Source: Adhaeribacter aquaticus DSM 16391
Lineage (GTDB): Bacteria; Bacteroidota; Bacteroidia; Cytophagales; Hymenobacteraceae
NCBI RefSeq assembly: GCF_000473365.1
Contig: NZ_KI421517.1
Location: 827,363 to 891,362, forward strand
DNA: 64,000 nt
Reading direction: 5' to 3'
Shown here: in pieces, positions 1 through 64,000 of the stretch
Numbering within the stretch: the stretch's first letter is position 1
Layout of the letters: each line of letters begins with the position of its first letter
Notes under the pieces: model-generated
The model's input: the letters and a program-made list of their open reading frames with translations, nothing else
Databases searched by the model: none
What the model was told of the DNA's origin: nothing
Made by a program: the position numbers and the translations under genes

Positions 1-219
1 TTTGTCGCGCATACCTTTGAATGCTTTACCAACAGTAATTTCATTTTCGCCCATAGCGTATAAATCAGCCGTATCAAAAAAATTAATCCCGGCATCTACT
101 GCCTGGTGCAGGAGTTTAGCATTGTCCGCATGGTTATTACCCAACGACATACACCCAAAACTTACCTGACTAATGATTAAATCTGATTTACCTAATTTTT
201 TATATTTTACTTCACGCAT
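1..219 (-). CDS. Aldo/keto reductase, N-terminal part only (cut by window edge)
   Basis: NAD(P)H-dependent oxidoreductase of the aldo/keto reductase superfamily; substrate unknown. The 73 visible codons begin MREVKYKKLGKSDL and continue with VSFGCMSLG near residue 20 and the family hallmark NFFDTADLYAMGENE near residues 47-60, where the Asp and Tyr are active-site residues. The start at 219 lies inside the end of the upstream acetyltransferase gene (13-base overlap), so the two are probably translated from one mRNA. The rest of the gene lies beyond base 1. Family assignment is firm; the reaction is not predictable. Confidence 0.85.
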   Translation of the reverse strand, partial: MREVKYKKLGKSDLIISQVSFGCMSLGNNHADNAKLLHQAVDAGINFFDTADLYAMGENEITVGKAFKGMRDK

Positions 220-806
220 GATTCTTTATTTAGCAAGGCCCAAATATCAATGCTTATGAACGCATCATGTTTTATTTCCCAATCCACCAAAGTACCCTCT
301 ACTTGAAATTTAAATTTCTTAAGTAAATTTTCAGAAGCTTTATTTGCTGTTTCCGTAAATGCCTCAATCCGGTGCAGGCTCATTTCCCGGAAACCATAGG
401 TAAGCACCACCGGTAGCACCTCTTGCATAATTCCCTGCTTCCAATAAGCTGGCAAAAGCCAATAGCCCATTTCGGCCTTCCGATGTGCCTGCTGCCAATT
501 ATTAAACCCACAGGCACCAATTAATTTTTCATCTTCTTTCCGGGCTATGCCCCACCAAATACCTGTTTTAGTAGCATAAATAGTATTGTACCATTGCATT
601 TGCTCCCCGGTTGCCTCATAGGTATGGTATTCTACTCCGTAATATTTAATCACCCGCTCGTCCGATAAACCTTCAAAAATTGTTGGTTGATCATGGGCTA
701 TAATTTGCCGAAGCGTAAGATTTTCTGTTTGCAGGACCGGAAAATCCGGAAAGCCACCTGGTTCTCCTCTTGCTGGCTGCAGGAACGAGCGTAGTTTATT
801 TAGCAT
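207..806 (-). CDS. GNAT family N-acetyltransferase (RimJ/RimL type)
   Basis: Likely transfers acetyl from acetyl-CoA to an amino group; the acceptor is unknown. At 199 residues it has the usual length for the RimJ/RimL branch. The fold starts at LTLRQI (about residue 30). IGACGFNNW lies near 95-103, the acetyl-CoA-binding stretch AEMGYWLLPAYWKQGIM near 111-127, then HRIEAFTETANKAS and a C-terminal LLKKFKF segment typical of the family. It is upstream of, and overlaps by 13 bases, the aldo/keto reductase. The N-terminal 25 residues are poorly conserved in type, so a slightly later start cannot be excluded. Confidence 0.85.
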   Translation of the reverse strand: MLNKLRSFLQPARGEPGGFPDFPVLQTENLTLRQIIAHDQPTIFEGLSDERVIKYYGVEYHTYEATGEQMQWYNTIYATKTGIWWGIARKEDEKLIGACGFNNWQQAHRKAEMGYWLLPAYWKQGIMQEVLPVVLTYGFREMSLHRIEAFTETANKASENLLKKFKFQVEGTLVDWEIKHDAFISIDIWALLNKESCVK

Positions 807-854
807 GTTCTAATAAATCAGGAGTAAAAGTATCTTCCGCAGCATAAAAGGTTA

Positions 855-1628
855 TTAATTGTGTTCGTATAAATTGGCTGTATCAGTCTGTGCTACATCC
901 GTTAAAAAGCTGGCTATTTTAGTGATAGTATCTCCCAGATGCTTGGCTCCTTTTTCAGCAGTGGCTTTATATGGGTTACCGGCTCCCGTATCGTTTGTGG
1001 CTTTGGTCCATTGGCGGGGTGTCCAGGCCCATCCTTCCTGAATGGCTTTAAGCTTATTTTTATTGGTGCTTCCATCTCCCGCTTCCGATAACGGTAAAAC
1101 TAAATGGGGAGCGATATGCAACATGGCACTGGTTTCCATTTCGTCGGCATGATCGCCGGGAGCATCAAAATAGTTAGCCCGTGTTACTACTTTAAACCAA
1201 TTAATTTCAGCTATAAACATATCAGGAAAAAACCCTTGCAGCTCCCGAATCATTTGCCTGAAGTCATTACCTCCGTGCCCATTTAGCAATACCAGTTTTC
1301 GAATTCCTTGCACCAGTAGCGAATGCACCAGATCTTTCAATATTAGTAGCTGGGTGCTAGGGTTTATATTCAGGCAAAAAGGAATATCCAGCTGCCCGGT
1401 TTGCACCCCAAAAGGAATGGTGGGCATAATCATTACCTTGGCTCCGGTTTCCCAGGCAATCCGCCCAGCTTCGCTGGCGATAAAATCACATTGAATTACA
1501 TCGGTACAATAAGGCAAATGATAGTTATGGGCTTCAGTGGCTCCCCAAGGCAGTACCGCTACTTCGTATTTAACTTCTTTTATTGTTTTCCAGTTTGCTT
1601 CCGCAAGGATGTATGGTCTGGGGCTCAT
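855..1628 (-). CDS. Creatininase family protein (metal-dependent amidohydrolase)
   Basis: Member of the creatininase/formamidase family of cytoplasmic di-metal hydrolases that open cyclic or linear amides. The sequence shows the three family blocks: LPWGATEAHNYHLPYCTD (residues about 27-44, with metal-binding Glu, His and Asp), LLNGHGGND (about 113-121) and HADEMETS (about 159-166). Length 257 residues is typical. It precedes the acetyltransferase on the same strand with a 48-base gap and probably shares its transcript. True creatinine hydrolysis is unlikely to be knowable from sequence; related proteins act in riboflavin/F420-type and mycofactocin pathways. Confidence 0.85.
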   Translation of the reverse strand: MSPRPYILAEANWKTIKEVKYEVAVLPWGATEAHNYHLPYCTDVIQCDFIASEAGRIAWETGAKVMIMPTIPFGVQTGQLDIPFCLNINPSTQLLILKDLVHSLLVQGIRKLVLLNGHGGNDFRQMIRELQGFFPDMFIAEINWFKVVTRANYFDAPGDHADEMETSAMLHIAPHLVLPLSEAGDGSTNKNKLKAIQEGWAWTPRQWTKATNDTGAGNPYKATAEKGAKHLGDTITKIASFLTDVAQTDTANLYEHN

Positions 1629-2167
1629 AAGTTTCTGAATAAGAATTTTGGATAATATTACTTTCTGAACAATTATTTATACACTAAATATATTCTATTT
1701 AAGACAAATGCAGTTCTAAAGTTACCAGAGTAAAAAGAATCTCAATAACTTATACGACTCCAATATACAGGTTTCATGTTTTTCTACTAATCTTGTTATC
1801 CCATCCGTGGGCTGCCACTATAAGCTACATTTTCAACTGTTTTCAAAAAAAGATTTATAAGTAACTCAGCGTAAAAGTTTCATACAGGAATAGCTATAAA
1901 TTGTCGAACTTTAGACACTTCCAATAAAATACTTACTTACAACCGATTGCATAACTTTAATTGCTTAAATGCCTTTAGATAAACTTGGCAGATATAAAAG
2001 GAAAGCATTACTTTTGAAATATGTAATCTTTACAATAACCATTTTAATAAAATTTATAAGAATTCGTTCCAATTAAACATGGTTATTTAAAAGTTCCTTT
2101 ATTTTGTTTTATACTTATTCTTATTCATACTTTTAAATTTTTTAACAGTACCTGCCAATTCAGACGC
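1629..2167. other. Gene-free intergenic region
   Basis: About 540 A/T-rich bases between the divergent creatininase gene and the DUF1080 gene. No ORF with coding character is visible on either strand. The only recognisable element is a promoter-like pair at 1985-2016, listed separately. Confidence 0.6.
1985..2016 (+). promoter_or_regulatory. Putative Bacteroidota-type promoter upstream of the DUF1080 gene
   Basis: TTG at 1985-1987 and TACTTTTG at 2009-2016, 21 bases apart, match the Bacteroidota -33 TTG / -7 TAnnTTTG pattern. It would give a leader of about 150 bases before the ATG at 2168. Sequence match only. Confidence 0.4.
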
Positions 2168-4066
2168 ATGGAAATCAAAAATTATCCAAAATTAGTTTGC
2201 TTACTTGTTTGCCTGTTTTTTGCCCATTACCAAAGCAAAAGCCAGTCTGCCGCTTTAGCACTTACCCCTGTATCGCTAAATGATTTATCAGCTTTTAAGC
2301 CAGTAACCAATAACTGGAAATTAGTCAGTGATGTATTTTTTGACCCTATTAAAGGAGGTGCTGCCAAAACAACTTCCGGTACCGGAATATTGGTAAATAC
2401 GCCATCTAAAAATGCTGAAGGCCATTTATTGACTACCATGGAACACGGCGACCTGGAACTGGAGCTGGATTTTATGATGGCTAAAGGTTCTAATGCCGGT
2501 GTTTATTTACAAGGCCGTTACGAAATACAAATGTTTGACTCCTGGGGTGTAAAAGATCCAAAATCTTCGGATGCAGGTGGTATTTACGAACGTTGGGACG
2601 AGAGCAGACCAGAAGGCCGCAAAGGCTACGAAGGTCATCCGCCAGCCCAGAATGTAAGTAAGGCTCCTGGTTTATGGCAACATTTCCGGATTGTATTTCG
2701 GGCTCCCCGTTTTAATGCGCAGGGCCAGAAAACGGAAAATGCCCGTTTTATTGAGGTAGTGCAAAATGGAGTTACTATTCATAAAAATGTAGAAGTAACT
2801 GGCCCAACTCGTGCCGCTGCTTTTCAAGACGAAAAACCATTAGGACCTTTAATGATTCAGGGCGATCATGGTTCGGTGGCTATCCGTAACATCAAATACA
2901 AAGCCTATGGCACGGAACTGGTAACGTTAAGCAACTTAAAATTATCGGCTTTTGACGGCACCTTTAAATCAGTTGCGGAATTTGATTCCAAAACACCTAA
3001 AACCGTAATGGATCTGGATGTGTTAGCTCACCTGGCTCCTGCTACCCGTGATAATTTCGCTGGAAAAATTACCGGCACCATTCATGTTCCTACTTCAGGC
3101 CAATATTATTTTAACCTGAACCTGGCCTGGATCCCGAATGAAGTTAACCCGGAAAGATTAAACGGTACTGGCGAGTTATCTGTTAATGGCAATAAAGTTT
3201 TAACGGTTGATCCAGGTAAAGGCTCCTCGGCCGAAGCTACCGTAAACCTACAAGCCGGTGACTACCCTATTACACTTTCGTATTATAAAAACTATGGATT
3301 CTGGTACGCCCGCAGTAATGATATTACGTTGTCAGTTGCTGGTCCGGGTGTAGCTTACCGCAGTTTAAATACGCCTGTTAGAGCTGCCGATCCAGTTGGC
3401 CCAATTACAGTAAGTGTAGAAAACGAACCTGTAATGCAAAGAGGCTTCGTAAACCACGGCGATACCAAAAGAACCCACGTAATTTCAGTAGGTGAGCCGG
3501 GAGGTGCCAGTTATACGGTTGATTTACACGCCGGCGAATTTTTACAAATCTGGCGGGGCAATTTTCTGGAAACAACTCAGATGTGGCACGGTCGCGGTGA
3601 AAGCCAGTTAGCTGTTCCGCAAGGCTCCGTTATTCAATTTCCGGCTAAGCCTTCCCTTACCTTTCTTACCAATCAGAAAACAGCTTGGCCAGATTCGAAT
3701 GCAGCCTTCTCCTATTTAGGTTATGATGTTACTAAAGCTGGCCGACCAATATTTAAATATGCTTTAGGAGCCGCCAGTGTACGCGAAACCATAGAACCAG
3801 AAGATGGAGGCAAAAAATTAGCCCATTCCTTTACCGTTATGCCGGGCCAGGAAACCAAAGAAATCTGGTGCCTGGTAGCCTCCGGTGATAATATTACCAA
3901 ACTGCCTAATGGTCTTTATGCCGTTAATGATAAACAATACTTTATAGAGTTAGCGGGTAAAGAGAAGCCTGTTATCCGGACCAATGCTCAAAACAAAACA
4001 GAAATGCTGTTGCCGGTTAAAGTAAAAAATAACATGGGCATGGTTAAATATGCGATTGTTTGGTAA
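2168..4066 (+). CDS. Secreted 3-keto-disaccharide hydrolase (DUF1080) + PA14-like protein
   Basis: Probably an exported glycoside-active protein. Residues 1-26 form a signal peptide ending near SKSQS. Residues about 36-248 are a DUF1080 / 3-keto-disaccharide hydrolase domain, with the family stretch GSNAGVYLQGRYEIQMFDSW, which normally acts on oxidised (3-keto) glycosides. Residues about 262-395 look like a PA14 beta-sandwich (DNFAGKITGTIHVPTSGQYYF), often carbohydrate-binding. The C-terminal 230 residues are unassigned. The next gene starts 27 bases downstream on the same strand, so the two form an operon with an oxidoreductase-like partner. Substrate is inferred from family only. Confidence 0.8.
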   Translation: MEIKNYPKLVCLLVCLFFAHYQSKSQSAALALTPVSLNDLSAFKPVTNNWKLVSDVFFDPIKGGAAKTTSGTGILVNTPSKNAEGHLLTTMEHGDLELELDFMMAKGSNAGVYLQGRYEIQMFDSWGVKDPKSSDAGGIYERWDESRPEGRKGYEGHPPAQNVSKAPGLWQHFRIVFRAPRFNAQGQKTENARFIEVVQNGVTIHKNVEVTGPTRAAAFQDEKPLGPLMIQGDHGSVAIRNIKYKAYGTELVTLSNLKLSAFDGTFKSVAEFDSKTPKTVMDLDVLAHLAPATRDNFAGKITGTIHVPTSGQYYFNLNLAWIPNEVNPERLNGTGELSVNGNKVLTVDPGKGSSAEATVNLQAGDYPITLSYYKNYGFWYARSNDITLSVAGPGVAYRSLNTPVRAADPVGPITVSVENEPVMQRGFVNHGDTKRTHVISVGEPGGASYTVDLHAGEFLQIWRGNFLETTQMWHGRGESQLAVPQGSVIQFPAKPSLTFLTNQKTAWPDSNAAFSYLGYDVTKAGRPIFKYALGAASVRETIEPEDGGKKLAHSFTVMPGQETKEIWCLVASGDNITKLPNGLYAVNDKQYFIELAGKEKPVIRTNAQNKTEMLLPVKVKNNMGMVKYAIVW

Positions 4067-4093
4067 GAGAGAAATTATTGGAAGTACAACATC

Positions 4094-6238
4094 ATGAAAG
4101 TTAAAAATACAATTAACAATATAGCCAAAGCAGCCCTAGTAGCTGCCGGTATTTTATTCTCAAATAATACAGCTGTTTGGGCGCAGGCCAAAACGCCGGC
4201 CAGCGGCAGCAAGCAACCTGCTCCTGCCCCTAAAGGATTATCCAAGCCCGAAGCACTACCCGAAAAAGAAGACGATTTTTACCGGCTGATTTCTTTACCA
4301 GTTCCGGAAAATATTATTCTGGAAGTTGGCGGTATGACTACTTTACCTGATGGTAGTTTAGCTATCTGTACCCGCCGGGGTGAAGTTTGGCTGGTATCAA
4401 ACCCAAATATTTCCGGCACAGACCGGCCAACCTTTAAGAAGTTTGCCACCGGTTTACACGAACCATTAGGGTTAGCTTATAAAGACGGTGATATTTATGT
4501 AACTCAGCGGAGCGAGCTTACCCGCCTGCGCGATATGGATGGCGATGGTATTGCTGATTCTTATGATAAAATTTATTCCTGGCCATTAACCGGTAATTAC
4601 CACGAATATTCTTATGGCCCAACTTTCCTGCCGAACGGTAATATGCTGGTTACTTTAAACCTTGGCTGGAGCAACAGCTTAGGCCATGGAGTAAGTTTAG
4701 CGCCGTGGCGGGGCTGGACGTTAGAGATCACCCCGGACGGCCAAATGATTCCGCATGCTGCTGGTATGCGATCACCAGCGGGTTACGGCTTTAACTCCGC
4801 CGGTGATTTCTTCTACACCGAAAATCAAGGCGACTGGGTTGGTTCCGGTCGGATTTCGCACGTAGAAAAAGGTGATTTCCTAGGCAATGCTGAAAGCTTA
4901 AAATGGACTGATTTACCAGGTTCTCCTCTAAAAATTAAACCACAGGATGTACCTAACACTGGAGAGCCATTGTTTGATGTTTCTAAACGGTTTAAAGAAT
5001 TAAAACCACCAGCTATTTGGTTGCCGCACGGTATTTTAGGTATTTCAACTTCTGGTTTACTGAACGATAATACCAGTGGTAAATTTGGCCCCTTTGCCAA
5101 CCAATTATTTATCGGTGACCAGGGCCAGAGCAAACTGATGCGGGTAGACCTGGAGAAAGTTAATGGTGAGTACCAGGGTGTGGTGTTCCCATTCCGCGAA
5201 GGCTTCTCGTCTGGTATTTTGCGAATGGTATGGGGCAACGATGCGTCAATGTTTGTAGGTATGACCAGCCGGGGATGGTCATCTACCGGTAAAGAATTAT
5301 TCAGTTTACAACGCGTTGTCTGGACTGGTCGTACCCCATTCGAAATGAAAACCATTCATGCTATGCCAGATGGTTTCGAAATTGAATTTACTGAACCGGT
5401 TGACCGGAAAACAGCCTCCGATCCGGCATCTTATAAAGTAACGGGTTTTAACTATAAGTATCATGCTACTTACGGTAGCCCGGTTATCAACAATGCTCCT
5501 TGCCCAATCCGGGGTATAGTGGTGTCTGAAGATGGCATGAAAGCCCGGTTGGTAGTAGATGCCTTACGCCAGGGGTATATCCACGAGATTAACACCGATG
5601 GCGTACGGGCAGCGAGTGGCCGGCCTTTACTGCACAATGTTGGTTATTATACCTTAAATAATATACCGCAAGGAGCTAAATTGAACATTGCCAGTGCAGC
5701 CCCGGCGCACAATCATGCCGCCATGATGGCTGGTACTAAAAAGGCAAAAACAGCAGCAACACCAGCGGCAGCCAAACCAGCAGCCACAACAAAAACAGCT
5801 ACTACTGCTGCGGCCCCTAAGACGGCGAAACGCCAGACTGAAATGCCAGCCACCTGGAATGGAGATGCTGATTTTACTATTAACATGGGCACCAAACCTG
5901 GCTTAAAGTTTGATCCGGCTCAATTTCAGGTAAAAGCCGGCAGCAAAATAAAAGTTGTATTTATGAACGACGACGATATGTTGCACAACTTTGTAGTAGT
6001 TTTACCAGGCACGGCCATTGAAGTGGGTACATTAGCTATGAAGTTAGGATTGGAAGGACAACAAAAAGATTATATTCCGAGCACGGATAAAGTATTGTAT
6101 CATACCAGCCTGTTACAACCTAATACTACCGAAACGATTTATTTTATAGCTCCGGAAAAACCAGGCAATTATACTTATGAATGTTCGGTGCCAGGTCACT
6201 TTTATGTAATGCAGGGCACTATGAAAGTAGTGAAGTAA
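4094..6238 (+). CDS. Sorbosone-dehydrogenase-like beta-propeller fused to azurin-type copper domain
   Basis: Predicted periplasmic redox protein of 714 residues. A signal peptide ends near VWAQA (about residue 31). Residues about 50-420 resemble glucose/sorbosone dehydrogenase propellers (GLAYKDGDIYVTQRSELTRL, DGDGIAD, LPHGILGISTSG). A low-complexity Ala/Lys/Thr/Pro linker spans about 545-580. The last 120 residues form a cupredoxin with a complete type-1 copper set: His631, Cys697, His702 and Met706, with azurin-type C-x4-H-x3-M spacing. The fusion suggests sugar oxidation in the propeller with electrons leaving through copper. It follows the DUF1080 gene by 27 bases and ends at a strong terminator. 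PQQ binding is plausible but not shown. Confidence 0.8.
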   Translation: MKVKNTINNIAKAALVAAGILFSNNTAVWAQAKTPASGSKQPAPAPKGLSKPEALPEKEDDFYRLISLPVPENIILEVGGMTTLPDGSLAICTRRGEVWLVSNPNISGTDRPTFKKFATGLHEPLGLAYKDGDIYVTQRSELTRLRDMDGDGIADSYDKIYSWPLTGNYHEYSYGPTFLPNGNMLVTLNLGWSNSLGHGVSLAPWRGWTLEITPDGQMIPHAAGMRSPAGYGFNSAGDFFYTENQGDWVGSGRISHVEKGDFLGNAESLKWTDLPGSPLKIKPQDVPNTGEPLFDVSKRFKELKPPAIWLPHGILGISTSGLLNDNTSGKFGPFANQLFIGDQGQSKLMRVDLEKVNGEYQGVVFPFREGFSSGILRMVWGNDASMFVGMTSRGWSSTGKELFSLQRVVWTGRTPFEMKTIHAMPDGFEIEFTEPVDRKTASDPASYKVTGFNYKYHATYGSPVINNAPCPIRGIVVSEDGMKARLVVDALRQGYIHEINTDGVRAASGRPLLHNVGYYTLNNIPQGAKLNIASAAPAHNHAAMMAGTKKAKTAATPAAAKPAATTKTATTAAAPKTAKRQTEMPATWNGDADFTINMGTKPGLKFDPAQFQVKAGSKIKVVFMNDDDMLHNFVVVLPGTAIEVGTLAMKLGLEGQQKDYIPSTDKVLYHTSLLQPNTTETIYFIAPEKPGNYTYECSVPGHFYVMQGTMKVVK

Positions 6239-6260
6239 CTATCAAAACTTCAAATTAGAA

Positions 6261-6306
6261 TTAGCCTCCGGTGGAAATTAATCATTCTGCCGGAGGCTAA
6301 TTTTTT
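6261..6306 (+). terminator. Rho-independent terminator
   Basis: Perfect 10-base arms TTAGCCTCCG (6261-6270) and CGGAGGCTAA (6291-6300), followed by a run of six T. It closes the two-gene operon ending at 6238. Confidence 0.85.
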
Positions 6307-6389
6307 ACAGGAAATTCTATTTCTGTTGCATCGTATACAAGGACAAATAATTCCTATATTTAAAGCCAAAACAATTATTTACCTGTCAA

Positions 6390-7259
6390 ATGCAAGCACT
6401 TTACTCCTTTCTTTTACTTTTGGCTCTTACCTGCCTTAGCCAGCAATCTTTTTCAGCTACCATTGATACATTAACTATTGAAAGTCCCAGCATGCATAAA
6501 AGTATTAAAGCGGGCATAGTTATTCCACAATCCTACACCAAATCCAAAACTAACTATCCGGTTCTTTATTTAATGCATGGTTTTAGCGGCACCTTTCGGT
6601 CATGGCTTACTAAAACAACCGACAAACAACAGCTCCGCAAACTAGCCGATCAATATAATATAATAATTGTAACACCTGATGGCGGTTATGCCAGCTGGTA
6701 CATGGATAGTCCCATAAACCAGGAAAGCCAGTTTGAGACTTTCTTTACAAAAGAACTTATTACTAAAATTGATGGCAGCTACCGGACCATCCGCAACCGG
6801 AACGGCCGGGTTATTTCAGGCTTAAGCATGGGCGGACACGGTGCTTTGTATTTAGCGACCCACCACCCGGAACTGTACTGTGCGGCCACCAGCATGAGCG
6901 GAGCCGTAGATATTTCTGATATAGTATCTAAAGATACAGAACCCCACTTTTCCGCTATCCTGGGCTCACGCGAAGCAAACGCAGCTTTATACCAGGAACA
7001 TTCAGTAGTATTTATGGTTGATAAAATGCGAAACAATAATGTAAAAATGCTGATCGAATGTGGAACAGAAGATTTCCTGATTGACAGTAATCGGGAGCTG
7101 CATCGTCGGCTGTTGTATGGGAAAATTCCGCATGAATACCTAGAGCGCCCGGGAGCCCATACCTGGCCTTATTGGAGCGAGTCCCTGCCCTACCACATGC
7201 TATTCTTCCAGAGAACTTTTCAGGAAAATGGCACTTTTTCTACTGCTTCCGTTAAGTAA
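6390..7259 (+). CDS. Secreted alpha/beta-hydrolase, esterase family (PF00756-like)
   Basis: Exported carboxylesterase of the esterase D / mycolyltransferase-like family. Residues 1-23 form a signal peptide (MQALYSFLLLLALTCLSQQS). The mature part has YLMHGFSG (about 60-67, oxyanion region) and the nucleophile elbow GLSMGGHGAL with Ser146. Asp228 in CGTEDF and His257 in GAHTWPYW complete the triad. At 289 residues it has full family length. It stands alone between a terminator and a VOC gene, 151 bases after the copper-domain gene. Xylan/feruloyl-type esterases look similar, which fits the carbohydrate-oriented neighbours, but the substrate is not shown. Confidence 0.88.
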   Translation: MQALYSFLLLLALTCLSQQSFSATIDTLTIESPSMHKSIKAGIVIPQSYTKSKTNYPVLYLMHGFSGTFRSWLTKTTDKQQLRKLADQYNIIIVTPDGGYASWYMDSPINQESQFETFFTKELITKIDGSYRTIRNRNGRVISGLSMGGHGALYLATHHPELYCAATSMSGAVDISDIVSKDTEPHFSAILGSREANAALYQEHSVVFMVDKMRNNNVKMLIECGTEDFLIDSNRELHRRLLYGKIPHEYLERPGAHTWPYWSESLPYHMLFFQRTFQENGTFSTASVK

Positions 7260-7387
7260 CAAATAAATTATCAAGAATTTACAAGAGATATATAGGTATC
7301 GGTTTCTTTTAGAACTATTCATCTTTGACCAGATTCTATCATAAATTAATCAGGGACCATAAAACAAAAACAACAAAATTTACCGCT

Positions 7388-7777
7388 ATGCTATCACAAG
7401 GCCTCCGGACAGTTATTTATCATGTACCTGATTTAGCAAAAGCCAAAGCCTGGTATAGTGCTGCTTTTGGAGTACTACCGTATTTTGATGAACCATTTTA
7501 TGTTGGTTTTAATATAAATGGTTATGAATTAGGTCTTGATCCGGATATGACAGCGGTGCAGCCCGGAAGTAATGTAGAAGCATATTGGGCAGTACAAAAT
7601 GCGGATGCTGCTTTTAAAAGCTTATTGGAAAAAGGGGCTACTATATTTAAAGAAGTACAGGAAGTAGGCCAGAGTATTTACGTAGGTATGGTAAAAGATC
7701 CTTTTGGCAACACCATTGGTATAATAGAAAACGGCCATTTCCAGTCTGATAAGAACAGTTTATCGGCTAAATTATAA
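7388..7777 (+). CDS. VOC family protein (glyoxalase/bleomycin-resistance fold)
   Basis: Small metal-dependent or binding protein of the vicinal oxygen chelate superfamily. The protein has two beta-alpha-beta-beta-beta halves: VIYHVPDLAKAKAWYSAAFG near the N-terminus and VGMVKDPFGNTIGIIEN near the C-terminus. I chose the ATG at 7388, giving 129 residues, because the fold starts immediately there. A longer frame opens with TTG at 7325, but its 21 extra residues are not family-like. It is on the same strand as the esterase with a 128-base gap. Substrate unknown. Confidence 0.8.
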   Translation: MLSQGLRTVIYHVPDLAKAKAWYSAAFGVLPYFDEPFYVGFNINGYELGLDPDMTAVQPGSNVEAYWAVQNADAAFKSLLEKGATIFKEVQEVGQSIYVGMVKDPFGNTIGIIENGHFQSDKNSLSAKL

Positions 7778-7992
7778 CCATTTTATATTATGGGAAAGCT
7801 ATTTTCTTCCCATTACTATTTTTGTAGATTTTTATATAAAGTAATTGCTTTTTCAACATTCACAGCACCTCTTTTTCTTGAAATTAAATATGAAAATCAT
7901 TTAGCTCGAATTATTCAAAATAGCGGCTAAAACTAAACATATTAATAGGTCCTATCCGTAAGAACAGAAACAATCTTTAAAACAGAGGACCG

Positions 7993-8265
7993 ATGAAAAG
8001 AAATAAATTTTATTTAAGCAATAGTTCTGGTGGTGGCGGCGGTTATGAATCTGGTAACCGGGTTTATCCGGATGACGAAACTAAACATCCTTTGAAGGGT
8101 AGTGAAGAAACCGGCGATAATGATGCCGGACCAGGCAGTGGCGCCGGAAATGCAGGAAACGCAGCTAAAGCAGGTGGTCTGGGTGGCGGCAATACCGGCG
8201 GCATGGAAGGTTCTCATTTGGTTGGGGGCTTTGAAGGCGACGGACCAGAGAAAGAAAAAGAATAA
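7993..8265 (+). CDS. Small glycine-rich hypothetical protein
   Basis: A 90-codon gene for a highly hydrophilic protein with Gly tracts (SGGGGGYESGN; GGLGGGNTGGMEG) and a charged C-terminus ending EKEKE. No signal peptide, membrane segment or known domain is visible. The frame is supported by an A-rich, purine-rich leader (AGAGGACCG before ATG) and a well-placed terminator 14 bases after the stop. The composition suggests a disordered or stress-related protein; I do not recognise a family. Confidence 0.6.
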   Translation: MKRNKFYLSNSSGGGGGYESGNRVYPDDETKHPLKGSEETGDNDAGPGSGAGNAGNAAKAGGLGGGNTGGMEGSHLVGGFEGDGPEKEKE

Positions 8266-8278
8266 TGTTTCTACCCGG

Positions 8279-8308
8279 AAAAGCAGGTTAGTTAAACCTG
8301 CTTTTCTG
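8279..8308 (+). terminator. Rho-independent terminator
   Basis: AAAAGCAGGTT (8279-8289) pairs with AACCTGCTTTT (8295-8305) over a 5-base loop and runs into T. It follows the Gly-rich gene. Confidence 0.8.
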
Positions 8309-8636
8309 TTATATGGTGGATCTCCGCAAAGCAAAGAGATACTTTTACTTACTATGGCAGAAGTAATTATACAATGCAAGTACTATAGGCATGAATAATT
8401 AGCCTTACCCTCCTTTCTCTAAAATTTTACCTATTTTCACTAACGATGTTGTTTACCCTCCGCTATCCTTCCTTCAGGCTATAATTACTTTACTAATCAG
8501 AAAGTGGATTCAAATCATTTCGTTTATAGTCTAAAAGCTACTCCTAATGTCAAAATTTAATTAATCATTTATTAACTCAGTGCTAATTTCCAGATAATAT
8601 CAAGTTTTTAATTTCGCCGGTAGAAAAGCACCAACC

Positions 8637-8828
8637 ATGAAAAATTTTATGGTAAAGTTAATACTATCATTCTTATGCTATTTGCCGGCCATTGCGCTTC
8701 AGGTTTAAACAACACAGGCATTTATTTTAGAGGTTGAAGTGGATGAGGCAAAGATTTAATTATCGGGCGATTATAAATATCAAAAACGATTTATTGGTTT
8801 TATATCCACTACTAAAGCTAACAAGTAG
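8637..8828 (+). pseudogene. Possible decayed gene for a secreted protein
   Basis: An ATG at 8637 opens a convincing signal peptide (MKNFMVKLILSFLCYLPAIA) that runs into TAA at 8706. Reading on in the same frame gives FILEVEVDEAKI, a second TAA at 8757, and then LSGDYKYQKRFIGFIS before TAG at 8826. Polar, coding-like segments continue beyond that in shifted frames to about 8935. This pattern fits a secreted Bacteroidota protein gene inactivated by stops. Alternatively the first 23 codons could be a chance signal-like ORF. No intact homologue is in the window. Confidence 0.35.
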
Positions 8829-9040
8829 TTTATTTTCATACTACACCCTCTGGACAGCATGTAAACCCGAATGCAGGTATATTATTCTTCCAGCAAGCCT
8901 AAGCAGATTCAGTAAGGCGTACGTTACTTATTCTAAACTAAAACACTACAGGATAAATGCATTTGTTCAATCTAATGTGCTTACCTTTTTATTTATAAAA
9001 TATTTTAATTTTTTAAATCACACGCAACCTAAAGTAAGTA

Positions 9041-10093
9041 ATGAGAAAAGTATTAATACTTGTTTTGTTTCAAATGACCTTGTCAATCCTGAATGGTTTC
9101 GGCCAAAGTAACGAGGGACCATCTGTTTACCTCACCAACTATACTTTTTCGGATAAGCAACCTGATGTAGGTTATATTAAAATAAAGTCAGCCAAAAATA
9201 CGCCCATAAAAGGAGTAAGTATTGGCGGCAAGCATGCCAAAGTGTTCCGGGTAAGTAAAGACAATAAACTCACCTTAAGGAAAGAAGCCATTACTCCTGG
9301 TTTAAATTGGGTAGATGTAGTCCTTACCGTTAAAACCACTGACGGCGACCTAAAAAACAACTTCAGAATTGTAAGGGATCAGTTTATCCGGAATAAAGTT
9401 GTTGCGCATCGGGGAGCCTGGAAAAATACTGGCGCTACCGAAAACTCTATTGCGGCCCTGAAACACGCCATTGATTTAGGTTGCGAAGGGAGCGAATTTG
9501 ATGTCCACATGTCTGCCGATTCGGTATTATATATTAATCATGATCCGCATATTCAGGATGTGTCAATTGCTAAATCTACTTCCAATGTTTTAGCTGCAGT
9601 TAAATTAGGTAACGGAGAGGCTTTACCAACGCTGGAGAGTTATTTAAAGACTGGCACCGGTCAAAATAAAACAAAGCTTATTCTGGAGTTAAAACCGTCA
9701 GAACTGGGAAAAGAAAGCTCTATTGCTGTAGCGCACAAAGCTGTAAAAATGGTTGAAGACCTGCAGGCGCAAGCGTGGGTGGATTACATTAGTTTTGATT
9801 ATGAGGTCTGCAAAGAAATAATGAAGATTGCACCCTACGCAAAAGTAGCTTACTTGAAAGGAGATAAAGTGCCGGCAGAATTGGCCCAGCAAAACTTATT
9901 TGGGCTGGATTACCATTTTAGCATATTACAGAAAAACCCGGACTGGATTAAGGATGCGCAGCAAAGAAAACTAACAGTAAACGTCTGGACGGTTAATGAC
10001 CAACCCGTTATGGAAAACCTTCTGAAAGAAAATGTGGATTTTATTACAACTAACGAACCGGAGCTTCTGTTAAATTTAATTTCAGCTAAGTAA
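9041..10093 (+). CDS. Secreted glycerophosphodiester phosphodiesterase family protein
   Basis: Predicted to hydrolyse glycerophosphodiesters to an alcohol and glycerol-3-phosphate outside the cytoplasm. Residues 1-21 form a signal peptide (…SILNGFG). Residues about 25-112 are a beta-rich N-terminal module without an assigned name. The GDPD TIM barrel starts at VVAHRGAW (His123, Arg124), continues with Glu134, the metal pair Glu152/Asp154 in EFDVH and His167 in INHDPH, and ends with NVWTVNDQPVM and TTNEPELL, typical of the family. It ends at a shared bidirectional terminator. A gene-poor 770-base region lies upstream. Confidence 0.88.
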   Translation: MRKVLILVLFQMTLSILNGFGQSNEGPSVYLTNYTFSDKQPDVGYIKIKSAKNTPIKGVSIGGKHAKVFRVSKDNKLTLRKEAITPGLNWVDVVLTVKTTDGDLKNNFRIVRDQFIRNKVVAHRGAWKNTGATENSIAALKHAIDLGCEGSEFDVHMSADSVLYINHDPHIQDVSIAKSTSNVLAAVKLGNGEALPTLESYLKTGTGQNKTKLILELKPSELGKESSIAVAHKAVKMVEDLQAQAWVDYISFDYEVCKEIMKIAPYAKVAYLKGDKVPAELAQQNLFGLDYHFSILQKNPDWIKDAQQRKLTVNVWTVNDQPVMENLLKENVDFITTNEPELLLNLISAK

Positions 10094-10137
10094 TAAGCTG
10101 TTACTTTCAAACTCAGCAAAAATAAAACAGGTAAAAT

Positions 10138-10166
10138 AAAAAGCAGGCTCCTGAGGCCTGCTTTTT
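10138..10166. terminator. Bidirectional terminator
   Basis: AAAAAGCAGGC (10138-10148) and GCCTGCTTTTT (10156-10166) flank a 7-base loop. T-runs occur on both strands, so it serves the convergent GDPD and isomerase genes. Confidence 0.85.
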
Positions 10167-10187
10167 AATTTACCTGTTTTGATAGGA

Positions 10188-11024
10188 TTAATAATTCAAC
10201 TTCTTCAGGTAATTAATATTATGTTTTACGCTATCCATCGGGTCGCCAGCATATTCTTCCTGTTCTACAAAGAAGTGTTTCATACCTGATTTCTTAGCCG
10301 CCTGGAATAGCTCCACAAAATTAATCCGGCCATTGCCAAATTCAGTGCTCTCTTCTTTTTCCTTTTTCATGTCTTTCAGGTGCCACAGCGGAAAACGGTT
10401 TGGATATTTCTGGAAATACCGCATCGGGTCATTACCTGTTACAATAGCCCAACCTAAATCCATTTCCATTTTCACTAAGTCCGGATCGGTTTCATCCAAT
10501 AAAATATCATATAATATTTTCCCATCAACTTTATCAAATTCGTACTCGTGGTTATGGTACCCAAAAATTAAATTTGCCTTTTTACAAGCCTCCGCAGCTT
10601 TATTAAAAGTTTCAGCTACTTGCTGGTAATTACTTATAGTTTGTCCCCGGCTCGGCAGCGAAGAGCAAATTAAGTAGGTTTGCCCGGCTTCAGCCGCTTC
10701 ATCTACAGTTTTTTGCCAGTTCTCATTTACGTGTACGTGGCCACTGCGTAAAATAAGACCTAAATCTTTCGTTACTTTCTTCATCTCTGCACCCGTAAAA
10801 CCATAGTAGTGGCCTTTTTCGCTCCGGGCCGACTCAATTTCTTTATAGCCCATTTTGGCTAAAGCCTTTAATGTTCCTCTGGCATCGGCCAGCATTTCTT
10901 TACGCACTGTATATAACTGAATACCTACGTTTTTTACTTTTGCTGCCTCACTAATAGTAGGCAATAACAAGGTTCCTAAAGCAAAAGCGCCCGAGGTTTT
11001 TAAGAAGACTCTTCTGGATGTCAT
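10188..11024 (-). CDS. Tat-exported sugar phosphate isomerase/epimerase (TIM barrel)
   Basis: Xylose-isomerase-like TIM-barrel protein, probably an exported sugar isomerase, epimerase or lyase. The start carries a twin-arginine signal: TSRRVFLKTSGAFALGTLLL followed by an Ala-rich cleavage site. The barrel shows GIQLYTVRKEM (about 33-43), FGYHNHEYEFD (about 153-163), EMDLGWAIVTGNDP (about 185-198) and HLKDMKKE (about 214-221), with His, Glu and Asp residues in metal-binding positions of the family. Length 278 is normal. Related proteins usually sit with Gfo/Idh/MocA oxidoreductases and DUF1080 proteins, and one of each is nearby. Confidence 0.85.
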   Translation of the reverse strand: MTSRRVFLKTSGAFALGTLLLPTISEAAKVKNVGIQLYTVRKEMLADARGTLKALAKMGYKEIESARSEKGHYYGFTGAEMKKVTKDLGLILRSGHVHVNENWQKTVDEAAEAGQTYLICSSLPSRGQTISNYQQVAETFNKAAEACKKANLIFGYHNHEYEFDKVDGKILYDILLDETDPDLVKMEMDLGWAIVTGNDPMRYFQKYPNRFPLWHLKDMKKEKEESTEFGNGRINFVELFQAAKKSGMKHFFVEQEEYAGDPMDSVKHNINYLKKLNY

Positions 11025-11343
11025 ATGAGTAGTTTTAAGAATTTCTAATGGCTTGGAATAAAATTAAGTTTGTAAAAATATTAAATTAATATGGTTCATT
11101 CTGCATTTATTGTTCCGGCAATAGCTTTCTTTGCTAAGGACCAAATAGTTATTTCCTGATACTATTTATAAAACAATAGCAAAAACTTAACCTATTTTTA
11201 GCTAGCACTTCCGGACCAAAGAATTATTAAATATTTTAACAAAATTTGTCTGTTTTTACAGGAAATAGTCCTCAGTAGAGCTTATTGAAAGATGTTTATA
11301 AATTAGGAAAACAAACCGCCACAAAATTTATTAATAAAAACAA
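11025..11343. other. Divergent intergenic region
   Basis: About 320 A/T-rich bases between the divergently transcribed isomerase and Gfo/Idh/MocA genes. No ORF or strong hairpin is visible. It must hold both promoters, but I could not pick a convincing pair. Confidence 0.5.
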
Positions 11344-12408
11344 ATGACATCAACTTCTTCTTTTCAGCCCATAACGGTAGGTATAGCCTCTTATGGTATG
11401 TCTGGTATGGTTTTTCATGCCCCTTTTATTTCGAGTAACCCCAAGTTTAAACTTAGAAAAATTGTTCAGCGGTCTGGTAATACAGCTCAGGAACGCTACC
11501 CGGATGCAACCATAGTAAGAAGTTATGAGGAGCTGTTACAAGATGAATCACTGGAGCTTATCATAGTAAATGTACCCAATTCGCTCCACCTATCTATGAC
11601 CCGCCAGGCTTTGGAAGCCGGCAAACATGTAATAGTAGAAAAACCTTTTACCGTTACCAGCGAGGAGGCTCAAACGCTTATTGAAGTAGCTAAAGCCAAT
11701 AACAGATTATTGAGTGTTTACCAGAACCGCCGTTGGGATGGTGATTTCATGACAGTACAGCAAGTGGTTCAGAATGAGTTATTGGGTAAACTGGTAGATT
11801 ATGAAGCTCACTATGACCGCTACCGCAACTATATTGAACCAAATACCTGGAAAGAAGCAGCAGCTCCTGGCACTGGCATTTTATATAACCTAGGATCCCA
11901 TATGATTGATCAGGCCCTGGTATTATTTGGCAAACCAAATGCCATTACGGCCGAGATTGGTATCCAACGCGAAGGTGGCCAGGTAGATGATTACTACCAC
12001 CTGACTTTACATTATTTAGGATTAAGAGTTACGTTAAAATCAAGCTATTTAGTTCGGGAACAAGGGCCTCGTTACATTTTACATGGCACAGAAGGATCTT
12101 TCTTAAAATATGGTTTAGACCCACAGGAGGAGAATTTGAAAGTTGGTGTTTTACCAACCTCAGCCAACTGGGGCATGGAAACAGAAGAAACCTGGGGGCA
12201 TTTAAATACGCAGTTAGATGGCTTACATGTAAAAACCAGAATAGAAACCTTGCCCGGAAACTACCGGTTATATTATGATAATATTTATGAGGCTATACGG
12301 GAAGACAAAGAACTACAGGTTAAGCCAGAGCAATCCTTATTAGGAATCCAGATCATTGAGGCGGCCCTGCAAAGCAACGCAGAAAGACGAACTGTTACTA
12401 TCAAGTAA
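11344..12408 (+). CDS. Gfo/Idh/MocA family NAD(P)-dependent oxidoreductase
   Basis: Cytoplasmic sugar or inositol dehydrogenase-like enzyme. The N-terminal Rossmann fold has a variant glycine motif, GIASYGMSGMVFHAPF (about 13-28). NVPNSLHLSMTRQALEAGKHVIVEKPFTVT (about 80-109) follows, with the EKP catalytic motif. The C-terminal alpha/beta domain includes GTGILYNLGSHMIDQALVLFG, a family signature with an Asp and a His near the active site. Full-length at 354 residues. There is no signal peptide, so any 3-keto sugar chemistry would be intracellular. Close relatives include YdgJ/scyllo-inositol-dehydrogenase-type enzymes. Confidence 0.88.
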   Translation: MTSTSSFQPITVGIASYGMSGMVFHAPFISSNPKFKLRKIVQRSGNTAQERYPDATIVRSYEELLQDESLELIIVNVPNSLHLSMTRQALEAGKHVIVEKPFTVTSEEAQTLIEVAKANNRLLSVYQNRRWDGDFMTVQQVVQNELLGKLVDYEAHYDRYRNYIEPNTWKEAAAPGTGILYNLGSHMIDQALVLFGKPNAITAEIGIQREGGQVDDYYHLTLHYLGLRVTLKSSYLVREQGPRYILHGTEGSFLKYGLDPQEENLKVGVLPTSANWGMETEETWGHLNTQLDGLHVKTRIETLPGNYRLYYDNIYEAIREDKELQVKPEQSLLGIQIIEAALQSNAERRTVTIK

Positions 12409-12414
12409 AATAAA

Positions 12415-12436
12415 AGGGCCGATATTTTCGGCCCTC
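12415..12436. terminator. Bidirectional terminator
   Basis: AGGGCCGA (12415-12422) pairs with TCGGCCCT (12428-12435). T-rich flanks occur on both strands between two convergent genes. Confidence 0.75.
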
Positions 12437-12459
12437 TTATTAATGATTATTTTGGGTAA

Positions 12460-12900
12460 TTAGCTTTTTTTAGCAGCTGGCTTCGCACCTGGTTTAGCAG
12501 CAGGCTTGGCCGGAGCAGCAGTAGGCGCTAAAGAAAGAATGTATTTTACCATTTCAGAAGCATCGGCTTTAGAAAGTTGTGGGTGCGGAGACATTGGAAT
12601 CTCGCCCCAGTTACCAGCGCCACCTTGAATAACTTTGTCAGTCAGCATAGCTAAGGCATTTTTATCACCTTTGTATTTCTGAGCAATTTCTTTAAAAGCA
12701 GGGCCTACAATTTTAGTATCCAAAGTATGGCAAGCCATACAATCGCTTTTCTCCATTAATGCTTTACCTTTTAAGGCACCGGATGCCTGGCTTGGCTCAA
12801 CCACAGCCACATTTTCAGACTTACTGGTAAAAGCAAACGACCCTAATACAATCGCCATCACACCAGCTGCCTTAAAACAATTTGTGAAACTCCTTCTCAT
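12460..12900 (-). CDS. Class I c-type cytochrome
   Basis: Small exported electron carrier of 146 residues. A signal peptide covers about residues 1-28. The haem motif is CMACH with Cys54, Cys57 and His58. The likely axial Met is Met103 in IPMSPHPQL. The motif TKIVGPAFKEIAQKYKG between them is typical of cytochromes associated with DUF1080 and sugar-oxidising proteins in this phylum. The C-terminal 20 residues are an Ala/Pro/Lys-rich tail (PAAKPGAKPAAKKS). It could accept electrons from the copper-propeller protein; that is inference from location. Confidence 0.88.
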   Translation of the reverse strand: MRRSFTNCFKAAGVMAIVLGSFAFTSKSENVAVVEPSQASGALKGKALMEKSDCMACHTLDTKIVGPAFKEIAQKYKGDKNALAMLTDKVIQGGAGNWGEIPMSPHPQLSKADASEMVKYILSLAPTAAPAKPAAKPGAKPAAKKS

Positions 12901-13152
12901 TGATTTGTTTGATGTTTACTAAATTAAAAATATTTTTTCTGCTTCTGGTTTACTTACTAAATATCACTTGGTAAGCTGGCTAAACCTTTGCAACGAAAAT
13001 AAACCAAGAATTGTGCCTTATTTATTTTTCGGGTGCAGAATTAATTAAGATTCTGCTAAAATACAAATAAACTTTTAATATTATTAGCCTACCTTAAACT
13101 ATTACCTATTCAAAACTAAGTGCTTAACCCTTTAGGCAAAACTTGTAATAAA

Positions 13153-14232
13153 TTATTCTGACCTGGGATTTAACAGGTGCAGTAAATAATGACTGCTTTT
13201 TTGTAGAGCTAAAACTGTTACACATAATACCATTCCAGGAAAAAACACCAACCACCATGCCATAAAGTTCATCCGGACACCAACAATAGCCCGACCCCAA
13301 CTGGGTACATCTGCCGGAATGCCTATTCCCAGGAAAGAAAGCGTAGCCTCTAAGCCAATTAAGTTTATGAGACCAAAGGTAAAGGCAACTACAATGGGCG
13401 TAAGCACATTCGGAAATGCATGTTTTACTAAAATTCTGCGGTTAGAAAAACCCAGTGATTTTGCTGCTTCTATGTAAGGCAAGGCTTTAATTTTTATCAT
13501 CTCGCCCCGCATCAGCCTAGCTATAGCTGGCCAATAAGTTAGGGCCGACAGCAATACTATATTCCCTAAGGATGGAGTTACAAAAGCCGCTAAGCATAAT
13601 ACCAAAAGCAACCGGGGCACGCTTTGTACCAGCTCAACTGTTTTCATCACCAAGGTATCTACTGGCAGAAAAATACGTTTTTGAAAAGCGTGTATAAATA
13701 AGAAGAGTTTTAGCAGCAGGAAGTAAAGGATTAACGAAAATAATCCAGCAAGTATATGCAAAACAAATAAATCAGCTTGTGTATAAAAGGCAAGCCAACC
13801 TATTATACAAAAACCAAAATATAAATATACGCCTAAAGCAATTATTACTGACGGGAAAAAGGCGATGGAAAGCTTAAACTCCTGGTCGCCAAAGTACCCT
13901 GCCACCCCACCAAAAAAAACTCCAACTAAGGTGGCTAATACCATAGCAGGCACACTTACTAACATGGCTGTTCGGGCACCAAACACAATATTAGCTAATA
14001 AATCGCGCCCTAATTGATCTGTACCAAGCCAATGAACCTTATTAAGTGGATTTGTTGATTCCCATTGAAAAGGCGGTTGGTAAACCCGATCTAAATCTAT
14101 ATCGTTGGGTGAAAAGTTTAGCGGCAGCCAGTTAGCGCCTATTGCAAAAAGGGCAAACAGGCTTAAATAAAGCAAGGCCAATTTGCTTTGCCAGTTAGGG
14201 ATTAAAAATTTATTTATTAATGGAGAAGGCAA
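13153..14232 (-). CDS. Dpp/Opp-type ABC transporter permease (DppC-like)
   Basis: Inner-membrane permease of a peptide/nickel-type ABC importer. It shows the N-terminal WLGTDQLGRDLLANIVFGARTA block common to DppC/OppC and the cytoplasmic EAA loop EAAKSLGFSNRRILVKHAFPN (about 255-275) that contacts the ATPase, plus about six hydrophobic segments. At 359 residues it is longer than E. coli DppC (about 300) because of extra hydrophobic sequence near residues 120-185. It is the last gene of a three-gene operon, starting 4 bases after the preceding permease gene. No ATPase gene follows. Confidence 0.88.
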   Translation of the reverse strand: MPSPLINKFLIPNWQSKLALLYLSLFALFAIGANWLPLNFSPNDIDLDRVYQPPFQWESTNPLNKVHWLGTDQLGRDLLANIVFGARTAMLVSVPAMVLATLVGVFFGGVAGYFGDQEFKLSIAFFPSVIIALGVYLYFGFCIIGWLAFYTQADLFVLHILAGLFSLILYFLLLKLFLFIHAFQKRIFLPVDTLVMKTVELVQSVPRLLLVLCLAAFVTPSLGNIVLLSALTYWPAIARLMRGEMIKIKALPYIEAAKSLGFSNRRILVKHAFPNVLTPIVVAFTFGLINLIGLEATLSFLGIGIPADVPSWGRAIVGVRMNFMAWWLVFFPGMVLCVTVLALQKSSHYLLHLLNPRSE

Positions 14233-14236
14233 TACT

Positions 14237-15631
14237 TTAAGGTTTTATCCTGGTTCGGGGATCAGCTGAAAAATAAAGGAAATCGGTTAATAAATGGGAG
14301 CCAACTTTTAATGTGGCCGCAAATAGTACCAACCCAAGCACAACCGGGTAATCACGTGCTAAAACCGATTCTGCTAACAATCGCCCCGTACCGGGTATGG
14401 CAAATATTACTTCTATAACCAAAGCTCCACTAATTAAACTGGGCAAGTATCCGGTAAATAAAGTAATTAAGGGTAGTAAAGCATTTCTGAAAACGTGTCT
14501 GCGTAATACCAAATTATTAGGCAAGCCTTTGGCTCGGGCGGTGGTAATGAATTCGGCCTGCATTACTTCCTGTAGTTTTTGGTAAAGCTGAACAGTAACA
14601 TAGGGCAGGCCAGCTAAGATTAAACAAATGCCTGGCAACACCAGGTGCGGTACCTGCTCCAAAAATTTACCCCACCAACCTTGGGCAGCTCCCATACCTG
14701 AACTTAACCCAAATAATGGAAATATATGCAGGTATCCAGAACCGGCTAAAAAAATTAAAAGCAGGAAAGCCACAATGAAAAGTGGAATACTATCTAACAC
14801 ATATAAAAAAGATAAAACGCAAGCCTGCCACCGCGACTTTTTATTTCTGGTTAAGACTAAACTTAGTTCTACCGCTAAAGCAAAAATCAGAAGCAGGCAT
14901 CCTAGCAATAAAATTAAGGTGTTGCTAATAGCACGGCATATTATTTTGGTAACCGGCTGCCCGTCCCGGTATGAATTGCCTAATTCTCCTCTAACAAAAT
15001 TTCCCAGCCAGCTGTTGTATTGGTTTTCTGAACCATGCCACTTAATTACCGGAATTAAATTGTTAATTGGCTGCGCCTCCTGTTCTAACCTTGCAAAATT
15101 GTTCCTGACCAGCAGATAGTGTGTTCTTAAAATAAGAGAGCCAGGAGCTTGCATCTGCCGCTTTTCTATTTTATTTAGTAGTTGGGTAATTTTTTGAGGA
15201 TCTGTTTCAGTGAATAAGACCTGGGTTTGCTTTTGAAGAAGGAGAACATTTGTACCCAATACCTGCTGCTCCCATTTTAGTAAACTTTTATAATAAGCTG
15301 CTATGGCGGGCCAATTACCATATTGGTAAATTAACTTCTGCAAAAACACCTGATGCCGCACTGGAAATACCTTAGCTAACGTATCAGGTTCTGCTTTAGA
15401 ATATATAGAAAAATAAAATAGAGGTTTATCTGCACCAGTTGTTTTTAAAGATTGCAAGTAATCAGCGTGACTTTGTATTACCTGGTTACCTGTTGAAATT
15501 GTTCCTTCTGTTTGCTGTAGTAAATCTTTATAATTACCTGGCACAACTTTACTTAAAACAAAAATTACAGAACCAATTACCCAAATAGTTGGTGCAGCCA
15601 GCAATAATCTTTTACCAAAGTAAGCCCACAT
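14237..15631 (-). CDS. Dpp/Opp-type ABC transporter permease (DppB-like) with large insertion
   Basis: Second permease of the peptide-type importer. TM1 covers about residues 8-30. An unusually long hydrophilic segment (about 32-235) follows, predicted outside the membrane. Then come SWLGNFVRGELGNSYRDGQPV, which in ordinary DppB/OppB lies shortly after TM1, and five further TM helices. The EAA loop reads EFITTARAKGLPNNLVLRRHVFRN (about 362-385). Ordinary DppB is about 310-340 residues; this one is 464. It lies between the binding-protein gene (6-base gap) and the DppC-like gene (4-base gap). Confidence 0.87.
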   Translation of the reverse strand: MWAYFGKRLLLAAPTIWVIGSVIFVLSKVVPGNYKDLLQQTEGTISTGNQVIQSHADYLQSLKTTGADKPLFYFSIYSKAEPDTLAKVFPVRHQVFLQKLIYQYGNWPAIAAYYKSLLKWEQQVLGTNVLLLQKQTQVLFTETDPQKITQLLNKIEKRQMQAPGSLILRTHYLLVRNNFARLEQEAQPINNLIPVIKWHGSENQYNSWLGNFVRGELGNSYRDGQPVTKIICRAISNTLILLLGCLLLIFALAVELSLVLTRNKKSRWQACVLSFLYVLDSIPLFIVAFLLLIFLAGSGYLHIFPLFGLSSGMGAAQGWWGKFLEQVPHLVLPGICLILAGLPYVTVQLYQKLQEVMQAEFITTARAKGLPNNLVLRRHVFRNALLPLITLFTGYLPSLISGALVIEVIFAIPGTGRLLAESVLARDYPVVLGLVLFAATLKVGSHLLTDFLYFSADPRTRIKP

Positions 15632-15637
15632 AAAAAG

Positions 15638-17359
15638 TTAATCTTCTTTAAGCGTAAATGAGCTTACATCATAGCCAGGTTTAATAGCCGATACTTTTAA
15701 ATTGGTAAACCTTTTATGTATAGCTAACCGATCGGTGTTAAAGTACAGGAAAATAAGGGCACTTTGTTCGTGTAAAATCTCTTGCAGGCGTTTCAGCGCA
15801 TTAACTTTTGTTTGGTTATCTTGGGCATCATTAATTTCACCTATCAGCCTATCACTTTCTGGCGTACCAAATCCGGTATAGTTGCCCCCTCCTTCTGCTG
15901 CGCTTTGGGTATGAAAGATAGGCTTAAAATTATAAACAAACGGATTACCAGAAAGGTATCGGATAAAAACCTCGAAGGAATGGTCTTTTAAATTTTTTGT
16001 TAACAGTAAGCCTTCCAGCGGCTGAATGGTAATTGGGATATTTATTTTAGCCGCCTCCTGCTGAAAGATCAGTGCAATGTTTTCAAATTCAGTATTACCG
16101 GCCTTGTAGTTCAGGTTAATAGTAAGAACCTCTGCTTTGCCGTTGATATTTTTCTGCCACCTATCAGGAAGTTTTACCCACCCCGCTACTTGCAGCAAAC
16201 GCATTACTTCCTGTAAGCTATAAGCGTAAGGCTGAATTTGGGAATTATAAAATTGTTTATCGGTGGGGATGACCGGGCCAACAGTTTGAATGGCGTACCC
16301 CTTTTGTGTAGCTTGGATTATCTTTTTAACGTCTAAAAGATGTGCTAAGGCCTGACGGGTAGCCGCATCTGCAAACTTTGGTAAACGGCTATTAATGCCC
16401 AGGTAAGTAAATTCGTAGGTTGCAGGCGTAAAAAGATTATAGGATTGTTTAAAATTTTGATCTGCCTGAAGTTGTTGAAAGGCATTGACTGGAATGCCAG
16501 AAAAGACATCTAATTGCTGGTTTCTGAGAGCAAGAATTGCAGTGCCATTATCTGGTACTACCTGAAAAATAATCCTTTCGGGCTGGGCGGTTATATGTTG
16601 GTGGTTTTGATTTATTTTTTCGCCCCACCAGTTACTTTTTTTCCTAAGTCGTACAAACTGACCGGTTTGCCATTCCTCTATTTCATAACCCCCGCTACCT
16701 TTTAAGAACGCTTTGTTCCTGGTAAACTGGTCGCTATTAAACCATTGGGCAAATTCCTGTATCTTAGGGTTATTACTTATATGTTCAGCTTTCTTTTGAA
16801 TATCGCTTAAAGAAAACTGCTTTAATATATTTTTTGGGTCTACCAGATGTGCTGGCAGTATAAAAAAATCACCTGCTAAAAACTCATTCTCTGGTGTCAG
16901 CTCGTCTGTAATCAAAGTAAATTCCTTTGCATCACTGGCACTGAGCTGTATATCTGTAATAAATTCAAAAGCTAACTTTTGTCGCTCATTTTGCACCAAA
17001 GGGCAATTTAGCACCTTCAGGGTTAATGCGACATCTGCCCCTGTAACTGGCTTTTGGTCACTCCAAACGGCTTCTTCCCTGATTTGGAAAGTAAGTTTAA
17101 CTTTATTCCCTTCCTTAGTGATTATGGGCTTACCTGTGGCTAAGGCAGGCTTTACCTGACCATCAGCCAAATCAGCCATCATTAAACTCTGGAAGAGTAA
17201 ATTTAAAATTTGCAGGGCGGCTGCATTATTATAATTTACTGTACTTAAGTTTTCCGGATCCTGAGAGATTCTAATTTGAACCTGGTTTGTATTCGCTGGC
17301 TTTTTGCAGGCCAGCAACAACCCAAATATCAAGAATAGGAGCTTAGGGTACTTGCTCAT
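15638..17359 (-). CDS. Peptide-type ABC transporter substrate-binding lipoprotein (SBP_bac_5)
   Basis: Extracytoplasmic solute-binding protein of the DppA/OppA family. A lipoprotein signal with lipobox GLLLAC puts the lipidated Cys at residue 18. The mature protein shows VKLTFQIREEAVWSDQKPVTGADV (about 88-111, family signature) and VGPVIPTDKQFYN (about 364-376). At 573 residues it has typical length. It is the first gene of the permease operon. A 67-codon secreted-peptide gene on the same strand ends 66 bases upstream. Substrate may be peptides, but members also bind nickel or sugars. Confidence 0.87.
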   Translation of the reverse strand: MSKYPKLLFLIFGLLLACKKPANTNQVQIRISQDPENLSTVNYNNAAALQILNLLFQSLMMADLADGQVKPALATGKPIITKEGNKVKLTFQIREEAVWSDQKPVTGADVALTLKVLNCPLVQNERQKLAFEFITDIQLSASDAKEFTLITDELTPENEFLAGDFFILPAHLVDPKNILKQFSLSDIQKKAEHISNNPKIQEFAQWFNSDQFTRNKAFLKGSGGYEIEEWQTGQFVRLRKKSNWWGEKINQNHQHITAQPERIIFQVVPDNGTAILALRNQQLDVFSGIPVNAFQQLQADQNFKQSYNLFTPATYEFTYLGINSRLPKFADAATRQALAHLLDVKKIIQATQKGYAIQTVGPVIPTDKQFYNSQIQPYAYSLQEVMRLLQVAGWVKLPDRWQKNINGKAEVLTINLNYKAGNTEFENIALIFQQEAAKINIPITIQPLEGLLLTKNLKDHSFEVFIRYLSGNPFVYNFKPIFHTQSAAEGGGNYTGFGTPESDRLIGEINDAQDNQTKVNALKRLQEILHEQSALIFLYFNTDRLAIHKRFTNLKVSAIKPGYDVSSFTLKED

Positions 17360-17425
17360 GCTTACATTTTAAATAAACAAAGTAAGCACGATTTTTTTAA
17401 TTAACTATTCCCCGAAGAGCAACAA

Positions 17426-17629
17426 TTAATTATTGTCATCCCAAGAACCAGCACCACCACGGCTATCTGTAGGTGCAGAAGAGCTAAGATTTAATACTTG
17501 TGTATTCCGAATTGGAGCAACTTTAGTAAAGCTTGCACGAGAAGATGCAATTTTGTTTGGCACTACTGCATTTTGAGAATTTACGAAAAAAGAAAGGTTT
17601 AAAAGAGTAGTGAAGAATAACTGGAACAT
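17426..17629 (-). CDS. Small secreted peptide precursor (hypothetical)
   Basis: A 67-codon ORF whose first 20 residues are hydrophobic (MFQLFFTTLLNLSFFVNS) and look like a signal peptide, though without the usual basic N-end. About 47 mostly polar residues follow, with a distinctive C-terminus, DSRGGAGSWDDNN. It has a purine-rich stretch (AAAAGATAAAGG) before its ATG and a promoter-like TTTG plus CAACTTTG arrangement upstream. It sits between a peptide-importer operon on the same strand and a divergent helical-repeat protein. I know no family for it. Coding status is likely but unproven. Confidence 0.5.
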   Translation of the reverse strand: MFQLFFTTLLNLSFFVNSQNAVVPNKIASSRASFTKVAPIRNTQVLNLSSSAPTDSRGGAGSWDDNN

Positions 17630-18007
17630 GGCCTTTATCTTTTATGGTTAATGACTTATTTTCTGCGTTTTATTAAGACAAAGTTGGCATAAGAAACGCA
17701 ACCAAAAAAGGAAAAAGTGCCTAAAAAAATAACAATAACATTCCTAAGTTAGCTTATAAAAAATCTAACCAGGAATATTAAAAAAGTACCTAAATATTAA
17801 ATAATTAAATAATCAAAAATTATATATTCTGTTAACTATTGGTTTTTGTAACATTTAAGATATTTTACTACCTTACAAAAGTGAAAAAAAGCCTTTTAAA
17901 AGAAAAGTAAATAATTAGGCAAAACGTAACATGTACTTTTCTTATGTATTTTGTTTAGTTTTAACTATTAAATCTGCTTAAAAAGTAAAACTGGGGCTAT
18001 TTGAGGA
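17630..18007. other. Divergent intergenic region between peptide and helical-repeat genes
   Basis: About 380 very A/T-rich bases shared by two divergent genes. No further ORF is convincing. TTTTG-type promoter fragments are present on both strands. Confidence 0.4.
17675..17717 (-). promoter_or_regulatory. Promoter-like element of the small secreted peptide gene
   Basis: On the minus strand TTTG is followed after about 16 bases by CAACTTTG, one mismatch from TAnnTTTG. It lies about 50-90 bases before the ATG at 17629. Pattern match only. Confidence 0.3.
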
Positions 18008-19501
18008 ATGGAAGACTTGCAAAAATTAGTTAGGATTGTAACAAATAAACATCCTAAAAACGCTCCTTTACTAGACCTTAAAGGCAAAAGTCTAGGCAAG
18101 GAAGCAAAATTATTTTTATGTATAAAAGGTGGCGCTTGTAAAGATGATGAACAGGCTGCCAAACTAATGTACAATTGCGGTGCTGACGATCCCAGGATAA
18201 AAATGCTTAAATCCCGGTTACGCAAGAAGCTATTAAACCATTTATTTTTTCTCGATTTATCAGATAATAAAGTAAAAATAGCTCACCGTTATGAACAAGA
18301 ATGTTTAACATTACTTTACCAGGCAAAAACGCTGATAAATGAAGGAGAGTATAAAACCTCCCATAAATTATTATTGTCTGCCCTTAAAATTGCCACTGAA
18401 GCTGAATTTACTCATTTAATTATTAATAGTTTTGAATATTTACTACTAATTTATTCTGCAACAACATCTATAAAGGAATTTTATGCTGCAAAAGAAAGTC
18501 TAAAAATCCACCGCGAATTAGCTAACCTAGAACAAGAAGCACAGGATCTTTACTTAACTTCTAGGTTGGAAGTTAATAAATCTGTTTCTGCCAAGAAAAA
18601 TCACTTACCTAAGCTTAAAGTGGCGTTAAATAGAATAGAAGAACTTTGGCATAAAACAAATTCTATCAACATTTTTAACCAATATTATACCCTTTCTATT
18701 ATTTATCAGGAATTAATTGGTGATTTTGCTTCCATATTAAAATTAACTAATGCTTCTGAAGAATTGTTACAGCAGTCAAAAATTAATGTTAAACGCTTTG
18801 ATGATCGTTTTAACAAATACATGAATGTATTTGCCTACTTAAGGGTAAAAGAATATACAAAGGGATTAGCTGCTGCTGAGAATTATTTATCTGCTTTTGA
18901 CAGAACCACAAATAACTGGTTTGCCTTTATGGAAAACTACTACCTTATGGCCATGCATGCTGGCAAATTTGATTTGGCAGCCAAACTATATGCGGATGTA
19001 CAACGGAATGGGTTATTTAAAAAAATTAGTCGCAATGCCCAGGAGCGTTGGGCCTTGTATGGTGCCTACTTGTATTTTGTAAATCCATCTGAACAAGTAC
19101 TAAAACAATCCAATTATTTTAAGCTTATTTCAGCAGTGCCAGAATATAGCAAGGATAAACAAGGCTTTAACGTCGCTATTTTAATTCTCCAATACATGTA
19201 CTATCTAAAGTCGCAGGATACAGATGCGTTACTATATCGGATAGAAAGCTTAAAAAAATACGCCGGGCGCCATTTAACGCACCAGTTAAGCCAGCGTAAT
19301 TTGCTGTTTTTTAAATTATTGACTTTATTAGTTAAAGAAGATTTAAATTATGCTGGAGCCCGAAGAAAAGGCGCTGGTTTATTACAGAAGTTAAAAGAGA
19401 CACCTATACCCGGTGATGCCTACGCTGAAATTGAAATAATACCTTATGAAGATCTTTGGGGAATTATTTTACAAATGGTAATGGAACTGGAAACGCATTA
19501 A
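18008..19501 (+). CDS. Helical-repeat (TPR-like) protein of unknown function
   Basis: A 497-residue soluble protein without signal peptide or TM helix, predicted almost entirely alpha-helical. Residues about 1-85 form a basic, Cys-containing head (KLFLCIKGGACKDDEQAAKLMYNCGADDPR, then MLKSRLRKKLLNHLFFLDL). Residues 95-470 show repeated helix pairs with Leu/Tyr/Ala spacing reminiscent of tetratricopeptide solenoids (for example LYQAKTLINEGEYKTSHKLLLSALKIA and MENYYLMAMHAGKFDLAAKLYADV). No catalytic motif is visible. It is divergent from the secreted-peptide gene, converges with the protease gene 25 bases away, and is more A/T-rich than its neighbours. A peptide- or protein-binding role is inferred. 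Confidence 0.7.
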   Translation: MEDLQKLVRIVTNKHPKNAPLLDLKGKSLGKEAKLFLCIKGGACKDDEQAAKLMYNCGADDPRIKMLKSRLRKKLLNHLFFLDLSDNKVKIAHRYEQECLTLLYQAKTLINEGEYKTSHKLLLSALKIATEAEFTHLIINSFEYLLLIYSATTSIKEFYAAKESLKIHRELANLEQEAQDLYLTSRLEVNKSVSAKKNHLPKLKVALNRIEELWHKTNSINIFNQYYTLSIIYQELIGDFASILKLTNASEELLQQSKINVKRFDDRFNKYMNVFAYLRVKEYTKGLAAAENYLSAFDRTTNNWFAFMENYYLMAMHAGKFDLAAKLYADVQRNGLFKKISRNAQERWALYGAYLYFVNPSEQVLKQSNYFKLISAVPEYSKDKQGFNVAILILQYMYYLKSQDTDALLYRIESLKKYAGRHLTHQLSQRNLLFFKLLTLLVKEDLNYAGARRKGAGLLQKLKETPIPGDAYAEIEIIPYEDLWGIILQMVMELETH

Positions 19502-19525
19502 AGCTTTGAGTAGAATATGAAAGAC

Positions 19526-21259
19526 TTAATTTGAAACCGGCAGATTAACATCTGTTTTTACATAGGCCACCGGTTTTCCTATAATTTTATATGAGCCTTC
19601 CCCTTTTAAAATGGTAGCATATAAGCTAGCATCCCGCAGCACCCGGTTTGCTTCTTTTATAGCCAAATCTGTTTTAAAGGACGCTTCTAATCTGCCTGTC
19701 TGAAAATAATAGCGCGCAACAATTTCAGACTCCAGTAAAACTTTTATTTCCTGTTTATGCTGCACCAGGCTGGCATTTTTTGCCTCCTGTAGCTTTTGCT
19801 CTAAAGCAACAAACTCTGCTTTTATATTATCGTAACTTTTTTCCTGTAAAATAACTTTTTTAAGCTCCTGTAGTTTTTTCTCTTCTTTGGTAGCAAAATT
19901 ATAATTTTTAGAAGTCAGAAATTTGAGGAAAGTCTCATACTCTGCATCACTCAGTTTAAAAGCTTTTGCTCCTTTCAAAACAGGGTGTCTTTGGCGGTAT
20001 TGGGTAGCAAAATCAAAAACAAATAAATTCTCTGCTAAATACTCAGCAACATGACTACTATTTAATTCCGGAGTGGAAACATCCGGGTAAATACCACTCC
20101 CATCATAAACTGAACGGCCATGCTTTGTTTTATATTCGGCCACCAGTGAATCTGAAATTTTACTGCTTGTTCCGTCGATATCTTTATGCGAATAATCAAA
20201 AGCTTGTATGCATCGCCCGCTTGGAGTATAATACTTCGCTACTGTAAGCTTTAATAAGGCTTTAAAAGGCAGGTTAAGTGTTTGCTGCACCAATCCTTTC
20301 CCATAGGTTCGCTGCCCGATTATTGTTCCTCTATCTAAGTCCTGTATAGCTCCGGCCACTATTTCTGAAGCCGAAGCACTACTGTTATCTACCAGCACAA
20401 CTAAGGGAATACGATTATCAACCGGTAACAATTCAGCTTTATAAGTAATGTTATGCTCTTTAAAGCGCCCTTTTTGCGTAGCTACTTTCTGTCCTTTATC
20501 TACAAATAGATTCACAATATTTACCGACTCCTGCACAATGCCGCCGCCATTGCCTCTTAAGTCCAGGATCAGCGATTGTATATGGTGTTTCTCTTTCAGA
20601 GTAATCAAAGCTACCTTTACTTCCCGGGCTGCTCCTTCTAAAAATTTATCTATCTTGATATAACCAGTTGTATCATTTAGTAAACCAAAATAGGTAACAT
20701 TCTTAAAAGAAATTACTTCACGTGATAACTTCTTCGCCAACGGTTGGCTCTCCCCTTCCCGCCTGATCAATAGTTTGATTCCGGAACCACTTTGTCCTTT
20801 TAATAAATCTGTGCTATAGGCACTATTTTTAGCCGTTATGTTAAGGCCATTTATTCCTATTATTTCATCGCCTACCCGTATATCTGCTCTCTGAGCCGCA
20901 AAGCCTTCGTAAACTTCTGATACAATAGCCTTCCCTTCTCTATTGAATACAGAGGCGCCTATTCCGGCATACTGCTTACTCACATAGTTCATTCTAAAAT
21001 CTTCTATATCTGATTCCGGAATAAATTCGGTATAAGGATCAAGAGAAGTAAGCATGGCATTAATACCTTCGCGCATAAGCATCGTAGGATTAACTTCTCT
21101 TACATAATGGTTATTAAGGTGTCGGAAAAGGGTAGTGAAGGTGTCTAAACTTTTTGCTATTTCGAAGTACCTGTCTATGAAACCAAAAGAAGTTAGCAAC
21201 CCAAACACCAGCACTATACTTATACCATAGCGTTTAAGTGTCTTCCTGTTTACGTGCAT
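19526..21259 (-). CDS. S41 family C-terminal processing peptidase (CtpA/Prc type)
   Basis: Membrane-anchored periplasmic serine protease. A hydrophobic anchor spans about residues 10-28. A PDZ domain covers about 95-180 (YAGIGASVFNREGKAIV; RVGDEIIGING). The S41 core follows, with LILDLRGNGGG (about 230-240), the nucleophile Ser296 in SASASEIVAGAIQD and the general base Lys321 in TYGKGLVQQ, 25 residues apart as in Prc/Tsp. The roughly 190-residue tail after about 385 is rich in Lys, Glu and Leu and probably helical. It probably degrades misfolded or C-terminally tagged envelope proteins. Confidence 0.92.
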   Translation of the reverse strand: MHVNRKTLKRYGISIVLVFGLLTSFGFIDRYFEIAKSLDTFTTLFRHLNNHYVREVNPTMLMREGINAMLTSLDPYTEFIPESDIEDFRMNYVSKQYAGIGASVFNREGKAIVSEVYEGFAAQRADIRVGDEIIGINGLNITAKNSAYSTDLLKGQSGSGIKLLIRREGESQPLAKKLSREVISFKNVTYFGLLNDTTGYIKIDKFLEGAAREVKVALITLKEKHHIQSLILDLRGNGGGIVQESVNIVNLFVDKGQKVATQKGRFKEHNITYKAELLPVDNRIPLVVLVDNSSASASEIVAGAIQDLDRGTIIGQRTYGKGLVQQTLNLPFKALLKLTVAKYYTPSGRCIQAFDYSHKDIDGTSSKISDSLVAEYKTKHGRSVYDGSGIYPDVSTPELNSSHVAEYLAENLFVFDFATQYRQRHPVLKGAKAFKLSDAEYETFLKFLTSKNYNFATKEEKKLQELKKVILQEKSYDNIKAEFVALEQKLQEAKNASLVQHKQEIKVLLESEIVARYYFQTGRLEASFKTDLAIKEANRVLRDASLYATILKGEGSYKIIGKPVAYVKTDVNLPVSN

Positions 21260-21507
21260 AGCATTCGAGGTAAATAAATTAAGATAAGCAATATAAAAAT
21301 AAATATAAATAGTTGGAGATTAAAAAGTAAAATCCACTATGTACTTCTTTAAAATCGAATCTGAGAAAAAGTGGTGACTAACATAACCCACTTAGCTTTC
21401 TGTTTAAGCAGAAGCTTGGGGTTATATCCTTTTAAATTTTAAATTAGCTTGTCTTGCGGAAAGTATATATAAGGAAAAAAAGGTATGTTTCGTAGCAATA
21501 AGAAATA

Positions 21508-22659
21508 TTATAATGCAATTCCTAATTCGGCTATAATATCTTCGACAATACGGGAGGCATAATTTTTCCGGATGGTTAATGGCTTACCTTCAGCATATTC
21601 GTTTACGAGGCTAGAAGGTAGTATAAGATTTACCAGATTTTCGCCGTAAGTGCCAATAACCCGCTGCCTTACCGGCAACAACTTAGCTTTTCTCGATTCA
21701 GCTTCTTCTTTGGTTACTAAACCCTCCGGGCGCCGTGGCCTAACCGGACGATTAAAGGAGACACCCGTTTCTTTGGCTATTTGTTGTGCTTCCTGAATAA
21801 TGCCCCGGATTAACTTAAAATGTTGATGGTCTTTTATTCTACCAATAATACCTTTCGTGTTTTGCCATTCCCGAAACTCCGAAACCGGATTTATAGCAAG
21901 CTCTACTAATACATCATTAGGTATAACCATAGCTGCCGGTTTATTTAATTCCAAGGCTAAACTTTCCCTAAATTCAAAAAGATATTTCAGAATAAACTGT
22001 TCATAATACGATAACCGATCAGCCCCTCTTAATTTAAGATACCGGTCAGCCGGATCTCTAATTTCAATTTGCTCCAGCAACCGACACTCTTCTCCTAACC
22101 ACTCTTCTCTACCTAATTTTGTTATACGTTCCAGCAAAACGTCTTTAAGAGCATGCAGGTAAACAACATCATTGGCCGCATAAATTAATTGGTCCTCCGA
22201 AAGTGGCCGGGTTGTCCAGTTACTAACCTGATACGCTTTATCAATGTCTGTTTCAAATATAGCAGACATCATATTGGCAAAAGAGGTGCGTCCGTAATCC
22301 AGAACTTTAGAGGCCAATTCAGTATCCAGAATACTCTGGGGCTGGCAACCTAATTTCTTAAGCAGTAAAATATCGTTACTGGCACTATGAATAATTTTTA
22401 ATATGGCAGGATTATCAATGATTTGCCAAAGAGGCTTGAGCGTTTTTAATGGAAAAGGATCAATCAGGTAACAAGTTTCTTTATCTGCAATCTGGATTAA
22501 GCATAAAGTTAACCCATAGGTGTACCGGTTATCATCAAACTCTAAATCAAGTGCCAGCTCCGTAGCATGCGATAACTTCTGGACTGCCTTTTTAAAATCT
22601 GCATCTGTGGCAATATATTTTACCTGAAATCCATTTAATTGCCCCAGTGCCTCTGCCAT
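21508..22659 (-). CDS. rnd: Ribonuclease D (3'-5' exonuclease, DEDD + HRDC)
   Basis: Exoribonuclease implicated in tRNA 3'-end processing and RNA turnover. The DEDD exonuclease domain covers about residues 15-195. Metal ligands are visible as ALDLEFDD (Asp38, Glu40), an Asp in HSASNDILLLKKLGC and the Tyr/Asp pair in YAANDVVYLHAL. An HRDC-like nucleic-acid-binding domain follows (FRESLALELNKPAAMVIPND, about 230-249). At 383 residues it matches RNase D (about 375). It is monocistronic, with gene-free gaps of about 130-250 bases on both sides. Confidence 0.9.
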   Translation of the reverse strand: MAEALGQLNGFQVKYIATDADFKKAVQKLSHATELALDLEFDDNRYTYGLTLCLIQIADKETCYLIDPFPLKTLKPLWQIIDNPAILKIIHSASNDILLLKKLGCQPQSILDTELASKVLDYGRTSFANMMSAIFETDIDKAYQVSNWTTRPLSEDQLIYAANDVVYLHALKDVLLERITKLGREEWLGEECRLLEQIEIRDPADRYLKLRGADRLSYYEQFILKYLFEFRESLALELNKPAAMVIPNDVLVELAINPVSEFREWQNTKGIIGRIKDHQHFKLIRGIIQEAQQIAKETGVSFNRPVRPRRPEGLVTKEEAESRKAKLLPVRQRVIGTYGENLVNLILPSSLVNEYAEGKPLTIRKNYASRIVEDIIAELGIAL

Positions 22660-22788
22660 TAATTCGTGTAGTTGAATTGCTTAAAGTATAAAAAAAGTTA
22701 TTCTGAAAGGTAAATAATACCTAACCAGAAGCAAATATAAATTTAGTTAAAAGAAAAACCAGCAGAAGCTTATGAAGCTGTAGTAAAT

Positions 22789-23484
22789 TTAGCTTTTAAG
22801 GACATCTTCTAATACCTCCCAAACATTCTTGGCAAGTATCTTATGGCCGGCTGCCGTAGGATGAATACCATCCGGCAAATTCAATTCCCGCATGCCACCC
22901 ACGCCTTCTAGTAAAAATGGCACAAAAGCCATGTTATTTTTAGTAGCAATTTGCCTGAATATAACCCGAAACTGTTCGGCATAGGTTCCTCCCATATTAG
23001 GCGGTATTTCCATTCCCAATAGTACCAGTTTGGCTTCCGGGTATTTTGCCTTTACTTTATCTACAATAATCTGCAGGTTACGTGAAGTTTCTTTTACCGG
23101 AATACCCCGTAAACCATCATTAGCTCCTAATTCCAAAACAAATACATCTACTTTTTGTCGTAAAAGCCAGTCGATGCGGTTTCTTCCACCCGCTGTTGTT
23201 TCGCCACTTAAACCGGCATTTATAACTTTATAGGGCAACTGCAGCGAATCTATTTTCTGCTGAATAAGTGCCGGGAATGCTTGTGAAGGTTCTAACCCAT
23301 ACCCGGCTGTAAGGCTATTACCAAAAAATAAAATAGTTTGCATAGGTTCATTTTTAAGCGCCACTTCCTCTTGCTCCACCTTACCGGCTTCTTTATTTTC
23401 TTGTTTAGCTGGTCCTTTTTCAGAATTACAGCCGGCCAGCCCTAATACGAGAAAGCTCCAAAACCATATAATATTTTTGTACAT
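22789..23484 (-). CDS. SGNH/GDSL lipoprotein esterase (TesA-like arylesterase)
   Basis: Lipid-anchored esterase or thioesterase/lysophospholipase-like enzyme. The lipobox LGLAGC gives Cys19. The SGNH blocks are ILFFGNSLTAGYG (Ser57), AGLSGETTAGG (Gly93 region), LELGANDGL (Asn122) and LPDGIHPTAAGH (Asp205, His208). It has a charged Lys/Glu linker at about 20-47 and a normal family length of 231 residues. It diverges from an ATPase/permease pair resembling YbbA/YbbP, the same arrangement as tesA-ybbAP in Enterobacteria. Confidence 0.9.
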   Translation of the reverse strand: MYKNIIWFWSFLVLGLAGCNSEKGPAKQENKEAGKVEQEEVALKNEPMQTILFFGNSLTAGYGLEPSQAFPALIQQKIDSLQLPYKVINAGLSGETTAGGRNRIDWLLRQKVDVFVLELGANDGLRGIPVKETSRNLQIIVDKVKAKYPEAKLVLLGMEIPPNMGGTYAEQFRVIFRQIATKNNMAFVPFLLEGVGGMRELNLPDGIHPTAAGHKILAKNVWEVLEDVLKS

Positions 23485-23643
23485 AAATCTTAAACTCTTT
23501 AATTAAAATATATTTTTGTTTAAACCGTAAGAGGCAGTTACAGGTTTAGTTATTAAAATATTTTTACCTGTTGGCAGTTAGTTCAATAACTATATGCGTC
23601 AATATTAGGCAAACAAAGTTTATTACCCAAGACAACATACCCC

Positions 23644-24330
23644 GTGGACAATACTATTATTCTAGATATACAAAACCTGACTAAAACCTACCAAAGCTCC
23701 GGGCGCACCCTTACCGTATTGGATAATGTAAGTTTCTCGGTTCCGGCTGGTGCCACTATTTCCATAGTAGGTCCTTCGGGTAGTGGCAAAACAACTTTAT
23801 TGGGTTTATGTGCCGGCCTGGATCGGGCAAGTGCAGGCTCTGTTGCCTTAAATAATATTAAGCTGGAAAATTTAAACGAAGATCAACGGGCGCAGGTGCG
23901 TAACAGAAATGTAGGATTTATATTTCAGAATTTTCAGTTACTCCCCACGCTTACCGCCCTGGAAAATGTAATGGTACCGTTAGAGCTTCGGGGAGAAAAA
24001 AATATTAAAGACCAGGCACTGGATTTATTAGAAAAAGTTGGGTTAGCAAACCGGCACCACCACTATCCGGCCCAGCTATCGGGTGGGGAGCAGCAACGGG
24101 TGTCGCTGGCCAGAGCATTCTCTAACAAACCAAAAATATTATTTGCCGATGAACCTACTGGTAACCTGGATGCAGAAACCAGTGAAAAGGTAGAAAAATT
24201 AATTTTTGATTTAAATAAAGAAACCGGAACCACCTTGGTTTTGGTAACGCATGATCTTGAATTAGCCTCTAAAACAAAGCGCATTATACGGGTAAAGGGC
24301 GGAAAACTGGTTTCTGACGAAACTACCTAG
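23644..24330 (+). CDS. ABC transporter ATP-binding protein (YbbA/LolD-like)
   Basis: Cytoplasmic ATPase of a MacB/LolD-type ABC system. Walker A is GPSGSGKTT (Lys49), Q-loop FIFQNFQLL (about 92-100), signature LSGGEQQR (145-152), Walker B ILFADEPTGNLD (Asp169, Glu170) and H-loop VLVTHD. At 228 residues it is full-length. The start is GTG at 23644; no in-frame ATG lies close enough to keep the first strand. The permease gene begins 60 bases downstream. By family and context it acts with that permease in lipoprotein or envelope handling rather than uptake. Confidence 0.92.
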   Translation: MDNTIILDIQNLTKTYQSSGRTLTVLDNVSFSVPAGATISIVGPSGSGKTTLLGLCAGLDRASAGSVALNNIKLENLNEDQRAQVRNRNVGFIFQNFQLLPTLTALENVMVPLELRGEKNIKDQALDLLEKVGLANRHHHYPAQLSGGEQQRVSLARAFSNKPKILFADEPTGNLDAETSEKVEKLIFDLNKETGTTLVLVTHDLELASKTKRIIRVKGGKLVSDETT

Positions 24331-24390
24331 GCTCATTTACCTGATTTTTGATATTCTAACGCAATACTACTGCATCTAAATATAAAGTAG

Positions 24391-26952
24391 ATGAACAACG
24401 ATCCTACTCTTTACTCAAGGCCGCTTAACCTTTCCTGGCTCTTTAAAATGGCCTGGCGCGATAGCCGACGAAATCGGTCGCGGCTATTTTTATTTATCTC
24501 TTCTATTATTCTGGGTATTGCCGCGCTAGTAGCCATTTATTCATTTGGTTACAACCTGAGACAGGACATAGATAACCAGGCCAAATCCTTATTAGGCGCA
24601 GATTTAGCTATTTACAGCAACCAAGCTATCAAACCGGAAGCTAAACCCTTACTAGACTCCATTGGTCCTACTAAATCAGAAGAGCGAAGTTTTGCCTCCA
24701 TGGTTTACTTTATAAAGAATCAAGGTACCCGGTTGGTGCAGATTCGGGCGTTAAGCGGTGCTTATCCTTATTATGGCGGTATTGAAACAACCCCGGTTCA
24801 AGCGGCTCAAAACTTTCGCCGGCACCAAAATGCATTAGTTGATAAAACCTTGATGCTTCAGTACAACGCCCAGATAGGCGATTCTATTAAAGTAGGCGAA
24901 TTAACTTTCAAAATTGCCGGTATTTTAAACAAGGCCCCTGATCAGAGTGGTCTTTCGGCCACCGTTGCTCCGGCCGTATATATTCCGCTCCAGTACCTGG
25001 ACCAAACGGGATTAACTAAAAAAGGAAGCCGCATTAATTATAAATTTTATTACCAACTAGATGCCGGAACAAACATTAAAAAGCTGGTTAAGCAGCTAGA
25101 TGCCCGCCTGGAACGGGAAGGCTTCTCCTACGAAACAATCGAATCAAAAAAAGAAAATACCGGAAAGTCATTTGAAGATTTAACCCGCTTTCTTACTCTG
25201 GTAGGTTTTATAGCTTTATTATTGGGTTGTATTGGGGTGGCCAGTGCCATCCATATTTACGTGCGCGAAAAATTACCCTCCATTGCGGTACTACGGTGCC
25301 TGGGCGTAAAAGCGTCTCAAACGTTTCTGATTTACCTGATACAGATATTAGGCATTGGTTTGATTGGTTCTATTATAGGTGCCGCATTGGGTACGGTCGT
25401 ACAACGGGTACTCCCTATAGTTTTACAGGATTTTCTGCCCATCCAAATTACGATGGCTACTTCCTGGTATGCCATTATGCAGGGTATTGCCTTAGGTGTA
25501 CTTATATCCCTGTTGTTTGCCTTGCTACCACTAGTATCAGTCCGTAATATTTCTCCTCTTAATACGTTACGCATCTCTTACGAAGAAACCAGCTCACGTC
25601 AAGATCCGCTGAAATGGGCAATTTTTGTACTAATCTTCCTATTTATATTAGGCTTCTCGTGGATACAAATGGAAACCTGGCTTCAGGCCGTATGGTTTAC
25701 AGGTGGGGTGGTATTAGCCTTTCTTTTCTTAGCCGGAGTAGCGTATGCTCTAATGTGGGCTGTAAAAAAGTTTTTTCCAAGCTCATGGAGTTATCTATGG
25801 CGCCAGGGAATTGCTAACCTCCATCGGCCCAACAACCAGACTTTAATTTTAATTGTTGCCATTGGCTTAGGCACTGCCTTTATCTGTACCCTCTATTCTA
25901 TCCAAAATATTCTGGTAAATCAGGTAAGCTTGTCGGCAGGTAAAAATCAACCCAATATGGTTCTTTTTGATATTCAGAGCACGCAGAAAGAACAGATAGT
26001 TGCTTTAACCCGCAAAAACCAATTACCTATCCTGCAACAAGTACCGGTAGTAACCATGCGTCTGGAGGAAATAAATGGTCGTAATGGCACCCAAATTTTA
26101 CAAGATACAGCTTCAGAAATATCTAAAAGAGCCTTTACCCGCGAGTACCGCGTTACGTACCGCGACACCCTAACAGATTCAGAAAAAATTACAGCGGGCA
26201 AATGGCGAGGTACCGTAACAACTTCGTCCGATACTGTATATATCTCTTTAGATGAAGGATTTGCTCATCGTATTCATGTAAAGGTAGGCGATCAATTATT
26301 ATTTAATGTACAAGGAGCTCTGATAAAAACTGTAGTAGGCAGCTTTCGCAAAATAGAATGGCGGCGGGTACAAACAAACTTTTTAGTTATTTTTCCAGCG
26401 GGTGTACTGGAAGAAGCACCCCAATTTCATGTGCTCATGACCCGGGTACCAACCAATCAGGCCTCAGCCCGTTTTCAACAAGCCTTGGTTCAAGGCTTCC
26501 CTAATATATCGGTTATCGATCTGGGCTTAATCCTGAGTACATTAGACGAAATTTTAAAGAAGATAGCTTTTATAATCCGTTTTATGGCAGGCTTTAGTAT
26601 TTCTACTGGTTTGGTAGTGCTTATTGCTTCTGTTTTAATAAGTAAATACCAGCGTATTCAGGAAAGTGTATTGCTGCGGACCTTGGGTGCAAACCGCCGG
26701 CAGATTTTTGCTATTACTACCCTGGAGTATTTTTTCTTAGGTGCGTTAGCTGCTGGCACTGGCATATTAATAGCTGTTGCAGCAAGTTGGGCTCTGGCCA
26801 AATATATTTTTGAGGCTCCTTTTACTCCTTCCTGGGTACCTACCTTCGTATTATTTGGAGTAGTAACTTCCTTAACAATTATAATAGGCTTAATTAATAG
26901 CCGGGGCATCCTGAACAGGCCACCATTGGAGATATTAAGAAGTGAGGTATAA
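24391..26952 (+). CDS. FtsX-like ABC transporter permease (YbbP-like)
   Basis: Large inner-membrane permease (853 residues) with two FtsX units. TM1 spans about residues 30-52 after an Arg-rich segment (DSRRNRSRLF). A periplasmic MacB-like domain follows, then three TMs at about 268-385 (LVGFIALLLGCIGVASAIHIYV). A central TM pair lies at about 408-455. A second periplasmic domain is followed by three C-terminal TMs (about 720-845; LLRTLGANRRQIFAITTLEYF). This 4+2+4-type arrangement matches YbbP. It converges with the receiver gene, leaving only 28 bases, so read-through is possible. Confidence 0.9.
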   Translation: MNNDPTLYSRPLNLSWLFKMAWRDSRRNRSRLFLFISSIILGIAALVAIYSFGYNLRQDIDNQAKSLLGADLAIYSNQAIKPEAKPLLDSIGPTKSEERSFASMVYFIKNQGTRLVQIRALSGAYPYYGGIETTPVQAAQNFRRHQNALVDKTLMLQYNAQIGDSIKVGELTFKIAGILNKAPDQSGLSATVAPAVYIPLQYLDQTGLTKKGSRINYKFYYQLDAGTNIKKLVKQLDARLEREGFSYETIESKKENTGKSFEDLTRFLTLVGFIALLLGCIGVASAIHIYVREKLPSIAVLRCLGVKASQTFLIYLIQILGIGLIGSIIGAALGTVVQRVLPIVLQDFLPIQITMATSWYAIMQGIALGVLISLLFALLPLVSVRNISPLNTLRISYEETSSRQDPLKWAIFVLIFLFILGFSWIQMETWLQAVWFTGGVVLAFLFLAGVAYALMWAVKKFFPSSWSYLWRQGIANLHRPNNQTLILIVAIGLGTAFICTLYSIQNILVNQVSLSAGKNQPNMVLFDIQSTQKEQIVALTRKNQLPILQQVPVVTMRLEEINGRNGTQILQDTASEISKRAFTREYRVTYRDTLTDSEKITAGKWRGTVTTSSDTVYISLDEGFAHRIHVKVGDQLLFNVQGALIKTVVGSFRKIEWRRVQTNFLVIFPAGVLEEAPQFHVLMTRVPTNQASARFQQALVQGFPNISVIDLGLILSTLDEILKKIAFIIRFMAGFSISTGLVVLIASVLISKYQRIQESVLLRTLGANRRQIFAITTLEYFFLGALAAGTGILIAVAASWALAKYIFEAPFTPSWVPTFVLFGVVTSLTIIIGLINSRGILNRPPLEILRSEV

Positions 26953-26980
26953 CAGAATTTATTATATCTGAAGTAATAGC

Positions 26981-27355
26981 TTAAATTACCAAAGTATTGA
27001 TTTCTGCTATTAAGTCTTCGGCGTTTAACGGTTTAGAGAGAAAGGTATTCGCGCCAAGCAACATGCATTTGGCGGCTTCACTGGTACCAGTTAAGCTGGT
27101 TATTACTATTATAGGAATATTGCTTTTAGCACCCAATTCATTACGGATATAGGAGGTAGCTTCATACCCATTCATTTCGGGCATTTCTATATCCATCAAA
27201 ACCAGGTCATAATCATTTTCCTGAAGCTTTTCAACAGCTACCTTACCATTTTCAGCAATATCCAAATCAAAACCCACGCTTTCAACAACCTGTTGAATAA
27301 GAATCTGATTTAGAAAATCATCTTCAGCAAGTAAAATTTTTAACACGTTCATCAA
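26981..27355 (-). CDS. Single-domain response regulator (CheY-like receiver)
   Basis: Stand-alone phospho-receiver of 124 residues. Acidic pair Asp12/Asp13 (AEDD), phospho-acceptor Asp55 in LMDIEMPEMNG, Thr/Ser86-87 switch in VITSL and Lys108 in FLSKPL are all present. The gene starts with two ATGs (MMNV); the second is equally possible. No cognate kinase is adjacent. The motif MDIEMPEMNGYEA is typical of receivers that work with hybrid histidine kinases in this phylum. Confidence 0.9.
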   Translation of the reverse strand: MMNVLKILLAEDDFLNQILIQQVVESVGFDLDIAENGKVAVEKLQENDYDLVLMDIEMPEMNGYEATSYIRNELGAKSNIPIIVITSLTGTSEAAKCMLLGANTFLSKPLNAEDLIAEINTLVI

Positions 27356-28239
27356 TATCTAATTACTTAAAGAGAACGAACACTTATAGTTATAATATTC
27401 CTCCAAATATACAAAGCTTGTATTACAAAATGTATAATATGTAAATAATCTCTTGTAAGATTAACTTTATACTAATCCGGCCAAACTTTTTTCTATTATA
27501 CCAAACCAGATTTCAAAAGAAATTCTTTAGACATTACTTAATTACGGTGAATATTAAAATAAGGGAAAACTTCCCTGGAAGGTACGTAAGCAGCTATTAA
27601 CCTTTAATAAAAAGCTTTAGCTTCCGGAAGCTAACTTGGCCAGGCGGTTTTTGGTAAATATTCCCGCTGAAATAGTTAGAAATTCTGCTTTTAATATATT
27701 TTAATATAACTTTTCACAGCAATACTCGTCCATAAAGAAACCGTGCAAAAAGGGTTAAAGCAAAATTTATCGGTTTAAGCCACTTAAAAGAAGAGGTGTT
27801 AGAATTGAGGATGTAAGGGCTATTCAGAGGAGTATTTAAAAAAATAGCAAAATCACTAACATTATTCTTCCCCCTGATTTTGCAAAAGCATCTGTTTTTA
27901 TAAAAGATAAAATCTAGTTCTATAGCATTTAATAAATTTTATAATAAACGCCATAAAGCCTAAATCTCTGGAAAGGTTCTTGCTAAATAAGATTAAATCA
28001 TTTTTATTTAAGGAACTTACATTTTTAGCTGATTAAAAAAAACGCTTTGGGAATAGGTTTACATAAACAAAAAAGAAATTAATTGGCTTGTTTATGCATT
28101 TTCTTTCCCAGGTAGCAGACAAAGGTTAAGCTTGATTTAGGTAAAATTCAAGTGCAGGCTTTAGGTAAGCACAATAGAACTTTGAAGCCGGGCACAGGTG
28201 TTGGTTCTACATTCGAAATTATGTTTAGCAATTAAAGGA
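27356..28239. other. Gene-free region with inverted repeats
   Basis: About 880 A/T-rich bases between two receiver genes. No coding ORF is convincing. It contains a perfect 18-base palindrome TTAGCTTCCGGAAGCTAA (27617-27634), a short hairpin at 27562-27576, and nested inverted repeats at about 28047-28113 with arms CATAAACAA (28062-28070) and TTGTTTATG (28088-28096). Confidence 0.5.
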
Positions 28240-28647
28240 ATGTCTATTTTTAAAACTATACTCTTAATAGATGATGATGTAATAAGTAACTTTATTACTG
28301 AAAAGCTAATAATTAGGGAGGGCTTTGGGCGAAGGGTAATAACTTACCAGAATGCAGAGGATGCACTGGACTTCCTGAACCAATGCTTAAAAGCCAATGA
28401 ACCATTTCCAGATTTAATTTTTCTGGATTTAAATATGCCGGGAATGGATGGCTGGGAATTTCTGGAGGAATACCGTAAGTTTCCGGAGGGCACAATTAAT
28501 GCCTGTCGGTTATTTATGCTTTCTTCAGCAGTAGATGCCAAAGATATTGTGCATGCTAAAAGCCTAAATGAGGTAGAAGACTTTATTTCGAAACCGTTAA
28601 CTACCGAGGATATGGTTATTATTCGGGAACGAAACTTTAATGAATGA
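28240..28647 (+). CDS. Single-domain response regulator (CheY-like receiver)
   Basis: Second stand-alone receiver, 135 residues. ILLIDDD (Asp11-13), phospho-acceptor Asp63 in LIFLDLNMPGMDGWEF, Ser95/96 switch in MLSSA and Lys118 in FISKPL are visible. I start at the ATG at 28240, preceded by AAAGGA, rather than the in-frame GTG at 28198, because the receiver fold begins there. LDLNMPGMDGWEF is a common Cytophagales receiver type. Its stop codon lies inside a 24-base perfect inverted repeat shared with ilvA. Confidence 0.88.
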   Translation: MSIFKTILLIDDDVISNFITEKLIIREGFGRRVITYQNAEDALDFLNQCLKANEPFPDLIFLDLNMPGMDGWEFLEEYRKFPEGTINACRLFMLSSAVDAKDIVHAKSLNEVEDFISKPLTTEDMVIIRERNFNE

Positions 28648-28689
28648 GGAATCAGGAAACCTATAGTTTCCTGATTCCTCATTCATTAA
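28637..28689. terminator. Bidirectional terminator, 24-base perfect inverted repeat
   Basis: Arms 28637-28660 and 28666-28689 are perfectly complementary around the 5-base loop CTATA. The repeat contains the TGA of the receiver gene (28645-28647) and the TAA of ilvA (28686-28688), so two convergent genes end inside one hairpin. Confidence 0.8.
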
Positions 28690-29960
28690 ATAATAAAGTG
28701 ATAAAATTCCGGACGGTTGTTGATATATTCACAATTAAAACCATACTGTTCCATCCGGTCTAGCAGACCCTGAAAATCATTCCGATTTTTTAATTCTATA
28801 CCAACCAACGCCGGTCCTTTCTCGCGGCTGTTCTTCTTAGTGTAGGTAAAATGCGTAATATCATCGGTAGGACTTAGCACATCATTTACAAATTGCTTCA
28901 GAGCCCCGGCTCGCTGCGGGAAATTCACAATAAAGTAATGCTTCAGCCCTTCGTATAGAAGTGAACGCTCTTTAATTTCTTCAGTACGGGTAATATCGTT
29001 ATTGCCCCCACTTACTACACATACTACTGTTTTGCCTTTTATTTCTTCTTTAAAAAAATCTAAAGCCGAGATAGATAAAGCTCCTGCAGGTTCGGCCACA
29101 ATAGCCTCTTCGTTGTAAAGCTGCAGAATAGTGGTGCAAATTTTACCTTCCGGTATGGTTAGCATGTCATCCAGCTTTTCCCGGCAGATTTCAAAAGTAA
29201 GGTCGCCTACTGCTTTTACAGCTGCACCATCCACAAATTTATCAATATGGTCCAGCACTACTTTGTGGCCGGCTTCCAAAGATTTTTTCATAGAAGGTGC
29301 ACCTTCCGGCTCTACTCCTACAACTTTCGTAGTTGGGCTAAGCTCTTTAAAAAAGGTAGAAACACCTGCTGCTAATCCGCCCCCGCCTACTGGCAATATC
29401 AATAAATCAACTGGCTCTTTTATGTCCTGCAGTATTTCCAGACCAACCGTTCCCTGACCTTCGATACCCTGAGGATTATCGAAAGGATGAATAAAAGCAG
29501 TTTGGTGCAGATCTGAGAACTTAAGTGCTTCGTAATAACAATCATCAAAAGTATCGCCAACAAGCACCACCTCTACGTGTTCCCGGCCAAATAACTGAAC
29601 TTGTTTAATCTTTTGGTTAGGAGTAGTAATAGGCATAAAAATATGCCCTTTGATGCTCATTTTATGACAGGAATAAGCTACTCCTTGCGCATGGTTACCC
29701 GCACTGGCACATACAACCCCATTTTGTAATTGCTCCGGAGTTAAGCTGCTCATAATATTATAAGCTCCCCGCAATTTATAAGACCGTACTACCTGCAAAT
29801 CTTCCCTTTTCAGGTAAATATTGGCTTCGTACCGCTCTGATAAATTCATACTCCGGATTAAAGGAGTACGCACAATAATATCTTTTAATCTTTTTTCGGC
29901 AGCTTTTATTCCATCTACACTTACTAAAGCCTTAACTTCTGCCGGCACTACTTCTGACAT
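28686..29960 (-). CDS. ilvA: Threonine ammonia-lyase (threonine dehydratase, biosynthetic)
   Basis: PLP enzyme converting L-threonine to 2-oxobutanoate and ammonia, the first committed step to isoleucine. The PLP lysine is Lys62 in VVRSYKLRGAYN. CASAGNHAQGVAYSC (about 93-107) binds phosphate/substrate and the Gly-rich loop is LPVGGGGLAAG. One C-terminal ACT-like regulatory domain (about 335-424, YFIVNFPQRAGALKQFV) makes it the 420-residue form rather than the 510-residue two-domain form. It is the last gene of the ilv cluster, 166 bases after ilvC, and the threonine it uses is made by the divergent thrABC genes. Catabolic TdcB-type enzymes lack this tail. Confidence 0.93.
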   Translation of the reverse strand: MSEVVPAEVKALVSVDGIKAAEKRLKDIIVRTPLIRSMNLSERYEANIYLKREDLQVVRSYKLRGAYNIMSSLTPEQLQNGVVCASAGNHAQGVAYSCHKMSIKGHIFMPITTPNQKIKQVQLFGREHVEVVLVGDTFDDCYYEALKFSDLHQTAFIHPFDNPQGIEGQGTVGLEILQDIKEPVDLLILPVGGGGLAAGVSTFFKELSPTTKVVGVEPEGAPSMKKSLEAGHKVVLDHIDKFVDGAAVKAVGDLTFEICREKLDDMLTIPEGKICTTILQLYNEEAIVAEPAGALSISALDFFKEEIKGKTVVCVVSGGNNDITRTEEIKERSLLYEGLKHYFIVNFPQRAGALKQFVNDVLSPTDDITHFTYTKKNSREKGPALVGIELKNRNDFQGLLDRMEQYGFNCEYINNRPEFYHFII

Positions 29961-29977
29961 ATTATTTGTATTTAAGT

Positions 29978-30125
29978 CAACAGTCCACAGACCACAGTTA
30001 TCAAACTATTCTGATAACATATGAACTGTGGACTGCCAACAATATTTATTTGTGATCCACATTCGATAGACTATAATCCACAGAGTTATTATTGCGGACG
30101 ATAAACCAAGGACTATGGACTAATA
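29978..30125. repeat. Degenerate intergenic repeat units between ilvC and ilvA
   Basis: The gap contains several copies, on both strands, of units close to GTGGACTGTAGTCTATGG: AGTCCACAG (29982-29990), ACTGTGGACTG (30025-30035), GACTATAATCCACAG (about 30070-30085) and GGACTATGGACTA (about 30110-30122). Opposed copies can form a long imperfect hairpin. Similar units occur before thrB (about 38395-38572). Confidence 0.5.
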
Positions 30126-30126
30126 A

Positions 30127-31173
30127 TTAGTTATTCTGCGGACGCAGCTTACGCACTTGCGCACCAGCTTGCCACATTTCTGACTCACGCAGTTCTGCTA
30201 ACTCAGCATCTAATTTCTCACGGTAATCAGGTTGGCTATTGGTATCGATAGAACGTTGTGCTTCTTCACCAGAAGCTACACTGTTATATAAATCTTCGAA
30301 TACCGGCGCAACTGCATCACGGAATTTGTTTTTCCAGTCTAAAGCACCACGTTGTGCTGTAGTAGAGCAGTTAGCATACATCCAGTCCATACCGTTTTCA
30401 GCTACTAACAGAATTAAGCTTTCAGTTAATTCTTCTACTGTTTCGTTGAAAGACTCAGATGGAGAGTGACCTCTTTTACGTAATAAGTTATATTGCGCTT
30501 CTAAGATACCAGCTAAAGCACCCATTAAAGTACCGCGCTCACCAGTTAAGTCAGAGTAAACTTCTTTTTTGAAATCAGTTTCGAATAAGTAACCAGATCC
30601 AACACCAATACCTAAAGCAACAACTTTATCTTTTGCTTTACCAGTAGCATCCTGGAAGATAGCAAAGCTTGAGTTTAAGCCTTTTCCTTCTAAGAACATA
30701 CGACGTAAAGAAGTACCAGAGCCTTTAGGTGCAACTAAAATCACATCTACATCGGCAGGAGGTACAATACCAGTACGCTCATTAAATGTTACGCCAAAAC
30801 CATGAGAGAAATAGAGCGTTTTGCCAGGAGTTAAATAGCTTTTTACAGTAGGCCAAGCTTCAATCTGACCAGCATCGGATAATAAGAACTGAAGAATGGT
30901 ACCGCGTTCGCAGGCTTCTTCTAACGAGAACAAAGTTTCTCCTTCTACCCAGCCATCATTCACGGCTTTCTCCCAAGATTTTCCACCTTTACGCTGCCCA
31001 ACAATTACGTTGAAACCGTTATCGCGTAAGTTAAGTGCTTGGCCTGGGCCTTGTACACCATAACCTAAAACTGCAATAGTTTCGTCTTTTAGTACTTCTC
31101 TTGCTTTTTCCAGTGGAAATTCCTCGCGGGTAACTACATTTTCTTCTGTTCCGCCGAAGTTTATTTTTGCCAT
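30127..31173 (-). CDS. ilvC: Ketol-acid reductoisomerase
   Basis: Isomerises and reduces 2-acetolactate and 2-aceto-2-hydroxybutyrate to the dihydroxy acids of valine and isoleucine synthesis, using NAD(P)H and Mg2+. The Rossmann motif is VLGYGVQGPGQALNLRDNG. The knotted C-terminal domain has the metal/substrate block SDLTGERGTLMGALAGILEAQ and later SCSTTAQRGA-like NCSTTAQRGALDW. I start at the ATG at 31173 (MAKINFGG, 348 residues). The longer frame to 31230 adds 19 non-family residues. It lies 85 bases after ilvN on the same strand. Confidence 0.93.
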   Translation of the reverse strand: MAKINFGGTEENVVTREEFPLEKAREVLKDETIAVLGYGVQGPGQALNLRDNGFNVIVGQRKGGKSWEKAVNDGWVEGETLFSLEEACERGTILQFLLSDAGQIEAWPTVKSYLTPGKTLYFSHGFGVTFNERTGIVPPADVDVILVAPKGSGTSLRRMFLEGKGLNSSFAIFQDATGKAKDKVVALGIGVGSGYLFETDFKKEVYSDLTGERGTLMGALAGILEAQYNLLRKRGHSPSESFNETVEELTESLILLVAENGMDWMYANCSTTAQRGALDWKNKFRDAVAPVFEDLYNSVASGEEAQRSIDTNSQPDYREKLDAELAELRESEMWQAGAQVRKLRPQNN

Positions 31174-31258
31174 TGTTTTAAAATTGTTGGTTAATAAATA
31201 GTTGTTTTCTAGGGAAATGCCCGAAGGCAATTAAAATTTGCGTGCAAGTTTACACATT

Positions 31259-31819
31259 TTAACTGTAAGCTTCTGCTTGTTCGCGTAAATAAGTGCGTAA
31301 GTCTTTCATGTGCTTGGTAATAGCTACCCTGCCAGAGCGTACAAACTGCAGAATTCCAAAAGGCGCCAGCTTTTCAAAAAGCTCCTGCGTTTCTTCCTGG
31401 TGCCCTGTTTTTTCAATAATAATGTATTCCGGATCTACCGTTAAAATACGGGCGTGGCTATCACGTACAATCTTTTCCACCTCACTCGCATTCACAATAG
31501 AAGACATGGGAATTTTATACATAGCCAACTCTTGAAATACAGTGGCTTCTTCCGGGTAAAAAGAGGCCCGTAAAACATCTACCTGCTTGGCAATTTGTTT
31601 TACCAGCTTTTCTACTGTCTCTAATTTACTGCGAATAATAATGGTATACCGATAAACCCCTCTTACTTCTGATTCAGAGACGGTTATACTCTCGATATTA
31701 ATATGTCTTCGGGTGAAGATGATGATAATGCGGTTTAATAAACCTACTTTATTTTCGGTGAATGCAAATATGGTATAATTTTTCTCCTCTGATTCAGAAG
31801 CAAACTCGTTGTAATCCAT
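31259..31819 (-). CDS. ilvN: Acetolactate synthase small (regulatory) subunit
   Basis: Regulatory subunit that activates the large subunit and confers feedback inhibition by branched-chain amino acids. An N-terminal ACT domain (about 15-90: YTIFAFTENKVGLLNRIIIIF, HINIESITVSES) is followed by a C-terminal regulatory domain. Length 186 fits the longer ilvN/ilvH class (about 160-190). The gene follows ilvB by 87 bases; a strong hairpin (31867-31897) lies in that gap. The symbol ilvH would be equally acceptable. Confidence 0.9.
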   Translation of the reverse strand: MDYNEFASESEEKNYTIFAFTENKVGLLNRIIIIFTRRHINIESITVSESEVRGVYRYTIIIRSKLETVEKLVKQIAKQVDVLRASFYPEEATVFQELAMYKIPMSSIVNASEVEKIVRDSHARILTVDPEYIIIEKTGHQEETQELFEKLAPFGILQFVRSGRVAITKHMKDLRTYLREQAEAYS

Positions 31820-31866
31820 ATAATTAAAATATTTTCAGCCTGGTAAGATGTGCAATAAAGATTTGG

Positions 31867-31897
31867 AGCCTGACAAGCTAAAGTGACTTGTCAGGCT
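31867..31897. promoter_or_regulatory. Hairpin in the ilvB-ilvN gap
   Basis: AGCCTGACAAG (31867-31877) pairs perfectly with CTTGTCAGGCT (31887-31897). In the direction of the operon (minus) the stem is not followed by a clear T-run; on the plus strand it is followed by TTTATTTTT. It may be a partial terminator, a processing/stability element, or a terminator of antisense RNA. Confidence 0.5.
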
Positions 31898-31906
31898 TTT
31901 ATTTTT

Positions 31907-33646
31907 CTACTCTAACCGGATATTGGCTACAGAATCACCGGCAGGTACCATTGGGAATACATTTTCTTCAGTTTCTACTACCACTTCTAATAAATAAGGG
32001 CCGTCGTGCTCCAGCATCTTTTTAACTTCTGCTTGCAGGTTATCCCGATCAGTAACTTTACTGGCTTCAATGCCATAAGCTTTGGAAATACCTACAAAGT
32101 CAGGGTTTACCATTTCGGTAAAAGAGTAACGCTTCTGGTGAAAAAGTTGCTGCCACTGGCGTACCATTCCCAAAAAGTTATTATTTAGAATTACAATCTT
32201 TACCCCAATCTGATATTGAAAGATACAGCCTAATTCCTGAATAGTCATCTGGAAACCACCATCACCAATAACTGCTACTACTTGTCTGTCAGGAGCACCA
32301 ACTTTGGCACCCATAGCCGCTGGTAAGCAGAAGCCCATGGTACCAGCACCACCCGATGTAATATTGCTGTTTAGCTGCTTAAAGTTGTAGTAGCGCATGC
32401 TCATCATTTGGTGCTGCCCTACGTCAGTAACTAATACCGCTTGTCCATCCGTTTGTTCAGAGATTACCCGGATAGCTTCTCCCATTTGTAATTTATCTGT
32501 ACTTGGGTAAAGCTTATCCCGAATGACTTTATTATACTCTATTTCGTAGCAATCTTTAAAAGTCTGCACCCACGCTTTGTGTTGTTTTTCTTCAACCAGC
32601 GTAGTCAAGGCTTGTAAGGCTTCCTTGGCATCAGCATTAACTGCTACCGTAGCGCGTACGTTTTTATTTATTTCAGCCTGATCTATTTCAATATGAATTA
32701 TTTTAGCTTGTTTGGCATAGCGCTTTAAATCACCAGTAACCCGGTCATCGAAACGCATACCAATGGCTATAATTACATCAGCCTCGTTTGTTTTCAGGTT
32801 GGGCCCGTAGTTCCCGTGCATACCCAGCATACCTACGTTTAGCGGGTGCTCCGTTGGCAAACCAGATAAACCAAGAATAGTCCACGCCGCCGGAATACCT
32901 GCTTTCTCCACAAAAGCTTTAAACTCTTCTTCGGCGTGCGATAACAATATACCTTGCCCCCACAATATGAAAGGCTTTTTTGCCTGATTAATTAAATCAG
33001 CTGCAGCCTGTACTGCCGATAAATTTAATTTAGGTTTTGGAAAATAGCTGGCAATTTTTTTCCATTTTTTATAACCAAACTCAAAAGAAGCATTTTGCGC
33101 ATCTTTTGTTATATCTATTAAAACTGGTCCCGGACGGCCAGAAGAAGCAATGTAAAACGCTTTGGCAATTGCTTCTGGTATTTCTTCGGCACGGGTTACC
33201 TGATAGCTCCATTTAGTAACAGGCATGGTTACGCCAATCACATCTGTTTCCTGAAAAGCATCTGTACCTAACAAGTGGGAAAATACCTGACCGGTAATAC
33301 AAACTAATGGCGTAGAATCTATCTGGGCATCGGCAATACCGGTAATCAAATTGGTAGCACCCGGACCAGAAGTAGCAAAACAAACACCTGGCCTACCAGT
33401 AATGCGGGCATAACCCTGTGCCGCATGAATACCACCTTGTTCGTGCCGAACCAGATAGTGCTTCAGGCTGTCGCTAAAGTCATAAAGTGCATCATAGATA
33501 GGCATAATTGCCCCGCCCGGATATCCAAAAATGGTATCCACGCCTTCTTCCAGAAGTGAAAGTAACACGCCCTGAGCTCCTGTTACTATCTTTTTCTCAG
33601 TTGTGGTCTTTATTTCTTTTTCTGTTAATTCTGTAGCTAGACTCAT
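31907..33646 (-). CDS. ilvB: Acetolactate synthase large (catalytic) subunit
   Basis: ThDP-dependent enzyme condensing pyruvate with pyruvate or 2-oxobutanoate. GYPGGAIMPIYDAL (about 41-54) and catalytic Glu69 in RHEQGGIHAAQGYAR form the PYR domain. The ThDP/Mg2+ motif is GDGGFQMTIQELGC…ILNNNFLGMVRQWQ near the C-terminal third. At 579 residues it matches IlvB/IlvI. QVFSHLLGTDAFQETDVIG and GMVRQWQ mark the anabolic AHAS rather than catabolic AlsS. Order ilvD-ilvB-ilvN-ilvC on one strand supports the role. Confidence 0.94.
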   Translation of the reverse strand: MSLATELTEKEIKTTTEKKIVTGAQGVLLSLLEEGVDTIFGYPGGAIMPIYDALYDFSDSLKHYLVRHEQGGIHAAQGYARITGRPGVCFATSGPGATNLITGIADAQIDSTPLVCITGQVFSHLLGTDAFQETDVIGVTMPVTKWSYQVTRAEEIPEAIAKAFYIASSGRPGPVLIDITKDAQNASFEFGYKKWKKIASYFPKPKLNLSAVQAAADLINQAKKPFILWGQGILLSHAEEEFKAFVEKAGIPAAWTILGLSGLPTEHPLNVGMLGMHGNYGPNLKTNEADVIIAIGMRFDDRVTGDLKRYAKQAKIIHIEIDQAEINKNVRATVAVNADAKEALQALTTLVEEKQHKAWVQTFKDCYEIEYNKVIRDKLYPSTDKLQMGEAIRVISEQTDGQAVLVTDVGQHQMMSMRYYNFKQLNSNITSGGAGTMGFCLPAAMGAKVGAPDRQVVAVIGDGGFQMTIQELGCIFQYQIGVKIVILNNNFLGMVRQWQQLFHQKRYSFTEMVNPDFVGISKAYGIEASKVTDRDNLQAEVKKMLEHDGPYLLEVVVETEENVFPMVPAGDSVANIRLE

Positions 33647-33710
33647 GACTTTAGATGTTATTAGATATATAGAACATCACTTAACTCATTAAAATTTCAA
33701 AAAGGCCGGA

Positions 33711-35414
33711 TTATCTGTCGGTTACACAGCCTTCCGAAGCCGTAGAAACCAGCTTCGCATATTTATATAAAATACCGGAAGTTTTGCGTAATGGGCGCGG
33801 CTGCCACGCAGCTTTGCGCTCCGCAATTTCTTCTTCACTCAGGTCTACTTCTAAACGGTTATTTACTGCATCAATGGTAATTTTATCGCCATTCTGAATT
33901 AAACCAATCATACCACCCACGTGGGCTTCCGGGGTAATGTGACCTACCACAAAACCGTGCGTACCACCGGAAAAACGACCATCGGTAATCAGGGCAACTG
34001 ATTTACCTAAACCAGCTCCCATAATTAAAGAAGTAGGTTTAAGCATTTCTGGCATACCTGGGCCACCTTTTGGTCCTTCGTACCGGATAACCAGCACATC
34101 GCCTTCTTTTACCTTACCCGATAAAATACCGTCGTTGGCCTCAAATTCACCATCAAAAACCACCGCCGTACCGGTAAATAATTCACCCTCTTTACCCGTG
34201 ATTTTAGCTACGGCACCTTGCTCGGCTAAATTTCCGTAAAGAATCCGGATGTGGCCGGTTTCTTTTAGCGGCTGATCTAAAGGCATAATAACATCCTGCC
34301 CATCCGCTAAATCCGGAACACTAGCTAAGTTTTCGGCTACGGTTTTCCCTGTAACCGTTAAGCAATCGCCGTGCAATAAACCAGCATTCAACAACATTTT
34401 CATTACGGCCGGAATACCACCTACTTTATGTACTTGCTCCATGTGGTATTTACCACTTGGCTTCATATCGGCTAATAAAGGTGTTTTATCACTAATGCGT
34501 TGGAAATCATCAATTGTAATATCTACTCCCGCTGTATTGGCAATAGCTAATAAGTGTAATACCGCGTTGGTAGAGCCACCCAAAATAGTAATGACTACCA
34601 TGGCATTTTCAAAAGCCTTTTTGGTCATAATATCCAATGGCTTGATATCTTTTGCTAACAGCTCGCGGATAGCAATACCAGCCTGTACAGACTCCTCTGC
34701 TTTTTCCGGGCCAATGGCCGGATTAGAAGAAGAATAAGGTAACGCCATACCCAAAGCTTCGGCAGCCGAGGCCATGGTATTAGCAGTGTACATACCGCCA
34801 CAAGCACCTGCTCCCGGGCAAGCATGCTCAATAACGCCTTTAAAATCTTCCGGCGAAATAGTACCGGCATATTTCTCGCCCAGCGCTTCAAACGCCGACA
34901 CGATATCTAATCTTTTATCGGTGAATTTACCGGCTGCATCGCAATAATTACCAGAAGCAATGGTACCACCATACACCATAATAGACGGGCGGTTTAAGCG
35001 GGCAAACCCAATAAGGGCACCCGGCATATTTTTATCGCAACCTACTACGGCTACTACGCCATCGTAACTTTGCGCATTTACTACGGTCTCAATAGAATCA
35101 GCAATAATATCGCGCGATGGCAGCGAGTAACGCATACCCGGAGTTCCCATGGAAATACCATCACTTACCCCAATGGTATGGAATATTAAACCCAGTACAT
35201 CTTCGGTACTGTTTACCCCGTCCTTCACCAATTTGGCTAAGTCGTTCAGGTGCATGTTACACGGGTTGCCATCGAACCCGGTACTGACCACCCCGACCTG
35301 TGCTTTTTGTAAATCGGCGTTGCTTAAACCAATAGCATGTAGCATGGCCTGGGCGGCCGGATTGGTTTCTTCCTGGGTAACAATGTAGCTGTAACGGTTT
35401 AATTTATTACTCAT
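33711..35414 (-). CDS. ilvD: Dihydroxy-acid dehydratase
   Basis: Fe-S enzyme dehydrating the dihydroxy acids to 2-ketoisovalerate and 2-keto-3-methylvalerate. Cluster-binding and metal motifs are visible as [13 protein letters not shown] (about 123-135) and [19 protein letters not shown] (about 192-210). The C-terminal part has [19 protein letters not shown]. Length 567 is typical. It is the first structural gene of the ilv operon and follows a leader-peptide attenuator whose terminator ends 62 bases before its ATG. Sugar-acid dehydratases of the same fold are excluded by context. Confidence 0.94.
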
Positions 35415-35476
35415 GATATTTAAAAGATTTGTATTTCGTTGGTTTAAGCTACTATATTATTTTTCGCTAATGTTTT

Positions 35477-35511
35477 AAAAAAAAGCGCCACTCTTTTTGG
35501 AATGGCGCTTT
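35477..35511 (-). terminator. Attenuator terminator in the ilv leader
   Basis: On the minus strand AAAGCGCCA (35511-35503) pairs with TGGCGCTTT (35490-35482) and runs directly into eight T (35484-35477). There is no gene between it and ilvD, so it can only act on ilv leader transcripts. Confidence 0.8.
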
Positions 35512-35542
35512 ATCAATTTTTATAAAGTATTTTACACCATCC
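35499..35542 (-). promoter_or_regulatory. Putative ilv antiterminator pairing
   Basis: GGATGGTG in the last codons of the leader peptide (35542-35535) can pair with CGCCATTCC (35507-35499), with one bulge and one G-U pair. This includes the left arm of the terminator, so the two structures are mutually exclusive. Found by eye; not folded computationally. Confidence 0.5.
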
Positions 35543-35606
35543 ACCGTTTAGCATCAATAATGACGCTAAAAATAATTTGGCTTAAAATGACAGTGTTAAA
35601 ATTCAT
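35532..35606 (-). CDS. ilv operon leader peptide (24 residues)
   Basis: A short ORF 118 bases before ilvD. It reads MNFNTVILSQ then IIFSVIIDAKRWMV, so nine of 24 residues are Ile, Val or Leu, with clusters V-I-L (6-8), I-I (11-12) and V-I-I (15-17). Its stop lies 20 bases before the attenuator terminator. Purine-rich AAAAACGAAAA precedes the ATG. A stem formed by TTTAGCGTCA (35570-35561) and TGATGCTAAA (35556-35547) covers the V-I-I codons and could act as pause hairpin. By analogy with ilv leader peptides elsewhere, stalled ribosomes under Ile/Val starvation would permit antitermination. Confidence 0.75.
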   Translation of the reverse strand: MNFNTVILSQIIFSVIIDAKRWMV

Positions 35607-35819
35607 TTTTCGTTTTTGAAAATTCTTATTTGCGCCGCTAAGTAATTAATAATTTGGAACAAAACAAAATATTAATTTTAATTTTAGCATTAATACTTTA
35701 ATATTGGCGTCCACAAACATGGGTTAGCAGGGTCTGTTCTTATATATTGAAATATTTTAAATATCGATCTTTTAACAGGTGGTATAATTTTAAAATTTTC
35801 AAGCATTAACTTTGTGACC

Positions 35820-35867
35820 TATTTTTGTAAAGCGGAAGAACTGAATTTTTATATTTTTTTTCTTCCG
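35820..35867 (+). promoter_or_regulatory. Promoter-like element and hairpin upstream of thrA
   Basis: TATTTTTG (35820-35827) matches TAnnTTTG, but no clear -33 TTG is present. Just after it, CGGAAGAA (35833-35840) and TTCTTCCG (35860-35867) form an 8-base stem with a T-rich loop, which would sit at the 5' end of the thrA mRNA. Confidence 0.35.
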
Positions 35868-35934
35868 AGAGAATTCCTGATCTGGTATTCTCTTTTGTAT
35901 TAGAATAATTGCTAGTAATATTATTAAAAAGCGC

Positions 35935-38382
35935 ATGGTAGTTTTAAAATTTGGTGGTTCTTCGGTTAGCACCCCGGAAAACATATTAAAGGTTCTGGAT
36001 GTAGTTAAGTCGCACGCCTCCATTAAACAAATGGCAGTAGTGGTATCGGCTTTTGGCGGACTAACGGACCACCTGATTCACGCCAGTAAATTAGCCGAAA
36101 AGGGCGATGACAGTTTCCGGCAAGAATTAAAAAATATAGAAGAACGTCATTTGACGTCTGTTAAAGAACTTATTCATGCCAAACACCAAAGCTCTATTAT
36201 TGCTAATATAAAGTTCATGCTTAATGAACTGGAAGACATCATGCAAGGTGTTTTTCTGGTAAAAGAGCTTAGTTTAAAAACGTTAGATTTTATTTTAAGC
36301 TTCGGCGAGCGCTTATCATCATATATTGTAGCCGAAACTTTTAAAGAAAATGGTTTACCGGCAGCGGCTGTAGATTATCGTAATTTTATTGTTACTGACA
36401 GAAACTTTGGGAATGCTAAAGTAAACTTTGAAGTTTCCAACGAAAACATTCGCCGCCGCTTTGCCAATAACGAGGAACTGCTGGTAATTCCTGGCTTTGT
36501 TTCTACTACTGAATACGGCGAAACTTCTACTTTAGGAAGAGGCGGCTCTGACTATACGGCTGCTATTGTTGCCGCGGCAGTAGATGCCTCTACCCTGGAA
36601 ATCTGGACCGATGTTAGTGGCATGATGACGGCTGATCCGCGCCGGGTAAAACGCGCTATCCCTATTGAAGAACTTTCTTACGAGGAAGCCATGGAGCTTT
36701 CTTATTTTGGAGCGAAAATTATTTATCCGCCAACCATTCAGCCGGCTCTTACCAAGCACATACCAATCCGCCTGAAAAACACCTTTGCCCCAGATGCTTT
36801 TGGCACTTTAATTTCTCAAGACCCAAGAAGCAGTGAAGCACCGGTAAGAGGTATTTCTTCTATCCAAAACATTGTTTTGCTTACTATATCGGGAGCAGGT
36901 ATGGTGGGAGCCTCCGGTATTGCCATGCGTTTCTTTGGGGCTTTAGGTCGCAGAGGTGTAAACGTAATTTTAATTACCCAAGCCTCTTCCGAGCACTCTA
37001 TCAGTGTTGGTATTAACCAGAACGACGCCACCCGGGCTCAGCAAGCCGTTGATGAAGAATTTCAATTAGAAATTCAGGCGGGCATTGTAGATCCGGTACA
37101 AGTAGAGCAGAACTTGGCTATTATAGCTTTGGTTGGTCAGAACATGAAAAATAGCCCGGGTATAGCGGGGAAACTATTCAGTGCGTTAGGGCAAAATGGC
37201 ATCAATATTATGGCCATTGCGCAAGGCACTTCGGAGCTTAATATCTCTTGTGTTATCCAAAAGAAAGACGAAGACAAAGCTCTAAATACCATACATGAGG
37301 CTTTCTTCCTGTCCGAAACCAAAACGCTGCACCTTTTTGTAGTGGGTACGGGTACAGTTGGCGCTACTTTACTAAAACAAATAAGCAATCAGGCTCCTTA
37401 TTTATACAAAGCACATAATATAGATATCCGCTTGATTGGTTTGGCTAATACCAAAACCGCTGTATTTAACGAAGCAGGTATTGATTTACCTTTCTGGCGC
37501 GAAACATTGGATCGTGCTGAACAGAAGTCCAACATTGAAACCTTTGTTGATAAAATATTAGAACTGAATTTACCTAATGCGGTTTTCGTGGACTGTACCG
37601 CCAATGCAGAAGTTGCTACGGTTTATAGATCTTTATTAAGCAAAAGTGTATCAGTTGTAACACCTAATAAGATTGCGGCATCCGGTAATTACCATACCTA
37701 TAAGGAACTGAAAAATATTGCAGCCAAACGGGGTGCTAAGTTTTTATATGAAACCAACGTAGGTGCGGGCTTACCAATCATCAGCACGCTTACCGACTTA
37801 ATTCGGAGCGGGGATAAAGTTCTGAAAATTGAAGGTATCTTCTCCGGAACTATGAACTACTTATTTAATACCGTGAGTGCCGAGAAAAAGCTAAGCACGG
37901 TAGTACAGGAAGCCATGGACTTAGGCTATGCCGAACCAGATCCGCGGATTGATTTAAGTGGTAAAGATGTAGCTCGTAAGATATTAATTTTGGCCCGTGA
38001 AACCGGTGAAAACCTGGAACTGGAAGATGTAAATATCAAACCTTTCTTACCAGCCAACTGCTTAGCTGATGGGCCAATGGATGAGTTCTGGGCCAACCTG
38101 CGGAGCTACGAAGATACTTTTGAGGCACAACGTGCCGAGGTAGAAAAGCAAGGCAAAGGGTACCGCTTAATTGCATCCTGGGAAGACGGCAAAGCTCGCA
38201 TTGAATTACGGGAGATTGAAAAAGGCCATCCATTCTATTCCGTTTCGGGCAGCGATAACATTATCCTGTTTACAACAGAGCGCTATAAAGTGCAACCGTT
38301 AATTGTTAAGGGTTCTGGTGCCGGTGCCGAAGTAACCGCGGCCGGGGTATTTGCCGACATAATTCGAATTGCCAACAAATAA
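35935..38382 (+). CDS. thrA: Bifunctional aspartate kinase / homoserine dehydrogenase I
   Basis: Catalyses the first and third steps of threonine synthesis: aspartate phosphorylation and aspartate-semialdehyde reduction to homoserine. Residues about 1-290 are the kinase (VVLKFGGSSVSTPENI; TTEYGETSTLGRGGSDYTAA). Residues 310-460 hold two ACT domains (LTISGAGMVGASGIAMRFF; ALVGQNMKNSPGIAGKLF). Residues 465-815 are the dehydrogenase (VVGTGTVGATLL; TPNKIAASGN; EGIFSGTMNYLF). At 815 residues it matches ThrA. It starts the plus-strand thr-leu cluster and diverges from ilvD. Confidence 0.95.
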   Translation: MVVLKFGGSSVSTPENILKVLDVVKSHASIKQMAVVVSAFGGLTDHLIHASKLAEKGDDSFRQELKNIEERHLTSVKELIHAKHQSSIIANIKFMLNELEDIMQGVFLVKELSLKTLDFILSFGERLSSYIVAETFKENGLPAAAVDYRNFIVTDRNFGNAKVNFEVSNENIRRRFANNEELLVIPGFVSTTEYGETSTLGRGGSDYTAAIVAAAVDASTLEIWTDVSGMMTADPRRVKRAIPIEELSYEEAMELSYFGAKIIYPPTIQPALTKHIPIRLKNTFAPDAFGTLISQDPRSSEAPVRGISSIQNIVLLTISGAGMVGASGIAMRFFGALGRRGVNVILITQASSEHSISVGINQNDATRAQQAVDEEFQLEIQAGIVDPVQVEQNLAIIALVGQNMKNSPGIAGKLFSALGQNGINIMAIAQGTSELNISCVIQKKDEDKALNTIHEAFFLSETKTLHLFVVGTGTVGATLLKQISNQAPYLYKAHNIDIRLIGLANTKTAVFNEAGIDLPFWRETLDRAEQKSNIETFVDKILELNLPNAVFVDCTANAEVATVYRSLLSKSVSVVTPNKIAASGNYHTYKELKNIAAKRGAKFLYETNVGAGLPIISTLTDLIRSGDKVLKIEGIFSGTMNYLFNTVSAEKKLSTVVQEAMDLGYAEPDPRIDLSGKDVARKILILARETGENLELEDVNIKPFLPANCLADGPMDEFWANLRSYEDTFEAQRAEVEKQGKGYRLIASWEDGKARIELREIEKGHPFYSVSGSDNIILFTTERYKVQPLIVKGSGAGAEVTAAGVFADIIRIANK

Positions 38383-38394
38383 ACTAGCGCCAAG

Positions 38395-38572
38395 TCAAGG
38401 ACTGATAATCCACTGATAGGTTATATAAATTCACTGTTGGGAGCTTTTTCGCTCCCAACAGTGAATAAAAATTAAAAAGTGCTTTTCTAAAGTTTCGGAA
38501 GAGCCGGGAGTCGGTTAATCAACTCTCCAACTATTTAGATACAACCGTGGACTGTAGTCTATGGGTTATCGA
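38395..38572. repeat. Intergenic repeat units and 15-base hairpin before thrB
   Basis: AAGGACTGATAATCCACTGATAGG (near 38396-38420, shown in part) and GTGGACTGTAGTCTATGGG (38547-38565) resemble the units in the ilvC-ilvA gap. Between them lies a perfect 15-base stem, 38430-38444 with 38451-38465, with loop TTTTTC and no T-run after it, so it is not a normal terminator. Confidence 0.5.
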
Positions 38573-38579
38573 TAAAAAA

Positions 38580-39506
38580 ATGAAAGAAAGTATCAGAGTT
38601 TTCTCGCCGGCAACTGTAGCCAATGTGGCTTGTGGGTTTGATGTACTGGGTTTTGCCCTGGAAAGTCCGGGTGACGAAATTGAAGTGCGTAAAAAAGATG
38701 AACCTGGTTTTACAGTAATTAATAAAACTAAAGACACGGTTTTTCCTGCTGACGTAAATAAAAATACAGCTGTAGTGTCGTTGCAAGCTTATTTACAGCA
38801 TATAGGCTCCGACCAAGGATTTGAAATCACTTTTCATTCTAAAATTAAACCGGGATCTGGGATTGGTTCCAGCTCTGCCAGTGCCGCCGCCAGTGTATTT
38901 GCAGTAAATGAGTTATTAGGTAACCCACTTAAACAAATAGACTTGGTACAATTTGCCATGCAAGGCGAAAAAGCCGCAGCCGGCGTAGCACACGCCGATA
39001 ATGTGGCACCTGCTATTTTAGGAGGCTTTGTTTTAGTCCGCAGTTACGCACCTTTAGATCTTATTGAAATTCCTTTCCCGGATGATTTATATTGTACCAT
39101 AATACATCCGCAAATAGAAGTAAAAACGGAGGATGCCCGGAAAATTCTACGAAAAGGGATCACGCTGAAAGATGCCGTTACGCAATGGGGCAATATAGCT
39201 GGTTTAATCGCTGGTTTAATGAAAGGTGACCATGCGTTAATTGGTCGGTCCTTAACAGATGTCATCATAGAACCCATTCGTTCTATGTTAATTCCTGGTT
39301 ACGATGCGGTTAAAGAAGCAGCTATGCAGGCTGGTGCTTTAGGGGGCAGTATTTCCGGATCAGGACCTTCTATGTTTGCCTTAAGCAGCTCTGAGGAAAC
39401 AGCTATAAAAGTAGCTAAGGCCATGAAAGAGACTTTTAGTAAATATGAAATTGAGAATCACAGTTATGTGAGCAAAATCAATAAACAAGGCCCCAAAGTT
39501 TTGTAA
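38580..39506 (+). CDS. thrB: Homoserine kinase (GHMP kinase)
   Basis: Phosphorylates homoserine to O-phosphohomoserine for threonine synthase. FSPATVANVACGFDVLGFAL opens the protein (about 7-26). The ATP-binding GHMP motif is KPGSGIGSSSASAAASVFAVN (about 89-109), and GGSISGSGPSMFAL lies near 255-268. I start at the ATG at 38580, giving 308 residues, the usual length. The in-frame GTG at 38547 lies in a dispersed intergenic repeat and adds 11 unrelated residues. It is about 200 bases after thrA and before thrC. Confidence 0.94.
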   Translation: MKESIRVFSPATVANVACGFDVLGFALESPGDEIEVRKKDEPGFTVINKTKDTVFPADVNKNTAVVSLQAYLQHIGSDQGFEITFHSKIKPGSGIGSSSASAAASVFAVNELLGNPLKQIDLVQFAMQGEKAAAGVAHADNVAPAILGGFVLVRSYAPLDLIEIPFPDDLYCTIIHPQIEVKTEDARKILRKGITLKDAVTQWGNIAGLIAGLMKGDHALIGRSLTDVIIEPIRSMLIPGYDAVKEAAMQAGALGGSISGSGPSMFALSSSEETAIKVAKAMKETFSKYEIENHSYVSKINKQGPKVL

Positions 39507-39520
39507 GTAGCCCATGATAT

Positions 39521-39549
39521 ATTGTTAGTTTTTTTTCACTGCTAACAAT
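39521..39549 (+). promoter_or_regulatory. Hairpin in the thrB-thrC gap
   Basis: ATTGTTAG (39521-39528) pairs with CTAACAAT (39542-39549). The T-run lies in the loop rather than after the stem, so this is not a standard terminator. Confidence 0.4.
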
Positions 39550-39678
39550 TAATCAAGTCTAACTTAGTTTTATTGTAGATTATCACGATCAAATAAAGAA
39601 TAAAATATTTAACAAGTAGTGCTGGTTGTTTAGATCTAGCTAAAACGAAAACCATCACTTACTACTAACTACTTAATA

Positions 39679-40980
39679 ATGTCTTTTTATAGTACCAATA
39701 AGCAAACCCCAGTTGTAAGCTTAAAAGAAGCGGTGGTAAAAGGCCTGGCCGATGATAATGGTTTATTCATGCCTTCCCAGATTCCGCAGTTACCTGCTTC
39801 CTTCTTTGAAAATATTGAACAGCTTTCCTTATCGGAAATTTCGCTGGAAGTAGCCGCCACTTTGCTGAAGGATGAGATAAGCAAAGAAGAACTGCGAACA
39901 ATTGTAGAAGATAGCATGAACTTTGAAATCCCGGTGGTAAATGTTCATGACAACATCTACTCACTGGAGTTATTTCATGGTCCTACGCATGCTTTTAAAG
40001 ATGTGGGGGCTCGTTTTATGGCGCGCTTATTGGCTCATTTTACTCAGGAAAGCAAGAAGCAGCTTACGGTTTTGGTGGCTACTTCCGGCGATACCGGCAG
40101 TGCCGTAGCCGCTGGTTTCCTAGGTGTACCCAATATTAACGTAGTTATCCTTTACCCAAGCGGAAAAGTTAGCGATATCCAGGAAAAACAATTAACCACG
40201 CTGGGTCAAAACATTACTGCACTGGAGATTGATGGCACTTTTGATGATTGCCAGTACCTGGTAAAAAAGGCCTTTCTGGATAAAGAATTAAACCAGAAGA
40301 TGCAGTTAACATCGGCAAACTCTATTAATATTGCCCGGTTAATTCCGCAATCCTTCTATTACCACTATGCCTATTCGCAAGTAAAAGCACAAGGCAAACC
40401 TGTTGTTTTTGCTACACCTAGCGGAAACTTCGGAAATATTACCGGTGGTTTACTAGCCAAGCGCATGGGGTTACCTATTCATAAATTTATTGCTGCTACT
40501 AACCGTAACGATATTGTGCCTGCTTATTTGCAATCTGGTCACTTTATTCCCCGGCCATCAGAGCATACCATTTCCAATGCGATGGACGTTGGAAACCCAA
40601 GCAACTTTGCCCGGATGATGGATATGTACGACAACTCGCTGGAAAAAATTCGGGAAGAAATAATTGGCTACCGTTTTACCGATGAAGAAACCCGTCAGTT
40701 AATGCAGGAAGTTTACCAGCAATTTGGTTATACCTTAGATCCGCATGGAGCTATTGGTTATGGCGCATTAAAAGATTACTTAAAGGACAACCAAGAGCTA
40801 ACAGGCATTTTCTTAGAAACAGCCCACCCGGCTAAGTTTATAGACGTGGTAGAAGAAACTATAAATAAAAAAATAGAAATACCTGCCAATTTAAAACGCC
40901 TCCTGGAGAAAAAGAAAGAATCTATAAAAATGAGCATAGAATACGAAGGGCTCAAAAATTTTTTATTGGCTAAGGTTTAA
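39679..40980 (+). CDS. thrC: Threonine synthase
   Basis: PLP enzyme converting O-phosphohomoserine to threonine. The PLP lysine is Lys107 in HGPTHAFKDVGARFMARL. VATSGDTGSAVAAGF (about 135-149) and TPSGNFGNITGGLLAKRMG (about 250-268) are family blocks. At 433 residues it belongs to the ThrC class of E. coli length. The N-terminal GLADDNGLFMPSQIP is also characteristic. It follows thrB by 172 bases on the same strand, and its product feeds IlvA. Confidence 0.94.
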   Translation: MSFYSTNKQTPVVSLKEAVVKGLADDNGLFMPSQIPQLPASFFENIEQLSLSEISLEVAATLLKDEISKEELRTIVEDSMNFEIPVVNVHDNIYSLELFHGPTHAFKDVGARFMARLLAHFTQESKKQLTVLVATSGDTGSAVAAGFLGVPNINVVILYPSGKVSDIQEKQLTTLGQNITALEIDGTFDDCQYLVKKAFLDKELNQKMQLTSANSINIARLIPQSFYYHYAYSQVKAQGKPVVFATPSGNFGNITGGLLAKRMGLPIHKFIAATNRNDIVPAYLQSGHFIPRPSEHTISNAMDVGNPSNFARMMDMYDNSLEKIREEIIGYRFTDEETRQLMQEVYQQFGYTLDPHGAIGYGALKDYLKDNQELTGIFLETAHPAKFIDVVEETINKKIEIPANLKRLLEKKKESIKMSIEYEGLKNFLLAKV

Positions 40981-41081
40981 TTCTGGAGGCTGCCAAAAAA
41001 CAAATTTTATAATTAACTTTATCTATAACTTGCTAACTTGTAAAAATATAGTAGCAGTAATAGTATTAAATAGTAATTCTC

Positions 41082-42260
41082 ATGAGTGATAAAGTCCATA
41101 TCTTCGACACGACGCTACGCGACGGAGAACAAGTCCCCGGCTGTCAGTTGAATACCCGTGAAAAGATTGAAGTAGCTTTGGCTTTAGAGGAGTTAGGAGT
41201 AGATATCATTGAAGCTGGCTTCCCTATCTCAAGCCCGGGCGACTTTACGTCAATAGTAGAAATTTCCAAGGCCGTTTCGAACCCAACGATATGTGCTTTA
41301 ACCCGTGCTATTAAAGGTGATATTGATGTGGCGGTTGAATCTTTGAAATATGCGAAACGCAAACGGATTCACACCGGTATTGGCGCCTCTGATATGCACA
41401 TCCAGTATAAATTTAACTCTACCCGCGAAGAAGTTTTAGAACGGGGTGTATCCGCCGTAAAATATGCCAAGCAATTTGTAGAAGATATTGAGTTTTATGC
41501 AGAAGATGCCGGCCGTGCTGATTTGCCTTTCCTGGCGCAGATGATTGAAGCTGTGATTGCCGCTGGTGCTACTGTAGTTAACATTCCCGATACCACAGGT
41601 TATTGCCTTCCTTGGGAATATGGTGCCAAAATTAAATACCTGAAAGAAAACGTTAAGAATATAGATAAAGCCATTATTTCGGTTCATTGCCACAACGATT
41701 TAGGTTTAGCAACCGCTAATTCTGTATCCGGAGTTATGAACGGCGCCCGCCAGATTGAATGTACCATTAACGGTATTGGCGAACGGGCTGGTAACACCTC
41801 GCTGGAAGAAGTGGTAATGATTATGAAAAGCCATAAAGAATTGGCTTTAAATACTGGTGTTAATTCCCAACGCATTTACCCTACCAGTCGCCTGGTTTCC
41901 CGCCTGATGCGCATGCGCGTTCAGCCAAATAAAGCTATTGTAGGAGATAATGCTTTTGCCCACTCTTCTGGTATTCACCAGGATGGTTTTCTGAAACACC
42001 GCGAGACTTATGAAGTAATCGATCCGCATGATGTGGGGGTAGCTGATTCTTCTATTGTATTAACGGCCCGCAGCGGCCGGGCTGCCTTGAAACACCGCAT
42101 GGAAAATCTAGGCTATATTATTAATAAAGAAGAGCTTGATGAAATTTATCAGGATTACTTAGTGTTAGCAGATGAGGTAAAGGTTGTTAACGACGACCAT
42201 CTGGGTGTACTTTACCAAAAAATTGAGATTAAAAAAGAAAACGCCGGAATTAAAAGTTAA
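41082..42260 (+). CDS. leuA: 2-isopropylmalate synthase, short form
   Basis: Condenses acetyl-CoA with 2-ketoisovalerate, the first leucine-specific step. The DRE-TIM barrel begins [16 protein letters not shown] (about 8-23, metal and catalytic Arg/Asp/Glu). It continues with [17 protein letters not shown] (metal-binding His-x-His) and [17 protein letters not shown]. The accessory subdomain has [18 protein letters not shown]. It ends at 392 residues, without the roughly 130-residue C-terminal LeuA_dimer regulatory domain of the E. coli enzyme. leuC and leuD follow at 8 and 6 bases. Citramalate or homocitrate synthase activity is possible but unlikely in this context. Confidence 0.9.
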
Positions 42261-42268
42261 TAGTAAGA

Positions 42269-43684
<1,416 letters not shown>

Positions 43685-43690
43685 TACGAC

Positions 43691-44323
43691 ATGGAAAAAT
43701 TTGTAAAAATAACCTCAACGGCAGTTCCGTTACCGATAGAAGATATTGATACCGACCAGATTATTCCGGCTCGTTTTCTGAAAGCTACTACCCGCGATGG
43801 CTTCGGAGATAACCTGTTCCGCGACTGGCGTTATGACAACCAAAATAGCCCTAAGGCTGATTTTGTACTTAACAATCCTAACTACAGTGGCCAGATATTG
43901 GTAGCAGGCAAAAACTTTGGTTGTGGTTCCAGCCGCGAACATGCTGCTTGGGCCATTGCCGATTATGGTTTTAAAGTAGTTATTTCCAGCTTCTTCGCCG
44001 ATATTTTTAAAGGCAATGCGCTAAACAATGGTTTGTTACCTGTTCAGGTTTCGGATGCATTTTTAGCCGTTGTTTTAGAGCATATTTTTGCTGACAGAAA
44101 TACACAACTGGAAGTAGATCTGGAAACACAAACTGTAACGATTGCAGGCACTGCTATTTCCGAAAAGTTTGAAATAAATCAGTACAAGAAAACTTGCTTA
44201 ATTAATGGCTATGATGATATTGATTATCTACTAGCGTTAAGAGATAAAATTGAAGCTTACGAAAAAACCAGCAAATATTTAAGCTTAGTCGGCTTAAACC
44301 AGGAGCAGGAAATTGAAGCTTAA
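43691..44323 (+). CDS. leuD: 3-isopropylmalate dehydratase, small subunit
   Basis: Swivelling-domain partner of Leu[15 protein letters not shown] (about 18-31) and [15 protein letters not shown] (about 75-89, substrate-binding loop) are diagnostic. Length 210 fits the E. coli-type LeuD (about 200) rather than the short archaeal form. It is the last gene of the thr-leu array and ends before a strong terminator. Confidence 0.95.
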
Positions 44324-44342
44324 TTTTAAGCTACTAAATAGT

Positions 44343-44374
44343 AAAAAGCCAGTTCATTAAGAACTGGCTTTTTT
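44343..44374 (+). terminator. Rho-independent terminator after leuD
   Basis: AAAAAGCCAGTTC (44343-44355) and GAACTGGCTTTTT (44361-44373) form a perfect stem around a 5-base loop and run into T. Confidence 0.9.
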
Positions 44375-44580
44375 GTTACCCACAGGTTAGTTTATCCATG
44401 TAAAAGCACCTTCAAAACCAAACTGGCCATATCTAAATACCTTTTGTTAAACGTCCTGCTCTTTTGTTTCTGCAATAGCTAACTTCAGCAATTTCTACCT
44501 TTTAAATTTAGTTAAAACATAACCTCCCCCAAACCATTGCTCGTACTCTAGCATTTTAACTGAAATTTAAAAAGAGGACG

Positions 44581-45660
44581 ATGACAGAACTGCTAGAAAG
44601 AGTTTACCTTCGAAATACTGTTCAAGATTACCTAATTGCCCTGGGTATAATTCTTTTGGGCTTTATTGCAACAAATGTTATTAAGCGAGTTGTATTAACC
44701 CGCGTAATCCGCTGGACCAGCCGCACAACCACTCATATAGATGACTTTATTGTATCCAGTATTAATCGGTTTGGCATTCCGGCCTTTTACATAACTGCCG
44801 TTTATATTGGTATAAACTACCTTACCTTAACTCTACGGCTGCAAAATATCTTCAGAATTGCCATAACAGTTGCCGTTACCTTTCTTATCATCAGGTTAAT
44901 TTCCTCAACCATCCTGCTAGTCCTGAAAGCATATGTAAGGCATCAGGACAATGGTATTGAGAAGGTAAAGCAGCTGGGTGGCATCATGCTAATCATCAAC
45001 ATAATCGTTTGGGGAATAGGCCTTCTGTTCCTATTCGATAATTTAGGTTATGATGTTACCGCTATTATTGCCGGTCTGGGAATTGGGGGTATTGCTATTG
45101 CATTAGCCGCTCAGAATATACTGGGTGACTTATTTAACTACTTTGTCATTTTCTTTGACCGACCTATTGAAACCGGTGATTTTATAGTGGTGGACGAAAA
45201 AAATGGGATTGTAGATTATATTGGCATCAAAACCACTCGTGTAAAAACTTTATCCGGGGAACAACTGGTATTTTCTAACAGCGACCTGATGAACTCCCGC
45301 ATTCATAATTTTAAGCGGATGGAACAACGCCGGATTGTTTTTAAGCTTGGGGTAACCTATCAAACTTCTTTGGATAACATCAAACGAATTCCGCAAATAA
45401 TCAAAAGTGTAATTGAAGAACAAAGCCCCGTGCGGTTCGACAGGTCCCACTTTCAGGCCTACGGCGACTCCAGCTTGGATTTTGAAACCGTGTATTTTAT
45501 ACTTGATCCGGAATACAATAAATATATGGATATTCAGCAGGCCATAAACATCCGGATCTTTGAAGAATTTGAAAAATCAGGTGTTGATTTTGCTTATCCT
45601 ACCCGCACCCTATTCTTATCAGCCCAGCATACAGAAGACAAAAATAATTTAAAAAAATAA
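44581..45660 (+). CDS. Small-conductance mechanosensitive channel (MscS family)
   Basis: Inner-membrane channel that opens under membrane tension. Four hydrophobic segments lie at about residues 17-36, 60-80, 88-117 and 135-160. The pore helix is GLGIGGIAIALAAQNILGDLFNYFVIFF (about 163-190), and the MscS beta domain follows (RPIETGDFIVVDEKNGIVDYIGIKTTRV). A C-terminal alpha/beta domain ends near 345. At 359 residues it is slightly longer than E. coli MscS (286) because of extra N-terminal TM helices. Monocistronic. Confidence 0.92.
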   Translation: MTELLERVYLRNTVQDYLIALGIILLGFIATNVIKRVVLTRVIRWTSRTTTHIDDFIVSSINRFGIPAFYITAVYIGINYLTLTLRLQNIFRIAITVAVTFLIIRLISSTILLVLKAYVRHQDNGIEKVKQLGGIMLIINIIVWGIGLLFLFDNLGYDVTAIIAGLGIGGIAIALAAQNILGDLFNYFVIFFDRPIETGDFIVVDEKNGIVDYIGIKTTRVKTLSGEQLVFSNSDLMNSRIHNFKRMEQRRIVFKLGVTYQTSLDNIKRIPQIIKSVIEEQSPVRFDRSHFQAYGDSSLDFETVYFILDPEYNKYMDIQQAINIRIFEEFEKSGVDFAYPTRTLFLSAQHTEDKNNLKK

Positions 45661-45754
45661 GGTTTGCCAAGGCTATGATAGTTTGCCTTATAAAAAAGCC
45701 AAAGCTGTTTTATCATATAAAGTTATGTAATCGATCTTTTAAAATTAAAGACAT

Positions 45755-45787
45755 AAAAAAAGGCAGCTTAAAAAAGCTGCCTTTTTT
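45755..45787. terminator. Bidirectional terminator
   Basis: AAAAAAGGCAGCTT near 45755-45769 pairs with AAGCTGCCTTTTTT (45774-45787). It has A/T runs on both sides and lies between two convergent genes. Confidence 0.85.
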
Positions 45788-45802
45788 ATAAAATACTTAA
45801 AA

Positions 45803-46489
45803 TTACCTGGCTGTTGTAGAAGCACCGGTAGTAGTTGTGCCACTAGTTGTGCCGCCGGAAGTAGTACCCATAGTACCCCCTGCTGTTGTACCCATGCCGC
45901 CAGCACCTGAAGTAGTTCCGGTGGTAGTGGTACCAGCGGTGGTTCCCATTGTAGTTCTACCGGAAGTAGTTCCTGCTGTTGTACCCATACCTCCAGCCGT
46001 AGTACCGGCAGTTGTACCCATACCACCGGCTGTTGTGCCGGTTGTGGTTCTTCCAGATGTAGTTCCCGCAGTAGTACCCATTGTTCTTCCGGAAGTTGTT
46101 CCTGCTGTAGTTCTTCCTGAAGTTGTTCTACCAGCTGTTGTCCCAGCAGTAGTACCGCTGGTGCTTCCGCCCCTCATTGTTCCGGAAGTAGTACCAGACG
46201 TAGTTCCACCCCGATTTGTACCTGAAGTAGAACCAGTCATAGCGCCACTACCTGCACCTGAAGTAGTACCCGCTGTTGTTCCAGCAGTTGTTCTTCCTGT
46301 GGTAGTTCCGGAGGTGGTACCAGAAGTACTTCCGGAGGCGCTACCGCCAGCGGCACCTGAAGTACTGCCACCAGTAGTTTGGGCAGGCTGTTCTGCCCAA
46401 AAATTCCCTTCAGTATTGGCTGATGCTAAGAATATGGCGGAAGGAAACATTATCGCTGCCGCTACTGCTGAAATCCATTTCTTTTTCAT
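45803..46489 (-). CDS. Secreted Gly/Thr/Ser-rich repeat protein
   Basis: A 228-residue protein with a good signal peptide (MKKKWISAVAAAIMFPSAIFLASA), then NTEGNFWAEQPAQ and about 190 residues built from degenerate units such as GTTAGTTSGRTT, GGMGTTAGT and STSGTTSG. No other domain is present. The frame choice is fixed by the signal peptide; other frames are open across the repeat only because of its composition. Possibly an extracellular or surface, glycosylatable or intrinsically disordered protein. The repeat length probably varies between strains. Function unknown. Confidence 0.65.
   Translation of the reverse strand: MKKKWISAVAAAIMFPSAIFLASANTEGNFWAEQPAQTTGGSTSGAAGGSASGSTSGTTSGTTTGRTTAGTTAGTTSGAGSGAMTGSTSGTNRGGTTSGTTSGTMRGGSTSGTTAGTTAGRTTSGRTTAGTTSGRTMGTTAGTTSGRTTTGTTAGGMGTTAGTTAGGMGTTAGTTSGRTTMGTTAGTTTTGTTSGAGGMGTTAGGTMGTTSGGTTSGTTTTGASTTAR
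45820..46370. repeat. Tandem degenerate coding repeat
   Basis: Plus-strand text consists of recurring GTAGTACC, GTTGTTCC and CCGGAAGT words with 12-36-base periodicity, all within the secreted repeat-protein gene. Copies differ at third positions. Confidence 0.65.
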
Positions 46490-47532
46490 AAGGTTATTCC
46501 AATTTTAATAGATTAAGAATTTTACCACTTTGGTGTACGGCCTTTTTATAAATATGTCAACTTAATTAGTGAGATTTAATACTTAATCTTTTTCCGTAAT
46601 AACCTCAGTCATCCGTATTTTTAATTAGAACACCCCCTTATTAACAGGCTTCCAGAATTAATTTTTATTTCCTTTAACTATAAAAACTCTTATGCTTAAA
46701 TAATTTAATCTACCAGATGGTGGTCTTGAAGTGCCCCGATCTAAATAATGAAAAGCTTTAAATATAAGCTTGTAAAGCACCTCTATAACGAAAATACTTC
46801 TACTGATACAATTTACTAACATGGACTAAAAAGAAGACGAGAATTTACCAATTCCACAAACAAAAGAATATTACCAGAATGTTATTGGCCTTAAATTTTT
46901 TATAAGCTAGAACACATAAATAATGCTAACCGAGCCCTTAATAATCGCTCGGATTTACCAGCGCTAATTGCTACAACTTAAACTTAGGTTCGGTTGCGTC
47001 TTTCTCGTGACTAATATTATCTCACCCTTCCCCTAGTGGCACTAGTACTTTGCACCATACTTAAAATTTTATATTCTTCTATACAGGCAAGGCATTTTAT
47101 ACTATATCTGGGTTCTATTTTTCAATCTTCACCTGGTAATAACGGTAGAATTACAAAAATACATTTGAGGAGATGCCTTGGCTGCAACTAAACGAAAGCA
47201 ATCAGCTGTAATACCAATCCACCCGCCACTTCACAAAGCATTAATTACAAGCCTCTTAAGCCATTTTTACCATGTTTTACCATAATTGCATTTTCATTTA
47301 ACGCTACTCTTTCCTTATCCCTTCAACCCAATAATTTATATCAACTTATTAAAACACAATTTAAGTTAGAATTTTATGAACTTTTATTTATGATTTCTAA
47401 TTATAATTTTATTAATTTTGAACACATTAAAAAGCAGACCATATATATTACTTATTTCTGCTATAATCCTATAAAATCCGACTAAAACTATGAAACTAAT
47501 AAAAAAAATACAATTCATAAAAGCACTATTGC
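46490..47532. other. Gene-free A/T-rich region
   Basis: About 1 kb without a convincing gene on either strand. The only structure I note is the 13-base palindrome CTAGTGGCACTAG (47033-47045). A 28-codon ORF (47490-47576) overlaps the start of the following lipoprotein gene in another frame and is not called. Confidence 0.5.
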
Positions 47533-49002
47533 ATGAAACTATTTTACTTACCATTAATTGTATTATTATTATTTAATTCGGCTTGCCAAAAAGAAGATGA
47601 AATTTTACCAGAACCACTAACAGCTTCATATAGTCATACAATTACTACTTTTACCTTCCTTAAAGACAATAATCCTACTTTACCAGAAGATATAACTGCC
47701 AAAATCATTGGCAATAACATTTATATTGAGCTTCCTAAGGGCGCAAATGCCAGTAGACTTATTGCTTCTTTTGCCACTCTTAATAACAGCAAAGTTTTTA
47801 TTAATGGAGAAGAACAAATAAGTGGTAAAACGCCCAATAACTTTACCTCGCAGGTATTATATAATATTGTTGCCCAAAATGGCCACAAGGATAATTATGA
47901 GGTGGAATTAAAACAGGCTGAAGCCCCACAAAACACCACAACCATCACCCCGGATGTTACCCAGACAAACCAGGAAATTAATACAGAGCAAGATTTTTCT
48001 GAATTGGATGCAGCCGTAAAGGCCTTGTTGCAACGCTACAACATACCTGGAGCCGCTGTAGCTATTACTAAAAATGAAAAGTTAGTTTATGTTCAGAACT
48101 ACGGTCACGCCAACAAGGAAAGCAACGTGGCTGTAAATAGCAAAAGCTTATTCCGGATAGCCAGCATCTCAAAACCTATTACTGCCATTGGCATCTTAAA
48201 ACTGGTACAGGATAAAAAGATAAGCTTAAACCAGAAGGTGTTTGGACCAACTGGCATTCTAGGACTGGACTATGGCATTCCGCCTATTGGCTCTGGCATA
48301 ACAGATATTACGGTTCAGCATTTATTGGATCACAAAGCAGGTTGGGACAATACAGCAAGCGACCCAATGTTTTCAAATTTATCGCTTAACCACAAGCAAA
48401 TTATAACAGACCTGGTAGTAAACCAGCCGCTAAAACACACTCCTGGCACCACCTTCCTTTACTCTAATATTGGCTATTGCATTTTAGGGCGCATAATAGA
48501 AAAAGTAACTGGTAAAGCTTATACTGATTACATTACATCTGAAGTGCTGAACCCTATGGGTATTACAGACATGAAAATTGCCCGCAACACCCTTAACCAA
48601 CAGCTCCCTAACGAGGTTACTTATTATCAGCCAGAATGGAGTCCTTATAACCTGAATTTAACCCGGATGGACGCGAGTGGCGGTTGGGTAGCAACAGCTG
48701 CCGATCTAATGCGTTTCATGGTACATATCGATAGAAACAACATTAAAAAAGACCTCGTAGAAACCGCCTTACTTAAAGATACTTACTTGAACTCTTTTAA
48801 CTGGACTCAAACAGGCTCCCTACCCGGCACTGCCGGCATTTTAACCAGGCTAAACAATGAGTATAACTTTGTGATTTTAACAAACTCCAAACCTAGCAAC
48901 AACGAGCAAACTTTTTTTAATGAATTGAACACGACCCTTAAAGAAAAAATAAAAGCCAAATCAACCTGGCCCCAAACGGATCTATTCAGTATTAATATGT
49001 AA
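47533..49002 (+). CDS. Lipoprotein serine hydrolase (class C beta-lactamase/CubicO family)
   Basis: Lipid-anchored penicillin-binding-like hydrolase. The lipobox LLLFNSAC gives Cys18. Residues about 35-128 are a small beta-sandwich of the DUF5018/Ig-like type common in Bacteroidota surface proteins. Residues about 155-485 are the beta-lactamase fold with SxxK Ser211-Lys214 (ASISKPITA), the Tyr-x-Asn motif Tyr310-Asn312 (LYSNIGYC) and ASGGWVATAADLMRF. Probably an esterase or D-aminopeptidase-type enzyme acting outside the cell; resistance to beta-lactams cannot be inferred. Monocistronic, with a hairpin about 60 bases downstream. Confidence 0.88.
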   Translation: MKLFYLPLIVLLLFNSACQKEDEILPEPLTASYSHTITTFTFLKDNNPTLPEDITAKIIGNNIYIELPKGANASRLIASFATLNNSKVFINGEEQISGKTPNNFTSQVLYNIVAQNGHKDNYEVELKQAEAPQNTTTITPDVTQTNQEINTEQDFSELDAAVKALLQRYNIPGAAVAITKNEKLVYVQNYGHANKESNVAVNSKSLFRIASISKPITAIGILKLVQDKKISLNQKVFGPTGILGLDYGIPPIGSGITDITVQHLLDHKAGWDNTASDPMFSNLSLNHKQIITDLVVNQPLKHTPGTTFLYSNIGYCILGRIIEKVTGKAYTDYITSEVLNPMGITDMKIARNTLNQQLPNEVTYYQPEWSPYNLNLTRMDASGGWVATAADLMRFMVHIDRNNIKKDLVETALLKDTYLNSFNWTQTGSLPGTAGILTRLNNEYNFVILTNSKPSNNEQTFFNELNTTLKEKIKAKSTWPQTDLFSINM

Positions 49003-49060
49003 TCTGCTAAATAATACAAGTAAAACTACTACCAATACTTTAAAATTTACAATATCAAAT

Positions 49061-49097
49061 AACAGAAAGGCTGCTAATAAAAGGCAGCCTTTCTGTT
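49061..49097 (+). terminator. Terminator hairpin
   Basis: AACAGAAAGGCTGC (49061-49074) pairs perfectly with GCAGCCTTTCTGTT (49084-49097), followed by TTA. It follows the serine hydrolase gene. Confidence 0.75.
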
Positions 49098-49414
49098 TTA
49101 CTATAAAGCCGCACATCTTAGCTTACCTAAAGCTTATTAGTCTGTGGTAATTCTACTACCCTAGAAATTTTTCTGGTGGCTCTAACTAGTTGTTCTAAAA
49201 GTAGTTCCCGATATAGCTCCTGAAGCTGTTCCATTATTCCACCCTACACAAGCTAAATAAATTAAAAACTTACAAAACGCCCCGTAATGTCAACTACTGC
49301 TTTTACCATATCCTTAGGACCTGGTTTTACTCCTTATAACTTACTTAATATTTATTTCCACAAACTTCTCAAAAGTCCTTACTTTTGCGGCAGTAATTAT
49401 TAAGATATATCCTC
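49098..49414. other. Intergenic region upstream of leuB
   Basis: About 320 bases with no gene and no obvious leader peptide. TACTTTTG (49380-49387), 28 bases before the leuB ATG, matches the Bacteroidota -7 element TAnnTTTG; a clear -33 TTG is lacking. Confidence 0.45.
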
Positions 49415-50470
49415 ATGAACAAACAAATAGCTGTATTGCCTGGTGATGGCATTGGCCCGGAAGTGACCGCCGTAGCGGTAAAAGTTTTAAAGAAAGTGGC
49501 TGAAAAGTTTAACCACAATTTCACTTTTGAAGAAGGGCTCGTTGGTGCCATTGCCATTGATGAAACAGGCAACCCTTTTCCTGATGAAACTTTACAGCTT
49601 TGCCAATCTGCAGACGCTATTTTGTTTGGTGCTATTGGCCATCCGAAATATGACAATGATCCATCAGCCCCCGTACGCCCAGAACAAGGCTTATTGGCTA
49701 TGCGCAAGGCATTAGGTTTATATGCCAACATTCGTCCGGTTGCTACATTCAAATCTTTGGCGGGCGCTTCTCCGCTTAAACCAGAAATTATTGCGGGGGT
49801 AGATTTTGTGGTATTCCGGGAGTTAACTGGCGGAAGTTATTTTGGCAAAAAAGGACGTTCTGAAGACAGAGAAAGTGCTTATGATACCTGCACCTATACC
49901 AAAGATGAAATATTGCGCATTACCAAACTAGCCTTTGAAGCTGCTTCCAAGCGTCGTAAAAAGGTAACGTTAGTAGATAAAGCCAATGTAATGGAAACCT
50001 CCCGGTTATGGCGGGAAGTAGTTCAACAATATGCTACTGATTTTCCGGACATAGAACTAGAACTAATGTTTGTTGACAATGCCGCTATGGCACTTATACA
50101 AAACCCAAGCCGGTTTGATGTTATTTTAACGGAGAATATGTTTGGCGATATTTTAACCGACGAAGCTTCGGTTATTACTGGTTCACTGGGGATGTTACCT
50201 TCTGCTTCGGTAGGAAGCAAAGTTGCTCTTTACGAACCTATTCATGGCTCGTATCCACAAGCTGCCGGGTTAAATATTGCCAACCCAATGGCTGCTGTAT
50301 TATCAGCCGCTACCCTGCTTGAAACTTCTTTTGATTTATGGGAAGAAGGAAAAGCTATCAGAGCAGCGGTGGAAGCTTGTCTGGACAAAGGCCTGGTAAC
50401 TAAAGACATTAATCCGCAAGACTATTTAAGCACCTCTGAGGTAGGCGAACAACTTTGCAACTTTATATAA
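49415..50470 (+). CDS. leuB: 3-isopropylmalate dehydrogenase
   Basis: NAD-dependent oxidative decarboxylation of 3-isopropylmalate to 2-ketoisocaproate. VLPGDGIGPEVT (about 6-17), the substrate-binding ANIRPVATF (about 104-112), RELTGGSYFGKKGR (about 129-142) and TENMFGDILTDEASVITGSLGMLPSASVG (metal-binding Asp residues) are diagnostic for LeuB rather than isocitrate dehydrogenase. Length 351 is typical. It is separated from leuACD by about 5 kb and three unrelated genes, so it has its own promoter. Confidence 0.95.
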   Translation: MNKQIAVLPGDGIGPEVTAVAVKVLKKVAEKFNHNFTFEEGLVGAIAIDETGNPFPDETLQLCQSADAILFGAIGHPKYDNDPSAPVRPEQGLLAMRKALGLYANIRPVATFKSLAGASPLKPEIIAGVDFVVFRELTGGSYFGKKGRSEDRESAYDTCTYTKDEILRITKLAFEAASKRRKKVTLVDKANVMETSRLWREVVQQYATDFPDIELELMFVDNAAMALIQNPSRFDVILTENMFGDILTDEASVITGSLGMLPSASVGSKVALYEPIHGSYPQAAGLNIANPMAAVLSAATLLETSFDLWEEGKAIRAAVEACLDKGLVTKDINPQDYLSTSEVGEQLCNFI

Positions 50471-50486
50471 TAACCATCCAATCCAA

Positions 50487-50536
50487 ATATTTAAGGCAAA
50501 AAGCCACCTGTTCAGGTGGCTTTTTGCCTTAAATAT
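50487..50536. terminator. Bidirectional terminator, 24-base inverted repeat
   Basis: Arms 50487-50510 and 50513-50536 are perfectly complementary with only two bases between them. The centre is GCCACCTGTTCAGGTGGC. T-runs occur within the arms on both strands. It separates convergent leuB and the barrel-protein gene. Confidence 0.85.
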
Positions 50537-50587
50537 ATCACGTAAAACTTTCGATTTATTACCTAATACTTCACAGAAAGAGAAACG

Positions 50588-51262
50588 TTAAAAATCGAAA
50601 CCAATAGAGGCTTTCACCACCCGATTATAAGTATTAAAATGGCCACCCTTATCAATTCTATTTAATCCATGATCGTAGCCAACACTAAAGTTCAATCCAT
50701 TATTCAACCGGTAACCCAATCCACCAACCAAGCCAAAATCAGTTTTCCGGAAAGGACTGTCGTAATTAAAATCTTTATTAATCAGGTTAAATCCTACTAC
50801 GCTGGCCCGGGTATTAATTTTGTTGGATACTAAGAAAGACATTTGTGGACCAGCAAAGAAATGAAGGCCCTCTGCCACAAAAAGCTTACCCAGCAACGGC
50901 ACATCAATGTATTCGGCTTTATCTGTAATAGTTGCTTTCAAATTCAGAAAATCGAACCGTTCAGAAGAAAACCTTCCCTGAAATCGCATCCCTTTTTGGG
51001 AATAATAAACGCCTGGTTCAATATAAAAATTAGTTCCGATAGGTAAATCTATATACATCCCACCATGGAAACCAGAACGAACCTCTGTAGTAACATTGCC
51101 ATCAGCTAATTGAATTACATTATCCAAGCTTTTCATAGCGTCGCCTTCCCATGTAGCTGCGTTATAACCGCCCTTGATACCAAACCGCACATTTTGAGCT
51201 GAAGCTTGAAAAGCAAATAAACTTAACAACACCAGACTAAGGGTAAATATTATCTTTTTCAT
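50588..51262 (-). CDS. Outer-membrane beta-barrel protein (PorT/OMP_b-brl_2 type)
   Basis: Exported 224-residue protein. Signal peptide about residues 1-22 (…LFAFQASAQ). The mature part alternates polar and aromatic residues, with RFGIKGGYNAATWEG at the N-terminus, FYIEPGVYYSQKGMRF (about 78-93), LHFFAGPQMSFLVSNK and NGLNFSVGYDHGLNRI. It ends in Phe (VKASIGFDF), the outer-membrane assembly signal. Predicted 8-stranded barrel. Function not predictable. It converges with leuB. Confidence 0.85.
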   Translation of the reverse strand: MKKIIFTLSLVLLSLFAFQASAQNVRFGIKGGYNAATWEGDAMKSLDNVIQLADGNVTTEVRSGFHGGMYIDLPIGTNFYIEPGVYYSQKGMRFQGRFSSERFDFLNLKATITDKAEYIDVPLLGKLFVAEGLHFFAGPQMSFLVSNKINTRASVVGFNLINKDFNYDSPFRKTDFGLVGGLGYRLNNGLNFSVGYDHGLNRIDKGGHFNTYNRVVKASIGFDF

Positions 51263-51344
51263 AATCGTATAGCTTTAATATTCATAGAAAACTTTAATAC
51301 TATACCTTTTTAGAAAAACCGTGCCAATTCTGATAAAGGATGAA

Positions 51345-51374
51345 CAAAAAAAAAGACCCACTTTGCATGGGCCT
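51345..51374 (-). terminator. Rho-independent terminator
   Basis: On the minus strand AGGCCCA and TGGGTCT form a short stem followed by a T-run of about nine. It follows the DUF6799-like gene ending at 51415. Confidence 0.65.
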
Positions 51375-51414
51375 ATCAGAAGCTGGTTTATAAATTTGTT
51401 TTTAAATTATCTGC

Positions 51415-51861
51415 TTAAAAACTGCTGCCCTTATTGGGCCTCCCCCGGTCTTTATAGCGCCCATAAGCATTTCCAGGCGGCATATTTTTATTCCCTCCTG
51501 AACTATTCCGGTATTGATTCCGGTCGTAAACCGCTCCCGGACTTGGTAACAACACCACAGAACCATCCTGACGGGTTTCCGGATATAGAATCTGGCCTAA
51601 TCCATCAATTGCTTGTCCGTTGCGCAAATTTCTGCGGATGCCATCGTGCTGCACGATTACCCCGTTTGGCAAAACGGTAGCGCCGTTATTCAACAATATT
51701 TTATTTTTAACAGGCCGCACATTTCCATTATCTACCTGCACCATTTGTCCGTTATGCAGCAAATACCCATTATTCACGACCATGTAGCTTTGTGCCTTTG
51801 CCCTAATAGCCGAAGTTCCCAACAACAGCATCATTAAACTAGTTATAATGAGCTTTTTCAT
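51415..51861 (-). CDS. Secreted DUF6799-like protein
   Basis: A 148-residue exported protein. Signal peptide about residues 1-23 (MKKLIITSLMMLLLGTSAIRA). Two adjacent repeats of the type NGYLLHNGQMVQVDNG and NNGATVLPNGVIVQHDG (about 31-80) resemble the DUF6799 module seen in Hymenobacteraceae. The C-terminal 45 residues are Asn/Gly/Arg-rich. No catalytic residues are recognisable. It is followed by its own terminator. Function unknown. Confidence 0.7.
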   Translation of the reverse strand: MKKLIITSLMMLLLGTSAIRAKAQSYMVVNNGYLLHNGQMVQVDNGNVRPVKNKILLNNGATVLPNGVIVQHDGIRRNLRNGQAIDGLGQILYPETRQDGSVVLLPSPGAVYDRNQYRNSSGGNKNMPPGNAYGRYKDRGRPNKGSSF

Positions 51862-52034
51862 ATCCTTTCAAAATCCATTTTACGGGATATCCCAATTTTT
51901 ATGCCATAACAGAAATTTAGTTTAAGAAAATTACGGATAAAGTTCTTCTAAAAATTTCTACAACTTTTTTATCATTCTACAGGTAAATGCGTAAAAATCA
52001 CTAGAAACTCCAATCAATTAACTTATTCATAATC

Positions 52035-52265
52035 ATGGAATCCAACATGAATAATATGTACAACATTAGCACTACCTGCGGTAGAAAATTTGATTTAAGA
52101 AACACAGAGAAAGTAATTGAGAAATCTAACAGCTTATTTAGTTATAACATTCACAAGCTAAATACGGGTGAATTTATAATTGAGGAAAAGTTCTATGCTA
52201 ACCCGTATAACAACAGGTACATTTTGTTAACGGATGAGCAAATTGAACAATTAAAGTTAAGCTAA
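52035..52265 (+). CDS. Small hypothetical protein
   Basis: A 76-codon ORF for a soluble protein without signal peptide (ISTTCGRKFDLRNTEKVIEK near the start, LLTDEQIEQLKLS at the end). Composition is Asn/Tyr/Glu-rich and coding-like. The ATG could also be the one four codons later. No family is recognised. It is isolated between two minus-strand genes. Confidence 0.5.
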   Translation: MESNMNNMYNISTTCGRKFDLRNTEKVIEKSNSLFSYNIHKLNTGEFIIEEKFYANPYNNRYILLTDEQIEQLKLS

Positions 52266-52371
52266 CCCAATTTTTGAAAATTCTTTCTGTGTCCGCTTCC
52301 TCGATTAGTATTCTGGTTATATTAATGCAACAGTATCAGAATAAACTTGTTTAAGCAAATACGCCATACCA

Positions 52372-54138
52372 TTAAATTACTAATCTTACACCTCCAAGCT
52401 CTTGTAAACCATATACAAACCGATCGCCGGGTGAACCTATAAACATAAAGTTTTTAGGGATATTCCATTTTTTAGATAATTCCTGAATCAGATCAGGCCC
52501 AAAGTGTCCTTTCATTACAATAAAATCCACATCTAAATCGGGATAAGCCCGGTCTAGTACATCTACTTCGTGCATAAGCTTTTTTGGGGGAGTATCATTC
52601 TCTCCCAAAATATTCACGATTTTAATCCGGCGGGTGTCCTCATTTTCTTCTATGTAGCGCATTACCTTGTTAATATTGGCAATGTTATCTCCTTTAGTGA
52701 AAAAAATAAATTGCTGCGAATTTATTTCCATAATCAACCGCTTTAAGCTATAAGAGGAAAAGGGCAGGTCCGTTTTAAAGCCATGTTCTATCTGCTGAAC
52801 TATATAAGCTAAATACCGCAGCAGGGTGGTGCGGTATAGCATAATAAATACAATAGAGACCGCCGGAACAAAATATTTCAAGAAAACAAGCAGGTAAGCC
52901 GGGTTTAATATAGCGTTACCTATTAATGCACCTGCCACCGCCAGCAAAGCAATTAAAATAGCAATACCCGAAGCTTTCACAGGTCTTGGCAAACGATCCC
53001 GACGTACTTTAAGTAAAATATTACCAACACCAAATAAGCCCATAACTGATAAAAAAGATATGGTATAAACTCCGGCTAATGCCCCTAAATCCCCTTTGGT
53101 TATTAATAAAATAGAAACACAAAGCAGAAAAAAGCCTATCATAATTAAAAAGGCCGTACCACGACGGTTAGTTTTTAAAAGAATTTGGGGCAAACACCGA
53201 TCCAGGGTCATCCGGTGGACCAAACCCGTTACACCTACATAGGAAGTTAAAACCGCTCCGCTTAGCACCATGGCAGCATCCACAGATATCAATATTCCCA
53301 ACCAGTTCCCACCGGCTATTTCACCTACGTAAGCCAGTAAGGCTGTTTGATGGGGCTCCACCTGGCTCATGGGAATAATGCCTAAAACCAGGAGGGCCGT
53401 TAAAGGATTAAATATGGTAACGGCCAGCCACATATTTCTTAACGTTTTTGGGAAAACTCCAGGGGCCTGCTCTTCCACAAAATTAGCTGAACTCTCAAAG
53501 CCCGAAATACCCAACATGGCTGCTGCGAATCCGAAGAATAACGCTTGCCAAATACTACCCGATACAGGTTGCCTGTAATTAAGCAGAAACGTATCAAGGC
53601 CGTGGCTAAAAACATACATTCCTCCTACAATAATCAGTAAAGTAAGTGTTGCAATATGGGTAAGAAAAATAATAACGGCTACCATGGAAGACTCCCCGAT
53701 GCCCAGTATAGTTAGCCCCATAAAAAGGGCCAATAAACCAACGGTGGCAACAATAACCGGCAAATTTGCCCAAAGATGGTGTACATAATGCATGGCTTCG
53801 CTGGCCGAGATAACCGCCGTAGCCATATAAGATAACAACGTTAAACAAGCAGCTAAAGAAGCAGTTCGTTTGTTGGTCGTATTTAATAAAGCATTATAAG
53901 CCCCTCCATTTAAAGGTAGCGCGCCCACCACTTCGGCGTATATTCTACGAAATAGAAACAAAACCGCCCCAACTAACAAAAGCGCCACCCAGGCATACTG
54001 ACCAGCATAAATAATGGCCAATGCCGATACATATAAGCAGGATGAAGTTATGTCGTTCCCGCAGATTGCTGTTGCCGGCAACTCAGTTAATTTAGGAGCA
54101 TGTGTAGGGGAAATGGAATTAGTTAAATTTTTTTCCAT
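52372..54138 (-). CDS. APC family amino acid permease
   Basis: Inner-membrane amino acid/polyamine transporter of the APC superfamily. About 12 hydrophobic segments span residues 20-425. TM1 carries the family glycine motif region (ATAICGNDITSSCLYVSALA) and TM3 follows LPLNGGAYNALLNT. A soluble tail of about 160 residues (430-588: INKVMRYIEENEDTRRIKIVNI, IGSPGDRFVYGLQELGG) resembles the UspA-like regulatory domain of some bacterial APC permeases. Substrate unknown. It is 96 bases downstream of the helicase-nuclease gene on the same strand. Confidence 0.88.
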   Translation of the reverse strand: MEKNLTNSISPTHAPKLTELPATAICGNDITSSCLYVSALAIIYAGQYAWVALLLVGAVLFLFRRIYAEVVGALPLNGGAYNALLNTTNKRTASLAACLTLLSYMATAVISASEAMHYVHHLWANLPVIVATVGLLALFMGLTILGIGESSMVAVIIFLTHIATLTLLIIVGGMYVFSHGLDTFLLNYRQPVSGSIWQALFFGFAAAMLGISGFESSANFVEEQAPGVFPKTLRNMWLAVTIFNPLTALLVLGIIPMSQVEPHQTALLAYVGEIAGGNWLGILISVDAAMVLSGAVLTSYVGVTGLVHRMTLDRCLPQILLKTNRRGTAFLIMIGFFLLCVSILLITKGDLGALAGVYTISFLSVMGLFGVGNILLKVRRDRLPRPVKASGIAILIALLAVAGALIGNAILNPAYLLVFLKYFVPAVSIVFIMLYRTTLLRYLAYIVQQIEHGFKTDLPFSSYSLKRLIMEINSQQFIFFTKGDNIANINKVMRYIEENEDTRRIKIVNILGENDTPPKKLMHEVDVLDRAYPDLDVDFIVMKGHFGPDLIQELSKKWNIPKNFMFIGSPGDRFVYGLQELGGVRLVI

Positions 54139-54234
54139 ATCGGATAAAGCAAGACCGGCTTATAATTCTTATAAAAATATTAAAATTGCAAATAGTAGCT
54201 CTGCTTACGCAGGAATATTGGGCTTGTTTTAAAA

Positions 54235-57200
54235 TTAGCTCCCGGTAATTCGTACCATTCCTTCCTGCATCTTAACCACTCCCTGCCTTTGTAATTCTTC
54301 TATTATTATTGTGACCACTTCGCGCAGGTCCTCATTTACCCGAGTCAATCCTAACAATTTTACCACTGCCGGTGCAATATCTGCCGGCTCAATTCCAAAT
54401 CCATCCCTAATTATTTTCTGAATTGCTAAACTAAGTTCTTCCGGGGCAATACTCTCGATAGTTCGTAAACTAGCTGGTGCTTCCTTTCGGCTGCGCAGAG
54501 GTGCCTCCTGCTTGTTACTTAACCACAAAAATTCTTTTTCCTTTTTAATTTCTCCTGCTTGCAGAGATAAAGCAATAGCCGATTCAATGGCGGTACGAAC
54601 CCGCGGCCCTATGCGATTTACGTGGGTAGCTTCTGCAATCCTACTTATTACTTCCTGCACGTGTACCGGGCTTTCTGCTTCTACTACCTCTTCAACCCAA
54701 TTCTGGATTATGTTAACAGGTATATCGGTCAACTGCTTATCCCCAATTTTTATTTGCAAGGCGGCTGTTTTGTAAAGTGGGATATCATTTTGAATAAGTG
54801 GAGCCGATATCGTTTGCCGGCTTATTACTGGTACTTCCGGCGGAGAGACCTGTTTATCTTTAGTTCTGACTTCCAACTCCCCTTGTAACGCTTTTTCCAG
54901 GTACTCCAACAACCGGTTTTGTTCGGCCTCCGGATTCCGAAACCAATCGGTACTCCAGATACGATATATATTCCATTTTAATCCCTCCAGCACCAATTGT
55001 TGTAACCGATCACGGTCGCGGGCAGATCGGGCCCGATGATAATTTGCGCCATCGCACGTTATACCTGCTAAATACTTACCAGGCTGCTGCGGATGCGCAA
55101 TAGCCAAATCTATACAAAAAGCAGCTGAACCTACCTGAGCATCTACTGTATAACCGGCATTTGTTAAAAACTGGCGTATTTCTTCTTCAAGCGGCAAGGT
55201 AACAGCTGCTACGGCACCTCTACGATGCGTTCCGCCTCCATTTTTAGCATAACTCAGGAACGTTTTAAAAGCCTGCACACCTCTTGACTGCGTACGGGTT
55301 AAATCAATATCTTCCGGCAATAAATTGGTAAAAACTTCACAGCGCAGCCGGGCCCGAGTTATTAACACATTCAGGCGTCGCTCGCCACCAACTCCATTCA
55401 AAGGTCCGAAGCTCATAGACAAATGCCCTTCTTCGGTACGGCCATACCCAATACTTATAAATATGACATCCCGCTCATCACCCTGCACATTCTCTAGGTT
55501 CTTGACAAAAAAGGGTTCGTTGGGATGCGCATTAAAAAAGGTTTCGGCATTAATATCCTGGCGCCGCAACAACTCCAACTGATAAATAATCGCCTGCATT
55601 TGCGCCATACTGAAAGCAGCTACTCCCAGCGTTAGTTCAGGTTTATTTTTGGCATGCGCCATAATGGCCCTTGCTACCACTTCCGCTTCCTGGGGGTTGG
55701 TTCGGCTTTTACCCCGGTCGTAAAATGTATCAGGCAAATAATTATAAACTAATCCGGTTTCCTTTCTTTCTGTATCGGGGCTAGGAAAAACAACTAATTT
55801 ATTATCATAAAACTCCTGATTGGATACGGTAATAAGCGATTCGTGCCGGCTACGGTAATGCCACCTCAGCATCCGTTGCGGTGCTCCCTGGGCAGCAAAT
55901 AAGCCCAAAACACTTTCTACTTCAGCCGCAATATTCTCTTCTTCTACTACTTCATCTTTTACCAAGGCATCAAAAAAGCTGGTGGGTGGCATTTGTTTAC
56001 TATCTCCTACCACTACTACTTGTCGGGCTCGTAAAATAGCGCCAAATGCATCTACCGGTTTTACCTGGCTGGCTTCATCAAAGATTACCAGATCAAAATC
56101 TACCGCTTCAGGAGGAAGAAAATTAGCAATAGACAGCGGCCCCATCATAAATACCGGCTTTATTGCCTGAATAGCCTTACCTGCTTTGGCCATTAGCTGC
56201 CGGACAGGTAAATGGCGCACTTTCTTTTCGAACTCCCGGCGCAGTACCCCTAGCTGGCCGCTTGCTCGGTGCTGCGGCAGCTGGTGCCAATGCAAAGCAG
56301 CTAACCGGGCTTGGTTATAAGTAAAAGATAAATAATCCAGGTGCTTAAACTTCTGGATAACTTCTTCGTGCCCGGCCCGCTCAAACTGCAATAAGGCCGG
56401 ACGCTCTTCATAGGCTCTTTCCAGTAAAGCCTCCAACCACGTTTGCTGAAAAGCCGCAACTAAGTTCTGGCTTGCTTCCGGCCAATCCAGAGATAGGTTA
56501 ATAATTTCCTGTAAACCTTCGTGCTGCAGACGCTCAGCTGAACTGTTCCAGGCTACTACCTGATGCAGTTCCTCCGGTTTTGCCTGCCACTGGTTTAAGA
56601 GAAAAAGTAAATCAGTAAAGGCCAGATTAGCTAACCTGTTTTCAGAGCTAAACCGGACCTTATCTGCCCAAAACAAGACCTGAGTAACCTCGGCAACAGC
56701 TTTCTCAAAATTCCAGAAAGCGGTTTCTGCCGTAGCTAATGGCAGTTGTAGACTCCGTAAATCCGGCTCCAGCGCTAAGTAATCTAAAGTCGCAACTGGT
56801 AATTGCTCAGCAATTATATCTTCCTGCAACTTTTTTAACCAATCAGAAATAATGTTTAGCTTTTCCCAATCAGACTCCTTGCCTTGCCATTGCAGCTTGA
56901 ATAAACTTTGCCCTAAGCCAGCATACTGATTGATAACTTTTACCTGGCGCTGGGCTTCCAGAATGGCATCTACCAACCTGAGTTGTGCCGTATTTTCCTT
57001 TGGCAAACCCAAACGGGTAAAGCCAGCCAGTTTATTTTTGCTTTTCCTGTAAGGGCCAGCTAAAAAACGCCACCATTTATCGCCGTAGGTTATTAAATTT
57101 TGTCTTATTTCCTGGACATCCTGTTCCCAAGCTTCCGGAATCAGTTGATCCGCGTATTGCTGCTGTATTTGCTTTATGGTTTTCCCGGCCGTTATTAATT

Positions 57201-58935
57201 GCCCAAGCTCTTTTTGTTTTTCCTGCCATAGCCCTGATTTTATTTCTACACCTTTGTAGTTTGGGCTTTGTAATAGCCGGCGGACAATTAAAATGAGCTC
57301 CTCTGCCCCTGTTTTATTTACTGGAGCTGGAAAATGCATAATGCCCGCTAGGTTTATAGCCGCTTCTGCAAATGCTTCGGCTTTTTGCCTGGCATCCTTA
57401 ATTACGCCGGTAATTTTATCTATATCGGGAGGCAATAAGGTACGCCGCTGGCTGCCCCAAAACAACAACTTATTGGGCTGACCAATTTGTTTGAGGCGGG
57501 CTTGCACCTCCTCTATCAGTGCTTCTCTGCGTTTAAAATCATCCCGGCTCCAGGCCAGCAGCGATGGCAGCGCCAAACGTGGCAATTGTATCTGCGCGTA
57601 TTGTTCCCGTTGTTTTAGCAGCAGGCCATATACAGCATAAACCGTTAAATCACTTTGTGCCACCGGTGTATTTACCGCTTCGGCATAAGCATTCAGGCGG
57701 CTTCGCAGTTGCGTCAGGAGATTCATTTCGCTTTCCAGGTCCTTAACCTGAGGCTTTCCTAAATCAAGCGTGCGCTTTAGCTCTTGTAATAAATCTTTTT
57801 TATTTGTCTTATGGCTGTGTAATTCCAGGCAGGCATCTCCTAAACCTGTTTTATCCAGACGCCGCTTTACTACTTCCAAAGCGGCCATTTTTTCGGCTAC
57901 AAACAACACTGTTTTGCCCCTACCTATAGCTTCGGCAATTAGGTTGGTAATCGTTTGAGATTTACCTGTTCCCGGTGGCCCCTGAATTACTAAATTACGA
58001 CCTTGGTTTACATCCAGAATAGCTAAGGTTTGCGTACTGTCGGCATCTACCACCTGCCAATTTTCGGCCGGCACTACAAAATCATCCAAATGAGCCTCAT
58101 CCGGAATAGCAGAATGTGGTTCCTGAAATCCTTCGTCCGTTAGTAAAGCCTTTAAAATTTTATGATCAACAGGTTTGGCAGTTACAGGCCAGGTAGCTTC
58201 GTGCAAATCATTATACATCATAAACCGGCCAAATGAGAAGAAACCTAATGCTACGGACCTGGAATTTATAATCCACCCCTTGCGGCCCACCACTTGTCGC
58301 CACACCTCATCAAAATACTGAACTACATCTATTTCTTCCGGCTCCGGCAATTCCGGTATGGCAATACCAAAATCAGCTTTCAGCCGAGCAATCAACGACA
58401 GGTTGGATTCTATTTCGCCGCCGGTATAACGCACCTGGAATTGCTCCCGAGCCGTTGTTCGTTGCAGCTCTACCGGTACCAGTATCAGCGGCGCCTGCCT
58501 CCCCTCTTCTCTATTATCACCTTCGTACCAGGTTAAGGTTCCTAACACGAGGTAGAGAATACTAACGCCTTGTTCTTCTACATATAACCTGGCCGAGTGA
58601 TAAGTATCCAGCAACCGGGCCTGGAGCTTAACAATGGTTTCTTTGGTTTGTAATTTATTATCGGTCTGGGCAGGTGTCAGAACAAAATTATCCTCCTTTC
58701 CTTCTGCCTGCTCTATCAGGTCTAATGCCGTTTTAGAATCTATAGGCAGAAAAGACATGGGCTTGCCTTCCTTCACCAGGATCCGAAATATTTCTGCCGG
58801 AATTTCATTAACCACCTCTATCCCTCTTGACTTTAAAGGGCGGTAATTAAGCAAAGGGTTCCGCAAGCTTAGGTCTAATAATTCACGACGGGCAGCTTCC
58901 AGTTTAGCAGCAATCAGGTTATCCGAAACAGGCAT
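54235..58935 (-). CDS. DUF4011 - SF1 helicase - nuclease - DUF3320 protein
   Basis: Giant multidomain protein of 1566 residues, probable nucleic-acid helicase-nuclease. Residues about 8-280 are DUF4011 (ARRELLDLSLRNPLLNYRP). Superfamily-1 helicase motifs follow: Walker A QGPPGTGKSQT (Lys325), DEAS Walker B near 950 (VIFDEASQVKPVDAFG), QGDERDVIFISIGYG and VLITRARLRCEVF. Residues about 1250-1350 look like a Vsr/MTES_1575-type restriction endonuclease fold (VGSAAFCIDLAIAHP…GITCDGANYH, YRIWSTDWF). DUF3320 covers about 1415-1465. Proteins with this order occur as single-gene anti-phage candidates. No methylase or partner gene is adjacent. Only the domain chain, not the role, is shown. Confidence 0.85.
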   Translation of the reverse strand: MPVSDNLIAAKLEAARRELLDLSLRNPLLNYRPLKSRGIEVVNEIPAEIFRILVKEGKPMSFLPIDSKTALDLIEQAEGKEDNFVLTPAQTDNKLQTKETIVKLQARLLDTYHSARLYVEEQGVSILYLVLGTLTWYEGDNREEGRQAPLILVPVELQRTTAREQFQVRYTGGEIESNLSLIARLKADFGIAIPELPEPEEIDVVQYFDEVWRQVVGRKGWIINSRSVALGFFSFGRFMMYNDLHEATWPVTAKPVDHKILKALLTDEGFQEPHSAIPDEAHLDDFVVPAENWQVVDADSTQTLAILDVNQGRNLVIQGPPGTGKSQTITNLIAEAIGRGKTVLFVAEKMAALEVVKRRLDKTGLGDACLELHSHKTNKKDLLQELKRTLDLGKPQVKDLESEMNLLTQLRSRLNAYAEAVNTPVAQSDLTVYAVYGLLLKQREQYAQIQLPRLALPSLLAWSRDDFKRREALIEEVQARLKQIGQPNKLLFWGSQRRTLLPPDIDKITGVIKDARQKAEAFAEAAINLAGIMHFPAPVNKTGAEELILIVRRLLQSPNYKGVEIKSGLWQEKQKELGQLITAGKTIKQIQQQYADQLIPEAWEQDVQEIRQNLITYGDKWWRFLAGPYRKSKNKLAGFTRLGLPKENTAQLRLVDAILEAQRQVKVINQYAGLGQSLFKLQWQGKESDWEKLNIISDWLKKLQEDIIAEQLPVATLDYLALEPDLRSLQLPLATAETAFWNFEKAVAEVTQVLFWADKVRFSSENRLANLAFTDLLFLLNQWQAKPEELHQVVAWNSSAERLQHEGLQEIINLSLDWPEASQNLVAAFQQTWLEALLERAYEERPALLQFERAGHEEVIQKFKHLDYLSFTYNQARLAALHWHQLPQHRASGQLGVLRREFEKKVRHLPVRQLMAKAGKAIQAIKPVFMMGPLSIANFLPPEAVDFDLVIFDEASQVKPVDAFGAILRARQVVVVGDSKQMPPTSFFDALVKDEVVEEENIAAEVESVLGLFAAQGAPQRMLRWHYRSRHESLITVSNQEFYDNKLVVFPSPDTERKETGLVYNYLPDTFYDRGKSRTNPQEAEVVARAIMAHAKNKPELTLGVAAFSMAQMQAIIYQLELLRRQDINAETFFNAHPNEPFFVKNLENVQGDERDVIFISIGYGRTEEGHLSMSFGPLNGVGGERRLNVLITRARLRCEVFTNLLPEDIDLTRTQSRGVQAFKTFLSYAKNGGGTHRRGAVAAVTLPLEEEIRQFLTNAGYTVDAQVGSAAFCIDLAIAHPQQPGKYLAGITCDGANYHRARSARDRDRLQQLVLEGLKWNIYRIWSTDWFRNPEAEQNRLLEYLEKALQGELEVRTKDKQVSPPEVPVISRQTISAPLIQNDIPLYKTAALQIKIGDKQLTDIPVNIIQNWVEEVVEAESPVHVQEVISRIAEATHVNRIGPRVRTAIESAIALSLQAGEIKKEKEFLWLSNKQEAPLRSRKEAPASLRTIESIAPEELSLAIQKIIRDGFGIEPADIAPAVVKLLGLTRVNEDLREVVTIIIEELQRQGVVKMQEGMVRITGS

Positions 58936-59107
58936 AAATTATTTATAGAGATCGGGGTTATTCGGCTAAAAGTACGGATACCCTACCAAAACTGCTATGC
59001 CAGCAGGCAATTTATTCACGGTAATTAGAAGTAAAATTTATTTCATTTACGTTTAATTATTAACTTTTCCTGATAAACCCTTTTATTCGTACTTGTTACT
59101 AATAGTT

Positions 59108-59302
59108 ATGCGCATAAAGAAAAAAGTTAAAATGTTATTGCCCGTAGAGGCATCCCGGTTTGTGGCCTTAGGGGCTTTTGTTAAATCAGCCGAAAAAGAG
59201 AACTGGTCGGAAGAAGAAATTCAGTTTGTAATGGACGAAGTAGTAGAAGCTTCTACTGATACGGAGGCCATGCAGATTTTACAGGAGTATGTACAGGCAT
59301 AA
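59108..59302 (+). CDS. Small conserved-type hypothetical protein
   Basis: A 64-residue cytoplasmic protein ([14 protein letters not shown]…) followed by [18 protein letters not shown], then [16 protein letters not shown] and an acidic, helical end. I start at the ATG at 59108; a TTG at 59093 would add five residues and the Met at 59132 would shorten it. It lies 66 bases before an OmpR-type regulator on the same strand. No function is recognised; the helical pattern suggests a protein-binding role. Confidence 0.6.
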
Positions 59303-59368
59303 TATCGGCTTTCCCTAAGCTTCAAGTTTTCTACAGAATTATTCCATAGTTTAGTTCTTTTCACTAGC

Positions 59369-60046
59369 ATGAAGATATTATTAGTTGAAGACAATCCGGA
59401 CCTTTCGGAAACGGTGGTAAATTACATGCGGCAGGAAGGCTACCTATGCGAGATAGCGCTTACCTATGCTGCCGCCGATGAGAAAACAGCCATTTATGAG
59501 TACGATATTATTGTACTGGATATTACGCTGCCGGATGGAAATGGACTGAATTTGTTAAAAAAGCTAAAGCAAAATCATTCAGATGCCGGGGTATTAATTG
59601 TATCGGCCAGAAATGCTTTAGATGACAAATTGGAAGGTTTAAACCTGGGCGCTGATGATTACCTGACCAAACCCTTTCATTTAGCTGAACTGAATGCCCG
59701 GGTACAGTCGCTGATGCGCCGGAAGCGATTTAACGGTACTAATGAAATATTAGTGGATGATATCCGGATTAATACCTCTACCATGGAGGTATTTGTAAAA
59801 GGAGAGGAAATAACCTTAACCAAAAAAGAATACGAACTACTGCTTTATTTTATTAGTAACCGGAATCGTATTTTAAATAAAGAATCTATTGCTGAGTACT
59901 TGTGGGGTGATAATATAGATATGGCTGATTCTTTTGACTTTATTTATACACATATTAAAAACCTGCGCAAAAAAATTCAAACCAAAGGCAGCACCAACAA
60001 CATAAAATCTATCTACGGGATGGGCTATAAATTTGTAACCGAATAA
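59369..60046 (+). CDS. Response regulator, OmpR/PhoB family
   Basis: DNA-binding response regulator of 225 residues. Receiver: EDN (Glu7-Asp8), phospho-acceptor Asp51 in IIVLDITLPDGNG, Ser78 in LIVSARN and Lys100 in DDYLTKPFHLAEL. The winged-helix C-terminal domain has LTKKEYELLLYFISNRNRILNKE and HIKNLRKKIQ…YGMGYKFV, which is the OmpR type. Its TAA directly abuts the ATG of the sensor kinase gene, so translation is coupled. Probably controls the downstream outer-membrane protein gene. Confidence 0.93.
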   Translation: MKILLVEDNPDLSETVVNYMRQEGYLCEIALTYAAADEKTAIYEYDIIVLDITLPDGNGLNLLKKLKQNHSDAGVLIVSARNALDDKLEGLNLGADDYLTKPFHLAELNARVQSLMRRKRFNGTNEILVDDIRINTSTMEVFVKGEEITLTKKEYELLLYFISNRNRILNKESIAEYLWGDNIDMADSFDFIYTHIKNLRKKIQTKGSTNNIKSIYGMGYKFVTE

Positions 60047-61309
60047 ATGAAGCTCATTACTAAAACTACTTTACTTTATTTGCTTATCATTGGCCTGGTA
60101 ATATCTACCAGTGGTTTTATATTATACACAAACGCCAACAATTTTATTGATAAACAAGCCCGGGACTATTTCCGGTACCGCGAAAACCGGATTCTAACCA
60201 TGCTGGCTGAGCCCATTCCGGACATGGAACGCATTGCTACTTTTAAAACCATAAAAGTAGAGTTACTACCTAAAGTTACCAAGCCCATTATTGCTGGCTT
60301 TAACCGGGATGTTAAATTATTAAATGATGTTTCGGGCGAACTGGAGCTTTACCGGGCCCGTACCTTCGACAAAGCCATTAAAGGTAAAATTTACCGCATA
60401 ACTATTTACATGGCTATTCAGGACTATGTGCTGCTCACCAAATTTATCATTCACGCGGCTATTTACATTTTCCTGGCTTTAATGGTGGTATTACTGCTTT
60501 TAAATTACCTATCGTCGCGGTATTTGTGGCAACCCTTTAACCATACCCTCGACCAGATCCGCAACTACTCGGTTAACCGGAATCAGCCCCTGCTTTTACA
60601 GCCTACCAATACCCAGGAATTTGAAGAATTAAACCTGATTATTGCGCAGATGATAAACCGCATCGAGCACGACTACCGGAACATAAAAGAATTTACCGAC
60701 AATATTTCGCATGAGGTACAAACACCTCTGGCCGTAATACGGGCTAAGTTAGAAATGCTGCTAAAAGCTGGCAATATGCCCGAAGACCTTTTCCAGGTAC
60801 TTAATGCTATTTACCAGTCTACCTCCCGTTTATCCCGGTTAAGCAAAACGCTCGGGCTCTTTAGCAAGATTAATAACTCGGAATTTATAAACAAGGAGCA
60901 AATTCAGCTAAAAACATTTATTAACGGTATTCTTTTTAATTTTAAAGAATTAGCTGAACTTAAGAACGTAAAAATTACCGCCGATTTAGACGAGCATGCT
61001 ACTCTTTATATTGATAGCTACCTTTTAGATGTATTGGTTAATAATTTGCTTAAAAACGCCCTAACCCATAACCATGAAGATGGGGAAATTGCCATTAAAG
61101 CAATACCGCATCAGATTACTATTAGTAATACAGGCGAACCGCTTTCTTTCCCGGCTGATAGAATATTTGACCGTTTCCGGAAAAACCCGGACAAACCACA
61201 ATCGCTGGGTTTAGGTCTGGCTATTGTTCGTAAAATTTGCGACATGAATGGCATATCCATACAGTACAGCTACTCCAAAGATTGGCATTCATTTACCCTT
61301 ACCTTCTAA
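60047..61309 (+). CDS. Sensor histidine kinase
   Basis: Inner-membrane kinase of 420 residues. TM1 about 7-27 (LLYLLIIGLVISTSGFIL) and TM2 about 133-155 (IFLALMVVLLLLNYLS) enclose a roughly 105-residue periplasmic sensor without a named fold. DHp helix with His222 in NISHEVQTPLAVIRAKLEML. ATPase domain with N-box LDVLVNNLLKNALTHN, G1 ISNTGEPL and G2 LGLGLAIVRKICD. It starts immediately after the regulator stop codon and is followed 48 bases later by an outer-membrane protein gene. Confidence 0.93.
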   Translation: MKLITKTTLLYLLIIGLVISTSGFILYTNANNFIDKQARDYFRYRENRILTMLAEPIPDMERIATFKTIKVELLPKVTKPIIAGFNRDVKLLNDVSGELELYRARTFDKAIKGKIYRITIYMAIQDYVLLTKFIIHAAIYIFLALMVVLLLLNYLSSRYLWQPFNHTLDQIRNYSVNRNQPLLLQPTNTQEFEELNLIIAQMINRIEHDYRNIKEFTDNISHEVQTPLAVIRAKLEMLLKAGNMPEDLFQVLNAIYQSTSRLSRLSKTLGLFSKINNSEFINKEQIQLKTFINGILFNFKELAELKNVKITADLDEHATLYIDSYLLDVLVNNLLKNALTHNHEDGEIAIKAIPHQITISNTGEPLSFPADRIFDRFRKNPDKPQSLGLGLAIVRKICDMNGISIQYSYSKDWHSFTLTF

Positions 61310-61357
61310 TAAGCAGGTACCGCATCTATACTCCAAATCCACCACAATAATTGTATT

Positions 61358-63850
61358 ATGATTAAAAGTTTTACTCTTTGTGCGTTTCTCAGCCTCTTTA
61401 TTCCTATTTCAGAATTATGGGCCCAAACGCCTGACGGCAAGGTAAGTGGAGTTTTAGTTGATCAAGCTACAAGGCAACCGGTAGGCTTTGCCAATGTAAT
61501 ATTATTGGCCACCGAGGATACAACCAAAATAGTAACCGGTGCTATGGCCAATGAAAAAGGCAGCTTTGTGGTAGAGGGTATTCCGTACGGCACCTACATT
61601 GCTAAAGCATCCCTGGTAGGCTACCGCACCAAACGCTTAACCACGGTAACCCTTTCTGCCACAAATCCGGCAGTAAACTTAAGCACGATTGCTTTCTCGC
61701 CGGCAAGTACTACTTTGCAAGCTGTAGAAGTAATCGGGCAACGCGAAATGGTAAGTTATGGCCTGGACCGTAAAGTAGTAAATGTGGCCGCAGACCTAAC
61801 CAATATCGCCGGAACTGGTGTGGATGTTATGAAAAATGTTCCTTCCGTAACGGTAGATGTAGAAGGTAATATTAGCATGCGGGGCACCGGCAATTTACGG
61901 ATATTAATTAACGGTAAGCCAACTGGTATGCTTACTTCTACACCTGGTCAGATTCTGGAGCAAATACCAGCCAGCTCTATTGAAAGTGTGGAAGTAATTA
62001 CCAACCCTTCATCCAGGTACGATGCGGAAGGCGAAGGTGGAATTATCAATATTATTCTTAAAAAAGAAAGTCAACGGGGCTTTCATGGGCAGGCAGCCGC
62101 CAATATTGCTTCTCCTTACCGACTAAATACCTCACTTAATTTAAATTACCGGTACAAGCGCGTTAACTTTTACGGCTCTTATGATCTGCGTCAGGAAAGA
62201 AGAACCGGGTACAGCCGGCAAACCCGTTTTACCCAAATTGGCAGTGATATTTCTAACCTGAACCAGTCGTCGAACGAAAGTCGGAACGGCAGTGTATACA
62301 CCGTAAAAGTAGGCGCTGACCTGGAACTTACTTCTACGCAAACCCTATCAGCTTCTTTTATTTACCGCAACCATTACTCCCTGGAAGGCGAAAATTTAGT
62401 TAACCGGATTACTGGTGCTAATAATAATTTACGGCAATATTATTTCAGGAGCAACGATGAACGGGAGAAAGAATATAATTATGATTATGTATTGGGCTAC
62501 CGGAAAGCCTTTGCCCAAAAAGGTCGGGAACTAACCGCTGATTTTGTTTTCTCACCTTCCAATGGTTTAGAAACTCAGAACTTTATTCAGCAAAACCTGG
62601 AAACTACACCATCGCCCCGCCTTCAGCAACCAAGAAGTTTTAATAACGAGAATAACTATCAGGTAACAGGCCAACTCGATTACACCGAACCGCTGGGCGA
62701 AAAAGGGAAATTGGATGCCGGTTATAAAAGTATTATTACCCACCGCGACGGCGATTACTTTATCCAGAAGCTTAATACTGACGGCCAGAACTGGGTAGAT
62801 GTACCCAACAGCACTAACCATTTTGTGCTGGATCAACAGGTGCATTCGCTGTACTCCACCTATGGGAATAGCATAAATAAAACCAGCTACCAGATAGGTG
62901 GCCGGGTAGAATATACCAATGTAAAAGGTGAACTTATAAGCAATAACCAGATAGCTCCAGACAGCTCTTACCTAAACTTTTTCCCCAGTATATTTATCAC
63001 GCAGGAACTGAGCAAAAACGACCAGCTTCAGGTAAGCTACACCCGTCGCATTAACCGGCCCGGGTTCGGTAATCTGAATCCTTTTTTAGATTCTATCTCC
63101 GACCCTTTAACTTTTCAGCGGGGCAATCCAGGTTTAAGACCCGAGCTAGCTAATTCATTTGAATTTAGTCAGATACATTACGGTGATAAAGGTTCTATTA
63201 CCGGTACTGCTTTTTACCGCGAAACCAATAACGCCATTCAGGGTTACCGCATAATTTTAGATGCAAACGACCCACGCATTAACGCTAATCAGGTGCTGCG
63301 CCCAGCCAACACACCCGATATAACCTTGATAACTCCTATTAATTTAGGCAGCCGTCGCGCTTTTGGAATAGAACTTACCGCTAACCGTACCTTAACCAGT
63401 TTCTGGAAAATAAACGGCAATATTTCTGGTTTCCGGAACCAGATTAGAGGTGGCAATGCTGGTACAAACCTAAACAATCAGAACTTTAGCTGGACGTCCC
63501 GCTTAAACTCTACCTTTAGCTTCAATAAAGGATTAGACGTACAGGTTTCCGGCTTCTACCGGTCGCCGGTTATATTAGCCCAAGGTACTTTAAGAGCTGT
63601 TTATGCTACCGAAATGGCTTTGAAGAAAGATATTTTAAAGGAGAAGGGAACCATCAATTTACGAGTAACAGATATTTTTAATACCGTTCGGTTTACTACC
63701 CGGCAAAGCGGCGAAAATTTCAATTCTACGAACATGACCAAACTGCAAACCCGATTTGTATTTGTAGGCTTTACCTATCGCTTTGGTAACTTAACCGGCA
63801 AGCGGAAACAATCCGATGACGACGCGGACGATGATGTGTATGAGAATTAA
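61358..63850 (+). CDS. Outer-membrane beta-barrel protein, TonB-receptor-like (OMP_b-brl_3)
   Basis: Large outer-membrane protein of 830 residues. Signal peptide about residues 1-22 (…ISELWAQ). A CarboxypepD_reg-like beta-sandwich (about 28-110: GVLVDQATRQPVGFANVILL) precedes a plug-like domain (about 125-215: NVPSVTVDVEGNISMRGTGN, SSRYDAEGEGGIINIILKK). A barrel of about 600 residues follows (YTRRINRPGFGNLNPF; FRPELANSFEFSQ-like LRPELANSFEF). It lacks a clear TonB box at the N-terminus. Co-directional with and close to a two-component system that probably regulates it. SusC-type partner SusD is absent. The tail is Asp-rich (DDDADDDVYEN). Confidence 0.88.
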   Translation: MIKSFTLCAFLSLFIPISELWAQTPDGKVSGVLVDQATRQPVGFANVILLATEDTTKIVTGAMANEKGSFVVEGIPYGTYIAKASLVGYRTKRLTTVTLSATNPAVNLSTIAFSPASTTLQAVEVIGQREMVSYGLDRKVVNVAADLTNIAGTGVDVMKNVPSVTVDVEGNISMRGTGNLRILINGKPTGMLTSTPGQILEQIPASSIESVEVITNPSSRYDAEGEGGIINIILKKESQRGFHGQAAANIASPYRLNTSLNLNYRYKRVNFYGSYDLRQERRTGYSRQTRFTQIGSDISNLNQSSNESRNGSVYTVKVGADLELTSTQTLSASFIYRNHYSLEGENLVNRITGANNNLRQYYFRSNDEREKEYNYDYVLGYRKAFAQKGRELTADFVFSPSNGLETQNFIQQNLETTPSPRLQQPRSFNNENNYQVTGQLDYTEPLGEKGKLDAGYKSIITHRDGDYFIQKLNTDGQNWVDVPNSTNHFVLDQQVHSLYSTYGNSINKTSYQIGGRVEYTNVKGELISNNQIAPDSSYLNFFPSIFITQELSKNDQLQVSYTRRINRPGFGNLNPFLDSISDPLTFQRGNPGLRPELANSFEFSQIHYGDKGSITGTAFYRETNNAIQGYRIILDANDPRINANQVLRPANTPDITLITPINLGSRRAFGIELTANRTLTSFWKINGNISGFRNQIRGGNAGTNLNNQNFSWTSRLNSTFSFNKGLDVQVSGFYRSPVILAQGTLRAVYATEMALKKDILKEKGTINLRVTDIFNTVRFTTRQSGENFNSTNMTKLQTRFVFVGFTYRFGNLTGKRKQSDDDADDDVYEN

Positions 63851-63905
63851 TAAACTTAGCAGCTTTAATTCATACAAAAGTTTAGAAAGAAAAAATTAAT
63901 ACCAA

Positions 63906-63998
63906 TCAGTTAATGGCACTTTTTCTTTGAAATAAAATTAGTAACCAGGTAAACAGAATCAGCAAGGGTAATAAATTTAACCAGAAAGTATTTAATAG
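63906..63998 (-). CDS. Possible C-terminal end of a membrane protein (cut by window edge)
   Basis: From the right edge inward, one minus-strand frame reads LLNTFWLNLLPLLILFTWLL and then ILFQRKSAIN and a TGA stop. This is a hydrophobic helix with a basic end, typical of the last TM segment of an inner-membrane protein. Only 30 codons are visible, and a neighbouring frame is also open, so the call is tentative. Confidence 0.3.
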   Translation of the reverse strand, partial: LLNTFWLNLLPLLILFTWLLILFQRKSAIN

Positions 63999-64000
63999 AT

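Follow-up and report, generated by a model that had tools for sequence, protein, structure and literature searches.

Ribosome-mediated transcription attenuators are known for ilv operons of Escherichia coli, namely ilvB and ilvGMEDA. A ribosome-mediated ilv attenuator is also described for Corynebacterium ilvBNC (PMC10272879; PMC11857589). Within the Bacteroidota, amino acid operons of Flavobacterium psychrophilum are reported to show strong clues for upstream attenuation by leader peptides (PMC9723704), and leader-peptide-like sORFs are mentioned for Bacteroides thetaiotaomicron (PMC7366714). For leaders placed in series, the tandem attenuators of Salmonella mgtCBR are called a singular example (PMC3641672). 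Here, we analysed a 64-kb stretch of Bacteroidota DNA (the window, meaning the whole stretch), in which a short ORF and a terminator precede an ilvD-first operon, and compared this locus with those of relatives.

Results

A short ORF and an intrinsic terminator upstream of ilvD

Five genes of isoleucine-valine synthesis were identified by NCBIfam on the minus strand of the window:

33711..35414, minus strand: ilvD, dihydroxy-acid dehydratase, first gene of the putatively controlled operon (TIGR00110 above cut-off)
31907..33646, minus strand: ilvB, acetolactate synthase large subunit (TIGR00118 above cut-off)
31259..31819, minus strand: ilvN, acetolactate synthase small subunit (TIGR00119 above cut-off)
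30127..31230, minus strand: ilvC, ketol-acid reductoisomerase (TIGR00465 above cut-off)
28686..29960, minus strand: ilvA, threonine ammonia-lyase (TIGR02079 above cut-off)

By these assignments the operon makes the amino acids encoded by the leader described below. The gap between ilvC and ilvA is 166 nt, and co-transcription of ilvA with ilvC was assumed. An earlier reading made from the DNA letters alone (the sequence-only reading) had placed all ilv genes in this operon; ilvD-ilvB-ilvN-ilvC-ilvA are there, but ilvE is absent, and the ilvE candidates of the genome (three Aminotran_4 matches) all lie outside the window.

Divergent from the ilv operon, thrA, thrB, thrC, leuA, leuC and leuD lie consecutively at 35935-44323 on the plus strand, with a leuB-like gene at 49415; thrA and leuA were identified by family search, and thrB, thrC, leuC and leuD were named from their translations. 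The genome has a second LeuA-like gene at G000:C1:4198755. No Thr-rich ORF preceding a terminator was found before the divergent thrA, and no convincing leader before leuA or the second LeuA-like gene. The window also encodes, at 45803-46489 on the minus strand, a low-complexity Thr/Gly/Ser-repeat protein (TSGTTAGTT-like) after a signal-like N terminus.

The region upstream of ilvD contains the following features:

35532..35606, minus strand: unannotated leader ORF of 24 codons, translated as MNFNTVILSQIIFSVIIDAKRWMV and followed by a stop codon, free of indels in 8/8 genus genomes
35571..35576, minus strand: candidate control codons Ile11-Ile12 (ATT ATT), invariant in 8/8 genomes including third positions
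35556..35564, minus strand: candidate control codons Val15-Ile16-Ile17, amino acids invariant in 8/8 genomes
35547..35570, minus strand: hairpin within the ORF (UUUAGCGUC / GAUGCUAAA), the inner part of helix 1:2, with 97.2% of cells paired in the 8 genomes
35477..35511, minus strand: intrinsic terminator (helix 3:4) with eight T, with 95.5% of cells paired in the 8 genomes

Judged by its sequence, this is a short ORF with clustered end-product codons: Ile, Leu or Val is encoded by 9 of the 24 codons (V6 I7 L8, I11 I12, V15 I16 I17 and V24), and five Ile/Val positions are invariant. The terminator stem (35511-35482) comprises 12 pairs with a six-base loop and starts 20 nt after the leader stop codon; the eight T at 35484-35477 make up both the last part of this stem and its tail. 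The ilvD ATG (35414) follows 117 nt after the leader stop and 62 nt after the terminator end (35477), so that an intrinsic terminator, as recognised from the letters, stands between the leader ORF and the first structural gene. Both the Ile/Val/Leu-rich 24-codon ORF and the terminator 20 bases past its stop had been proposed in the sequence-only reading, and both are present. The computed folding energy of bases 35632-35470 is -43 kcal/mol (z = -5.74 relative to 200 shuffles), and the hairpin within the ORF may possibly act as a pause hairpin.

These parts would have another origin if an ordinary terminator merely followed a chance ORF and ilvD were transcribed from its own promoter past that terminator. 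When the 520-nt intergenic region was dinucleotide-shuffled 3000 times, an ATG ORF of 10-45 amino acids with at least five I/L/V in 7 codons arose in 554 of the shuffles. Such ORFs therefore occur often by chance in this AT-rich DNA, which speaks for the chance origin and makes the leader ORF by itself weak evidence. The ORF-terminator pair does more: a terminator of the observed score occurred in 0 of the 3000 shuffles, and an ORF with a relaxed-score terminator in register occurred once in another 3000. The nearest upstream gene, thrA, is divergent, which leaves the terminator no obvious upstream minus-strand gene to serve and argues against the chance-ORF account. A 74-aa minus-strand ORF (36023-35799) overlapping the thrA start is a possible point against attenuation. 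A relaxed scan of both strands of the window found five ORF-terminator pairs, including that of the leader region, where a single cassette was found; the other four I/L/V pairs lie at 10010-10093 (plus strand), 44392-44430, 48982-49116 and 49127-49234 (all minus strand).

Conservation of the leader within the genus

An ilvD ortholog is present in all eight genomes of the genus, the window's included, and in each of them a 24-codon leader lies 20-22 nt before a terminator. The alignment is gap-free within the ORF and has gaps in the 5' flank and past the terminator. Codons 1, 11, 12, 14, 15, 16, 19, 23 and 24 do not vary, differences at codons 3, 8, 17, 18, 20 and 21 and at the stop are synonymous only, and amino acid changes occur at codons 2, 4-7, 9, 10, 13 and 22. 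This comparison shows that Ile11, Ile12, Val15, Ile16 and Ile17 are fixed, while positions 6 (V/S/T) and 7 (I/V) drift. That 8/8 genomes retain the length of the ORF, the position of its stop and the core Ile/Val codons is a further point against a chance ORF. The sequence-only reading had named a lack of conservation in relatives as what would overturn it; instead, all genus members retain the ORF with its core Ile/Val codons, and the terminator as well.

That reading had also called for covariation of the ORF, its Ile/Val codons and the hairpin. All three are retained within the genus, but the helices do not covary: in the eight genomes, no pair changed on both sides in the terminator and inner hairpin or in the 2:3 helix described below, and a column-shuffle control reached the observed values in 500 of 500 shuffles. 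Covariation is lacking because there is nearly no variation within the genus, and the argument thus rests on conservation rather than covariation. A covariance model of the eight genus leaders gave one strong match in the window's own genome (E 5e-29, by construction); the further matches there, the next best at E 0.27, were taken as chance.

Mutually exclusive pairings and a proposed mechanism

Two further segments define a competing structure:

35534..35542, minus strand: strand 2, GGAUGGUGU, running into the leader stop codon and able to pair with strand 3
35499..35508, minus strand: strand 3, GCGCCAUUCC, the 5' arm of the terminator and alternative partner of strand 2, invariant in 8/8 genomes

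By computation, helices 2:3 and 3:4 are mutually exclusive, and the antiterminator is available in all eight genus genomes. For strands 2:3, 95.8% of cells are paired compared with 34.7-58.8% when slid, and for the inner hairpin and terminator jointly 96.3% compared with 32.5-51.9%, values that are biased in favour over the slid versions because the structures were derived from the tested sequences themselves. We then folded the leader under the condition that bases in the ribosome footprint could not pair and that strand 4 was still unmade. With the A site at codon 12, helix 2:3 was predicted in 8/8 genomes; with the A site at codon 17, it was predicted in 7/8, the exception being L008. The competition between antiterminator and terminator thus depends, as computed, on ribosome position. 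The partner of strand 2 upstream varies: ORF bases about 8-21 pair with the ORF end in L002, L003, L005 and L007, bases 11-20 do so in another register in L004 and L006, and strand 1 is different again in the window's locus (L001) and in L008. The terminator is the more stable structure (about -18 to -19 versus -11 to -13 kcal/mol for the antiterminator) and formed in all modelled states of the full-length RNA, so that antitermination would have to be kinetic, chosen during transcription.

Translation initiation in Bacteroidota is not known to rely on Shine-Dalgarno pairing. We propose that RNA polymerase starts upstream of 35606 and that the 24-codon leader is then read by a ribosome. With ample charged Ile-tRNA and Val-tRNA, this ribosome would reach the stop codon and cover strand 2 (35542-35534), the terminator (35511-35477) would form, and transcription would stop before ilvD. 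When these charged tRNAs are scarce, the ribosome would stall at codons 11-12 or 15-17 and leave strand 2 free to pair with the terminator 5' arm (35508-35499) before the 3' arm is made, allowing read-through into ilvD and presumably through all five genes. If the leader were not translated, strand 2 would be engaged by upstream ORF sequence in helix 1:2 and termination would prevail. On this combination of sequence features and modelled folds, we consider it highly probable that the locus controls the ilvDBNCA operon by ribosome-mediated transcription attenuation of the classical type.

Candidate promoter signals

The Bacteroidota promoter consensus is TTTG/TAnnTTTG. Two candidate elements lie upstream of the leader ORF:

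35660..35669, minus strand: TTTTGTTTTG, weakly supported as a possible -33 region of a Bacteroidota-type promoter, present in L001 (window), L004, L006 and L008
35635..35645, minus strand: TTACTTAGCGG, possible -7 region, with a TTAC(A)TTAGC core aligned in 8/8 genus loci

In L002, L003, L005 and L007, TTTG occurs 18-19 nt before the conserved TACATTAG block, with scores of 4/4 and 5/6. Further matches of the promoter scan were found elsewhere upstream in L002, L003 and L006, and inside the ORF in L004 and L006. Transcription of ilvD from its own promoter is favoured by sigma-70-like matches at 35479-35451 and by Bacteroidota-type matches after the terminator in three of the eight genus loci (L003, L007 and L008). 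Against it, no Bacteroidota-type promoter past the terminator passed the consensus scan in the window sequence, where none passed upstream of the leader either.

Recurrence of the layout in relatives

We used a detector that requires an ATG ORF of 10-45 codons with at least five I/L/V in 7 consecutive codons, a spacing of 8-45 nt and a scored terminator. Applied to the 1400 nt before ilvD, it gave a match in 60 of 108 loci, whereas the controls gave one in 2 of 324 shuffled sequences and on 3 of 108 reverse strands; 60/108 is a tuned count, since first runs on 400 and 700 nt missed leaders before ilvE-ilvD and the length and thresholds were then changed on the same loci, and some of the 60 matches are doubtful because of long ORFs (for example L046 and L079). 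Two loci with less than 150 nt upstream (L084 and L086) had been removed before the 108 were counted. In a later phylum sample (158 genomes, 65 with an ilvD match at E 1e-150, leaving out the window's own locus and G168, whose match is partial and contains a stop), the same rule applied to 1500-1721 nt fired in 29 of 64 loci, in 0 of 320 shuffles and on 0 of 64 reverse strands. The detector was silent in 48 of the 108 loci of the 1400-nt set and in 35 of the 64 of the phylum sample. Overall, this simple rule of an I/L/V-rich short ORF, 8-45 nt and a terminator fires in 89 of 172 ilvD loci (two of the 89 being one place; L014 equals L159, so the 172 loci are 171 places), and such leaders could therefore be annotated widely. 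One match among the 108, L093, comes from a record named Thalassovita sp., an alphaproteobacterial name, and has a Bacteroidota-like ilvD; it is probably a mislabelled MAG.

Outside the genus, the detector fired at 52 of 100 ilvD loci, before ilvD or ilvE-ilvD, with unrelated leader peptides. Peptides found beyond the genus include MKPFITIIIIIVVVIII (L031), MFANIIVVVVVILCTQTV (L020) and MLSTIISLVIISVIGKSYRPGKALC (L164). This recurrence of I/L/V-rich ORF and terminator with other peptides again argues against a chance ORF, and an ordinary terminator after such an ORF, with ilvD read from a promoter of its own, appears unlikely to us. In eight loci with a leader about 1 kb upstream of ilvD, an intervening gene was read; the three tested were ilvE by NCBIfam, so that the leader in such loci stands at the front of an ilvE-ilvD run. 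Of 150 family genomes searched with the covariance model, 24 gave a match at E<=0.01, namely the eight of the genus (by construction) and 16 of 142 others. Among four of these 16 that were inspected, the matches in G022 (E 1.7e-7) and G271 (E 6.3e-7) are leaders before ilvE-ilvD, and the other two (L206 and L207) are not located before ilv genes.

The competing pairing was also examined beyond the genus. Of 106 distinct cassettes, 42 show better pairing between the leader end and the terminator 5' arm than shuffled letters do (p<0.05), compared with 1 of 106 for a control window 40 nt upstream; without the genus, the counts are 37 of 98 and 1 of 98. The test took the final 24 leader nucleotides together with 9 nt and used mononucleotide shuffles of strand 2; because related species are non-independent, its combined p-value is indicative only, and the shuffled comparisons overstate independence. 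An earlier version of the test gave p<0.05 in 18 of 44, and most of the 106 cassettes do not reach this level. These results, together with the genus conservation and the predicted antiterminator, support the proposal of the sequence-only reading that branched-chain amino acid synthesis is controlled here by ribosome-mediated attenuation, with isoleucine and valine as the amino acids presumably sensed.

The same data bear on two other accounts of the locus. A metabolite riboswitch or T-box-like RNA could use the terminator as its expression platform, the ORF being incidental, and the strong fold and the hairpin with its nearly invariant stem would suit such an RNA. No Rfam family reached the gathering score within the window, known leader families included, and relatives replace the RNA sequence and keep the I/L/V-rich coding; we therefore regard this account as very unlikely. 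Below the cut-off, Phe_leader (27.2 bits) and Thr_leader (21.9 bits; cut-off 55 each) span nearly exactly the ORF to the terminator, matches that say little since unrelated sRNA families score alike (STnc240 28.6, GibS 27.4), and membership in either leader family was rejected on these scores. Alternatively, the ORF might specify a small peptide with a function of its own, or the leader RNA released at the terminator might be a trans-acting small RNA, with attenuation secondary. The SVIIDAKR block, invariant in 8/8 genomes, would agree with this, and the leader peptide peTrpL is reported to act in trans (PMC7298713). Outside the genus, only the I/L/V richness is kept and the peptide sequence changes, and the C-terminal codons are accounted for by the pairing of strand 2, which offers a reason for the alike C-terminal leader residues within a clade despite few control codons. 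A primary role of the peptide or of the small RNA in trans is thus improbable in the extreme.

Tandem cassettes in relatives

In 18 of the 172 loci, two I/L/V-rich leader-terminator cassettes lie in series upstream of ilvD or ilvE-ilvD:

L023, L033, L038, L039, L045, L047, L048, L050, L052: tandem loci
L055, L065, L069, L077, L087, L100, L129, L173, L174: tandem loci (continued)

The hosts are six Aquimarina, four Tenacibaculum, one Bizionia, one Gelidibacter, a Cyclobacteriaceae MAG, a Bacteroidetes MAG, G022 from the window's family and three further genomes. The second ATG lies 7-46 nt past the first terminator stem in 16 of the 18, a spacing that would leave little room for a separate promoter before the second cassette. 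The 2:3 pairing reached p<0.05 in eight of the 18 first cassettes and six of the 18 second cassettes. Rfam gave three matches at cut-off on these loci, none covering a cassette: Flavo-1 RNA (RF01705) at L069 6543-6644 and L100 6536-6651 (plus strand), about 2.4 kb past the ilvD end in two Aquimarina loci, and a SAM-II riboswitch match at L050 1614-1673 (minus strand) in Bizionia arctica, upstream of the leaders on the strand opposite ilvD. Two serial cassettes were also seen at L205 (G271).

We lean towards the view that these leaders belong to a phylum-wide class of Bacteroidota attenuators for branched-chain amino acids, in which the peptide would turn over while the device stays, and part of which would consist of two serial gates that multiply the repression ratio or sense isoleucine and valine apart.

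Other candidate amino acid leaders

Two further candidate leaders were observed. In the window's genome, upstream of hisG (L126 1154-1267, plus strand), the ORF MNNSTSHSIKHLVSIANLYSPFYTGHHIFLHHSSHGE has clustered His codons; the scan found no terminator after it. At L209 (minus strand), 169-115 nt before a chorismate-binding (trpE-like) gene, the ORF MTTNRLHIAGWWHLLEN has two adjacent Trp codons and is followed by a stable hairpin whose T tract is poor; it is a candidate trp leader.

Discussion

The leader described here offers a well-defined and testable candidate element for the control of isoleucine-valine synthesis in Bacteroidota. Attenuation of this kind needs coupling of ribosome and polymerase, and one leader reporter would make such coupling directly testable in this phylum. 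The broader class and its tandem form are the parts most worth following, and the tandem cassettes are the most novel lead. A question raised by them is whether a second gate for the same kind of signal sharpens the response or whether each gate senses a different branched-chain amino acid. Among the matches listed from open-licence PubMed Central, neither an ilv leader in Bacteroidota nor a tandem of leaders for the same signal was described. A 2010 survey by Lopatovskaya and colleagues may already contain part of these findings.

Like the attenuators of E. coli ilvB and ilvGMEDA and of Corynebacterium ilvBNC, the locus combines an ORF rich in branched-chain amino acid codons, a terminator and a predicted competing antiterminator with ilv genes downstream. 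Unlike them, it has a different leader sequence and operon order (ilvD first), is expected to be independent of Shine-Dalgarno pairing, and has no Rfam match at cut-off. The ilvB-OMG, ilvB and ilvB-II uORF motifs (PMC10272879) likewise have a uORF rich in branched-chain amino acid codons, a structured ilv leader and a proposed attenuation; as described, they lie before ilvB in other lineages. Closer in phylogeny, the F. psychrophilum clues (PMC9723704) concern the same phylum and the same proposed mechanism. They qualify the remark of the sequence-only reading that leader peptides are rarely annotated in Bacteroidota: the ilv leader is indeed unannotated, but clues for leader-peptide attenuation had already been reported. 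The excerpted text of that report names no ilv leader, whereas here the leader, its candidate control codons and the antiterminator are specified and surveyed. Finally, Salmonella mgtCBR (PMC3641672) carries two leader-ORF attenuators in one leader RNA, as do 18 relatives here. The Salmonella pair senses different signals (ATP and proline), whereas the tandems of the relatives consist of two I/L/V-rich leaders and the window has one cassette.
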